Assembly (NCBI GenBank): GCA_902386135.1
Contig: CABMIB010000100.1
Span: forward strand, 1 to 43,065
Direction: 5' to 3'
Length of the DNA stretch: 43,065 nt
Source of the DNA: an uncultured archaeon
GTDB taxonomy: Archaea > Halobacteriota > Methanosarcinia > Methanosarcinales > Methanoperedenaceae
Under the pieces are notes generated by a model. That model saw nothing but the letters and a program-made list of their open reading frames with translations. It did not search any database and had not been told where the DNA came from. Of this stretch, positions 1-43,065 are shown piece by piece; within the stretch, counting starts at the first letter, position 1; every line of letters begins with the position of its first letter. Made by a program: the position numbers and the translations under genes.

Positions 1-6
1 AACAGG

Positions 7-28
7 ATCTCTAATACGCTTTAGAGAT
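7..28 (-). terminator. Possible hairpin terminator
   Basis: Two perfect 8-bp arms (7-14 and 21-28) flank a 6-base loop. The hairpin lies downstream of the minus-strand gene ending at 136, so it could end that transcript. There is no clear T run, and the distance is over 100 bases, so this is weak. Confidence 0.25.
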
Positions 29-135
29 GACCTTACACACGAAATTTTACTCATCCACATCCCCCCAATAATTAATGGAGAGGATAGTAGTTATATTCGT
101 CTAAGAACTAATGTCTCTTACTATAATTGAGATCA

Positions 136-690
136 TTACCTCCTCTTTTTGCTCCAGCCTTCAAAGATATTCGAAAATTCACAGTTTTTTGAACGGCAAG
201 TTTTGCAATACTCCTGAGAATGGTGCATTTTTGGCTTTGCTGGTTTGTAGTGCCTCCTATCTTTTTGTATAGGTACTAAATAGCCATACATAACTGCCAG
301 CCTACCTCCATAATCATCTAAACCGATGAAATAACCAGATATTTTAGGCTCAGAACCTCCTTGTATTTTAAGCATAAATACACCATTATTCATTACGCCT
401 ATTTTCCTTGAGCGCCAAGAACCTTTGTATGCGTCGCCTTCTACAATATCACCAGAAAAAATATCATCCCATCCATTAAACGCTTTCATCCGAACATGAT
501 TACCCCATTGTTCGATTAAAGTATCGTTTTCATGCAAATTACTATCTCTGCCAATCCATGTACAATGCCACCATCCACCGATACGGACTCCATCGTATTT
601 CCTCCATCGCCAAATAGTTTCTATAGCAGGAATACTCCCAACAGCACCTAAAACAGCTAATATTAGTAGAATGATTTCAAGCCCATTCAT
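136..690 (-). CDS. Membrane-anchored beta-rich protein, unknown function
   Basis: I do not recognise this 184-residue protein. It starts with one hydrophobic segment (about residues 4-22, a likely signal anchor). A soluble part of about 140 residues follows, rich in short strand-like stretches with Gly and Trp (GGWWHCTWIG, GSWRSRKIG). A basic C-terminal tail has closely spaced cysteines (CKTC and KNC, about residues 162-170) that could bind metal. One membrane segment followed by a small beta-barrel-like domain resembles some membrane-acting defence effectors such as the CBASS Cap15 type, but that is only a topological resemblance. It follows the small gene at 697-885 with a 6-base gap, so the two may be co-transcribed. 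Confidence 0.6.
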   Translation of the reverse strand: MNGLEIILLILAVLGAVGSIPAIETIWRWRKYDGVRIGGWWHCTWIGRDSNLHENDTLIEQWGNHVRMKAFNGWDDIFSGDIVEGDAYKGSWRSRKIGVMNNGVFMLKIQGGSEPKISGYFIGLDDYGGRLAVMYGYLVPIQKDRRHYKPAKPKMHHSQEYCKTCRSKNCEFSNIFEGWSKKRR

Positions 691-696
691 ACTGAG

Positions 697-885
697 TTAG
701 CCACACCTTTTAAGCACTTTGCAAATATCATATAGCTTCTCCTTATTCTCAAAACCTTCAACCTTATAGCTGAGTTCTTCCACTGCTTGCCTGCGCCGCT
801 TAGCGCTTTTGCTCTGAGAAAAACTGTGAGTCTTATTCTTGCTTACCACATTAATCCTACCCCTATACTCTATATCTTGGAACAC
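697..885 (-). CDS. Small basic hypothetical protein
   Basis: This 62-residue ORF is rich in Lys and Arg and has no recognised domain. It sits directly upstream of, and in the same direction as, the membrane protein at 136-690, with 6 bases between stop and start, which is the main support for its being real. No strong Shine-Dalgarno sequence is visible. It could be a nucleic-acid-binding peptide or a chance ORF in AT-rich DNA. Confidence 0.4.
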   Translation of the reverse strand: MFQDIEYRGRINVVSKNKTHSFSQSKSAKRRRQAVEELSYKVEGFENKEKLYDICKVLKRCG

Positions 886-1041
886 CCGTATACCATATAA
901 AATTTTCTCTTATTATAAAATCGTTAAAAATTTAATAGTTATAAAAAAAAGAAGTGTCTTTGACCGAAAGTTTATAAAACCTAAGATCATTAAGAACAGA
1001 GAAAAACTTTTATATTTTATAAAATCTTATATAGTTTCTGT

Positions 1042-1962
1042 ATGTTGGACTTAATTGCAGATGTAACTAATTGTCAGACAAATGGAACAATAATCATAAA
1101 GCCTCCTCTTCGTGAAGCTCTGGGTATCAAACCTAAGCAACATTTCTACCTCTACGTTGATTCACCGTATCTTTATTTATTTTTATATAGGATCAACTAT
1201 TATCAATATTATATAACTTTTGAATTCGAGAATGTTGAATCATTCATTAAACTCTCAATGGATTTAGCAGATCAAGGCATAAATATTATATCTAGTAATT
1301 ATCGTTCTTTTCCAAATAATTATGCTTCTTTAATATATGAAATTCCAAAAGAAAAGCATGATTCTTTGTATCGCGAAAAATTCATTAACTTCATAGAAAA
1401 TAAACTTAAAAATAAAGATAAATATCCTGGTATTGAATTAAAGGATAAATTTTGGTACGGAGATGCATCCGATTCCAGAGCTCAAATATATCGCAAATTA
1501 ATAGAAAACGCAGACGATGAAATTCCAAAAATAAGATTATTAAAAAATAATTCTATTACGATTGGAAGCGATATCATAAAGCCACTATTTGATGAAACAG
1601 CTGGGGGGATAAAAAGATGCGTCCAAATCGCATATCCTAAATTTGATTATATTCTTCTCCAGTTTATAGATAGAATTAAAAAGGTTTATTTAGAATACCC
1701 TAATCAGCCTGGCTCGTATGCAAGAACCCTACGAACATTAAAAAATCTAAAAATCGAAACTATCATTAGTATTCAACAGAACAAAGAGATGGCACGAGGC
1801 GAACGTAGTACAGGCGACATGTTTATACTTAAAATTGCGCCAGAACATGAAAAAGACTTTGAATCGGGAGAAAAATTATTAAAAATTTTGAACGTAGAAT
1901 ATTTTAATTTTTTTAGAGATAATAGTGACTTTATTAAAAAAGTTGATATCAAACTTGATTGA
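1042..1962 (+). CDS. AbrB-like/ACT-like regulator, putative
   Basis: This 306-residue protein starts with a stretch that reads like an AbrB/SpoVT swapped-hairpin DNA-binding domain (TNGTIIIKPPLREALGI, about residues 13-29). Two regions look like ACT or ACT-like ligand-binding folds: about residues 57-100 (YYITFEFENVESFIKLSMDL) and about 213-260 (KVYLEYPNQPGSYARTLRTL). This layout suggests a small-molecule-sensing transcription factor. An AT-rich TATA-like stretch lies at about 1006-1022, about 20-35 bases before the ATG, so the mRNA may be almost leaderless. The domain calls are by eye and moderately uncertain. It stands alone, diverging from the 62-residue gene. Confidence 0.55.
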   Translation: MLDLIADVTNCQTNGTIIIKPPLREALGIKPKQHFYLYVDSPYLYLFLYRINYYQYYITFEFENVESFIKLSMDLADQGINIISSNYRSFPNNYASLIYEIPKEKHDSLYREKFINFIENKLKNKDKYPGIELKDKFWYGDASDSRAQIYRKLIENADDEIPKIRLLKNNSITIGSDIIKPLFDETAGGIKRCVQIAYPKFDYILLQFIDRIKKVYLEYPNQPGSYARTLRTLKNLKIETIISIQQNKEMARGERSTGDMFILKIAPEHEKDFESGEKLLKILNVEYFNFFRDNSDFIKKVDIKLD

Positions 1963-2179
1963 AGGGCAGAACAAGCGCACAAGTGGAAGGTCTCCGTCTT
2001 CGCTTCATTACGTCTCTTCAAATGCTTTTTTGGATATAGGTCTTATTTATTCAGTCGCACAATGGTAATTGTCAGGACATATCGCGAGGCTAGAATTTCA
2101 TGTTTTTTCTTGATCTACCCTAAAGTATTTGTATGTAGCTTTGAGGATGTAATCACGCAAAAGATGATACTGATCTCGG

Positions 2180-2326
2180 TCATATTGTAATCTTTTGTTT
2201 TTCAATCTTCTTAACATCTATCTCAATATAATCTCCTTCGTGAAGATCCTCAACTTCGATTATTTCTTTCGGTATGATGATACGTCTTCTGGAAATATCC
2301 GTAAACTTAATAGTTGCTTTTGCCAT
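2180..2326 (-). CDS. AbrB/MazE-family DNA-binding protein, 48 aa
   Basis: This short gene encodes 48 residues on the minus strand, from ATG at 2326 to TGA at 2180. The pattern ISRRRIIIPKEIIEVEDLHE followed by GDYIEIDV is a typical archaeal AbrB/MazE swapped-hairpin domain, of the kind that binds palindromic DNA as a dimer. It is divergent from the ArdC-like operon, and the 17-bp palindrome at 2371-2387 lies between them, so it may repress both promoters. No toxin gene is adjacent, so a plain regulator is more likely than an antitoxin. Confidence 0.75.
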   Translation of the reverse strand: MAKATIKFTDISRRRIIIPKEIIEVEDLHEGDYIEIDVKKIEKQKITI

Positions 2327-2370
2327 ATTACCCTATTTAACCCCAATAATATTTATTACTTTCTGTTAAT

Positions 2371-2400
2371 GTGGGTAAATTACCCACAAACTATATAAGG
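2371..2400. promoter_or_regulatory. 17-bp palindromic operator with TATA box
   Basis: GTGGGTAA and TTACCCAC form a perfect palindrome around one central base (2371-2387). It is followed by CTATATAAGG (2391-2400), a good archaeal TATA box for the rightward ArdC operon. The site lies between that operon and the small AbrB gene. A dimeric AbrB protein binding here could block both promoters. Confidence 0.6.
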
Positions 2401-2503
2401 GATGAGTGACATGTATAGAAAATAAGGAAAAAGAGCTAAATTGCCCCTGCGGTGCTAGTCACACCCAGAGGCGTGGCTCATCCTGGATTGGAGGATGAAC
2501 AAG

Positions 2504-2656
2504 ATGGACAATATACAGCAAGTTAGAAAAGCCTTTCGTGAGGCAAGAATCGCTGGGGAACAATTGCTATCTCAGGGGAAAATAACCTGGGATGAATTTG
2601 CTTTTACAATGTTAGGCTTTGAGTTTACTCTAAAAGAAATGGGGGATGACCTATGA
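2504..2656 (+). CDS. Small protein of the ArdC operon
   Basis: This 50-residue, mostly helical protein (MDNIQQVRKAFREARIAGEQ at the N terminus) is read from ATG 2504. That start is preferred over the in-frame ATG at 2495 because GGAGG at 2490-2494 is then 9 bases upstream; at 2495 it would abut the start codon. Its stop overlaps the ArdC start in an ATGA at 2653-2656, so the two are translationally coupled. The function is unknown; a partner or modulator of the antirestriction protein is an inference from coupling. The ~95-base leader from the TATA box has short self-complementary parts (GGTG and CACC at about 2452-2466). Confidence 0.7.
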   Translation: MDNIQQVRKAFREARIAGEQLLSQGKITWDEFAFTMLGFEFTLKEMGDDL

Positions 2657-3471
2657 ACCCCCATGTTAAAGAGGCAATGGATACCGTCCTTAAAATGTTC
2701 AATGAGGGAAATTTAGAGAAGGTAGCAAGGGCAGTATTCAAGGGTAATTCTATCCCTTCAGATAAATGGAGTTTTTTAAATAGAATCCTTATGTACCTCA
2801 ATAATACCGAGGATGCCAGAGGCTTCAAGCAATGGCAGCAGGTAGGCAGGTATGTTAAGAAAGGCTCAAAGGCTTTCTATATCCTTGCTCCCATATTCAA
2901 GAAAATCATAGAGGAAAAGACCTTAGAATCTGGCGAAACTGTCAAGCAGGAAAAACAGATACTTGCAGGCTTTAAAGCTATCCCTGTTTTCAAATTTGAA
3001 GATACAACAGGCGCACCACTGATAAAAGAGGACTTCAAAGTAAATATACCCTATGAGTTCAACAGCATAATAAAAGAGCTTGGGCTTAAAATCAATGTTG
3101 TGAGATTTTCAGGCATGGCTTACGGTTCATATAACCTTGAAACTAAGGCTATCAAACTTGCATCCCCTGATATTGAAGTATTCCTTCATGAATTAAGCCA
3201 TGCTGTTGATCATCGCTTGAATGGATTAAAGCCAGGGCAGAGAACAGACCAAGAAGTAACAGCCGAATTTTCGGGAGCGGTCATAGGACATCTGATGGGT
3301 TATAAAGTGCCTCTAGGTAATGTAAAGGAATACATAGAGCATTACAGCTTTAAGGAGCTCATGGGAAGTCTGTCAAGAATCGAGAGGGTTGTAAACTACG
3401 TAGTTGAAAGGACAAAAACACAATCATCAGAGGCAGGTTATGGAACACCTGCCTTTTGCATTAGAACCTGA
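2653..3471 (+). CDS. ArdC-like antirestriction protein with zinc peptidase domain
   Basis: This 272-residue protein has the two-part ArdC layout. The N-terminal part (about 1-120) matches the ssDNA-binding ArdC-N domain, with SFLNRILMYLN and a GRYVKKGSKAFYILAP stretch. The C-terminal part is an ImmA/IrrE-like metallopeptidase with HELSH at residues 179-183 and a likely third ligand in DQEVTAEFSGA (about 199-209). ArdC proteins travel on plasmids and conjugative elements and protect incoming DNA from host restriction; that role is known for the family and inferred here. It overlaps the 50-residue gene by 4 bases and probably shares the promoter at about 2391. Confidence 0.85.
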   Translation: MNPHVKEAMDTVLKMFNEGNLEKVARAVFKGNSIPSDKWSFLNRILMYLNNTEDARGFKQWQQVGRYVKKGSKAFYILAPIFKKIIEEKTLESGETVKQEKQILAGFKAIPVFKFEDTTGAPLIKEDFKVNIPYEFNSIIKELGLKINVVRFSGMAYGSYNLETKAIKLASPDIEVFLHELSHAVDHRLNGLKPGQRTDQEVTAEFSGAVIGHLMGYKVPLGNVKEYIEHYSFKELMGSLSRIERVVNYVVERTKTQSSEAGYGTPAFCIRT

Positions 3472-3547
3472 TATAAGGGTCGTAGAAACATTAGTATGCA
3501 ACTCCCCACAAACCTTTTACGATAAACTCTTTGCGATAAAATGTTAC

Positions 3548-4264
3548 TTACTCCTTGACAATGTATTTTGTACCTGATGACACTCCGATCTGTTCAATAA
3601 AGTTATCTTTTACAAGTTTATAAAGCAAGCGTTTTGCTTGGTACATATTAACATTGCAGATTTCCCTGCATTTTGAATTGTTAATTTCCTTATTGGTTTT
3701 AAGATAATTTTTTAGCAATTCAAGTCTTTGTTCTATTTCATTTCGGGATAATCTCGTTCGCAGTTTTATTTTTTCAGCTTCTTTGGGCACTTCTTCTGTT
3801 TGAATCTGTGCTGAAAGTGCTATTGATGAATGTGGTGACAATATTTGAGCGGGTCTCTCTGCTATTAGAGTTTTCAATTTTGAAACTTCGATAGATAGTT
3901 GCTCAACCTTTTCTTTGAGTTCTGATAGCTCTTTATCTGCCTTCTTTCCACGCGTTCCTTTTGCTAAATCATATAGCTCTGCAAATCTATCATCGAATGA
4001 AGTTACCCTGAAATAATGGCGTCTAATAAGATCGGTCATGACGCCTTTATGCCCTTCATCCCAGCCATCGAGCAAGTCGGTAGCTCTTTGTACTAACTCA
4101 TACAAATCTGCCTTATTCATATCGTTATGTGCAATATCAATAGCCCTCATAAGAGGTATAAGATCGTTAAGGAAATTGGAATCAGTGTGTATAAAATAGG
4201 GATATGCCCTTCTGCATATCTCAAAAAACTCCTTATCTGGATCGCGGACATATCCTGATGGCAT
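3548..4264 (-). CDS. Putative ParA partner / centromere-binding protein
   Basis: This 238-residue protein follows the ParA gene by 6 bases, the usual place of the DNA-binding partner in a partition operon. Residues 1-110 are helical with no recognised fold. Residues about 112-140 form a probable coiled coil (ELSELKEKVEQLSIEVSKLK). A low-complexity linker follows, and residues about 165-238 resemble a winged helix (NNSKCREICNVNMYQAKRLL, then a YIVKE end). It is not a classical ParB. I infer that the winged helix binds the repeats at 5410-5598 and the other parts contact ParA. Confidence 0.65.
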   Translation of the reverse strand: MPSGYVRDPDKEFFEICRRAYPYFIHTDSNFLNDLIPLMRAIDIAHNDMNKADLYELVQRATDLLDGWDEGHKGVMTDLIRRHYFRVTSFDDRFAELYDLAKGTRGKKADKELSELKEKVEQLSIEVSKLKTLIAERPAQILSPHSSIALSAQIQTEEVPKEAEKIKLRTRLSRNEIEQRLELLKNYLKTNKEINNSKCREICNVNMYQAKRLLYKLVKDNFIEQIGVSSGTKYIVKE

Positions 4265-4270
4265 AGTTCC

Positions 4271-5380
4271 TCAAAGCGTGTATTTTGGATTCTTGAATAC
4301 GGGCTTCTTGGCTATGTTTGTCTCTGCTATTGCTTCAAGTGAGTTGCGAAGCTCATCTGCCTTTTCAATATTCCAGATAGTATAGAAATTCGGGCGGGCT
4401 TTATTCTCAAGCTTTTGTTCAAGCTCGTTGACTACAGCATCAAAATCTGTTTTTCTGAAGGTGACTTTTGACTTTAGACTTGGTTTTGCTTTAACACCCG
4501 ATTCACATACGTACTCCCCAAATACACTCTGTATAGCACGATAAACATTATTACGAAGTCTATCATCTATATCTATGGTGTTCCTCGCCTCCTTTTTATT
4601 TCCAGTATCCTTAGTATATTTGACTATAGCGAATAGCAAATTAGGTGGCATTACCCGCCCTGTTATCGCATGGCTCGCCTCTCCGGCTATCCATTTAACA
4701 AGTTGTTCTATGCCCAAGGCAGCCTCCAAGGCATCGATAGGGACAATTACATTATCTGCTGCGCGAACACTCATCTGATTAAGTATATTGCCTTCCAGAG
4801 CAGGCGCGGTATCAATGATGATGTAATCAAAGTAATTGCGATAAAAATCCACAGTCTGCTTGAAGAAATCAAATATATTTTTGTAATCCCTGGGGTTCCT
4901 GTTCAGCTTATCGAATGTCGCATTGGCGTCTGTCTCAGCATCATGACTGCCTGCCATTAGAGCAATATGACCTGCTTTTCCAGTAGAGCCTCTATATCTC
5001 ATGAAATAAGGATAATCTAATATGAATGGTAGGTTGCGTATAGGTTCTCTAGAACCTGCAATAGGAGCCAATGTGAACGCCACGTTAACACGCCTTTCTA
5101 GCAGCATGTTGTCAGTGATGCCCAGGCGTTGTGTAAGGTTTGATTGTCCATCGTTATCCCAGAACAAAACATTCTTGTTCTTTCGCGCCATAGTGAGTCC
5201 AAATGCGAGAGAGAGGGATGTTTTTCCGACACCGCCTTTATTATTCATAAATGCGATGATTGTCGATGCTTGGCGTCGCTGCTCTGGGAGTACTTCAAGG
5301 AATACTCTTTTCATCTTAGTTGTTTCTTTTTCTGTTCTTGCCTCTTGTTTTTGAAGCAAAAGTCTTGTTTGATTTGCCAT
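4271..5380 (-). CDS. parA: ParA-family partition ATPase
   Basis: This 369-residue protein has the deviant Walker A of ParA/MinD ATPases (NNKGGVGKTSLSLAFG, about residues 46-61), an A'-like DNDGQSNLTQRLG and a Walker B region at IIIDTAPALEG. The first 40 residues are a basic, helical extension. ParA ATPases form gradients on nucleoid DNA and move plasmids bound by a partner protein. The next gene in the operon is the likely partner, and the repeat cluster upstream (5410-5598) is the likely centromere and operator. It is distinct from the second ParA at 15817, so the element carries two partition systems. Confidence 0.9.
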   Translation of the reverse strand: MANQTRLLLQKQEARTEKETTKMKRVFLEVLPEQRRQASTIIAFMNNKGGVGKTSLSLAFGLTMARKNKNVLFWDNDGQSNLTQRLGITDNMLLERRVNVAFTLAPIAGSREPIRNLPFILDYPYFMRYRGSTGKAGHIALMAGSHDAETDANATFDKLNRNPRDYKNIFDFFKQTVDFYRNYFDYIIIDTAPALEGNILNQMSVRAADNVIVPIDALEAALGIEQLVKWIAGEASHAITGRVMPPNLLFAIVKYTKDTGNKKEARNTIDIDDRLRNNVYRAIQSVFGEYVCESGVKAKPSLKSKVTFRKTDFDAVVNELEQKLENKARPNFYTIWNIEKADELRNSLEAIAETNIAKKPVFKNPKYTL

Positions 5381-5409
5381 ATTTTATGTTCCCAACAAGT
5401 AACTTTGAT

Positions 5410-5598
5410 ACAGATTGTACTCGTCCTTTCAAACCATGGGCACATAGTACTTAAAGTTTAGCTAAACTAGCGAAAACTCTAGTAAAGATTATATTCGTTC
5501 CTTCAAACTATGGCCACATACCATTTAAAGTTTAACTAAAATAAGTTAAAGTTAGGAATGGCATCACCCAAAAAAGATGTATGACGAGTACAATCTGT
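5410..5598. repeat. Putative partition site: inverted 16-mer around two direct repeats
   Basis: A perfect 16-bp inverted repeat (ACAGATTGTACTCGTC at 5410-5425, complement at 5583-5598) encloses two ~50-bp direct repeats (5421-5470 and 5495-5544) offset by 74 bases. Both direct repeats share TTCAAAC.ATGG, CACATA and TTAAAGTTTA. The first also contains a perfect 14-bp palindrome, AGTTTAGCTAAACT (5455-5468). The cluster begins 30 bases upstream of the parA start, where plasmid centromeres that double as operators are often found. An origin with iterons is the alternative. Confidence 0.6.
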
Positions 5599-5917
5599 TA
5601 AGGATGATGCTACTTATAAGATGTGCATCTGATTAATTATGCTTATCGGTTCCAATCAATTAAAGAGTTGAGCCTCTAGGATGCGATATAGCGCATTATC
5701 TTTACCCAGCCTTTTGCTTTACCTGCCAGATTGAGGTTATAGCCAAAAAAATAACCGAAAAAATAAAAAAGTCCTTTGAATTAGAGCAAAAAGCAAAAGA
5801 TAAATGGCAAGAATCTAAGGATACCTTTGGGGATCTAATTCTTAGACTGTAATAAAACCGAGCTTACCACTCGAAGACTTAACAGAACCTGTATAATCCT
5901 TCATGATAAGCTATTTC

Positions 5918-5949
5918 ATTGTCTCATAAACGGTCATTTTTGAGACAAT
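5918..5949. promoter_or_regulatory. TGTCTCA/TGAGACA operator, copy 1
   Basis: ATTGTCTCA (5918-5926) and TGAGACAAT (5941-5949) form a perfect 9-bp inverted repeat around a 14-base spacer containing AAACGGTCATTTT. Nearly the same site, including the spacer core, recurs at 10968-10998. The conserved spacer and symmetric arms point to a protein-binding site. Confidence 0.55.
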
Positions 5950-6003
5950 ATATTTTTCATTCCAAAAAAGGAGATTAAAGCTAGGGGAGAGCATCTTAAA
6001 ACT

Positions 6004-6060
6004 TGTCTCTAAATCAGCATATTCTTACTTGACATGTTCTTTGAGTTTTGAGACAATAAG
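6004..6060 (+). promoter_or_regulatory. GAGACA-type site and ribosome binding site before the 65-aa gene
   Basis: TGTCTC (6004-6009) is inverted relative to TTTTGAGACAATA (6046-6058), which ends a few bases before the ATG at 6067. A GGGAGG Shine-Dalgarno sequence overlaps the end of the site. A protein bound here would cover the transcription start region of the 65-residue gene. Confidence 0.45.
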
Positions 6061-6066
6061 GGAGGT

Positions 6067-6264
6067 ATGGCGCTCCCAGAACGCAAAAAAAAACTCCTAA
6101 AAGCAAAAATAGCGGTTGCGCTTCATGACGAATTAGGCAGAGTTCCAAAAAAAGAAGAAATCGATCAGGTGTTCTTACTGGCAAGAGTTATGTATAAAGC
6201 GGTACTCGGACTGCATTTCCAAAGACAGCAACAGAAGAAAAATGGGCAACTGGCTATTTTTTAA
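6067..6264 (+). CDS. Small basic protein, unknown, 65 aa
   Basis: This protein is short and basic (MALPERKKKLLKAKIAVALH at the N terminus) with two predicted helices and a basic end. I do not recognise the family. A GGGAGG ribosome binding site lies just before the ATG. It is placed between two GAGACA-type sites that precede it and the resolvase gene, so it may belong to the same regulatory unit; it might itself be the small DNA-binding repressor, which is only a guess. Confidence 0.6.
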   Translation: MALPERKKKLLKAKIAVALHDELGRVPKKEEIDQVFLLARVMYKAVLGLHFQRQQQKKNGQLAIF

Positions 6265-6266
6265 TC

Positions 6267-6325
6267 TGTCTCTTTTTCTCATTCTCAAAACTCTTGCATT
6301 GCTCCATGACTTTTGAGACGATATA
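6267..6325 (+). promoter_or_regulatory. GAGAC-type site before the resolvase gene
   Basis: TGTCTC (6267-6272) and TTTTGAGACGATA (6311-6323) repeat the arrangement seen before the 65-residue gene, with similar spacing (about 46-48 bases between half-sites). The second half-site ends 6 bases before the resolvase ATG. Confidence 0.45.
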
Positions 6326-6329
6326 GTCT

Positions 6330-6890
6330 ATGTTAGTGGGTTATGCACGGGTTTCTACTTCAGATCAAACACTTAACCTCCAGAAAGACGCGCTGGAAAA
6401 AATAGGGTGCAATAAAATCTTTACTGATGTTATCAGTGGCGCTACAACAGAACGAAAAGGACTTGATGAGGCATTGGAGTATGTGCGTGAAGGAGATACT
6501 CTTGTTGTTTGGAAATTGGATCGGTTAGGAAGGTCTCTGAAACATTTAATTGAAACAATCACAAAACTCAACAACAGAAAAATAGGGTTTAAGAGTATCA
6601 CTGAGAACATTGATACGACAACCAGTGGGGGTAAGTTAATATTCCACATCTTCGGCGCACTCGCAGAGTTTGAACGGGATATTATCAAAGAACGAACCAA
6701 TGCAGGACTGCAAGCCGCAAGAGCCAGAGGTAGATTAGGCGGAAGACCAAAAGCAAAAACACTTGATACCCCAAAGAAAGTAGCCCTGGCACAATCCTTG
6801 TATGATAACAAAAACAATACAATTTTGGAGATTTGCAAAACCCTAAATATCTCAAGAGCTACTCTTTACCGCTATATAAAAACAAAATAG
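6330..6890 (+). CDS. Serine recombinase (resolvase/invertase family)
   Basis: This 186-residue protein is a full-length small serine recombinase. The N terminus reads LVGYARVSTSDQTLNLQ, with the catalytic Ser in the ARVST motif (about residue 9). It continues with KLDRLGRSLKHL and the conserved HIFGALAEFERDIIKERT region, and ends in a Hin-type helix-turn-helix (about 145-186). These enzymes resolve plasmid multimers or transposon cointegrates, or invert DNA, by cutting at short sites through a 5'-phosphoserine link. No transposase lies beside it, so multimer resolution next to the partition locus is the most likely job. The family is mainly bacterial, which fits a transferred element. Confidence 0.92.
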   Translation: MLVGYARVSTSDQTLNLQKDALEKIGCNKIFTDVISGATTERKGLDEALEYVREGDTLVVWKLDRLGRSLKHLIETITKLNNRKIGFKSITENIDTTTSGGKLIFHIFGALAEFERDIIKERTNAGLQAARARGRLGGRPKAKTLDTPKKVALAQSLYDNKNNTILEICKTLNISRATLYRYIKTK

Positions 6891-7079
6891 CTGGTTTTAC
6901 ATGACATGTTTTCCCTGTTGTACAGTTTTACCCGACCATAGACGATGGCGGATGGTCTCCCCACGGTTCTGTATAATCTTCGATTGCTAACATAAATCTG
7001 TGTTTATCTGCAGGTATAAATAAGGCTGCTGTACGCGATTAACTTTGTAAAAAGTTGTTTGTGTATTAGCAACCAAAGA

Positions 7080-7106
7080 CTATACAGTGCCTCTCCCACA
7101 TACTTT
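7080..7106 (+). repeat. Possible degenerate copy of the cassette repeat
   Basis: TATACAGTGCCTCT followed by CCCACATACT resembles the core of repeat D (14022-14062), with about six bases missing in the middle. It lies between the resolvase and the methyltransferase gene, in the same orientation as the four clear copies. It could be chance. Confidence 0.25.
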
Positions 7107-7180
7107 AATATATTTAAAGAACATTATTCATGAAATCAGACAATGTTCATATTGTTACACCAAATAGAGGAGGTAATAAA

Positions 7181-8863
7181 ATGGCTGAGCACAATGAAAT
7201 GAGCATAGGGGACTATGTTATTTCTTTTTTAATCAGTTTAGTTTTGACCGCAGCATTTGAGCCTATATTAGGATCTCATATTTTTCCACGGTTTTCTGTG
7301 GAATGGTGGTTATTCACGTTATTTTTCCTATATGTAGTGACCATTACCATCTTTTTTTTATATAAATTAGTTTTCATTCCATCGTATCAACCAGCCGTAG
7401 TGCCGAAACCTGTGGGGTCATTCGATAGTGCCATAAGAGGTGCAGGATATAATTACTGTGCAATTAGCAGCAAAGGAATAGCGCTTTGGCTTAGCCCAAC
7501 TTTTATATATTATTTAACATTAAATGATATTAAAAATATACTTGAATATAGTTTTAAAAATCAAAATGTTAAATTTAGCACTGAGCGAAAAGATAAAGAG
7601 AATTTTTACAATGAAGGATTTGAAATAGTAAGAAAAATATCTAAAGGTCAGGTACATACTGATTTTTTTGGTATAAGATTGCTCATATACCCTGAAGAGG
7701 TATATGAGAACTTCAAAGAAGAGGTTTTATCACTTATTCAAGTGCATGCTATAGCTCGAGTACATTGTATTCCAGTAATTCGTGAGAGGCTTATTCAACA
7801 ACTAACTGAAGATGACAGAGCGAGCCTTCTACAACTTGCTAAAACTCTTAACCAAGATATAATAGAGGAATATACTACTTTATCAAGATATAATAAATTA
7901 ATCCTAAAATATAAGAAAAAAGAGGCAAAAAACCCATATAGCGTGTCTATTCCTGATTTTCTTATAATTAATTACAATCCATCAGTGAGAGAAAGTGAAC
8001 AAGTATGGTGGTATAAGAAGAATACACCAATTAATAAAAATACAGATAACGTTGTTTTACCCGCGGTAGAATGTTATAAGTTATTATGTAGCAAAATAAA
8101 TGATGATATTAAATGGCTTGAATATACGGCAGACACATTCAAAACAGTTCCGGTTGGAACCCTATCTCACGAACCTATTGATTTCTTTTCTCAAGATTAT
8201 TTTAGAAAGTGGTTAGCTGAACTACGAGACCCTACAACAGAGTATTCTTCGATGAGAAAATGGATAGATGAAGAAAATAAAATACTAATAGAAGTGTTAA
8301 ATCGAAAAAATAATATTAATGAAGCATTGGATATTGGATGTGGATGGGGACGTCACATAGAACTTATGATGGAACACAATGTCGCAAAAGCTTCAGGCGT
8401 AGATAATAATTGGATAATGGTTAAAAAGTCTAGTGAGCTGTATAAAAAATATGGTGATCGTGTTTCTGTTAGATTAGTAGATGCTCAAGATACATTTTTT
8501 GAGGAAAATAAATTTGATCTTGTTATCTGCATGACCAATACTTTCGGAAATCTAGGGACTGATATTGTAAAAGAAAAAGTAATAGCTGAAATAAATCGTG
8601 TTCTAAAATCAAAAGGAACATTTATTTTAAGTATCTATAACGACTCTCCTGAATCGTTAGAGTTAAGAAAATCTAGTTATAGCAAGGTAGGATTGCATCC
8701 CTATATATTAGAAGATAATAGAACAATTAAAACAAAAGAGGGTTTAATTTCAGAACAATTTACTCCAGCTGAAATAAATTCTTATCTCATAAAAAACTTT
8801 GAGAATATTTCCACGCGGCAAATAAATGAAATTGCATTTATTATCATAGCTAATAAAAAGTAA
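7181..8863 (+). CDS. Membrane-anchored class I SAM methyltransferase
   Basis: The 560-residue protein starts with two hydrophobic segments (about residues 10-30 and 40-65), so it is probably membrane bound. A middle region of about 290 residues is not recognised. A class I methyltransferase domain follows, with motif I ALDIGCGWGRH at about residue 381, an acidic VDNN strand end, VDAQDTF and an ICMTNTFGN motif. The substrate is unknown. ATG 7181 is chosen over the upstream in-frame ATG at 7130 because GAGGAGGT lies 7 bases before it. It is AT-rich like the neighbouring accessory genes. A membrane-linked methyltransferase on a mobile element could modify lipid, glycan or protein; DNA is less likely. 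Confidence 0.75.
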   Translation: MAEHNEMSIGDYVISFLISLVLTAAFEPILGSHIFPRFSVEWWLFTLFFLYVVTITIFFLYKLVFIPSYQPAVVPKPVGSFDSAIRGAGYNYCAISSKGIALWLSPTFIYYLTLNDIKNILEYSFKNQNVKFSTERKDKENFYNEGFEIVRKISKGQVHTDFFGIRLLIYPEEVYENFKEEVLSLIQVHAIARVHCIPVIRERLIQQLTEDDRASLLQLAKTLNQDIIEEYTTLSRYNKLILKYKKKEAKNPYSVSIPDFLIINYNPSVRESEQVWWYKKNTPINKNTDNVVLPAVECYKLLCSKINDDIKWLEYTADTFKTVPVGTLSHEPIDFFSQDYFRKWLAELRDPTTEYSSMRKWIDEENKILIEVLNRKNNINEALDIGCGWGRHIELMMEHNVAKASGVDNNWIMVKKSSELYKKYGDRVSVRLVDAQDTFFEENKFDLVICMTNTFGNLGTDIVKEKVIAEINRVLKSKGTFILSIYNDSPESLELRKSSYSKVGLHPYILEDNRTIKTKEGLISEQFTPAEINSYLIKNFENISTRQINEIAFIIIANKK

Positions 8864-8925
8864 TTTTTAAAACGTTAAACTACTTCTGTTCGCCAAAATG
8901 TTTACGTTTATCCAAATTAATATAT

Positions 8926-9819
8926 TTACACAAGATAGCTTGCCGCAATAACCAATTCACCTTTTTTGTAGTTGCTGGTTAGATTATTATCAAATTGATA
9001 ATCAAGGTCTACACGGCTTAACAAAATACCTTTGATAGGTCTTTCTCTTAAATCTTCAACTTGTTTTCCAATTTTCTCAAGTTTTGGTTGAAATAGTTCT
9101 TCAAATATCTGTTGTGTTTTTTGATCTCTGGTTTCATCGTATATAGTAAGTTCCCCATTAAAATTTTTTGTATCCTCCTTGGGTGAATCAAAGAACTCGT
9201 ATAAATTTACAGGTACTCGTACATGAGCGACATAAGCTAATCCTTCTAACTTACTTGCTTTATGATTATTGATATCTATTTTGCCTTTATCCACTGCCAC
9301 AGGATATGGTGTAGGCCAATGTCCTTTTATTTCTAGTTCCTTACTTCCTTCCTCAATAATCTGAACGCCATAGGCGTATTCCACCCCAATAGCAGGTGAG
9401 CTGGCAATATTTTTTGCAAAAGGTCTGCTCTCAATAGGACTTGTAATTACCTTTTGTTCGATTGCTGGAGCTATTCCAGATCTGTTAAAATGCTGCGTCA
9501 TTAAATGTTCTTTGTAATAATTTGTATCTTCGAGCTGGGTTATAGTTGGAAGCTTCGGATTTCTTGGGCTCGCAGCTGCTTCATTACAAATAACAACCTT
9601 TGGAGCTCCTCTAAGGTTTACCCCTTTTAGTATTTCATAGTCAGGATTAACTGGCATCTCCCAGGGTGTTCTATCGGCGTCTATGTAGTGCGGATTTATT
9701 TGATACGATTGTTTCCCAGTTTTCGCATCCTTTGTATATACGAATCCTGGTATGTGTTTTTCCCGACTCAATCCACTTTTAATTTTATCTGAAATACCTT
9801 TAAGTGTTTCTGGAATCAT
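8926..9819 (-). CDS. Hypothetical protein, 297 aa
   Basis: I do not recognise this protein. It has no membrane segment and no obvious nucleotide-binding motif. The middle carries Pro-rich and Trp-containing stretches (GHWPTPYPVAVDKGKI). It is convergent with the methyltransferase gene. Its promoter is clearly bacterial in form: TTGACA, 16 bases, TATAAT, ending 6 bases before the ATG, which suggests a leaderless transcript. This marks the gene as part of the bacterial-derived material. Confidence 0.65.
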   Translation of the reverse strand: MIPETLKGISDKIKSGLSREKHIPGFVYTKDAKTGKQSYQINPHYIDADRTPWEMPVNPDYEILKGVNLRGAPKVVICNEAAASPRNPKLPTITQLEDTNYYKEHLMTQHFNRSGIAPAIEQKVITSPIESRPFAKNIASSPAIGVEYAYGVQIIEEGSKELEIKGHWPTPYPVAVDKGKIDINNHKASKLEGLAYVAHVRVPVNLYEFFDSPKEDTKNFNGELTIYDETRDQKTQQIFEELFQPKLEKIGKQVEDLRERPIKGILLSRVDLDYQFDNNLTSNYKKGELVIAASYLV

Positions 9820-9825
9820 TCACAT

Positions 9826-9853
9826 ATTATAAGATATTTTTTATTATTGTCAA
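9826..9853 (-). promoter_or_regulatory. Sigma70-type promoter of the 297-aa gene
   Basis: On the minus strand, TTGACA (9853-9848) and TATAAT (9831-9826) are both perfect consensus hexamers with a 16-base spacer. The start codon at 9819 lies where transcription should begin. Confidence 0.7.
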
Positions 9854-9868
9854 GTCACTATAATTTTT

Positions 9869-9910
9869 GGGTGCATAACGGTGCTTGTGCAACACCCTGT
9901 GTAAGTATTG
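9869..9910 (+). repeat. Cassette repeat A
   Basis: This is the most diverged of four related sites, with GGTGCTTGTGCAACACCC at its core. GGGTG and CACCC at its ends make an imperfect hairpin. It lies in the gap between the 297-residue gene and the 45-residue gene. See copies at 10374, 10818 and 14022. Confidence 0.5.
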
Positions 9911-10206
9911 GGAAGAATCCCAAAAAGGCACAAACCGCAATGAAAAAGTAACGAATGTTCTATCGTAAATTTCTCTACGTCGTACAATGACAAAGATACG
10001 ACGTGAGGGGACAAGAAAGAAATAATGTTATAAGCTTTTATTTGCACGAAGTGGCCCCAAAACGCAGCGGCGCTGGTACTGCCCCGATTATGAGGCGACC
10101 CGATAGCTATGCTGCTTGAATTTTTTCCGGAAGTACAAGGCTCCTGCTGGTGAAAAGTTTTAAATGCTAAGTAATTAGAAAATAGAAGGAAAGGAGGTTT
10201 GGAAAA
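9911..10206. other. Gap with a 5S-rRNA-like patch
   Basis: No convincing gene is present. Bases 10046-10086 (GAAGTG, then AACGCAGCGGCGC, then TGGTACTGCCCCG) resemble the 3' half of a bacterial 5S rRNA, but the 5' half and the closing helix are not visible. An AT-rich TATA-like stretch at about 10156 (AGTTTTAAATG) may serve the next gene. Confidence 0.3.
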
Positions 10207-10344
10207 GTGATTGTCAAGAAAGAAGACGGCTATTACGTCCTCTCCGAAAAAACCAAGCGCAACTTAGGCGGACCTTACAAGACTGAGGAAGAAGCCAAGA
10301 AAAGACTACGCCAAGTAGAGTTTTTCAAACATCAAAAGGGCTAA
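10207..10344 (+). CDS. Small phage/plasmid-type protein, 45 aa
   Basis: This short gene starts with GTG at 10207 behind a strong AAGGAGGT site, and encodes 45 residues. The core NLGGPYKTEEEAKKRLRQVE then FFKH matches a small conserved protein that I recall as common in phages, plasmids and small-genome bacteria. Its function is not known to me. Its neighbours on both sides are the ~40-bp repeats A and B, so it looks like a single-gene cassette. Confidence 0.8.
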   Translation: MIVKKEDGYYVLSEKTKRNLGGPYKTEEEAKKRLRQVEFFKHQKG

Positions 10345-10373
10345 GAGCCTGTCCGAAAAGTCCTGTCGCTCTA

Positions 10374-10415
10374 GTTGCACAATTGTGCTTCTGCAACCCC
10401 CATATACAGGACAAT
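10374..10415 (+). repeat. Cassette repeat B
   Basis: The site starts GTTGCACAATTGTGC, which contains a perfect 12-bp palindrome (GCACAATTGTGC), then CTTCTGCAACCCCCATATAC and AGGACAAT. GTTGCA and TGCAAC are inverted around the palindrome half. It begins 29 bases after the stop codon of the 45-residue gene. Confidence 0.6.
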
Positions 10416-10511
10416 ATAACGGATTTTCCAAAAAAAAGAGTTAGATTTTAGTAGCCCCCCTTTGTACCTTTATGCAGTTCTACCCTTCATTCTAAGCTAT
10501 CCTGGTTTACG

Positions 10512-10661
10512 CTATTTGCCTTTTTCTAAAGGAATTTCTCTCATCAATTCAATTAATGCTAATAGAAATACGGGAATCCAAAGTGAGCTTATTCCAACAG
10601 CCGCTAAAACAGTTAGAAAAAATGCTAATAAAGCCAATAAGCTCATAATATTTATTGCCAT
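10512..10661 (-). CDS. Small membrane protein, 49 aa
   Basis: This is a 49-residue hydrophobic peptide from ATG 10661 to TAG 10512. The sequence is almost wholly membrane-like (INIMSLLALLAFFLTVLAAV, then a short Gly-Ile-Ser-Ser turn and IPVFLLALIEL), giving one long or two short membrane helices with a charged REIPLEKGK tail. A GGAGAT ribosome binding site lies 8 bases upstream. The function is unknown. It is the only gene between repeats B and C and is oriented opposite to the repeats. A toxin-like or accessory membrane peptide is possible. Confidence 0.65.
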   Translation of the reverse strand: MAINIMSLLALLAFFLTVLAAVGISSLWIPVFLLALIELMREIPLEKGK

Positions 10662-10817
10662 TGTTTTATCTCCATATTCTTCTTTATCAATATTCTATAT
10701 TTTTTCTATTGTTTAGTTTACCAAAGGTAAAATATAACTCCGTATGATGTAACTCCATATAGCACAAACATGTAGTTTAAGCAATGGTTACCGACCCTCT
10801 TGGGAATTAAACTCAGA

Positions 10818-10857
10818 GTTGCAATGGTGCTTCTCGACACCCATATGCAGGTGAAAT
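10818..10857 (+). repeat. Cassette repeat C
   Basis: GTTGCAATGGTGCTTCTCGA is followed by CACCCATATGCAGG. It matches repeats B and D at most positions and in the same orientation. It lies between the 49-residue membrane gene and the TIR gene. Confidence 0.6.
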
Positions 10858-11165
10858 TAACTCACTCACTTTTCAAGTATAAAACTATGTTTTTTGAGAT
10901 AAGTTGGTGAGATAAGCTCATTGTTCCCAGAGTGAAACAAATGAGACAATCAGGAAGGCTTTTTATCTGTCTTAACAAACGGTCGTTTTATGAGACAAGT
11001 ACAGCGAGGCAGTTATGGTATGCCCATCTTCAATGAATTTACAAAAAATATATGAGTCCTAATTCATTCGGAGAATAAAAAAGTTATCAAGACTATTTGG
11101 GGAATTTTTGATTTTTCCCTTTTTCGTTGCCATCTGCTGGCTTATTATGATATTATTCATGATTC
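10858..11165. other. Gap with clustered TGAGAYA sites
   Basis: No gene is supported. Four TGAGATA/TGAGACA motifs start at about 10895, 10908, 10942 and 10991. A 15-codon ORF begins at about 11014 just after the last site, in the same relative position as the 65-residue gene after its site, and may be the truncated start of a lost gene. Confidence 0.4.
10968..10998. promoter_or_regulatory. TGTCTYA/TGAGACA operator, copy 2
   Basis: CTGTCTTA and TGAGACAAG flank a spacer with AAACGGTCGTTTTA. Compared with copy 1 at 5918-5949, the half-site distance differs by one base and the AAACGGTC.TTTT core is kept, so both are likely bound by the same protein. Confidence 0.5.
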
Positions 11166-13781
11166 TTACTGTTCTCTTGGTAAAAGCTTTTGTGCAGGGT
11201 TTTTTAATAGGAGGGTATTTATTCGTTGTCTTTCTCTATAAAAAATTGGGTTTAAAGAACAATACTCAACAATCATCAGCTTCATTACTTTTTCTGCTAG
11301 CTCAGAAAAATCGTTTTCACTAATCCCTGTTGTAAGTTCATTAATTTGTGGATTCTTATTGTATTCCATTAAAATTCCATGTTTTATCAGAAAAGATGCT
11401 GGAGTGTTGACTTCATCACAAACTTTATTTACAATTTCAGTTAATTTATCAGATCCTAATGAATGAACAATTTTGTAAATAGTACCATACACAACAAAAA
11501 AATTTAGGTTCCAAAATATAACTTCTGCAATCTTCTTCCGTTTAGCTTCACTTAGTTCTCTATTTTCTCCTCTACTCTCATCAATAAGAATCAATCTTTT
11601 TGTTATAAAATCAATCGTATCTTTCTGTTCTTTTTCACTTTTTATTAGTTCAAAGAAATTAGATATAATTCTTAAATGAACGTTCATAGCTTCCATAAAT
11701 ATATCTTCAAGTTTCACTTTTTCTAATGAACCTGCTCGGTTTTTGATAATACATCCCATAACTTCTACAGTTTTAAAAGCTCTCCTTAATTCTTTTCCAA
11801 GAGATTCTTCTTCATCAGTATCTTTTTCTTGTTCTGTATCTTTTGGAGATTGTTCCTCATTATCCTGAATTTCTAATATTTCCTGTCTTACCTTTTCAGG
11901 TGTTATATTAGAAGGAGGTAAAGCCGCTTTAACAATAATGTTTGCTTGTTTATCAAAAAACTTAACCTCATTTTTTGTCAATGTTGCAGGTTCATATTTT
12001 TCAAATAAACTTGATGCAATTCTTTCAATATCTTTCAAAATATCGATATTTTTAGAATGATGGGTTATAAAAACTGCAATATATGCATTTTCAGTTACAT
12101 GAAGATTATTTATTATTTTATTTATCTCTTCCTTTACTCTATAATCTTCAAAATGTTCGGCAATATATTTAGCAACAAAAAAATAATAAAAATATGGATA
12201 TCGAAATGAATAATTATTAAAGCTATCTTTTGAAACTATTTCGCTTAAATTTTCAAGTAAAATTTCTTGGTCTATTGGGAGGTTAAATTTATCCAAATAC
12301 GAAGTCATAAATAATTTGAAATTATCAGGAGTTAACTCCTCCTTTTTTTCCATGTAAAAATAGAAAGCTAACTCTGTTAAGAAATTTATATAAGTACCAA
12401 TATCATCATTTTCTACACCATGTTTTCTTAAATAAAAGTATATAAAAGCCTCATAACAGTAACCTTGGGATGTTATTTCTTCATCAAGCCTCATCGCATA
12501 TGTATCATGAGCAACTAAGGTAGACAAAATAAAAAACGGATATGAGGGCATAATTCCTTTACCGATACTTTTCCCTAAAGTGGAATCTATAAGCCATGTG
12601 TTTTTATCAATTCTCTTATAATCATCTACAACATTTTTATCTGTTAATCTTACCCACTTTTTAACTAATTCATACCTTAGAGATGGTTTAAGTTCCTTTA
12701 TTCCAAAGGTTGTAAATGAAGAGAGAAGTGTGTCATCTTTAATGTTCAAACCAAAAATATCATCAACAATGATGATACAGCGGGTATATGTGGATAAATC
12801 TTTTATATGCTTTTCTTTATTTTTAGCGTGATGAAAATCGTCTATTATTGGTATTATACGCTCTTTATCAATATCATCTACATCAATATCCTTATATTGC
12901 TCATGAAGCGAATCTGAAATTTTATTTTTTATTTTTCCTGGAAAACATGTCTTTTTATCAGATACATAAACAGGGATAAAATTCCAACTTCGCAGAACTT
13001 TAAACATCTCTTTACATAGGGTTGTTTTGCCTGATTGATCTTCTCCAGCTATAATAATTTTGGGATAGTCGAAAAGATTTTTTAATAATTCTTCCGAATT
13101 TATTTTTCCTTTGTGTTCTTTTAAATTATTGTATTTATCCAATTCAGTATATACAAAAATGTCATCTAAAAGAACGCTATCTTTTTGAGAATGTGCTTTT
13201 GTTAACATTTCCGTATCATGTAAGAAATGTTCAAATTCTTCTTTTATTTTCAATTGCTTTATTTTTATTTGTTTCTCAATTATCTTTTTTAATTCAATGT
13301 AAACAACCTGCCATGCTTCATCTCTATCCTGAAATTTTGAGACAGGCATTCCATCTGTAGGCAAAGCCAAAAGGCTGCAAATATCTTTATCATCTTTCCA
13401 TCCACAAGGAGATAGAATGATCGGAATAACAGGAATTCCCTTCTTCTTTTTTAATTCCAATGCTTTCTTTTTCTCACTCCTACAGCTTTTTGAATCAAGA
13501 AAATTTGCTGAGATAAATAAACAAATGATATCCGCTTCTCCTAAATTATTATCAATTTTATCTTGAAAATCTTCACCTGATAATATTTTACGATCATACC
13601 AATCTTCTATTAAATCATTATCTTTGAGCGGAGCAATATGTTTTTTAAAATCCTCAATATAAGTATTGTTAGGAGTATTATCTTTATGTGAGTAGCTAAT
13701 AAAAAGTTTTAATTTCTTGTTTTGTTCAATGGCACTTTCCCTGGGAAGTGGTAACTGGATTTGCCCTGTATGTTTTTCCAT
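11166..13781 (-). CDS. TIR domain/P-loop NTPase defence-type protein
   Basis: This 871-residue protein begins with a bacterial-type TIR domain (about residues 24-165: LKLFISYSHKD, W-YDRKILSGEDF, then AD-IICLFISANFLDS). E103 in CRSEKKK is the candidate NADase glutamate. A P-loop NTPase follows, with GEDQSGKTT at 246-254 and a Walker B IIPIIDDFH at 309-317, in the style of STAND/NACHT proteins. The remaining ~500 residues are mostly helical, with an acidic low-complexity linker (about 645-680), and probably act as the sensor. Proteins of this plan are known as anti-phage systems in which target sensing drives oligomerisation and NAD+ depletion. That activity is inferred here. It stands alone between repeats C and D. 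Confidence 0.85.
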   Translation of the reverse strand: MEKHTGQIQLPLPRESAIEQNKKLKLFISYSHKDNTPNNTYIEDFKKHIAPLKDNDLIEDWYDRKILSGEDFQDKIDNNLGEADIICLFISANFLDSKSCRSEKKKALELKKKKGIPVIPIILSPCGWKDDKDICSLLALPTDGMPVSKFQDRDEAWQVVYIELKKIIEKQIKIKQLKIKEEFEHFLHDTEMLTKAHSQKDSVLLDDIFVYTELDKYNNLKEHKGKINSEELLKNLFDYPKIIIAGEDQSGKTTLCKEMFKVLRSWNFIPVYVSDKKTCFPGKIKNKISDSLHEQYKDIDVDDIDKERIIPIIDDFHHAKNKEKHIKDLSTYTRCIIIVDDIFGLNIKDDTLLSSFTTFGIKELKPSLRYELVKKWVRLTDKNVVDDYKRIDKNTWLIDSTLGKSIGKGIMPSYPFFILSTLVAHDTYAMRLDEEITSQGYCYEAFIYFYLRKHGVENDDIGTYINFLTELAFYFYMEKKEELTPDNFKLFMTSYLDKFNLPIDQEILLENLSEIVSKDSFNNYSFRYPYFYYFFVAKYIAEHFEDYRVKEEINKIINNLHVTENAYIAVFITHHSKNIDILKDIERIASSLFEKYEPATLTKNEVKFFDKQANIIVKAALPPSNITPEKVRQEILEIQDNEEQSPKDTEQEKDTDEEESLGKELRRAFKTVEVMGCIIKNRAGSLEKVKLEDIFMEAMNVHLRIISNFFELIKSEKEQKDTIDFITKRLILIDESRGENRELSEAKRKKIAEVIFWNLNFFVVYGTIYKIVHSLGSDKLTEIVNKVCDEVNTPASFLIKHGILMEYNKNPQINELTTGISENDFSELAEKVMKLMIVEYCSLNPIFYRERQRINTLLLKNPAQKLLPREQ

Positions 13782-14143
13782 CGTTATTTCCTCTTAACAA
13801 AAAGGCTTTTTGTAATACCCTCAAACATTTTGTTAAATTTTTACCGTTTCTCCATTTAGCCTTACTAACCTTGCTTTGAGTTCTTATATATCTTCTGCTC
13901 TATGTTTAGAGTAAATTTTGTAGTAGCTCAGCAGTTAATAAGTGGGTTGGAACTATGGTAGATTGGAAAAAGTTATCTAGGATTTTCAGTTTTGTCAAAA
14001 ATGAAACCAGAAAAGCATAAAATTATACAATGGTGCCTCTACAACCCCCCATATGCAGGCAATTTGGAACGATCTCCCTTCCCCCGCTAGCCTTCCGCCG
14101 CCAGCCTTACTGCCGATAATACATAATATCGGAAATTGGAATA
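13782..14143. other. Gap containing repeat D
   Basis: The TIR gene's upstream region has a modest GAGG ribosome binding site but no clear promoter. The gap then holds repeat D and a pyrimidine-rich stretch (about 14068-14106). No gene is supported. Confidence 0.4.
14022..14062 (+). repeat. Cassette repeat D
   Basis: ATTATACAATGGTGCCTCTA is followed by CAACCCCCCATATGCAGGC and AAT. It shares the CAATGGTGC, CAACCCCC and CATATGCAGG blocks with B and C, in the same orientation. It is located between the TIR gene and the start of the bacterial-like block. Confidence 0.6.
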
Positions 14144-14152
14144 TGCTATACT
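14144..14152 (+). promoter_or_regulatory. Extended -10 promoter of the gene at 14160
   Basis: TGCTATACT fits a bacterial extended -10 (TGnTATAmT) and ends 7 bases before ATG 14160. The mRNA would begin at or next to the start codon. The same design, TGCTATAAT then 6 bases then ATG, is found before the toxin gene at 15586. Confidence 0.5.
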
Positions 14153-14159
14153 AGCAGCC

Positions 14160-14792
14160 ATGCGACAAGGCGTACAAGAACGAATAAATACTGTCGAGGA
14201 TGATTTCTGGACAATACGTCTCCCCTTCTTTACTGCACAATTTCCTACCTACTATACTAAACCACAAAAGGTCTGGGGCAGATTTCATACGAGCGAAGAA
14301 ACATATTTTGGTGCTGCTTCTGAAATAATCCCGCTCAAACAGAAAAAGGGTAAAAGCACATATATCATGATGCAGCCCTATGTCCTTGAGCCACAACTCA
14401 CCATCACTGTGGGGTTATATAACAAGCCCAAACACTACGCAGATCAGGACAGCGCCATTGGAGAAACCATTAGCCAACCCAAACATCAAGGATTTCGAGA
14501 GGTACAGATTGGCAACGCTCAGGCATGGTATTATCACGAAGATAAAACTATTGTGCTCTGGGAGTGCTTTTTTGACAGTGGCTTTCACAAACATCCCTTA
14601 AAAGACGACAAAAACATGCAGAACTTATGGCGCTCATTTGAACATTGGCTCCAAAAACAATTTCCTAAAGCACAAACCCTGGCAACCCCCTTTGCCGATC
14701 CTATTGCAGAATCAATTGAGGAGTATCAAGCCTTTCTCAAATCTCTTGGCTACTCCCCTATCACTAAAGCGGCTTTTGGAAAAAAACTGTAA
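14160..14792 (+). CDS. Hypothetical protein, 210 aa
   Basis: I do not recognise this soluble protein, which is rich in aromatic residues (ECFFDSGFHKHPLKDD, HWLQKQFPKAQ). An in-frame TTG at 14136 would add eight residues. ATG 14160 is preferred because a bacterial extended -10 box ends 7 bases upstream, which would make a leaderless mRNA start exactly there. It is the first gene of the bacterial-looking block and is convergent with the toxin-antitoxin operon. Confidence 0.65.
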   Translation: MRQGVQERINTVEDDFWTIRLPFFTAQFPTYYTKPQKVWGRFHTSEETYFGAASEIIPLKQKKGKSTYIMMQPYVLEPQLTITVGLYNKPKHYADQDSAIGETISQPKHQGFREVQIGNAQAWYYHEDKTIVLWECFFDSGFHKHPLKDDKNMQNLWRSFEHWLQKQFPKAQTLATPFADPIAESIEEYQAFLKSLGYSPITKAAFGKKL

Positions 14793-14944
14793 GCAATCTC
14801 CTCTGCTATTTGCTAATCTTGCCAAAGTCCGAAGAAAAACGTAGTGTACAAAATACAAAGACCCTTTTTCCGAACTGATGCCGGACGGCAAGCGTTCCAG
14901 ATGAAAGTCATGGATAGGAATGAGGGTCGCAATGTATTGTGAGG

Positions 14945-15214
14945 TTATTTTGCCAAGTGCACTGAAAGTCCCATTACTGTGGCTATTTTTTGCAAAAAAT
15001 CAAGAGATGGATTCACATTCCCGCCTTCTAAACGAGCTATAGATGATTGCGTTGTTCCAACTTTTAATGCAAGCTCCTTTTGTGTTACTCCCTTTTTTAT
15101 TCTGGCTGCAATTAATTCTGAAATAATCGCATAACGAGGTGCGAGTTTTTCGTATTCTCGTTTAAATGCTGGATCTTTCATCTGTTCTTTTTTAAATGTT
15201 TGTAAATCTTTCAT
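14945..15214 (-). CDS. higA: HigA-type antitoxin, XRE helix-turn-helix
   Basis: This 89-residue protein has an XRE/Cro helix-turn-helix at about residues 35-85 (KGVTQKELALKVGTTQSSIA, then RLEGGNVNPSLDFLQKIA). It follows the RelE-like toxin gene by 36 bases on the same strand. Toxin first and antitoxin second is the HigBA order. The antitoxin neutralises the toxin by direct binding and represses the operon. On a mobile element the pair can stabilise inheritance or act in defence. Confidence 0.88.
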   Translation of the reverse strand: MKDLQTFKKEQMKDPAFKREYEKLAPRYAIISELIAARIKKGVTQKELALKVGTTQSSIARLEGGNVNPSLDFLQKIATVMGLSVHLAK

Positions 15215-15250
15215 AAGTTTTGAACTCCTATAAAGAATATAGCATGGCTG

Positions 15251-15586
15251 CTATATTTCTGTCAACCTCTTTATTGCTATTTCGAGCTCTTTTTGTGGTG
15301 TTTTTTGGGTTTGCTTCTTAAATGCGTGGAGCAAATAGATGTTTTTTTGTTTAAAACCATAAAAGACCCGGATCTCTTCTTTTCCTCGTACTCGCAGTTC
15401 GTAAATACCTGTACCAAGTTGTTTTGCATGCGGCATGCCGAGCCGGGAACCATATAGCTCAAGCAGTTCAAAAAGGTGCAACATCTTTGTTCGCGCTGAT
15501 AATTGCTGCTTCTCAAAAAATTCTTCTACGGGCTTCTCTCCCCGACTCGATTCAAAAAAAATAACTTCCCACCCAGCAATATCCAT
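15251..15586 (-). CDS. higB: HigB/RelE-family toxin (Gp49-like)
   Basis: The 111-residue toxin reads MDIAGWEVIFFESSRGEKPV at the start and contains LGMPHAKQLGTGIYELRV and the FYGFKQKNIYLLHAFKKQ strand pattern typical of the Gp49-like HigB family. These are ribosome-dependent or free mRNA endonucleases. ATG 15586 is chosen over the upstream in-frame ATG at 15610, because TGCTATAAT (an extended -10) lies between the two and ends 6 bases before 15586, so the upstream start would not be transcribed. Confidence 0.88.
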   Translation of the reverse strand: MDIAGWEVIFFESSRGEKPVEEFFEKQQLSARTKMLHLFELLELYGSRLGMPHAKQLGTGIYELRVRGKEEIRVFYGFKQKNIYLLHAFKKQTQKTPQKELEIAIKRLTEI

Positions 15587-15592
15587 AGGGTC

Positions 15593-15601
15593 ATTATAGC
15601 A
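15593..15601 (-). promoter_or_regulatory. Extended -10 promoter of the higBA pair
   Basis: On the minus strand TGCTATAAT matches the bacterial extended -10 consensus and ends 6 bases before the toxin ATG. No -35 hexamer is obvious, as expected for extended -10 promoters. A leaderless transcript is implied. Confidence 0.6.
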
Positions 15602-15722
15602 GAGACACACGAGGTTTTTCTGATATGTATAGTAATTTCTGAAAATTTGTGACTAAAGCTGAGGAAAGAAAATGTGAGGCTGATTACTGTAAATTACTGT
15701 AATATTGATCGGGTTTGTAGTA

Positions 15723-15752
15723 TTGACAATATGATAAATTATGCTTTATCCT
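15723..15752 (+). promoter_or_regulatory. Sigma70-type promoter of the second parA operon
   Basis: TTGACA (15723-15728) and TATCCT (15747-15752) are spaced by 18 bases. The resulting ~57-base leader contains the hairpin AACCC-GCTA-GGGTT (15783-15796). Confidence 0.5.
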
Positions 15753-15816
15753 ATTTTCAGTTGTAAGAAACGCTATCGAAATAACCCGCTAGGGTTTTTG
15801 GTAGGTTTAACTTAAT

Positions 15817-16569
15817 ATGATATTTTCCATAGCTTCACAGAAAGGCGGCGTAGGCAAGACTTCTTCGAGCATTTCCCTCTCAGCAGGAATCGCACGTAAA
15901 GGTAAGAAAGTTCTCCTTATTGATATTGATTCACAAGCAAACAGTAGTAAGGTATTACTATCAAACTATCCGCAAATCCAAAAACAGCAAACCATTTTTA
16001 CCACAATTCTGGATCGAAATGCGCTTCCAATCCATAAAACGCAAATTCCCAATCTAGATATCGTTCCTTCCCATATTCTGCTTTCTCATACTGATGTTGA
16101 ATTAACAACCGCAATTGACCACCGAGAAGAACGATTAAAGCGGGCGCTTGATCTCGTTATGCACAAATACGACTTTGTCTTTATTGACTGCCCCCCTACC
16201 CTCTCCTGGCTTACGATTAATGCCATGACAGCTTCGGATAAAGTGATTGTTGTTGTTTCGCCTGGGTATTTTGAGCTTGATTCCATAGTCCAAATTAGCA
16301 AAACAATCAATGAGGTTAAGGAATATTTTAATCCTCATCTTGATCTTGCCGGATTTCTTTTTACCATGAGCGATCCGACCGTAAATAGCAAAACGTCTTT
16401 ACAGATCCTCAGGCAAACCTACACAGGAAGCGTCTTTAATACCGTCATTCCCCGTAATACCGACCTTCGGGATGCTCACTTTGAGAAAAAGGATATTTTT
16501 TCTTTTAATCCCAACGCTGCTTCCGCGCAGGCATATGAAAAATTAATAAACGAGCTCTTTCAATTATGA
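15817..16569 (+). CDS. parA: ParA-family ATPase, second partition locus
   Basis: This 250-residue protein is a compact plasmid-type ParA: deviant Walker A ASQKGGVGKTSSSISLSAG (about residues 6-24), a switch with DIDSQANSSK, and Walker B FVFIDCPPTLSWLTINAM. Unlike the ParA at 4271 it lacks an N-terminal DNA-binding extension, so it falls in the small type Ib-like class, where the partner protein carries both DNA binding and autoregulation. The next gene overlaps by 4 bases (ATGA). Base composition and promoter are bacterial in style. Confidence 0.92.
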   Translation: MIFSIASQKGGVGKTSSSISLSAGIARKGKKVLLIDIDSQANSSKVLLSNYPQIQKQQTIFTTILDRNALPIHKTQIPNLDIVPSHILLSHTDVELTTAIDHREERLKRALDLVMHKYDFVFIDCPPTLSWLTINAMTASDKVIVVVSPGYFELDSIVQISKTINEVKEYFNPHLDLAGFLFTMSDPTVNSKTSLQILRQTYTGSVFNTVIPRNTDLRDAHFEKKDIFSFNPNAASAQAYEKLINELFQL

Positions 16570-17051
16570 CGAAGAAATTAAACATTACATCTATTACGAA
16601 TGAGCTGGAAGAATCTGCGTTTTTTCCGAAGAGAAAAACGCCAACAATCCCCTATACTTCGCAACCAGCCGTCGAAGAACCAAAATCAGTTAAAATAAAA
16701 GAACCTTTACAAGCTCCACAAAAAGAAGTATCAAATGATACCATGATACCACGGTATCATGAAACCATGAAACCATTACACCATGATACCACGGTACCAC
16801 TTGCTGAAGATGATATAATTGAAGTAATCCGAAAAGCAGTAAAACAAGTCGGTAAGGAGCCAGCAACCCAACGGCTTACTCTAGAAGAAAAGCAGCAGCT
16901 TAAAGATATAGAATACGCTTACGGCAGGCAAGGAATTAAAACGACCGGTAACGAGATAATCCGCATTGCAACTAATTTTATTGTATTGGATTACCAAAAA
17001 AACGGAGAAAACAGTATTTTAGGAAAAGTCCTCAAAAAATTGAACTCATGA
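16566..17051 (+). CDS. Putative partition partner protein
   Basis: This 161-residue protein is coupled to ParA by a 4-base overlap. The N-terminal half is a disordered, Pro- and Lys-rich stretch. The middle (NDTMIPRYHETMKPLHHDTT, about residues 58-77) is encoded by DNA repeats of the ATGATACCACGG type, so the peptide sequence may be a by-product of a DNA site. The C-terminal ~70 residues (RLTLEEKQQLKDIEYAYGRQ onward) form a compact helical domain, perhaps ribbon-helix-helix-like, that I infer binds those repeats. Confidence 0.65.
   Translation: MTKKLNITSITNELEESAFFPKRKTPTIPYTSQPAVEEPKSVKIKEPLQAPQKEVSNDTMIPRYHETMKPLHHDTTVPLAEDDIIEVIRKAVKQVGKEPATQRLTLEEKQQLKDIEYAYGRQGIKTTGNEIIRIATNFIVLDYQKNGENSILGKVLKKLNS
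16734..16800. repeat. ATACCA/ATCATG repeats inside the partner gene
   Basis: This cluster contains CATGATACCACGGTATCATG, which is a perfect palindrome except at its two central bases, followed by GAAACCATGAAACCATT and a second copy, CCATGATACCACGGTACCAC. The same words recur just after the gene at 17047-17119. Repeats inside and after a partition partner gene suggest a centromere. Confidence 0.6.
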
Positions 17052-17119
17052 TACCACGATACCATGACACCGTGAAACCATGGTGTCTTGAAACCTTGAT
17101 ACCAAGCAACCATGGTGCA
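17047..17119. repeat. ATACCA/CCATGGT repeats after the partner gene
   Basis: CATGATACCACGATACCATG, then ACACCGTGAAACCATGGTGT, CTTGAAACCTTGATACCAAG and CAACCATGGTG form a chain of related 10-11-base units in both orientations. They match the units at 16734-16800 and probably form the main partition site. Confidence 0.6.
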
Positions 17120-17128
17120 ATTTTGCCC

Positions 17129-17159
17129 TTGACAGTAATCTAATCAACCTGCTTATATT
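17129..17159 (+). promoter_or_regulatory. Sigma70-type promoter before the candidate RNA
   Basis: TTGACA (17129-17134) is followed after 19 bases by TATATT (17154-17159), or after 18 by TTATAT. Transcription would start near 17166, 15 bases before the first hairpin of the candidate RNA. Confidence 0.5.
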
Positions 17160-17165
17160 TATTTA

Positions 17166-17656
17166 AATAACCAACAAAAAAAGGCTTTACAGCCTTGATT
17201 AGGTAAAGCCTTGAAGATCACCAAACATCTTCAAGATAACAAAAACCTCATCAACTGTCAAGCCATTAGTTTTGCGGTCAATTCTTTGACAATCGGACTA
17301 AAGAAGCTCGAAGGAAGAGCAAAGGGTATTAATCACCCGAAGCATTCCGTAAAACCGGAGTGTGCCTGTCTCAAGCGCGAGTCTGCTAGCTCTCACAGAT
17401 ATCTTGCTTCACGCAAGGAACCAACAGGAGAGTGACGGTTAAAACAAGGGACTGTCCGAGCCAAATGCAGATACAAGATCAAGTAGTGATAGTGGAATGG
17501 GATGAGATCACATCAATCAGGCTCTTACCACTCACGAACCAGAAAGGAACAAAAAGAAAATTATGCTCGCGCTGGTGTAAAACCTATCAAGTAAGGAAAA
17601 AGGTAGGGAACAGTAGAGAAGGTAAAGGGAAGAACCTCATAGTAGGTTAGGCTTGT
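17166..17656 (+). ncRNA. Candidate structured RNA, ~490 nt
   Basis: This stretch between the partition locus and the toxin-antitoxin pair has no convincing protein but many clean hairpins: 17181-17190 with 17203-17212 (10 bp), 17213-17218 with 17227-17232 (6 bp), 17343-17349 with 17356-17362 (7 bp, one G-U), 17403-17407 with 17413-17417 (5 bp) and 17633-17637 with 17644-17648 (5 bp). A longer-range pairing, GAGCC (17458-17462) with GGCTC (17520-17524), is also possible. A sigma70-like promoter lies just upstream. Two short plus ORFs cross it but have unnatural composition. It recalls the large structured RNAs of phages and plasmids (GOLLD, ROOL and similar), but I cannot assign it to a class. 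Confidence 0.45.
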
Positions 17657-17700
17657 TGTGCTTTAAAAAACGATGCGAGCTCATAAATAATTTTGTTATC

Positions 17701-17729
17701 TTGACAAAAAGCTACATTTTAGCTATATT
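17701..17729 (+). promoter_or_regulatory. Sigma70-type promoter of the relBE-like pair
   Basis: TTGACA (17701-17706), a 17-base spacer and TATATT (17724-17729) make a near-perfect bacterial promoter. The ATG at 17739 lies 9 bases after the -10 box, so the mRNA is leaderless or nearly so. AGCTA elements around the -10 may be the antitoxin's operator. Confidence 0.7.
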
Positions 17730-17738
17730 TTACTAGCT

Positions 17739-18062
17739 ATGAATATCACTACCATCCATATTAAAACAGATATCAAAACACGAGATGAGGCCAAAAAGGT
17801 TGCAGAAGAGCATGGCTTTAGTCTCACCGCATTGGTTAATGTAGTTTTAAAGCAAATTGCCAGGACAAAACACCTGACACTCAATTTAGAAGAGGAGCCA
17901 AGTGAGTACCTGCTTCATGAAATGAAACAAGCAAGAGAGAATAGGGAAGCGGGAAAAGGATCACCTCATTTTACATCTGATACGAAACTCATTAAGAAAG
18001 ACCCCAAAAAGTATCGCCATATTGATACCATGCAACAATGGTTTGAAGAACAGGGAATATGA
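17739..18062 (+). CDS. RelB/DinJ-family antitoxin
   Basis: This 107-residue protein starts with a ribbon-helix-helix DNA-binding region (TIHIKTDIKTRDEAKKVAEE, then HGFSLTALVNVVLKQIA), the RelB/DinJ signature. A charged C-terminal tail (about 60-107) would wrap the toxin. The toxin gene overlaps by 4 bases. It is expected to repress its own promoter. Confidence 0.88.
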   Translation: MNITTIHIKTDIKTRDEAKKVAEEHGFSLTALVNVVLKQIARTKHLTLNLEEEPSEYLLHEMKQARENREAGKGSPHFTSDTKLIKKDPKKYRHIDTMQQWFEEQGI

Positions 18063-18334
18063 CGGTTCAATACGACCCTGCTTTGTTAAAAAAATTAAAA
18101 AAACTTAATGTAAGAACACGCAATAGATTTTTTGAAAGAATTAAAATCTTTGAGAAAAACCATCAAGAACCAATCCTGAATAACCACGCACTCAAACGAG
18201 ACTACGAGGGATACCGAAGTATTGATATTACCAATGACTACCGAGCGATTTATGAGGAGGTAGCAAGCGGAGAAGATGAGCCAGTTGCGTACTTTATCGC
18301 CATTGGAACACACAAGGAATTATTTAAAATATAA
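18059..18334 (+). CDS. RelE/YafQ-like mRNA endonuclease toxin
   Basis: This 91-residue protein has the RelE-fold pattern: KKLKKLNVRTRNRFFERI helices, then HALKRDYEGYRSIDITNDYR and AIYEE strands, ending YFIAIGTHKELFKI with the terminal histidine common in this family. It is translated from the ATGA overlap with its antitoxin. It probably cleaves mRNA on the ribosome when the antitoxin is lost. Confidence 0.88.
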   Translation: MTVQYDPALLKKLKKLNVRTRNRFFERIKIFEKNHQEPILNNHALKRDYEGYRSIDITNDYRAIYEEVASGEDEPVAYFIAIGTHKELFKI

Positions 18335-18642
18335 ACTCGCCTTTTTCATGCCCTTCTGACTTCATAAAACAACCGAGAACCCGCTTGTTATCAAAAAGAT
18401 AGCCCTTTATACCTCCCCGAAAATTAGCTCTCAGGCACAAATTGAGGCTAACAGCCCTTTTCTATAATGTCATGTAGTGCCCTACAACGGGGGTTTATAT
18501 TTTCCGGCTAAATATTCCCCTTAATTTTCTATCAACAAAAACGGGAAGAGATGGCCTAGAGGGCTACTCAGGCTGAGCTTGCTCAAACACTAGAGACTTG
18601 ATAGTATGAAGTCTCCAAAGTAACGTTACATTATTAACACCT
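18335..18642 (+). other. Candidate oriT / mobilisation control region
   Basis: This ~308-base gap has no gene and directly precedes the mobilisation operon, the usual place for oriT. It contains TGTAG-TGCC-CTACA (18473-18486), a 5-bp hairpin followed by ACGGGGGTTT, which has the general shape of an oriT (inverted repeat next to a nick site). TATAAT at about 18462 is a possible promoter element. The nick site cannot be assigned by eye. Confidence 0.35.
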
Positions 18643-19296
18643 ATGGCGAATAATATTAAAACTCAATTCTCTCGCAATGTCTTTCAGCATCAATCCCATC
18701 CATCAAATCGACAACGACCGCTTGGCGGTGTAAGGCAAGATAAGCGCTCTGAAGAGAGAGCGCTGCCAGCTTCGTTTCAGCCAGCGCTCTCAGCAAAACA
18801 ACTGAGCGCTCTGGCAATGAACAGAAAGTTGTCTCGTTCACAAAACCGAAGCGGCATCATTCAGAAAAAGGAAAAGGTCACATTTAGGATACAGCCCATA
18901 GTCAAAGATATATTGTTGAAAAAAGCAAAAGAAGCAGGGATACCCCATTCTGTAGCGGGAGCAGTTATCTTTGAACGGGCAATACAACAGGATTTAGACA
19001 TGCAATACGGGGCACTCTTGGAGCCGGTGATAAAGCGGTGTATTGCCAAAGAAATACAGGGGATGAGTACCCGCCTTGCTTGGTTACTTGTTCGAATAGC
19101 CTTTGATGTCGGTCAGATACGAGGCCTTTCTACGAATATTCTTGGGAGGCAACAGGGGATGAATCAAGAAATACTTACGACAATTCTCAAAGAGAGCAGT
19201 AAACAAGCAAAAATGAATATTACCCGCCGGACACCGCAGCTCGCAGAACTGATGGAGGTTCTCGATAAATGGTTAAGTGAAAAGGGGAGGGGATAA
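18643..19296 (+). CDS. Mobilisation accessory protein, putative (MobC-like)
   Basis: This 217-residue protein lies directly before the relaxase gene. The first ~75 residues are disordered and basic. Residues about 78-115 (KVTFRIQPIVKDILLKKAKE, then AGIPHSVAGAVIFERAIQQ) look like a ribbon-helix-helix domain of relaxosome accessory proteins. The rest is helical. By position it should bind near oriT and recruit the relaxase. Its stop, TAA at 19294-19296, is in the same frame as the relaxase, with no other stop between, so the two could once have been a single ORF. Confidence 0.65.
   Translation: MANNIKTQFSRNVFQHQSHPSNRQRPLGGVRQDKRSEERALPASFQPALSAKQLSALAMNRKLSRSQNRSGIIQKKEKVTFRIQPIVKDILLKKAKEAGIPHSVAGAVIFERAIQQDLDMQYGALLEPVIKRCIAKEIQGMSTRLAWLLVRIAFDVGQIRGLSTNILGRQQGMNQEILTTILKESSKQAKMNITRRTPQLAELMEVLDKWLSEKGRG
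18743..18812. repeat. AGCGCTCT repeats inside the accessory gene
   Basis: AGCGCTCT occurs at 18743, 18783 and 18805, with an inverted copy (AGAGCGCT) at 18757-18764. The first and inverted copies form an 8-bp hairpin with a 6-base loop. Four copies of an 8-mer in 70 bases suggest a binding site for the accessory protein. Confidence 0.45.
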
Positions 19297-19299
19297 GCG

Positions 19300-19812
19300 C
19301 TGGCAATTGTCAAAGCCACTTACACAAAAAGCAGAGCGAATATAAAAGCATCCATCCGGTATATTGAGCATCGTCCTGGGAAAGATGGACAAAAACTCAC
19401 CAGGACACTGTTTGGGCATGATGGTGAAATGAAGCGGTCACAGGCATACGGCATGATTGATGAAACAAAAAAAGAAACAAAGTTTTTTCGTTTTGTAATA
19501 AGCCCAGACCCGAAAACTGAAGACAGGGGAAAAGATTTGAATCTGTGGGAGATAACCACAAAAACAATGCTTGGGTTAGAAGAGCGATTAAAGCAAACGA
19601 TACAATTTGTTGCAGCAGTGCATAATGACCATGCCCCACATCGGCATGTGCATGTTATCGCGTGTATTTCCGGCAACCTTACGCCAAAAGATTTTGCGCT
19701 ACTTCGAGAAACTGCAACAAAGGAATCGTTGTTTCAAAGACGTGAACGGGACGCAGCGCAAGGAATCAAACAAGAGCAAGGAATCAAACAGGAATTAGAA
19801 CTATCCCTATGA
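19300..19812 (+). CDS. Conjugative relaxase, short form, probable CTG start
   Basis: This 170-residue protein is a MobA/VirD2-type relaxase domain that nicks oriT through a tyrosine. It carries SIRYIEHRPGKDG near the N terminus (candidate catalytic Tyr) and the metal-binding histidine motif AAVHNDHAPHRHVHVIAC. The first in-frame ATG is at 19429, which would delete the tyrosine region. CTG at 19300 is preceded by GGGGAGGGG (about 19284-19292), and translates as an initiator followed by AIVKATYTKSRANIK, which is how the family normally begins. The frame directly follows the TAA of the accessory gene, so readthrough is the alternative. The protein lacks a helicase or primase tail. The coupling protein follows after 4 bases. 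Confidence 0.75.
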   Translation: MAIVKATYTKSRANIKASIRYIEHRPGKDGQKLTRTLFGHDGEMKRSQAYGMIDETKKETKFFRFVISPDPKTEDRGKDLNLWEITTKTMLGLEERLKQTIQFVAAVHNDHAPHRHVHVIACISGNLTPKDFALLRETATKESLFQRRERDAAQGIKQEQGIKQELELSL

Positions 19813-19816
19813 CTCT

Positions 19817-21325
19817 ATGAATCATTTTTTGTATCGCATGTACGTATTTCTCAATAAAATACTTACACTCCTTTTTTCTAACAAACAATTGTATATCGCG
19901 CGATATGCGAGACCGGAAGAGCTTGAGAGCCTTGTAAATCCCACACTTGACGAATCAGGTTTACTTTTAGGAAAAGGACTCTTCAATCATTTTCTTCGTA
20001 TACGCTCAACAAAAAACCGCCGCGAACTAGGTAATCTCCTTGTTGTTGCTCCAACCAGAGGCGGGAAAGGACTCTTAGCAGTGAGCCAATTATTAACCTG
20101 GAAACACTCAGTCATTGTCAATGATATTAAAGGTGATTTATTCACCCAGACAGCAGGATATAGAAGCACCCTTGGCGAGGTTATTGTTATTGACCCACAA
20201 GGCTATGGACACCGCTTTGATCCCCTGGATGGAAAGATGACAGAAGACGAGCACCACTCAGCAGCAACCCACCTCTTGTTTAAACCAGATGAAGGGGAGG
20301 GAGCGATTTTTACCCAAAGGGCAATCAGTATGCTGACCCAGCTCTTCCTTGCAGCCAAGAAAGAGGGGCAAATACCCTTTCCCTATGTCAGAAAAATTAT
20401 CCGTTCCGGTTTACAAGGCGCAGCAGAGAGACTTAACACAATTAAACCAGAACTCGCAACACAGTTTCTTGATGTTCCCTTTAAAACGGCCAACTTTACC
20501 GATCGCTTTTTACTCTCCGCTTGGGGAACACTTACCGCCAGGATGCGGCCACTGTTGACAGAAACCATTATCTGCTCTCTTGCCGGATCAGATTTTACCC
20601 CAGCGGAGCTCATGTTTTCAGAAAAACCAATTACAGTGTATCTGCGCTGGAATGAGCGGGACTTACTATCTCTTGCTCCACTTGTTAGGCTAATGTGGGG
20701 TTCACTTATTGGTGAATTGATAACCACATATGATAAAGCACAAGGGAAAAACTGTCATCCAGTACTACTTCTCATTGATGAAGCAGGAAGAGCAGCGATA
20801 CCAAGTTTAGCAGACCACGCGACAACTGTAGCCGGACGGGGGATAACGCTTTGGATTGCCATTCAATCCCTCTTTCAACTGGAAGCAGAATACGGAAGAG
20901 CACGCGCAAACATCTTGAGGGATAATATGGAGACACAAATTTATTACCGTCCCGCAAATCAAGCAACAGCCGAGTATTTAGAGCGGTGTTTAGGCAAAAA
21001 ATCCGACTATGCAAAATCTCAAACATCACGGGAAGGAATGGAAACGAGTCTTGGACGCACTGAGCAAGGAATACCACTCATGACTGCCTGGGAAATTAAG
21101 CAACTCAAGGATGAGGAAATAATTGCTTTTCACCGCCTCTTACCCCCGTTTAAAGCAAAACGCATGGACTGGAGGAACTCAAAACTCTTAAAACAACGGC
21201 AACAGATACCCGCCCCGCAGCTTTCTACATTGCCTCAGCCTGAAGATATATCACAAAGGCTCATATGGGCAAGAGGAAAAAAGTTTGCTGATGGGTATAT
21301 TAACCCTGATGAGATAGAAGAGTAG
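19817..21325 (+). CDS. VirD4/TraG-type coupling protein ATPase
   Basis: This 502-residue protein has a hydrophobic N-terminal stretch (about residues 3-22), Walker A APTRGGKG at 78-85, NDIKGDLFTQTAGYR, Walker B VLLLIDEAGRA at about 317-327, and the AIQSLFQLEAEYG helix typical of type IV coupling proteins. Coupling proteins link the relaxosome to a mating channel and pump DNA. No VirB4 or pore genes are in the window, so transfer would need a helper system or genes outside it. The protein is shorter than many TraG/VirD4 members, with only a short membrane anchor. Confidence 0.92.
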   Translation: MNHFLYRMYVFLNKILTLLFSNKQLYIARYARPEELESLVNPTLDESGLLLGKGLFNHFLRIRSTKNRRELGNLLVVAPTRGGKGLLAVSQLLTWKHSVIVNDIKGDLFTQTAGYRSTLGEVIVIDPQGYGHRFDPLDGKMTEDEHHSAATHLLFKPDEGEGAIFTQRAISMLTQLFLAAKKEGQIPFPYVRKIIRSGLQGAAERLNTIKPELATQFLDVPFKTANFTDRFLLSAWGTLTARMRPLLTETIICSLAGSDFTPAELMFSEKPITVYLRWNERDLLSLAPLVRLMWGSLIGELITTYDKAQGKNCHPVLLLIDEAGRAAIPSLADHATTVAGRGITLWIAIQSLFQLEAEYGRARANILRDNMETQIYYRPANQATAEYLERCLGKKSDYAKSQTSREGMETSLGRTEQGIPLMTAWEIKQLKDEEIIAFHRLLPPFKAKRMDWRNSKLLKQRQQIPAPQLSTLPQPEDISQRLIWARGKKFADGYINPDEIEE

Positions 21326-21336
21326 ACAGCCAAGTT

Positions 21337-21403
21337 CCATTCTCCCTATTCCCCCATATTCGCCCATTCTCATTCTCCATTCTCGGCTATTCTCCATTCT
21401 CGC
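21337..21403 (+). repeat. Pyrimidine-rich CCATTCTC direct repeats
   Basis: CCATTCTC or close variants recur at least five times in about 67 bases (CCATTCTCC, CCCATATTC, CCCATTCTC, CTCCATTCTC, and a last CTCCATTCTC). The tract lies between the mobilisation operon and the integrase, at the edge of the bacterial-like block. Confidence 0.5.
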
Positions 21404-21470
21404 GCCGTATGCTCGGCATACGTGTTTTACTGCTTTCAGAAATGCTAAACCCACCAACCAATGTAGTCTG

Positions 21471-22259
21471 TTAGCCGAAGTACCGCAAATTCGCTTTATC
21501 ATAAATTTCCTTTAGTACTTCAGGGCTGAAATCAGAGTAGTGCCTTGCAAGAATGCTTTGTGGGGTTCTCCCGCAAAAGGCATCAACATATCTGTCCTGC
21601 ACGCCTGCCCGGCTCATTTCCCTAGCGAATACTGATCTTAAGGTCTGGGCTGATATGTTGATACCTGTTTTGCCTGAGACATCTTTGAAAACATGGGCTA
21701 CTGTATTTCTTGATGTCTCAAAAGAATTGCTTTGATATCCCTTCAATAAAGCCTCTGCCTCTATATTATAAAAGGAGATCCATGCTTGCTTAGTCTGTCC
21801 ATTGTGAGATTTGGGTATTAACATCCGGTTACTTTTATCAATATCGGCGCTCAATAACTCAGAGACCCTTAATCCACTGCTTGCAAGCATGAGGAATATA
21901 ATCTGATATTTTAGCGAAGGAAGGGAATCAAAGAAGATTTTTAACTGCCCCTTGGAGGGCAAAATATTGGGTTTTATTATCTGGCGCGGGAACTTGAACC
22001 CCTCTATTAACTCAGGTTGTTTGAGATAGTCCCTAAAGAGTATCCTGAGCAGGGAGAGATAGTTTTTATATGTCCAAGAAGTCTTGGTTTTCTTGATTTC
22101 AAGCATGAAATCCTGAATATCGGCAGATTCAATATTTTTCTTGCCTACCGACTTTAGAAAAACACCAAGATTCTGGATATGATACTTTACTGTCGTATCA
22201 GAGAGGTTCTTTTGTACTATTAAGAACTTCTCAAATGCCGAGGTATCGATACTACCCAT
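21471..22259 (-). CDS. int: Archaeal tyrosine recombinase (integrase)
   Basis: This 262-residue protein (from ATG 22259) has an N-terminal SAM-like core-binding domain (about 1-90) and a C-terminal catalytic domain with Arg I in LASSGLRVSELL, AQTLRSVFAREM around Arg II (the usual His of HxLR is Gln-like), and HYSDFSPEVL with the candidate nucleophile Tyr. The open frame runs back to an ATG at 22340 inside tRNA-Ser, but those 27 residues are unlike integrases. The gene is intact and sits next to the tRNA 3' end, as in pNOB8-type elements in which integration does not split the gene. It most likely inserted the DNA to its left. Confidence 0.85.
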   Translation of the reverse strand: MGSIDTSAFEKFLIVQKNLSDTTVKYHIQNLGVFLKSVGKKNIESADIQDFMLEIKKTKTSWTYKNYLSLLRILFRDYLKQPELIEGFKFPRQIIKPNILPSKGQLKIFFDSLPSLKYQIIFLMLASSGLRVSELLSADIDKSNRMLIPKSHNGQTKQAWISFYNIEAEALLKGYQSNSFETSRNTVAHVFKDVSGKTGINISAQTLRSVFAREMSRAGVQDRYVDAFCGRTPQSILARHYSDFSPEVLKEIYDKANLRYFG

Positions 22260-22306
22260 AGCAACTTTAGGTTGGTTTTTTACACTGTTACCGGTAAAAA
22301 TAGTGA

Positions 22307-22391
22307 CGCCGAGGGGGAGACTTGAACTCCCGAGGGGCAAAGCCCCACAAGCTTTCCAGGCTTGCGCCTTAGGCCGCTAGACTACCTCGGC
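22307..22391 (-). tRNA. tRNA-Ser (GGA)
   Basis: The acceptor stem GCCGAGG pairs with CCTCGGC, followed by a G discriminator at 22307. The anticodon loop reads CTGGAAA (anticodon GGA), and a long variable arm (GTGGGGC..GCCCCT region) marks a class II tRNA-Ser. GTTCAAGTC fits the T loop. CCA is not encoded. A TATA-like TTTATTTAAAATC lies upstream at about 22397-22409. Its 3' end is the likely attachment site of the integrase. Confidence 0.93.
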
Positions 22392-22494
22392 AATGATTTT
22401 AAATAAACAAAATTATCTCAGGGACGCTAATTTGTTCTCAGGCTATATAAAATATTTGACCGCCTAATATAACAATCCATGATTAGAATAAAAA

Positions 22495-22524
22495 AACCAG
22501 TTCTTCATAACAAGAACTCTGGTT
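22495..22524 (-). terminator. Hairpin with T run after the gene at 22523
   Basis: AACCAGTTCTT and AAGAACTCTGGTT pair around CATAAC with a two-base bulge. On the minus strand the hairpin is followed by seven T residues. It overlaps the stop codon of the membrane-protein gene. Confidence 0.55.
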
Positions 22525-23092
22525 ATTCCTGCGGGCCATCAGATTTCCCATCTTTTTCGCATCCCTTCGATTTTTGCCCGAAGTAAAATCCGATTATCGC
22601 TGAGATTGCTCCTCCCAATATAGTCAGAACTGTTTTGAGCGCTTCAATTATAGCTACGTTGGTTTCGATTATGGCATCATTATTCTTTGCGATTATTTCG
22701 ATTATCTTATCCGTTCCTACAGCCTGCGAAGAGTTCTGAGCAGAGGACAAACCTATGGAGCTTAAGTTAGTAGGTAAGGGTCTAAGATTCAATGAAACTG
22801 TTGTCACAATTATGAATACCGCAGCGCTCAGCAGCAGTATAATACCAAATGCCATAAGGGTTCTGGCCAGGCCTTCGATACCGGTGGGATTTCCATTTTT
22901 ATCTTTATTCTGATATGCCTTGTATATATCATAGGATAATGGTACGATCATGACTAAAGCAATTATTATGAGATAAACCATTGATATTGGCAATAAGTAC
23001 GTCAGGATAACTATGGCTATTAGCGATACTATAATCACTATTATAAATTCTAAAGCAATCCCGGGTTTATTTGCATCCACTCCAGCCACCAT
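22523..23092 (-). CDS. Integral membrane protein, unknown, 189 aa
   Basis: This protein has four hydrophobic segments (about residues 14-35, 37-54, 78-101 and 155-172). A loop with KDKNGNPTG separates segments 2 and 3, and a Ser/Asn-rich outer loop (about 105-130) separates 3 and 4. The C terminus is charged. I do not recognise a family. It is monocistronic, ends in a terminator hairpin, and is the first gene on the core-chromosome side of the tRNA. Confidence 0.7.
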   Translation of the reverse strand: MVAGVDANKPGIALEFIIVIIVSLIAIVILTYLLPISMVYLIIIALVMIVPLSYDIYKAYQNKDKNGNPTGIEGLARTLMAFGIILLLSAAVFIIVTTVSLNLRPLPTNLSSIGLSSAQNSSQAVGTDKIIEIIAKNNDAIIETNVAIIEALKTVLTILGGAISAIIGFYFGQKSKGCEKDGKSDGPQE

Positions 23093-23210
23093 AGTAATAG
23101 AGGCAGGACATTATACTAAAATCTTTTGGTGGATTTCTAATAGCAGCCGGCGATTTTTTGAGTCAGTTATAATTACTATCTAAGTGAAATGACAAATTAC
23201 CAGATGATTC

Positions 23211-24206
23211 TTATTCTTTTGCTTTCCACCCTTTCGGATATGTACCGGGCTCAAGAAATACCCTGTCTGTAGTTGCCACGATCCCCGTAGCCGCTTTTAA
23301 TATCTCCACAGATTTCATCTTAGCCAGTCCGAATGATACCGCCTCACCTTTTTGCGTAAATACGGCCACAGGATCTCCTCTTTCGATACCGCTTTCGACC
23401 GTGAGGATACCCGGGGCAGCAAGCTCAGCGCCGTGACAGACCGCATCTATCGCACTGTCGCGTATCACGAGCTTCGGAAGGTGCGAGAGCCCCGCCTCCA
23501 TGGGAAGTATTGCCTTTCTTATTGGCTCTTCATTATTGTTTTCCTTCCACTCAATATAGGCGTCTTTCAGGTCATGGAGCGTTATCATGGTCTCATCCTC
23601 GCGGAAAGGACCGCTTTTGGTGCGCCGCAACTCCTGCATATGCGCACCCGTACCGAGCGCAAGCCCCATGTCGTGGCATAATTTCCTGATATACGTACCT
23701 GCCTGGCATCCCACTTTAAAAAGGACGTTTTTATTTTCGATCTCAAGAAGCTCCAGGTAATATATGGTCCTTGTCCTTGTTTCACGTTTTACTGCTGATT
23801 TGAGAGAAGGCTTCTGGTATATCTCGCCCGTGAACTCGGAAAGAGCGCTTTTGATCATTCTCTCAGGCACTTCCGTATGCAGCTTCATAAGGCATACATA
23901 CTCTTTACCTGCAGTAAGAAGCGCATCTACCGCCTTTGTCGCATCACCCAGCATGATGGGAAGAAGACCAGTGACATTCGGGTCAAGAGTGCCGCTGTGC
24001 CCGGCTTTCTCAATCTCCAGGATCTTTTTGACCCACGATGTAACTTCATGGCTTGTGGGACCTGCAGGCTTATCAAGGTTTATCACCCCTTTCTGTATGT
24101 ACTCCTGTATCGTGCGCTCCGCCGGTCTTTTACCGAACTTCTCATCTGTAGTGTCTTCAGACTTTACCAGCGCCTCTCTTTTTATCTCGGATGGTAGCAA
24201 GTTCAT
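23211..24206 (-). CDS. cbf5: Pseudouridine synthase Cbf5 (H/ACA RNP)
   Basis: This 331-residue protein is the catalytic subunit of archaeal H/ACA ribonucleoproteins, which convert uridine to pseudouridine in rRNA and tRNA. The TruB-family core carries GHSGTLDPNVTGLLP with the catalytic Asp, GVINLDKPAGPTSHEV and VGCQAGTYIRKLCHD. A C-terminal PUA domain (about 250-325) binds the guide RNA. ATG 24206 is chosen because it overlaps the cmk stop in an ATGA; another ATG lies 9 bases upstream. It is the last gene of the adk-DUF106-cmk-cbf5 operon. Confidence 0.95.
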   Translation of the reverse strand: MNLLPSEIKREALVKSEDTTDEKFGKRPAERTIQEYIQKGVINLDKPAGPTSHEVTSWVKKILEIEKAGHSGTLDPNVTGLLPIMLGDATKAVDALLTAGKEYVCLMKLHTEVPERMIKSALSEFTGEIYQKPSLKSAVKRETRTRTIYYLELLEIENKNVLFKVGCQAGTYIRKLCHDMGLALGTGAHMQELRRTKSGPFREDETMITLHDLKDAYIEWKENNNEEPIRKAILPMEAGLSHLPKLVIRDSAIDAVCHGAELAAPGILTVESGIERGDPVAVFTQKGEAVSFGLAKMKSVEILKAATGIVATTDRVFLEPGTYPKGWKAKE

Positions 24207-24724
24207 ACCAGGCATTCAACCGCTTTCATCACTATTTTGCTTATCTCTTCAGCGTCCCACTTGCTGGAATCAATCACCATGTCATACACGGACAGGTCGT
24301 TTATGTCAATATTATAATAACCAAGGTATCGCTCTCTCTCGCACTCTTCTCTTTCCAACGTCTCGGCTATCGCAACAGGGGCAGGTTTGTTCTCCCTCTT
24401 CGCAATGCGCTCTGCCCTTACTTCAACAGGAGCTTTCAGCCATACCTTTAAGTCTGCATCCACAAGAAAACCCGAAAGCCTCCCTTCAAGGATAATGTTG
24501 TCTTTTTCCTTTGCGATTCTTTTCTGCATCGCATCGAGTTCCCTGTCTATATCGCCATTTTGTTTTGCGAGTAAACCGTACTCAGCAAGGCACATGCAGC
24601 GGTCTTCTGCGCATTTCCTGAAAATGTCTCCCATGGAAATATGCTCCATGCCGAGCTTCACGGACAATATGCGTGATAATGTACTCTTGCCGCTGCCTGG
24701 TGGGCCGCTTATCGTTATTATCAA
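24203..24724 (-). CDS. cmk: Cytidylate kinase, archaeal type
   Basis: This 173-residue protein phosphorylates CMP and dCMP. The P-loop reads SGPPGSGKSTLSRILS (about 6-21), followed by MGDIFRKCAE and an IILEGRLSGF strand, as in the short archaeal cytidylate kinases. It starts with TTG at 24724, directly after the DUF106 stop (no intervening bases), and overlaps cbf5. The compact spacing points to one operon. Confidence 0.93.
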   Translation of the reverse strand: MIITISGPPGSGKSTLSRILSVKLGMEHISMGDIFRKCAEDRCMCLAEYGLLAKQNGDIDRELDAMQKRIAKEKDNIILEGRLSGFLVDADLKVWLKAPVEVRAERIAKRENKPAPVAIAETLEREECERERYLGYYNIDINDLSVYDMVIDSSKWDAEEISKIVMKAVECLV

Positions 24725-25321
24725 TTACATACCACCTATATTCAGAGCCTTCCTTGTCATCTGGCTTACCGGGATCGAACATAAGAAGTACCAGAATAGC
24801 CAGTGCTGGAAAGGTCCGATTATATATGTATCTAATTTTTGTACCCCCCAGAAAGGGAAAACCATCACAGCGTTCGGGTTCTGGCTTATAACAAGGTACA
24901 CCCAGTAGAACAGAGGGATCGAGATGACGCTTATATACAGCATCGGTTTGAACTGCTGCTTGAACATTTCCATCTGGTCTGTCATCATTTCCGCCTGCTG
25001 CGCCTGCAGTTTTTTCATTTTCTGGGCATTGTTGGTCAACTGCGCCTGCCTGAACTCTTGCTGTATACTCTTCATTCTCTCCTGAACGCGCCTCATCAGC
25101 TCCCAGTCCATGGTATATTTCTGGATCAGCGAGGCATAAAGCCCTGTTATTGCAGCAAGAATGAATATTATTATATGAATCGGAAGAACCGACAGAAGAG
25201 GATTTAAAACAACCCCCATGGCTTTGCCTATGAAGCCCCTTAAATTGGGGAATAACATGATGCTGAGCAGGAGGAATACTCCGAAGTATAATACTATTTT
25301 GCTTAAAGTTTTTTTAATCAT
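24725..25321 (-). CDS. DUF106 membrane insertase (EMC3/YidC-like)
   Basis: This 198-residue protein has three hydrophobic segments (about 10-28, 38-60 and 125-145) and a coiled-coil cytosolic loop rich in Gln, Lys and Met (RMKSIQQEFRQAQLTNNAQK, MKKLQAQQAEMMTDQMEMFK). That layout is the DUF106 family, distant relatives of YidC, Oxa1 and EMC3 that insert membrane proteins. ATG 25321 is used because it overlaps the adk stop; an upstream in-frame ATG at 25351 would run 38 bases into adk. Confidence 0.9.
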   Translation of the reverse strand: MIKKTLSKIVLYFGVFLLLSIMLFPNLRGFIGKAMGVVLNPLLSVLPIHIIIFILAAITGLYASLIQKYTMDWELMRRVQERMKSIQQEFRQAQLTNNAQKMKKLQAQQAEMMTDQMEMFKQQFKPMLYISVISIPLFYWVYLVISQNPNAVMVFPFWGVQKLDTYIIGPFQHWLFWYFLCSIPVSQMTRKALNIGGM

Positions 25322-25964
25322 ATTTCTCCAGTATTTTTTTGATTTCTTCAAATATCTCCGGGATGTCTTTTCCTCCGTCTACCGTCCGAAGAAGGCCTTT
25401 TCTGGTATAATACTCTATAAGAGGCTGTGTTTGTTTCTTATACACTATTAACCTGTTCCTTATCGCCTCAGGCTTGTCATCCTCGCGCTGGTATAATTTC
25501 CCTTTGCATTTGTCGCATATCTCGTCCTCTTCAGGAGGATTAAATATCATGTGATAGCTCATGCAGCATGATGAACATACCCTGCGCCCTGACAGGCGTT
25601 TAACCAATTCCTCGTCATCAACGTCGATGTTCAGCACCACATCCAGTTTTTTATTAGATTCGGTAAGGATCATCTGGAGTGCATCCGCCTGCGGCACTGT
25701 CCTGGGGTACCCATCCAGCAGGAACCCATTTGAACAATCCGGCTTTGACAGCCTGTCCCTTATGATCGTTATTAAAAGCTCATCCGGGACAAGTTCTCCT
25801 TTTGCCATATAGGATTTGGCCCTTACACCGAGAGATGTATTGTTACTTATATTTTCGCGCAGTATATCGCCTGTAGATATGTGGGGCAGTGAATAATGCT
25901 CCGCGATTTTCTTAGCCTGCGTGCCTTTTCCGGCCCCCGGGGGGCCGAGTAAAATGATGTTCAT
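25314..25964 (-). CDS. adk: Adenylate kinase, zinc-binding long form
   Basis: This 216-residue protein converts AMP and ATP into two ADP. The P-loop GPPGAGKGTQAKKI is at about residues 7-20, the AMP-binding region has STGDILREN and GYPRTVPQA, and the LID domain holds four cysteines in CSSC and CDKC that bind zinc. It is the bacterial-type long form, found in several Methanosarcinales. It heads the adk-DUF106-cmk-cbf5 operon, which in many archaea follows secY; here secY is absent and the iron operon lies upstream. Confidence 0.95.
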   Translation of the reverse strand: MNIILLGPPGAGKGTQAKKIAEHYSLPHISTGDILRENISNNTSLGVRAKSYMAKGELVPDELLITIIRDRLSKPDCSNGFLLDGYPRTVPQADALQMILTESNKKLDVVLNIDVDDEELVKRLSGRRVCSSCCMSYHMIFNPPEEDEICDKCKGKLYQREDDKPEAIRNRLIVYKKQTQPLIEYYTRKGLLRTVDGGKDIPEIFEEIKKILEKYD

Positions 25965-26134
25965 CTTAAATCCATCCCGTAATGGTGAAGTCTATATTAA
26001 AGCTTATTCAAAATTTCCGGTTATTTTAGGATGTGGCAAAAGCCGGAAAAGAATAGTATCGTTGACGGGATATAGGAGGAAACTATATGACGGCTTTTGC
26101 CTATTCATGGCTACGTCAACTGACGATATATACT

Positions 26135-26281
26135 TTACGGCTTTTTAACAGTGTTGGGAAACTCATATCCGCAGTTTGGGCACAGGAGCTGGCTGCATTT
26201 CATGAACCGCGGGCAAGCCCTGCAGCCTTCGTTATCTTTTGTATCAAACCTTGCTCCGCACAGGGGACATTGCGTCATCAT
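26135..26281 (-). CDS. Small zinc-ribbon protein of the feo operon
   Basis: The 48-residue product has seven cysteines: CPLC, then C-RAC, then C, and a final CPNCG pair, giving one or two zinc-binding knuckles. Its start overlaps the feoB stop by 4 bases (ATGA). Short Cys-rich proteins commonly accompany feoB in archaea and bacteria, and may regulate or support Fe(II) uptake. Possible roles are an assembly factor or an iron-sulphur or zinc sensor. Confidence 0.75.
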   Translation of the reverse strand: MMTQCPLCGARFDTKDNEGCRACPRFMKCSQLLCPNCGYEFPNTVKKP

Positions 26282-28284
26282 AATAACTGGAAGTATCCTA
26301 TAAACCTGTAAGCAATCCCGCCGACAATTATTGCCAGTGCGATTGTGAACGCCATGATGCCGCCCGCGCGCTTCCAGCCAAGCTCCCTGCCAAGCACGGC
26401 GATGGTAGCCACACACGGAATATATATGGTGTTCACAAGTGCGTAAACGAATAACTGCGCCGGTGTCATGAACAGCAGCAGGTTCTTTGCGCCTCCCCCG
26501 TAAGCCACTATCGCAAGCGTCACAAACAACTGGAGAGCCAGCTCTTTTCGAAGCACAGCGAATATAAGCGTAAGCCCTGCAACAGCGGGAAGCCCAAGCC
26601 ATCCTTCAACCACAGGCGAAAGAGGCGAGGAGAGCTTCCATAGGTAGCCTGTCTCGTACAGTGCGCCCAGGACAAGAGAACCTATAAGCACTATCGGGAA
26701 TGCCACGAACACGAAATCCTTGAACCTGTACCAGGTCTTCTTTATGATATTCGACATGAGGGGTGCCCTGAACGGGAACATCTCCATAACAAGCCCTGTG
26801 GAACTCCCTGGCATGACGTGATTCAGCCCGATGCCAACCAGGAATACAAGAGCCAGTACGATTATGTAAATAGCGACAGCAGGTTTCCAGCCGACGAATA
26901 ATGAGACCGCGCCAAGGATGACAGCAGTGCGTGCGCTGCACGGTATAAGCGTTATCAGAGTACTGGCTATTGTCCGCTCGCGCATGGTTGTAAGGACCCG
27001 CGTACCGATGATGGCGGGCACATTGCATCCGGCGCCAGCCACAAGCGGGATGATAGCGCGTCCGTGGAGCCCGAACTTGTGCATCAGCCTGTCGGTCAGG
27101 AATGCCACTGAGTTCAGGTATCCCGAATCCTCAAGAAATGCCAGCATGAAATAGAATGTAAGCACATACGGGATCCCAACAGCAAGCGCAGCCAGTATGC
27201 CCGCATCAAAACCCCATATCAGTATTTTGCCGATATGTCCTGCGCCGAAAATATAGAATATCACTCCATCGATCACCGGCGATATACAGGATGACCAGAG
27301 ATTGCTGAATGTCGTTGAGAGCAGGTTGCCGCCGTAGAACAGGAAAGCGAAAATGACCCCCAGGACACCGATAAGTAGAGGAATGCCTGTAAGCGGCGAA
27401 GTTGTATAATCCCAGAGCTTATCGGATGTTACCGGTGCCTCATCGCTCTGTACCTGCGAAGCAATGCTCCCCGCAAGTCCGTGCCTTTCACGGGCGATAC
27501 GCATCGGTGTTTTCTCACCGTGTTTTTTCTGTATATCCCTGCTTATCTTTTTTACTTCTTCAAGAATGGAGCGACTGTTTGTGTTTTTATTTACAAGTTC
27601 TATGAACTCGGTATCCTCTTCAAGCAGAAGTATTGCCAGTGCTCTCGGGTTAATCCCGAAGTCGTATAGTGAAATCATCTCTTCGACTTTCTTTATATCT
27701 GTTTCAATATCAGTCCCGTATTTCAGGTTGTATCTGATTTCAGATTTATTTCCTGCAACATCTACGGCCTTCTGTATCAGTTCGTCAAGACCCTGACCTG
27801 TCGTGGCGATGGTAGGCACCACAGGCACGCCGAGGAGCCTTGATAGTTCCGGTGCATCGATTATGATATTCCTTTTCTCTGCCTCGTCTATCAGGTTAAG
27901 AGCAACGACAAGAGGGATGCGCAGGTCTATGAACTGCAGCGTCATGTACAGGTTCCTTGCAAGGTTAGTAGCGTCAAGGATCATTATTGCAGCATCGGGG
28001 TTGCTATCAAGCACAGCCCTTCGCGCAACCCACTGGTCTTCGGATACCGCGCCGAGAGCATAACTTCCGGGCAGGTCGATTATGCCTATCCGCAGGTCTT
28101 TAAAATTTGTCGTTGCCATATTCAGTTCGACCGTTTTACCGGGATAATTGGCTGTCACGACACCCATGCCTGTCAGCCGGTTGAATATGCTGGACTTGCC
28201 CACGTTAGGATTGCCTGCAAGTACAAAAGTTAAATCCGTATTTCCTTTTATGTCTTTAAGAGCCCCGTGGCATGAAAGCATCAT
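26278..28284 (-). CDS. feoB: Ferrous iron transporter FeoB
   Basis: This 668-residue protein imports Fe(II) across the cell membrane. The N-terminal GTPase has G1 GNPNVGKSSIFN, G3 DLPGSYALGA and G4 NLIDEAEKR, followed by a helical GDI region. The membrane part carries two Gate domains (ALAVGIPYVLTFYFMLAFLE; VVEGWLGLPAVAGLTLIFAV) and about eight helices. ATG 28284 overlaps the dtxR stop (AATGATG); an in-frame ATG 60 bases upstream lies inside dtxR. FeoA is not separate: the regulator gene upstream ends in a FeoA-like domain. Confidence 0.95.
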   Translation of the reverse strand: MMLSCHGALKDIKGNTDLTFVLAGNPNVGKSSIFNRLTGMGVVTANYPGKTVELNMATTNFKDLRIGIIDLPGSYALGAVSEDQWVARRAVLDSNPDAAIMILDATNLARNLYMTLQFIDLRIPLVVALNLIDEAEKRNIIIDAPELSRLLGVPVVPTIATTGQGLDELIQKAVDVAGNKSEIRYNLKYGTDIETDIKKVEEMISLYDFGINPRALAILLLEEDTEFIELVNKNTNSRSILEEVKKISRDIQKKHGEKTPMRIARERHGLAGSIASQVQSDEAPVTSDKLWDYTTSPLTGIPLLIGVLGVIFAFLFYGGNLLSTTFSNLWSSCISPVIDGVIFYIFGAGHIGKILIWGFDAGILAALAVGIPYVLTFYFMLAFLEDSGYLNSVAFLTDRLMHKFGLHGRAIIPLVAGAGCNVPAIIGTRVLTTMRERTIASTLITLIPCSARTAVILGAVSLFVGWKPAVAIYIIVLALVFLVGIGLNHVMPGSSTGLVMEMFPFRAPLMSNIIKKTWYRFKDFVFVAFPIVLIGSLVLGALYETGYLWKLSSPLSPVVEGWLGLPAVAGLTLIFAVLRKELALQLFVTLAIVAYGGGAKNLLLFMTPAQLFVYALVNTIYIPCVATIAVLGRELGWKRAGGIMAFTIALAIIVGGIAYRFIGYFQLL

Positions 28285-28931
28285 TTCACCTTGATCTTCG
28301 AGGCGACCTCTCTTCCAAGTGCGTAACGCGAGCCGGAAACACATACGATGAGCGGTCCTCCGAAAGGTGCCACTTCTTCCACTCTTACGCAGACCCCGGG
28401 TATCAATCCGAGGGATGCAAGGTACTTAAGCATGTTGGGGTCTTCTTCAAAAACGTTGACGATAACTCCCTTGCCTGATGCTTTTAATTCCGAAAGCGGC
28501 CTGACTTTTTCTTTAACCAGTACGCCATCCTTATCAGGGATAGGATGCCCGTGCGGGCAGGTCTTGGGGTTCCCGAGGCTCTCTGCGATACGGTCTTCCA
28601 TCTCCGGACTTATCGCGTGCTCAAGCCTGCACGCCTCTTCATGCACCTCGTCCCATTTGAAACCCAGTATATCAGTAAGCAGGCGCTCGGAAAGGCGGTG
28701 CCTTCGTATGACCTTTTTGGCTATGGATTTGCCCTCCTCGGTCAGGCACACCCCTTTTTCCGTATGCGAAAGCAGACCTTTACCCTCGAGTTTTTTTACC
28801 ATCTCGGAAACAGACGGGGCAGAGAGTTTCAGATGCTCAGCCAGACTTGATGTGGTTACGGGGCGATGCTCCTGCTGGAGTTTATAGATCGATTCGAGAT
28901 ACTCTTCAGTTCTTGGAGTATCAGCTTCCAT
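28281..28931 (-). CDS. DtxR/MntR-family metal-dependent repressor with FeoA-like domain
   Basis: This 216-residue regulator has an N-terminal winged helix (TPRTEEYLESIYKLQQEHRP, then VTTSSLAEHLKLSAPSVSEM), a metal-binding dimerisation domain (HRLSERLL, EACRLEHAIS, CPHGHPIP), and a C-terminal SH3/FeoA-like domain (about 140-216). With iron or manganese bound such proteins repress uptake genes. It overlaps ftr1 by 11 bases and feoB by 4. The palindrome upstream of ftr1 is the probable operator, giving feedback control of the whole operon. Confidence 0.93.
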   Translation of the reverse strand: MEADTPRTEEYLESIYKLQQEHRPVTTSSLAEHLKLSAPSVSEMVKKLEGKGLLSHTEKGVCLTEEGKSIAKKVIRRHRLSERLLTDILGFKWDEVHEEACRLEHAISPEMEDRIAESLGNPKTCPHGHPIPDKDGVLVKEKVRPLSELKASGKGVIVNVFEEDPNMLKYLASLGLIPGVCVRVEEVAPFGGPLIVCVSGSRYALGREVASKIKVK

Positions 28932-29766
28932 ATGTTTTCACCTCCCCGGCTTTTGACGCCGCTGTTACTCTGTAAGTCCTGTATACGAAAAATCCTGTAA
29001 CCAGCCAGTAGCCGATGTAAGCGAGCACTTCAGTTAGCGAGGGGCTTGCATCGAAGCCGAACAGTGATTTAAGACCGCCCCCGATGGGGTTCCCTTCCTG
29101 AAGGGAAGGATATTTGTTTAAGTCCCAGACATGCTCCACCACAGGAGGTACGACTCCTGCCTCGTTGAGTGCATGTATGCCTGTTGCTATTAAACCTGCC
29201 GAGAACAGTACCAGTAATATACTTGTATATTTGAAGAACCTGCCCACATCCATGCGGTGTATCCCTTTGAACATAACGAACGACAGGAATACTACGGCAA
29301 CGACCCCTAGTATGAAACCGAGCAGCGTGTCCAGCGGGGAAGTTATTGCCAGCGTGCCAAGGAAAAGTACGGTCTCTACGCCTTCCCTGAACACCGATAT
29401 GAATGAAAGTGCCGCAATTCCCAGCATCTGGCCTTCCGATATGGAAACATCGATCTTTTCCTGGAGTTCCCCTTTTATCTTCTTTGAGTTCGATGCCATC
29501 CAGAAAATCATGTACGTAAGGACAACAGCAGCGATAAATGCTGCTGAAGCCTCGAACAACTGTTCTGCCGTGCTCTCAAACTCCCCGTATATGAGCTTAA
29601 ATAAGAGAGCCACGCCCGTACTTGCAACCACTGCGCCGATGGTTCCCATATAGAGGTAGCGGTACAGGTCTTTGCGCCCCATCTTAGCCAGATAGGCCGC
29701 GATTATTCCTATTATCAGGGCTGCTTCAAGAGCTTCCCTGAACGTTATTAAAAAGCTTGCTAACAT
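28921..29766 (-). CDS. FTR1-family iron permease
   Basis: This 281-residue membrane protein has seven predicted helices and the two glutamate motifs of the Ftr1/EfeU family, REALEA (about residues 10-15) and REGVE (about 128-132), which bind iron in transit. Known members carry ferric iron, often with a partner oxidase. No oxidase gene is adjacent; the outer loop between helices 6 and 7 is long. It is the first gene of the ftr1-dtxR-feoB-zinc-ribbon operon, pairing an Fe(III) route with an Fe(II) route. Confidence 0.92.
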   Translation of the reverse strand: MLASFLITFREALEAALIIGIIAAYLAKMGRKDLYRYLYMGTIGAVVASTGVALLFKLIYGEFESTAEQLFEASAAFIAAVVLTYMIFWMASNSKKIKGELQEKIDVSISEGQMLGIAALSFISVFREGVETVLFLGTLAITSPLDTLLGFILGVVAVVFLSFVMFKGIHRMDVGRFFKYTSILLVLFSAGLIATGIHALNEAGVVPPVVEHVWDLNKYPSLQEGNPIGGGLKSLFGFDASPSLTEVLAYIGYWLVTGFFVYRTYRVTAASKAGEVKTYGS

Positions 29767-29783
29767 GTTTTTTCCTTCATTGA

Positions 29784-29838
29784 TTAGGTATACCTAACTG
29801 TAATATTTTGTATACCTATATACTTTTCTGGTATCCTA
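29784..29838 (-). promoter_or_regulatory. Iron operon promoter with DtxR-type palindrome
   Basis: TTAGGTATACCTAA (29784-29797) is a perfect 14-bp palindrome. Related half-sites, TGTATACCTA (about 29809-29818) and GGTATCCTAA (about 29831-29840), follow. On the minus strand a TATA box (AAAGTATATAGG, about 29814-29825) would place transcription start on or near the palindrome, so a bound regulator would block it. Confidence 0.7.
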
Positions 29839-29946
29839 ATAAAATAATTAGGCTGATATAAATCATGGCGAGGAGTATGATTTTTAACTCTGAACATTAA
29901 GGTTGCGGTAAAGATTTAAAACCTGAGGTTCACTTACGGAAAATAT

Positions 29947-30909
29947 ATGAATATTGGAAAATTAAGGCTGGATGGAACTCTTGTTCTTGCCCCCATGTCC
30001 CTTGTGACGAACCTGCCGTTCAGGCTGCTGTGCAAGAAATACGGGGCAGCGCTTGTATACTCGGAGATGACCTTCTCCGAAGCGATCCTGCGGCAAAACG
30101 AGACGAGCATAGCAAGAGGTTTTACATGCGCCGAAGAGAGACCTCTGGGAATCCAGTTGCTGGGCGGAAACGCCGATTCGATAGTCCGCTCGGCTCGTAT
30201 CGTAACTAAAATATTCAGGCCTGAGATTATAGATATAAACCTTGGCTGCCCGGCCCAGAACGTTATCAAAAATGAGTGCGGTGCAGCGCTTTTAAAGAAG
30301 CCGGAAACAGTCATGGAAATAGTAGAGGCGCTTTCCGGCTCTCTGGAAGTCCCGGTCACCGCAAAAATGAGAGTCCTGAATAGCTTTGAGGAGACGCTGA
30401 AGCTCGCGCGGTTGATCGAAAAAGCAGGCGCTGATGCACTCATAGTTCACGGGAGGACACAAAAGCAGCAGTATTCAGGGAAATCCAACTATGAATCTAT
30501 TAAAAATATAAAGAGAGAGCTTTCTATCCCTGTAATTGCCAACGGGGATATCATTGATGAAAAAACTGCCAAGTACGTGCTTGAATATACGCAATGCGAC
30601 GGGCTTATGATAGGCAGGGCTGCGATGGGCAACCCACATATTTTCAGGAGGCTTGGACATTACCTGGATACAGGGGAACTATTGCCTCCCCAGACGCTGA
30701 GTGAACGGCTGGATGATTTTTTTGAATATGCAGGGCTATGCCGTAAGTATGGATTACTTGGGTTCAGGGATATAGTCGTAAAAGCCCAGTGGTTCACAAA
30801 AGGCATGAAAAATGTAAAACCTGTGCGAGTGAAGATAAACAGGATGACTGACATAGATTCGGTATTGAGGGTCATGGAGGGACTGAGGGCTGATGCCGCG
30901 GGAGACTGA
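29947..30909 (+). CDS. dus: tRNA-dihydrouridine synthase
   Basis: This 320-residue TIM-barrel flavoprotein reduces uridine to dihydrouridine in tRNA. Visible motifs are LVLAPMSLVTNLPFRLLC at the FMN-binding start, GIQLLGG, the catalytic INLGCPAQNVIKNECGAALL with its Cys, a KMRVL strand, VHGRTQKQQYSG, and ANGDI plus GLMIGRAAMGNP for phosphate binding. It is transcribed away from the iron operon, with a ~180-base shared upstream region. Confidence 0.93.
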   Translation: MNIGKLRLDGTLVLAPMSLVTNLPFRLLCKKYGAALVYSEMTFSEAILRQNETSIARGFTCAEERPLGIQLLGGNADSIVRSARIVTKIFRPEIIDINLGCPAQNVIKNECGAALLKKPETVMEIVEALSGSLEVPVTAKMRVLNSFEETLKLARLIEKAGADALIVHGRTQKQQYSGKSNYESIKNIKRELSIPVIANGDIIDEKTAKYVLEYTQCDGLMIGRAAMGNPHIFRRLGHYLDTGELLPPQTLSERLDDFFEYAGLCRKYGLLGFRDIVVKAQWFTKGMKNVKPVRVKINRMTDIDSVLRVMEGLRADAAGD

Positions 30910-30965
30910 TAGAATTGGCTATCCTACCATAACTTTAATACATCAACCTCCTATTCCAAACCCAT

Positions 30966-32681
30966 ATGTACGGCTGGACAGGGAAAACCGTAACAATAGA
31001 TTTATCAGACGATAAAATCACTAAAACCGAAAGCGATACCAGTTTGCTCCGTGCCTTTATCGGTGGAAGGGGGCTGGGTGTAAAGCTTTATTACGATGCC
31101 ATAAACCCGAATATCGACCAACTGAGCCCGGAAAACATCATAATATTCGCAACAGGTCCTCTCACAGGGACGGCAGCCCCGATGTCGGGCAGGCACGCGA
31201 TGGTATCGAAATCCCCGCTTACAGGCACGATGTTCGATTCAAGCAGCGGCGGGTTTTTCGGAAAAGAATTAAAGTTCGCAGGGATTGATGCGCTCATAAT
31301 AAAAGGCGCGGCAGAACAGCCGGTTTACATTTCCATGCAGAATGATGATATAGAGATACATCCTGCAAACGGTTTGTGGGGAGAGAACATCAGGTCATGT
31401 ACGGACAAGCTCTCATCGAAAGGACGCGTGGCTTGCATCGGGCGTGCAGGAGAACGGCTTGTCCCAATCGCCAGCGTCATGAATGATTATTTCCATGCCT
31501 GTGGGCGCGGGGGGCTGGGTGCTGTCATGGGTTCAAAGAAGCTTAAGGCGGTCGTGGTAAAAGGAGATAAAAAACCTGCGATCGCAGATGAAAATGGTTT
31601 TAAAAAAGCGTGCCGTGAGGCGCTGCATCTTATAAAAGCGGGACCCGCAGCTTCAAAAGGATTGAGTACATATGGGACGTCTTCGGCTTTGAACCTTATG
31701 AACTATACGAAAATCCTGCCTGTAAAGAATTTCCGCCAAAAGGGGTTCAACCGCGCAGATAAAGTTTCAGGCGAATTTATCAAAGAAAATTACGATATTA
31801 AGTCTCACACCTGTTATAACTGCGTTATCGCATGCAAGCACATCATAAAGAGCGGGATGTTCGAGGGTCATGAGGTGCCCGAATACGAGACACTGTGGGC
31901 TTATGGTCCTGATAGCAACAATGCGGATATGGACACGATCATCAAGGTAAACCGCCTCTGTAACGATTACGGCATCGATACAATCTCATCAGGCTCTACG
32001 CTCGCGGCTTATGCTGAAATAATGGGTGAGGATATCGATGAATTACTCGCGCTTGTTAAAAAGATAGGTGAGAGTGAGGGCATCGGAAAGGAACTGGGCA
32101 GAGGGTCAAAGGCTCTTGCGCACTCGCGCGGGAAAGATGCTGCGATACACGTGAAAGGGCTTGAGCTTCCAGGATACGACCCGCGAGGTGTCCTGGGGAT
32201 GGCTCTTGCTTACGCCACCTCGAACCGCGGGGGCTGTCATCTCCGCGCCTATATGATCGCGCCGGAAATCCTGGGCAAGCCCAAAAAAGTAGACCCCCTT
32301 ACTTTTTCAGGGAAAGCAGAGCTTGTTCAGGTATTCCAGAATGGGAAGGCTGCTCTTGACTCACTGGTGCTGTGCACGTTCGCATCTTTCGCTATGTCTG
32401 AGAGAGAGTTCGCAGATATGTTAAGCGCTGCAACAGGCGTGGATTATTCCGTAGAGGAGTTTTTGAAATGCGGGGAAAGGATATGGAACCTTGAGAGATT
32501 ATTCAATATCGGGGCAGGATTTACGCGAAAGGACGATACGCTTCCAGAGAGGTTCTTCGGGGGCGGCGGTATTAACAGGGCAGAGTTTGAAAAGGCACTG
32601 GATGAATACTATCATTTCAGGGGCTGGAGTGATGAAGGGGTGCCGGCTGAGGAGAAGCTGAGGGAGCTTGGTTTATTGTAG
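30966..32681 (+). CDS. aor: Tungsten-containing aldehyde:ferredoxin oxidoreductase
   Basis: This 571-residue enzyme oxidises aldehydes to carboxylic acids with ferredoxin as acceptor, in the cytoplasm. It begins in the family style (GWTGKTVTIDLSDDKI) and has GGRGLGVKLYYD, GPLTGTAAPMSGRH and RGGLGAVMGSKKLKAVVVKG for the bis-tungstopterin. The [4Fe-4S] cluster ligands are C283, C286 and C290 (CYNCVIAC) plus C470 (LVLC). The ATG has no Shine-Dalgarno sequence and lies about 25 bases after an AT-rich TATA-like stretch, so the transcript is probably leaderless. The substrate subtype cannot be told from sequence alone. Confidence 0.93.
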   Translation: MYGWTGKTVTIDLSDDKITKTESDTSLLRAFIGGRGLGVKLYYDAINPNIDQLSPENIIIFATGPLTGTAAPMSGRHAMVSKSPLTGTMFDSSSGGFFGKELKFAGIDALIIKGAAEQPVYISMQNDDIEIHPANGLWGENIRSCTDKLSSKGRVACIGRAGERLVPIASVMNDYFHACGRGGLGAVMGSKKLKAVVVKGDKKPAIADENGFKKACREALHLIKAGPAASKGLSTYGTSSALNLMNYTKILPVKNFRQKGFNRADKVSGEFIKENYDIKSHTCYNCVIACKHIIKSGMFEGHEVPEYETLWAYGPDSNNADMDTIIKVNRLCNDYGIDTISSGSTLAAYAEIMGEDIDELLALVKKIGESEGIGKELGRGSKALAHSRGKDAAIHVKGLELPGYDPRGVLGMALAYATSNRGGCHLRAYMIAPEILGKPKKVDPLTFSGKAELVQVFQNGKAALDSLVLCTFASFAMSEREFADMLSAATGVDYSVEEFLKCGERIWNLERLFNIGAGFTRKDDTLPERFFGGGGINRAEFEKALDEYYHFRGWSDEGVPAEEKLRELGLL

Positions 32682-32718
32682 CGGTTCTTTCGAGTATAAA
32701 TTGTCATTTAACTAAGAG

Positions 32719-34194
32719 TCAGTATGGAACTTGATAAATTACTGGGTAGAATCTTAACACATCCAACTTATCTGCGACTATAAATTTTAGTTTGCCCATT
32801 AAATTCACAATTGTATTTGGAGAGAGTGCGATTTCTGTATCACTGTTTTTGAGACTCAGAGAATGAGCTGTCTGGTTGATGATTGCATCCTTGAATATGC
32901 CATATGTGTCCGAACTCTTGATCTGCGTCACAGAGGTTGAGACTGCCCATGTGTATCTTAGCTGCACCATATCGCTTGTCGCACCTGCGAACACGCTGTC
33001 CACATAGGTTACGAACAGCGGTACATCGGTCTCACCTGCAATACTCTTCTCAGTATAGGTATATATTGGTTTGGCACCGGATGTACCGGATGAGACGACT
33101 TTAGCGTCTTTCTTTATTCCATCCTTGCTCAGGGTAAGCAAGACCTGCCTTGGTGTTGCCTTGGCATCTATACGGCTGGCTGTTATTGCCCAACCACAAC
33201 CTACATCCCAAGTCTCACCGACTTGCAAGGTCTTCTTCTCAGATGCTGCTGTTCCCTGCTCAATTATCAGCTTAGCCAGCTTATCGACTTTGCCGTTAAG
33301 AGCGATGTATGGCTCTCCCTGCCAACCGATGATGTAGTAGTTACCGCCATTGAATGCCTGTCCTGCGCCAGTTCTCTCCAAGCCTGCTGCGGCAGCATCT
33401 GCGCAACTATTGTTATACTGCTCTGAAACAACCTTTAACTTTTTAGCCTGTGCTTCTGTGGTATAAGACAGTTTATCTATGCCGATTGTCCTCTCTTTTG
33501 CTCCCAAGCTTGGTTGAAGTAATTTCAATGACTCTTTGCCCAGATCATCATCAATATCGTAAAAAAATCCATCAAAATTCTGAACATCCCAAATATAGAA
33601 TGGGAGATCTGGCGAACCGATTTGTGGAAGTTTCCTTTCATCATAAACTCTAGGCAACGTGGTTTTTACTATATTTGCCTGTGAATGTATGATACTAATA
33701 CCTTTGACTCCAACCTTTGGTATTTTTACAGTAGATTGTTTAGACTTTTGGGATATAATGGTCGCAATTTCCTCTGCGATTTTAACCATTTCGGCATCAA
33801 TCTGGTATTTATTCCCATGAGAAATAGGTATGCCATCTTTGGGACGAAGATTCATTTGAGTAAGCCATTTAACTTGTCTCCAGGGACAATGTTTGATAAT
33901 GATTGGAAATATGTGAAGACCTTCCCTTTCTTGGCGTTCCAATAAACGAGGCACTTCTTTGCTACGGATGAACTCTGAAGTAAGAAAATCAACAGAAACT
34001 AGCAATATAGCTACGCTAGCTACATCCATAGCTTTCTGAATTTCCCGGTCCAACTCCTCGCCAGCGACAATATGCTGGTCGTACCATATATCGAGAATAT
34101 TTTCCCGTTGAAGTACCTCTAGGTGCTTAACAAGCCTATCTTTACAATCTTCATCGTTATGGCTGTAGCTGATGAAAACTATAGGCTTTGTTAT
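32719..34194 (-). CDS. TIR domain fused to an S-layer domain, probable ATA start
   Basis: The 491-residue reading frame joins two unrelated parts. Residues 1-150 are a TIR domain (TKPIVFISYSHNDED, IWYDQHIVAGEEL, SVAILLVSVDFLTSEF, candidate catalytic E80 in SKEVPRLLER, then HIFPIIIKHCPW). Residues about 197-491 are a methanosarcinal S-layer domain (FYIWDVQNFDGFFYDIDDDL, NGGNYYIIGWQGEPYIAL, then LKFIVADKLDVLRFYPVIY). There is no signal peptide or membrane helix, so it is probably cytoplasmic. The frame has no ATG: TTG at 34053 would delete the first third of the TIR domain. ATA at 34194 lies 7 bases after GGAGG and aligns with the usual MTKP start of such TIR proteins, so it is either a rare start codon or a mutated ATG. 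The S-layer part could be a sensor or decoy; that is inference. Confidence 0.8.
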   Translation of the reverse strand: MTKPIVFISYSHNDEDCKDRLVKHLEVLQRENILDIWYDQHIVAGEELDREIQKAMDVASVAILLVSVDFLTSEFIRSKEVPRLLERQEREGLHIFPIIIKHCPWRQVKWLTQMNLRPKDGIPISHGNKYQIDAEMVKIAEEIATIISQKSKQSTVKIPKVGVKGISIIHSQANIVKTTLPRVYDERKLPQIGSPDLPFYIWDVQNFDGFFYDIDDDLGKESLKLLQPSLGAKERTIGIDKLSYTTEAQAKKLKVVSEQYNNSCADAAAAGLERTGAGQAFNGGNYYIIGWQGEPYIALNGKVDKLAKLIIEQGTAASEKKTLQVGETWDVGCGWAITASRIDAKATPRQVLLTLSKDGIKKDAKVVSSGTSGAKPIYTYTEKSIAGETDVPLFVTYVDSVFAGATSDMVQLRYTWAVSTSVTQIKSSDTYGIFKDAIINQTAHSLSLKNSDTEIALSPNTIVNLMGKLKFIVADKLDVLRFYPVIYQVPY

Positions 34195-34371
34195 AGCATT
34201 ACCTCCAATATATTGCAGAGATTATTCAAATTTGAAATTGTCGACATATAACAAATATTTTTATACCTAATACCATATATGCATAAATACTCTCTCCTGC
34301 CCAAAAACGAGTCATTATGCACAAATGCAGTAAACTACTCAAGGCTTTACTCTAAGTAGTTTACAAATTCA

Positions 34372-34983
34372 CTATTTGACCGGAAAGTCGGTGTCATAAA
34401 CGTTCACCCCTGTTTCCTTCATCCACGCCTCGACGATGCCGATATCATCGGTGTTGAGCCTGAAATCGTTGAAGAAGCCGGGGGCGACGCTTCCAGGGTC
34501 GTCGTACATATAGCCGTAATTGAATTCACTTATAATGGATGGAGCCATCGGGTCAATAATGTAATAATAGACGCCTTTAATTCTAATCTTTGGAAATGTG
34601 CTGTTTCCACCCTGTTTTACCGGGATTGCAATCGAGGTATTGAGTTTATCAGGATTTCCGAAAACTATCTTCGGTTCGAATCCAATGGTTTTTTTTAAGT
34701 GATACCATAACAAAGTGGTTGTCCTGGGTCGGTTTAACTGTACCGCAAGTCTATTCCATCCCTTCGAGTTAAGCATGTCCAGTTCATTGGATACTCTCTC
34801 TATCGTTGTTCTCGGGATATTTTCAACCGGTGCCGATGTCATCAGTTTTTGATCATCTGGTGCTGCGGTAGCCGGTTTATCCTGGATGCATCCGCTCATT
34901 AAAACAGTTGCAGTTAAAACCAGTATCGCAACGACTGCTTCTATTGCGGATTTTTTCATTTTTCCGGATACCCTTGCTTCCAT
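34372..34983 (-). CDS. Secreted lipoprotein, unknown function, 203 aa
   Basis: The N terminus has a signal peptide (KMKKSAIEAVVAILVLTA) and a lipobox-like LMSGC (Cys at about residue 32), so the mature protein is probably lipid-anchored outside the cell. A Pro/Ala-rich linker leads to a ~150-residue domain with no recognised family (GWNRLAVQLNRPRTTTLLWY; GVYYYIIDPMAPS). ATG 34983 has GAGGT six bases upstream. It lies in its own unit between the TIR-S-layer gene and the beta-propeller gene. Confidence 0.75.
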   Translation of the reverse strand: MEARVSGKMKKSAIEAVVAILVLTATVLMSGCIQDKPATAAPDDQKLMTSAPVENIPRTTIERVSNELDMLNSKGWNRLAVQLNRPRTTTLLWYHLKKTIGFEPKIVFGNPDKLNTSIAIPVKQGGNSTFPKIRIKGVYYYIIDPMAPSIISEFNYGYMYDDPGSVAPGFFNDFRLNTDDIGIVEAWMKETGVNVYDTDFPVK

Positions 34984-35347
34984 ACTTCGACCTCTATGGA
35001 AATGCCGCTTGCCTTATAGCGGTTCCGTTAGAATATAGACATAACTTGCTAAGTATAAATATCTGTTGAAATTATAGGTCACCAGTTAATCATCATGAGT
35101 TGTTTTTAAAACTCCTAAAAGGTTTTTATCAAATCAAAATGCCATTTCGCTGCCTGAAACAGATATAAAGCAATTTTGAGAAAAATAAGGCATGTCAGGG
35201 CTCTAAATAGAAAACGGGGATACTTTTATTACCCACAGTAATTGTTAGACAATCTCTGACTAATCCCTGAAGCTCCAAATAACGGACACTGCATAAAACA
35301 GTTAAGTTTATACATCAAAATGCTATGTAAAGTTTAGGTGGACATAA
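34984..35347. other. Intergenic region between divergent secreted-protein genes
   Basis: This 364-base AT-rich gap carries the divergent promoters of the lipoprotein and the beta-propeller gene. GTTAAGTTTATACATC at about 35300 is a possible TATA region for the rightward gene. I see no gene or repeat in it. Confidence 0.5.
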
Positions 35348-36580
35348 ATGAGAGCGGTTATCTATTTGCTGTTAATGGTCATGCTGGTTACACCGGCGCT
35401 GGCTTCTGACTGGAACATGTTTAAGAAAGATGCATCACACTCGGGATTTACCATAGATACGATTAATCCTCCGCTCACCCTGAAATGGTCTTCAAATCTC
35501 GGATATAGTACTGATTCATCTCCGGTTGTTGTAGACGGCATTTTATATATTGGCTCAAGTTATGGAATACATGCGATTGATGCCGTATCCGGAAAAGAGA
35601 TATGGAAATACCAGACCAATGGTTTTGTCAGAGCAGTTCCTGCGGTCGTAGATGGGGTATTGTACGTTGGACCGAATGATAAACGATTCTACGCCATCAA
35701 TGCGAAAGATGGCAGTGTAAAATGGATTTACACAGACTCTTCAGATGGATATCTATCTTCTCCGGCTATAGTTGATAACCTGGCTTATGTGGGATCCAAA
35801 GATACTAACCTTTATGCGATCAATATCCTGACCGGTAAAGCTTCGTGGTCGAAAGCCACAGCCAGCAGCGTTGATTCTTCTCCTGCTGTTTCAGAAGGAA
35901 CCGTTTATGCAGGTAATAGGAACGGTGTGCTCATCGCCTTTGATACAGTGAACGGGAAAGAGAAATGGCGTTACGATACAGGAACGGAGATCAAATCCTC
36001 GCCAGCTATTGAAAATGGAATTGTCTTTATCGGTTCGAATAATGGGGTGGTCTATGCCCTGACAACAGATAAAGGCACTCTGAAATGGAAGTTTTCTACA
36101 GGAAATAATGTCGAGCCGTCGCCTTCCGTAAAGGACGGCACAGTGTATGTCGGCTCAAAAGACTCTAATTTTTATGCAATCGACTCCGGGACAGGGAAAC
36201 TGAAATGGAAATTCCCTACTTCGGGCATTGTTACTTCATCGGCTGCCATTTCAAATAATATCGTTTATTTCGGGTCGGCGAACAATGTAATCTATGGCAT
36301 TGATGCAAATACAGGACAACTCCTCTGGAGAAACTCAACCGGAGAAAAGGACGGCGATTCTGTAACATCCCCTGCCATCTCTGGAAATATGCTGTACGCT
36401 GCGACCCACAATGGGATCGTGTATGCATACTCTTCCAATGCGCAGACGCCGCAGAAAACTGCTGAGACAGCAGCCACATCAACCCCGGGTTCAGCCGGAA
36501 CACCAAAGTCACCGGGATTTGAATATGCGGCAATTGCCCTGATGGTTGCGTTCCTGATCAGAAAGAGAGCTGCCCCTTAA
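35348..36580 (+). CDS. PQQ-like beta-propeller surface protein with PGF-CTERM-like tail
   Basis: This 410-residue protein has a signal peptide (about 1-19) and about eight repeats of a PQQ-like blade: each has a YAIDAxxGKxxWKY-like stretch and a SSPAVxxGxVYVGS-like stretch (for example TVYVGSKDSNFYAIDSGTG and VYALTTDKGTLKWKF). A Thr/Pro/Ser linker precedes SPGFEYAAIALMVAFLIRKR, a PGF-CTERM-like signal in which an archaeosortase would cut and anchor the protein. Such propellers on archaeal surfaces often bind other proteins; true PQQ use is not implied. The start has GGTGG six bases upstream. Confidence 0.88.
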   Translation: MRAVIYLLLMVMLVTPALASDWNMFKKDASHSGFTIDTINPPLTLKWSSNLGYSTDSSPVVVDGILYIGSSYGIHAIDAVSGKEIWKYQTNGFVRAVPAVVDGVLYVGPNDKRFYAINAKDGSVKWIYTDSSDGYLSSPAIVDNLAYVGSKDTNLYAINILTGKASWSKATASSVDSSPAVSEGTVYAGNRNGVLIAFDTVNGKEKWRYDTGTEIKSSPAIENGIVFIGSNNGVVYALTTDKGTLKWKFSTGNNVEPSPSVKDGTVYVGSKDSNFYAIDSGTGKLKWKFPTSGIVTSSAAISNNIVYFGSANNVIYGIDANTGQLLWRNSTGEKDGDSVTSPAISGNMLYAATHNGIVYAYSSNAQTPQKTAETAATSTPGSAGTPKSPGFEYAAIALMVAFLIRKRAAP

Positions 36581-36637
36581 ATTTAGTGTAACACCGTCAA
36601 AGGTTGCAGGATACTTTTGGCTGTTAACCATGGTGGG

Positions 36638-36886
36638 ATGCAAAACTACTTAAGTTCAAAAACAAATCCTCCTTTAATGTCATTCAATACGGAGCTGTAT
36701 GAGGGGATGTTGCAGGAGCCGCTCGCGTGGATATGGGTGAAGTTAATTATATTATTAGCATTCTTTTTGATAATGCCATATCTATATGTGAAATTCGTTG
36801 AGTGGCGACTTAAAAGTTTCCTGGGGAAAATATGGCAGAGAGTATCTTTCGAATTTAGCAGGAAATTCCAGTGGATGTGGCTGTAG
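36638..36886 (+). CDS. Small membrane protein, putative, 82 aa
   Basis: This ORF holds one clear membrane helix (WIWVKLIILLAFFLIMPYLY) followed by a basic amphipathic tail (KFVEWRLKSFLGKIWQRVSF). No ribosome binding site is convincing; starts at TTG 36617, ATG 36638 or ATG 36677 are all possible. It lies 57 bases after the beta-propeller gene in the same direction. The composition is protein-like, so it is kept at moderate confidence. Confidence 0.45.
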   Translation: MQNYLSSKTNPPLMSFNTELYEGMLQEPLAWIWVKLIILLAFFLIMPYLYVKFVEWRLKSFLGKIWQRVSFEFSRKFQWMWL

Positions 36887-37042
36887 ATATCAGGAGTTTT
36901 AATTTTTAGTATCACCTGACGAAACCATAGCCGAAAACTTTTTATCGAACCACAAACATGAAACAACAAAAACACAGGCAGGCTTTGACCTTATAACAGG
37001 AATAAGCATAACTGATCTTATTTATACCAGGAGGTAAAATTC

Positions 37043-38659
37043 ATGGCAGGCCAAATGGGCGGACAGCCGATCATCATTTTAAAGAAAGGAACAGAAAGAA
37101 CACGCGGAGAAGAAGCAAAACGCAGCAATATAATGGCTGCGCGGGCTGTGGCAGAAGCTGTGCGGACCACGCTCGGTCCCAAGGGCATGGACAAGATGCT
37201 TACAGACCCGGCAGGGCTTGTAACGATCACGAACGACGGAGCCACGATACTTGAGGAGATGAATATCAAGCACCCGGCTGCAAAGATAGTGGCCGAGGTG
37301 GCAAAGACTCAGGATGACGAGGTCGGGGACGGCACAACAACAGCCGCTGTCCTGACAGGGGAACTGCTAAAAGGCGCAGAGGTGCTGATGGAGCAGGGTA
37401 TCCATCCTACGACTATTATCAGTGGATATAATCTTGCAGAGCATAAAGCAAAAGAGCTCCTTTTGGATATTGCCATAGATTCAACAGATGAGCATCTGCA
37501 CAAAATCGCCCGGACCGCACTGACCGGGAAAGGCGTGGAATTCTCACGGGAAAAACTCTCAGACCTTGTGGTCACTGCCGTGAAATCGGTAGTTAAACAG
37601 GAGAACGGGAGCAAGAAAGTAAACATCAAGGACATCTCTATCGAAAGGCGCGGGGAAGGAAGCGTTGAGGACAGCGAGCTTGTCGCCGGTATAGTGCTGG
37701 ATAAAACAAAGACCCACCAGAGCATGCCGGTGCGGATTGAGAACGCGAAGATAGCGATCCTCGCCACGCCCATAGAGGTCAGGAAAGCCGAGACAAAATC
37801 CGAGATATCCATAGAAGCGCCGGGACAGACGCGGATGTTCCTTGAGCAGGAAGAAAGACAGATACGGCAGGCTGCTGATAAGGTCATCAAAAGCGGAGCC
37901 AATGCTGTATTCTGCCAGAAGGGAGTTGATGACACTGCACGCTATTTCCTTGCCAAGGCAGGCGTCTTTGTCACCCATCGGGTCAAGAAGAACGACCTGC
38001 TAAAGTTATCAAGGGCCACAGGCGGGAAAATAATTTCGAGCCTGGACGAGATCAAACCCGATGCCCTGGGACAGGCAGGACTGGTCGAAGAGAAGATGGT
38101 CGGGAACGGTGAGATGATATTCATTACAGGATGCAAGAATCCCGACACTTATTCGATACTGCTGCGCGGGGGAACCGAGCACGTTGTAACAAGCCTTCAT
38201 CGCGCCATGCATGATGCCCTGCGCGTAGTCGGGGTAACGATAGAAGACGGGAAGATAGTCGCGGGCGGCGGGGCTGCCGAGACAGAACTGGCGCTGCGCC
38301 TTCGCGAGTATGCATCCACGCTTGAAGGAAGGGAGCAGCTTGCGGTCAATAAGTTCGCGGATTCACTTGAAATAATCCCTAAGACACTTGCGGAAAATGC
38401 AGGGCTGGACGCCATAGATATGCTTACGGAGCTCAGAAGGCAGCATGAGAAAGGCAATAAGAACGCCGGTCTTGACGTTAACGAGGGCAAACCCGTGGAT
38501 ATGCTCAAGAACGATGTCATTGAGCCTCTTCGTGTGAAAACCCAGGCGATAACATCATCTACAGAGGCTGCGTCCATGATACTGCGCATCGATGATGTGA
38601 TGGCGTCAGCAAAAGATGAGCATCCCAAGAAGAAGCCTGACCTGAGCGATCTGGATTAA
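37043..38659 (+). CDS. thsA: Thermosome subunit (group II chaperonin)
   Basis: This 538-residue protein forms the double-ring archaeal chaperonin that folds proteins with ATP. Signature motifs are [42 protein letters not shown] and, near the C terminus, [17 protein letters not shown] and [14 protein letters not shown]. The tail is charged rather than the Gly-Met repeat of some homologues. ATG 37043 has a GGAGGT site 7 bases upstream. It is transcribed alone; a TATA-like CTTTTTATC lies near 36938. Confidence 0.96.
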
Positions 38660-38832
38660 AATAACTTTTAATTTTTTTTATTTTTCAAAGATTCGCTCCT
38701 GCTGAGGCTGTATCGCAAGATAGCTTGGGTAACTTGCGAGTTATATCAATAAATAGTTTTATAACCTAATTTTCATATAGTTACTATAAGGGGTTGGTAG
38801 ATTAGCACGGAAAGGTAAAGGGGAGCGGTAAG

Positions 38833-41800
38833 GTGAGAAACTTATGGGGAGTCTTGGAATCAGATGTTTCACTGGCTAAATATAGTAAATTTTGTGCAAT
38901 ACTTACATTTATCCTGCTATCAGGGGTAGCGGCAGCCTCCCCGTTTGCAGTACCAGCCATTGGAAATCCGCAGATAAACCTCACCACCAACAGGCTCGTT
39001 ATTCTGGATGACCCAAGTGGATGGGATGGCGGGAATGCGACTATACCAATTACAGATAGGGGGAACCAGTGGTCCGGGGAAAGCACTACAATCAGGTGGT
39101 ATGCGCTCCTGATCAATTCATCGGGCAGAGCAGCCCGGAATATAACTGTAACAAGCCAGCTTCTTTTTCCAAACGGCACAGTTGCCCTGGAAAAAACAGG
39201 CATCACTAACAGCTTCGGCATAGCAGCCTTCGACCAGGATATGGACAGGTGGTTGCGCTTTAACGGCAGCGCAAGTGAGGGGATGTACACAATAAACTCC
39301 AGCGCAACCGTAGATAATACCTCTGTAGCTGGAAGCTATAATTTTATCTACGACGAGTGGGGCTGCGGTTCAAGCGGCAGTGGCTGCCATAAATCCCAGT
39401 ACTGGCAGGGAGGCTTTATGGATTCCCAGATTGCCAGCACGTTTGCAACCGGGAGTATCCAGAATTCCCCTTACCTGCATGCATGGGATAACTTCCATAA
39501 TATCTCCAGCCATGGTTTCGGCGGAGGTTTTATCGGAAACGGAGAATGTCTTACATGCCACCGCGGCTATGACAGTATATACCGCAACCATAGCAGCAGA
39601 GTGCAGGCGACATCCCAATACCCGGCAGGAGTCCATAATGGTAAAGTACCCTGCACAGGCTGCCACGCGGCTTTTAACAGCGGCACAATGCCAATCCGCC
39701 AATGCTACGACTGCCATCCTCTGAAGAACAACAATCTCACCATAAAAACTTTCACCCAGGCAGCATCAAGCGGCTTCTCATACCAGCCGTTGACGGATAC
39801 GAACATAACTGCGCACAATGCAGGCATGAATATACCCTGCATCATATGCCATAACGGCATGCATAATGTATCCAAGCCCTACAATGCTGCTGATACCTCC
39901 AACACATTCACAGAATACCAGCAGTGCACCGCATGTCACAGTGCTCGTAAAAGACACAACGACAGTGTAAGCTGCACGGTCTGCCATTCTCAGGACGCCC
40001 ATGCGATCAAGGTATTTGCGCAGAACGCTACATATATACAGGGTGTTGAGAGTGGGGACAGGGGCAACTGCACCAGTTGCCACCAGAACTCTTCTTTCCT
40101 AAGCACGCTACTTTCGCAGCCGAAGGCTGGTTCTCATACAGGGAGCGCCCCGCAGGTTCCAGATCCACTCAACCACAGCAATGACCCGATTGCAGGGATG
40201 AAATGGAACCAGACACCCGGCTACTGGATGAACGGAACTAATGGAAGCGCCCGGCTTTCATCGTGCAAGTATTGCCACGGCGATACCCTGCATAAGACCG
40301 CCGCTCTGGGCAGACCATCACTGTGGGAAGGCAATAATACCGTGAACTCAACCCTTGATGGTACCTCCTGGTGCGCCTCATGTCACTGGCAGGGCTACGC
40401 CAGAGGCGCAAATACCTACAATGACACGGTAAGTACCTTCACGGGAGATAACTTATCAGTACCACCTGAAATAACAGGAAACGCCACTTATGGCGCAAAC
40501 CAGAGTGCTCCTGCGTATTTCAATCACAGTAATATTACCAAGGACGATGTCACATGCAAAGGCTGCCACGGACGCCTGGCAACTGGTGTGAGCATAACAG
40601 GGTTCATGCATAATGTTGCCGTGGGTTCAGCAGCCGGGGGCCCTGACTGCGCGCTGTGCCATGATATAAACGGGATAGCACCAAAGAGAATAAATTTTTC
40701 AGCGTTCAAAGAGGGTGTGCACAGGAACCTCAATAGTGCTGCAACGAACAACACAACGCTTTCAGAGATAGTGGATAAAGCCTGCTGGGCATGCCACGGT
40801 GAGGGTAATGAGCCGGCAGGACACCCATCAAGATACAAAACCCCGCGCAGGTGCAGCAATAACGACTGCCATTCCCTTAACCAATCTTTCAAGGCGCCCA
40901 TGGTTTATTCTCATTTCGAGGATGCAGCCCTTAACGGCAATCCCGATAACACTACGAATTTCAATATTTCCACAAAAGCCCCATGCGAAACATGCCATTC
41001 CAATAGCTTAATTGAAGTGGGTGAAAACCTCAACGCATCCGTTTCCCATTATGCCTCTACCGGAGATTTGATAGGCTCTAGGAATTGCATCTACTGCCAT
41101 CTCGACAAGGACAACTCAGAAAAATGGGGGAACGCCACCGAGATAAATAAAAACAGGACATCCATGACCGAACTTGATAAGCTGAATAATAAATTCACAG
41201 CCCGCGAAGGGGAGTTCACGGAACTCGGCATGGGATACAGGATAAAGGTCACGGGAATATCAACCAAGCGGGGCAGCGCAGATATGGAGTTGTATAAGGC
41301 GGATACACTGGTGGATAAAGGACTTGTGAATATCGGAGAATACGTATATGAAGAGTATCGCATAGTGGATAATGCAACTACCAGGATCCCTGTGATCAAG
41401 CTCAATATCACGGGAATGTTCGCTTCTGACAATGAAAGCTTTATACAGTTCGACGGCACCAGGATAAAAAGGCTGCATTACGAGAACAAGACCACCTCCT
41501 GCTACCTGTGCCATTTCAACGGCGATGCCATGAGGCGCAAATACACGGTAATAGACAGGAGAGACGATAACCTATTTTATACTGAGGTATTCTTTAACTC
41601 TTCTGACAGGAATGAGTTCTACCAGGAACAGGCTCTCCAGCTCCTGGCTAACATGACACCTGCCGATGCGCATAGCGATATAGATAGAAGCAGAAGGATG
41701 ACGTTAAGAGAGGGGGATAAATGGGAGCTCGCCGGGAATTACAGCCTTACTCTTGAGGACATATCCAATAAAAGCGCATCAGCCAGGTTCTTGCTGCAGG

Positions 41801-42810
41801 CTGGCGGCAATTATACGGAGATCGTGGAGCGCGGGAATACGTTCGTGTATGAACCAGATATAGAGCTGGGAATCGAGCATAAGAACATGACCTTATTCAG
41901 GGCTAAAGTGGCTGAAATACAGGAGGGAACGCCTGGCATCGTGGTCCTGGAGGATATCCTTGCCCTCTCGCCAGATATAAAAGAAATAAAAGATAACACC
42001 ACCATTTCGGGATATAACACAAGCTGGCTGTGGGAAAATCATACGTTCCTGACAGGAAGGATTCCAACCAATATGCATGTGCCGCTGCTGCAGCAGGGCA
42101 GGGACGGCGGCCCGGATTGCGTTTCCTGCCACAACGTAGGTGATCTGGGAGCGCATACCGGCGTTAACTTTGAAGCTGCAAGCAATGTCGCCGCTGTTAA
42201 TAAACCCTGCTGGGCATGCCACGGGACCGGGCAGCAGCCAAGATGGCACCCTGCGACCTACAGGGAACCCAGGGATTGCAAATCCTGCCATGTAGAGCAG
42301 CAGGTGCCTTTTTTCAATGCAACGTACATAGGGGACGAAAAGCACGCCAATCAAACGAATTGCAGGTCATGTCATATATCGAATACCCATAAGTTACTGC
42401 GGTTCGATGTGGTGCCGGCAGTAAAGGACCTGTCATTATCCAGAAAAGAGGTCGTTGCAGGAGAAAAGATAACAATCAATGCTACGGCCATAGCTGGATA
42501 CCTGATGAGGGTCAGGGCTGCCGAGTATTATATCGACTCACCCGCAAGAGTATTTCCCATGGCTGCAACGGACGGCTCTTTCGATGACCAGACAGAAGAG
42601 ATCACGGCCACACTGGATACCTCCGGACTTGCGCCGGGGAACCATACGGCCTATGTCAGGGCTATGGAGAGGAACAATAAATGGGGTACTGAGGAGGCTA
42701 TCACTTTTGTGGTGCAGGGTACAGGGGGAGAATCCAGGGCAGCCGTGTTACCTGCTCTTGCTGTTTCGTTATTTTTAGCAGTGGTTATTTTCAGAATGAG
42801 AAGAGGTTAA
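38833..42810 (+). CDS. Giant extracellular multiheme c-type cytochrome
   Basis: This 1325-residue protein starts with GTG behind a GGGGAGCGG site and has a signal/anchor segment (FCAILTFILLSGVAAASPFA, about residues 20-39). I count 19 CxxCH haem motifs plus a CX4CH (CSNNDCH) and a CX6CH (CGSSGSGCH), so up to 21 haems. Haems fall in two groups, separated by a ~330-residue haem-poor stretch with two segments resembling S-layer domain halves (EFTELGMGYRIKVTGIS; KWELAGNYSLTLEDIS). A C-terminal beta-sandwich-like domain and a membrane helix (AVLPALAVSLFLAVVIF) follow. Many NxT/NxS sites suggest glycosylation. Proteins of this type in ANME-2 archaea are thought to carry electrons through the S-layer to external acceptors. 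Confidence 0.93.
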   Translation: MRNLWGVLESDVSLAKYSKFCAILTFILLSGVAAASPFAVPAIGNPQINLTTNRLVILDDPSGWDGGNATIPITDRGNQWSGESTTIRWYALLINSSGRAARNITVTSQLLFPNGTVALEKTGITNSFGIAAFDQDMDRWLRFNGSASEGMYTINSSATVDNTSVAGSYNFIYDEWGCGSSGSGCHKSQYWQGGFMDSQIASTFATGSIQNSPYLHAWDNFHNISSHGFGGGFIGNGECLTCHRGYDSIYRNHSSRVQATSQYPAGVHNGKVPCTGCHAAFNSGTMPIRQCYDCHPLKNNNLTIKTFTQAASSGFSYQPLTDTNITAHNAGMNIPCIICHNGMHNVSKPYNAADTSNTFTEYQQCTACHSARKRHNDSVSCTVCHSQDAHAIKVFAQNATYIQGVESGDRGNCTSCHQNSSFLSTLLSQPKAGSHTGSAPQVPDPLNHSNDPIAGMKWNQTPGYWMNGTNGSARLSSCKYCHGDTLHKTAALGRPSLWEGNNTVNSTLDGTSWCASCHWQGYARGANTYNDTVSTFTGDNLSVPPEITGNATYGANQSAPAYFNHSNITKDDVTCKGCHGRLATGVSITGFMHNVAVGSAAGGPDCALCHDINGIAPKRINFSAFKEGVHRNLNSAATNNTTLSEIVDKACWACHGEGNEPAGHPSRYKTPRRCSNNDCHSLNQSFKAPMVYSHFEDAALNGNPDNTTNFNISTKAPCETCHSNSLIEVGENLNASVSHYASTGDLIGSRNCIYCHLDKDNSEKWGNATEINKNRTSMTELDKLNNKFTAREGEFTELGMGYRIKVTGISTKRGSADMELYKADTLVDKGLVNIGEYVYEEYRIVDNATTRIPVIKLNITGMFASDNESFIQFDGTRIKRLHYENKTTSCYLCHFNGDAMRRKYTVIDRRDDNLFYTEVFFNSSDRNEFYQEQALQLLANMTPADAHSDIDRSRRMTLREGDKWELAGNYSLTLEDISNKSASARFLLQAGGNYTEIVERGNTFVYEPDIELGIEHKNMTLFRAKVAEIQEGTPGIVVLEDILALSPDIKEIKDNTTISGYNTSWLWENHTFLTGRIPTNMHVPLLQQGRDGGPDCVSCHNVGDLGAHTGVNFEAASNVAAVNKPCWACHGTGQQPRWHPATYREPRDCKSCHVEQQVPFFNATYIGDEKHANQTNCRSCHISNTHKLLRFDVVPAVKDLSLSRKEVVAGEKITINATAIAGYLMRVRAAEYYIDSPARVFPMAATDGSFDDQTEEITATLDTSGLAPGNHTAYVRAMERNNKWGTEEAITFVVQGTGGESRAAVLPALAVSLFLAVVIFRMRRG

Positions 42811-42939
42811 GTTCACCGGGGGCTACAGCTTCAGGTTTTATCTTTTGCAGTCCTGATGCACGGCGGTATTAAGAGATTGAAAAAATATCAATGCTTTTGC
42901 AAAAACCTTATTATCTATAATGTGTATGTAGCCCCATAC

Positions 42940-43011
42940 GCCAGGGTGGCGGAACGGCTACGCAATCGCCTGCAGAGCGATTCCATTCCGGTTCGAGTCC
43001 GGACCCTGGCT
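42940..43011 (+). tRNA. tRNA-Cys (GCA)
   Basis: The gene begins GCCAGGG and ends CCCTGGC plus the U discriminator typical of tRNA-Cys. The anticodon loop reads CTGCAGA (anticodon GCA) on the stem ATCGC/GCGAT, and the T loop is GTTCGAGTC. CCA is not encoded. It is preceded by an AT-rich promoter region. Confidence 0.93.
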
Positions 43012-43065
43012 TATTACCATAGCTTTTCTAAAAGAATTTTTTATTTATCCGGTTCTTTTTTATCA

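Follow-up and report, generated by a model that had tools for sequence, protein, structure and literature searches.

Receptors of the TIR-NACHT and TIR-STAND-TPR types, represented among the genomes compared here by proteins on G004:C38, G029:C96 and G004:C69, have a cytoplasmic N-terminal TIR domain followed by a regulatory or sensor half. SpbK, a TIR NADase, is a smaller protein with one TIR domain and one binding domain, a four-helix bundle on the N side; it is triggered by the phage portal protein YonE and clusters on the portal, and activation by clustering has been proposed for it (PMC12847820). Thoeris ThsB is activated with the major capsid protein (PMC12578639). The S-layer proteins of the Methanosarcinales, such as MA0829 (DUF1608, PF07752), are secreted, with a signal peptide, two tandem domains, a stalk and an anchor. 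In haloarchaea, S-layer proteins serve as virus receptors (PMC9973310). The Borgs of Methanoperedens are reported to encode PF07752 proteins, which, their describers suggest, could be mimics of host proteins (PMC9879509), and Borgs and hosts each encode numerous S-layer proteins (PMC11208441). An earlier note on the DNA analysed here knew of no described defence protein pairing the two folds, and the literature searched likewise yields no description of a protein in which TIR and S-layer domains are fused.

Such a pairing is encoded in the window (the whole stretch of 43,065 nt that was analysed), which is contig C100 of a 3.24-Mb genome (G000) of Methanoperedens, a methane-eating archaeon. 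The features discussed below are:

32719..34194, minus strand: TIR-S-layer fusion gene; with the ATA at 34194-34192 as its start it would have 491 codons before the stop
33880..34179, minus strand: TIR_2 domain with putative catalytic Glu79 (profile match and alignment)
33598..33879, minus strand: linker of about 94 residues, predicted with low confidence save for a helix modelled at residues 128-152
32770..33597, minus strand: single complete S-layer domain (PF07752/DUF1608), with 16 codons between it and the stop
34192..34194, minus strand: ATA at the expected start position, from DNA comparison with related TIR genes
34201..34206, minus strand: GGAGGT, a Shine-Dalgarno-like sequence, 6 nt before the ATA
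32699..34372, no strand: variable segment of 1.67 kb, present in the window and missing at the syntenic locus of the sister genome G002

The open frame, 500 codons on the minus strand, begins at 34221 and has its stop at 32719. The earlier note had read it as a TIR domain fused to one complete S-layer unit, and Pfam bears this out: TIR_2 (PF13676) matches residues 5-104 with 46.8 bits (cut-off 28), and S-layer (PF07752) matches residues 199-474 with 157.8 bits (cut-off 30), over profile positions 10-259 of 259. No other family was found in the scan, and P-loop NTPase and TPR are absent; the protein shares the arrangement of the TIR-NACHT and TIR-STAND-TPR receptors, but with an S-layer domain as its second half. 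This half matches the MA0829 DUF1608 crystal structure by sequence (E 2.7e-21). Structure prediction, which the note had proposed as a check, gave an AlphaFold2 model with pLDDT near 90 across most of the S-layer half, and a fold search with it again finds MA0829 DUF1608 (3u2g, E 9.5e-22). The model of the TIR half is of low confidence, its alignment being shallow; its best fold matches include BcThsB, BtTir and PdTIR. Glu79 (codon 33957-33955, minus strand) aligns with the Glu region of BtTir and of the TIR-NACHT relatives and is the putative catalytic residue, so that the domain may, judging from alignment, be catalytically competent.

While the S-layer half has the same complete fold and the same profile coverage as in MA0829-type proteins, it sits behind a TIR domain and lacks the parts that go with export. 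Neither a signal peptide nor a membrane segment was found in the fusion, as the note had also stated: over the first 60 residues, the 19-residue Kyte-Doolittle mean peaks at about 0, whereas the signal peptide in a host S-layer protein reaches 2.9. There is no second tandem domain, stalk or C-terminal membrane anchor, the stop falling 16 residues past the PF07752 match, where the secreted relatives of the domain run on into stalk and anchor. Loss of N-glycosylation sequons was considered as a mark of cytoplasmic life; the counts (2 in the window domain, 0 in that of the second fusion described below) are suggestive, yet inside the spread of secreted domains (mean 3.8, standard deviation 2.0). 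Single-domain S-layer open reading frames of the family were also considered as further cytoplasmic fusions; wherever the ends could be read, they proved to be secreted proteins of the ordinary kind.

The earlier note had not mentioned that the window copy has a non-canonical start codon. Upstream of the TIR domain, no ATG, GTG or TTG opens the frame. The start region reads GGAGGT-AATGCT-ATA-ACA-AAG-CCT, and related TIR genes have GTG-ACA-AAA-CCT, ATG-AGC-AAG-CCT or ATG-ACG-CAG-CCA at the same point. ATA is a rare start codon, and a weak one at best. In the window it is a genuine weak start, a sequencing error or a sign of early decay, and the copy may be weakly expressed or decaying; functional claims for this copy are limited accordingly.

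Among other described systems, SpbK offers a likeness in size and plan, being likewise a small two-domain protein, although the binding domain of the fusion is an S-layer domain on the C side. Thoeris provides the best PADLOC match of the window TIR, to a ThsB model (107 bits), which covers the TIR half only; the same model matches the TIR-STAND protein encoded elsewhere in the window (116 bits). An S-layer domain is not among the described features of ThsB proteins. As to the TIR-SAVED proteins of CBASS, the fusion has no SAVED domain, and the PADLOC SAVED-TIR models match TIR residues 5-99 only.

A search of 34 genomes of the family for the same fusion, which the note had suggested, gave one other full-length match, on contig C35 of the Methanoperedens genome G006; homologues are therefore not always separate genes, the outcome that the note had named as counting against it. 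This protein (P0005) has 454 residues, an ATG start, TIR_2 and S-layer matches of 78 and 189 bits and a stop at the domain end; Pfam finds TIR and S-layer only, without a P-loop NTPase. Both fusions end with the S-layer domain, and both are without signal peptide and anchor.

The two are not close relatives. Their TIR domains are 24% identical and of different subtypes: that of the window is closest to TIR-NACHT/STAND-TPR proteins (54-58% identical), and that of G006 is 80% identical to the TIR of a TIR-NACHT protein in G004. The S-layer domains of the two fusions are nested, in a tree of 75 such domains, in separate clades of secreted S-layer proteins, and common descent of the fusions, as a joint clade, was rejected (p-AU 1.7e-5). 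The G006 gene also lies at another locus, in a variable segment (L065:4686-8000) that is missing in the sister genome G004, with flanks 92% identical. Since TIR subtype, S-layer clade and locus all differ, the G006 protein is not an orthologue of the window fusion, and the architecture arose at least twice, independently. In the same contig (L065:9763-11484) there is an AAA ATPase and TOPRIM-like (DUF4276) gene pair matching HEC-01 defence models, which G004 has too.

At the window locus, G002 is collinear with positions 25247-36901 at 86-95% nucleotide identity, but has no fusion gene: there, fewer than a dozen bases (L268 6193/6184, within 10) separate the points that correspond to 32698 and 34373 of the window. 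The G002 genome has zero TIR_2 matches. No terminal repeats or target duplications were seen at the variable segment, so insertion of a mobile element is unproven, and the sister species may equally well have lost the segment. Judged from these alignments, both fusions are present or absent between sister species, gained or lost in the manner of a defence gene. Going by a reading of their sequences, the genes that flank the window fusion are aldehyde ferredoxin oxidoreductase-like and lipoprotein-like, and a thermosome-like gene lies farther out; neither a ThsA-type effector nor another defence gene was found next to it.

Upstream of the G006 fusion, on the same strand, are genes for a SLATT (DUF4231) two-helix membrane protein (L065:6545-6970) and for an endonuclease/exonuclease/phosphatase. 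An adjoining membrane effector gene recalls Thoeris, but a ThsA-type partner is absent. A homologue of this SLATT protein in G008, 85% identical, is encoded directly upstream of two tandem TIR genes (L291 on G008:C68, 431-3175), whose products have related C-terminal halves without a Pfam match. More SLATT-TIR clusters occur in G029, where one TIR is of ThsB type, and in G028; taken with the G008 arrangement, they suggest that the G006 fusion fills the slot of an exchangeable TIR sensor beside a conserved membrane effector. The G029 cluster (L293 on G029:C34, 1789-4558) is dense, with the ThsB-type TIR gene, two further TIR genes and a SLATT gene on each strand, and is a possible Thoeris-like TIR-SLATT system. 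The window genome has no match to the G006 SLATT protein.

The fused S-layer domains are 61-64% identical to secreted Methanoperedens S-layer proteins. That of the window shares 72-73% identity across 86 residues with a fragment of a secreted S-layer protein from its own genome (C66), and is 71-75% identical to the secreted S-layer of G002. The G006 domain shares a clade with the secreted two-domain S-layer protein of G006, but is 60% identical to this protein and 64% to those of other species. Strict mimicry of the own host was considered and not upheld: the window is undecisive (72% own, 71% sister) and G006 gives no support. As own-genome and other-species identities are similar, the donor can be named as the lineage's coat type, and not demonstrably as the host's own gene. 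There are 28 PF07752 matches in the window genome. Two secreted S-layer genes in it, at the ends of contigs C66 (L205) and C39 (L206), are 96% identical in nucleotide sequence over their shared part and are cut where the contigs stop; the assembly did not yield the 5′ part of this coat gene.

Both fusion frames are without internal stops, their domains are complete, and changes are in excess at third positions. Branch dN/dS was estimated from sequence trios: the S-layer domain of the window has 0.16-0.25 and that of G006 has 0.10-0.23. In several comparisons dS approaches saturation, and each branch may in part be older than the fusion, so the values are indications, not proof, of purifying selection on both domains.

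The architecture is rare: 2 of the 67 TIR_2 matches in the 34 family genomes bear an S-layer domain, as far as frames were examined. No third full-length fusion was found among the 8 candidates scored per genome in 186 genomes of the order, or the 4 scored per genome in 393 genomes of the phylum, a depth of search that rare divergent fusions could escape.

The fusion is real and recurrent, and we infer that it is a variant of the TIR immune receptors with an S-layer sensor. A defence role in which the S-layer half acts as sensor or decoy, with the TIR as effector, was the earlier note's proposal; it is the best supported reading, because the TIR domains are closest to those of TIR-NACHT/STAND receptors and a SLATT gene adjoins the G006 fusion. 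That the protein is an immune receptor which senses through its S-layer domain seems to us about as likely as not.

Under this sensor reading, the sensor half of a TIR-NACHT-type receptor would have been replaced by one S-layer domain from the coat family of the host lineage, to serve inside the cytoplasm as bait or as co-assembly trigger. A virus or Borg-like element would make a coat-binding, coat-processing or co-assembling protein in the cytoplasm; candidates are a receptor-binding protein, a virion protein or an element-encoded S-layer protein. This would gather several TIR-S-layer molecules through their S-layer domains, and the clustered TIRs might cleave NAD+ or synthesize an ADP-ribose signal; signal or NAD+ loss would then stop the cell, in G006 perhaps with the SLATT two-helix membrane protein as effector. 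That the ligand is a parasite's S-layer-binding protein rather than an S-layer subunit can be suggested only tentatively. Co-assembly as the trigger is plausible, since Borgs are reported to have PF07752 proteins (PMC9879509). The earlier note had thought of viral mimics of the coat; the collections searched lend this no support, as relatives of PF07752 were found neither in two viral scans, IMG/VR included, nor by tblastn in phage and plasmid collections; these sets may or may not contain Borg genomes.

In plants, some NLR immune receptors carry integrated decoys, pieces of parasite-targeted host proteins that have been fused to the receptor repeatedly and independently. The fusions described here may be alike in both respects; they differ in being archaeal and without an NTPase, and in that their decoy role is conjectural. 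S-layer domains self-assemble. It is conceivable, if somewhat doubtful, that archaea have repeatedly built integrated-decoy receptors by placing a domain of their own coat in the cytoplasm behind a TIR enzyme, with coat self-assembly as the clustering switch. If the sensor reading is true, these proteins would be a prokaryotic counterpart of the plant decoys, with the archaeal coat as bait: an invading element would be betrayed by the very protein that it uses for coat binding or mimicry, and there would be a lead on how Methanoperedens recognises viruses or Borgs. As two independent origins exist, the question is directly testable with small soluble proteins.

Self-assembly could also be put to another use, in a sensor of coat assembly or secretion stress: the S-layer domain would co-assemble with unexported S-layer precursors, and TIR clustering would shut the cell down. 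Export failure, or an element flooding the cytoplasm with S-layer protein, would be the trigger, and binding of a virus protein would not be needed. The fused domains are indeed of the host lineage's coat type, activation of TIRs through clustering is established (PMC12847820), and S-layer proteins are numerous in Borgs and hosts alike (PMC11208441). Presence or absence between sister species and the SLATT neighbour fit a dispensable defence gene better, however, and the G006 domain is not specially near its own host's protein; we regard this explanation as unlikely.

Chance domain shuffling without a selected function was the alternative named in the earlier note. Abundant, recombining S-layer genes would have become joined to TIR genes, the window copy now decaying; its ATA start, the rarity of the fusion and the many S-layer copies in the window genome would all be expected. 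Against this stand two independent in-frame fusions, each with a complete domain, a stop at its end and no internal stops, the third-position excess and low dN/dS (0.10-0.25) in both, and the normal start and SLATT neighbour of the G006 copy, and we think shuffling alone rather improbable. Least credible, to the point of being very improbable, is an artefact of assembly or binning where the TIR and S-layer parts join (33600-33880), a misassembly that the note had also considered. S-layer genes do break the G000 assembly elsewhere, at the ends of C66 and C39; but both flanks of the fusion are syntenic with G002, which is without exactly the fusion segment, and an independent genome, G006, shows this architecture elsewhere, at another locus. 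The window S-layer domain and the coat fragment of the same genome are no more than 73% identical, so that the domain is a sequence in its own right and cannot be a piece of that gene joined in error.

The window holds other genes related to those discussed here. A second TIR protein of 871 residues (11166-13781, minus strand) combines TIR with a STAND-type NTPase and matches PDC-S60, a candidate defence model of PADLOC, with 224 bits. Around it, between 2653 and 21325, are ArdC-like, two ParA-like, relaxase-like and TraG/TraD-type T4SS coupling genes, which give the left half of the window the look of an integrated conjugative element bearing the TIR-STAND gene. At the other end (38833-42810, plus strand), a multihaem cytochrome of 1325 residues has C-terminal S-layer domain fragments, making it an S-layer-cytochrome fusion.
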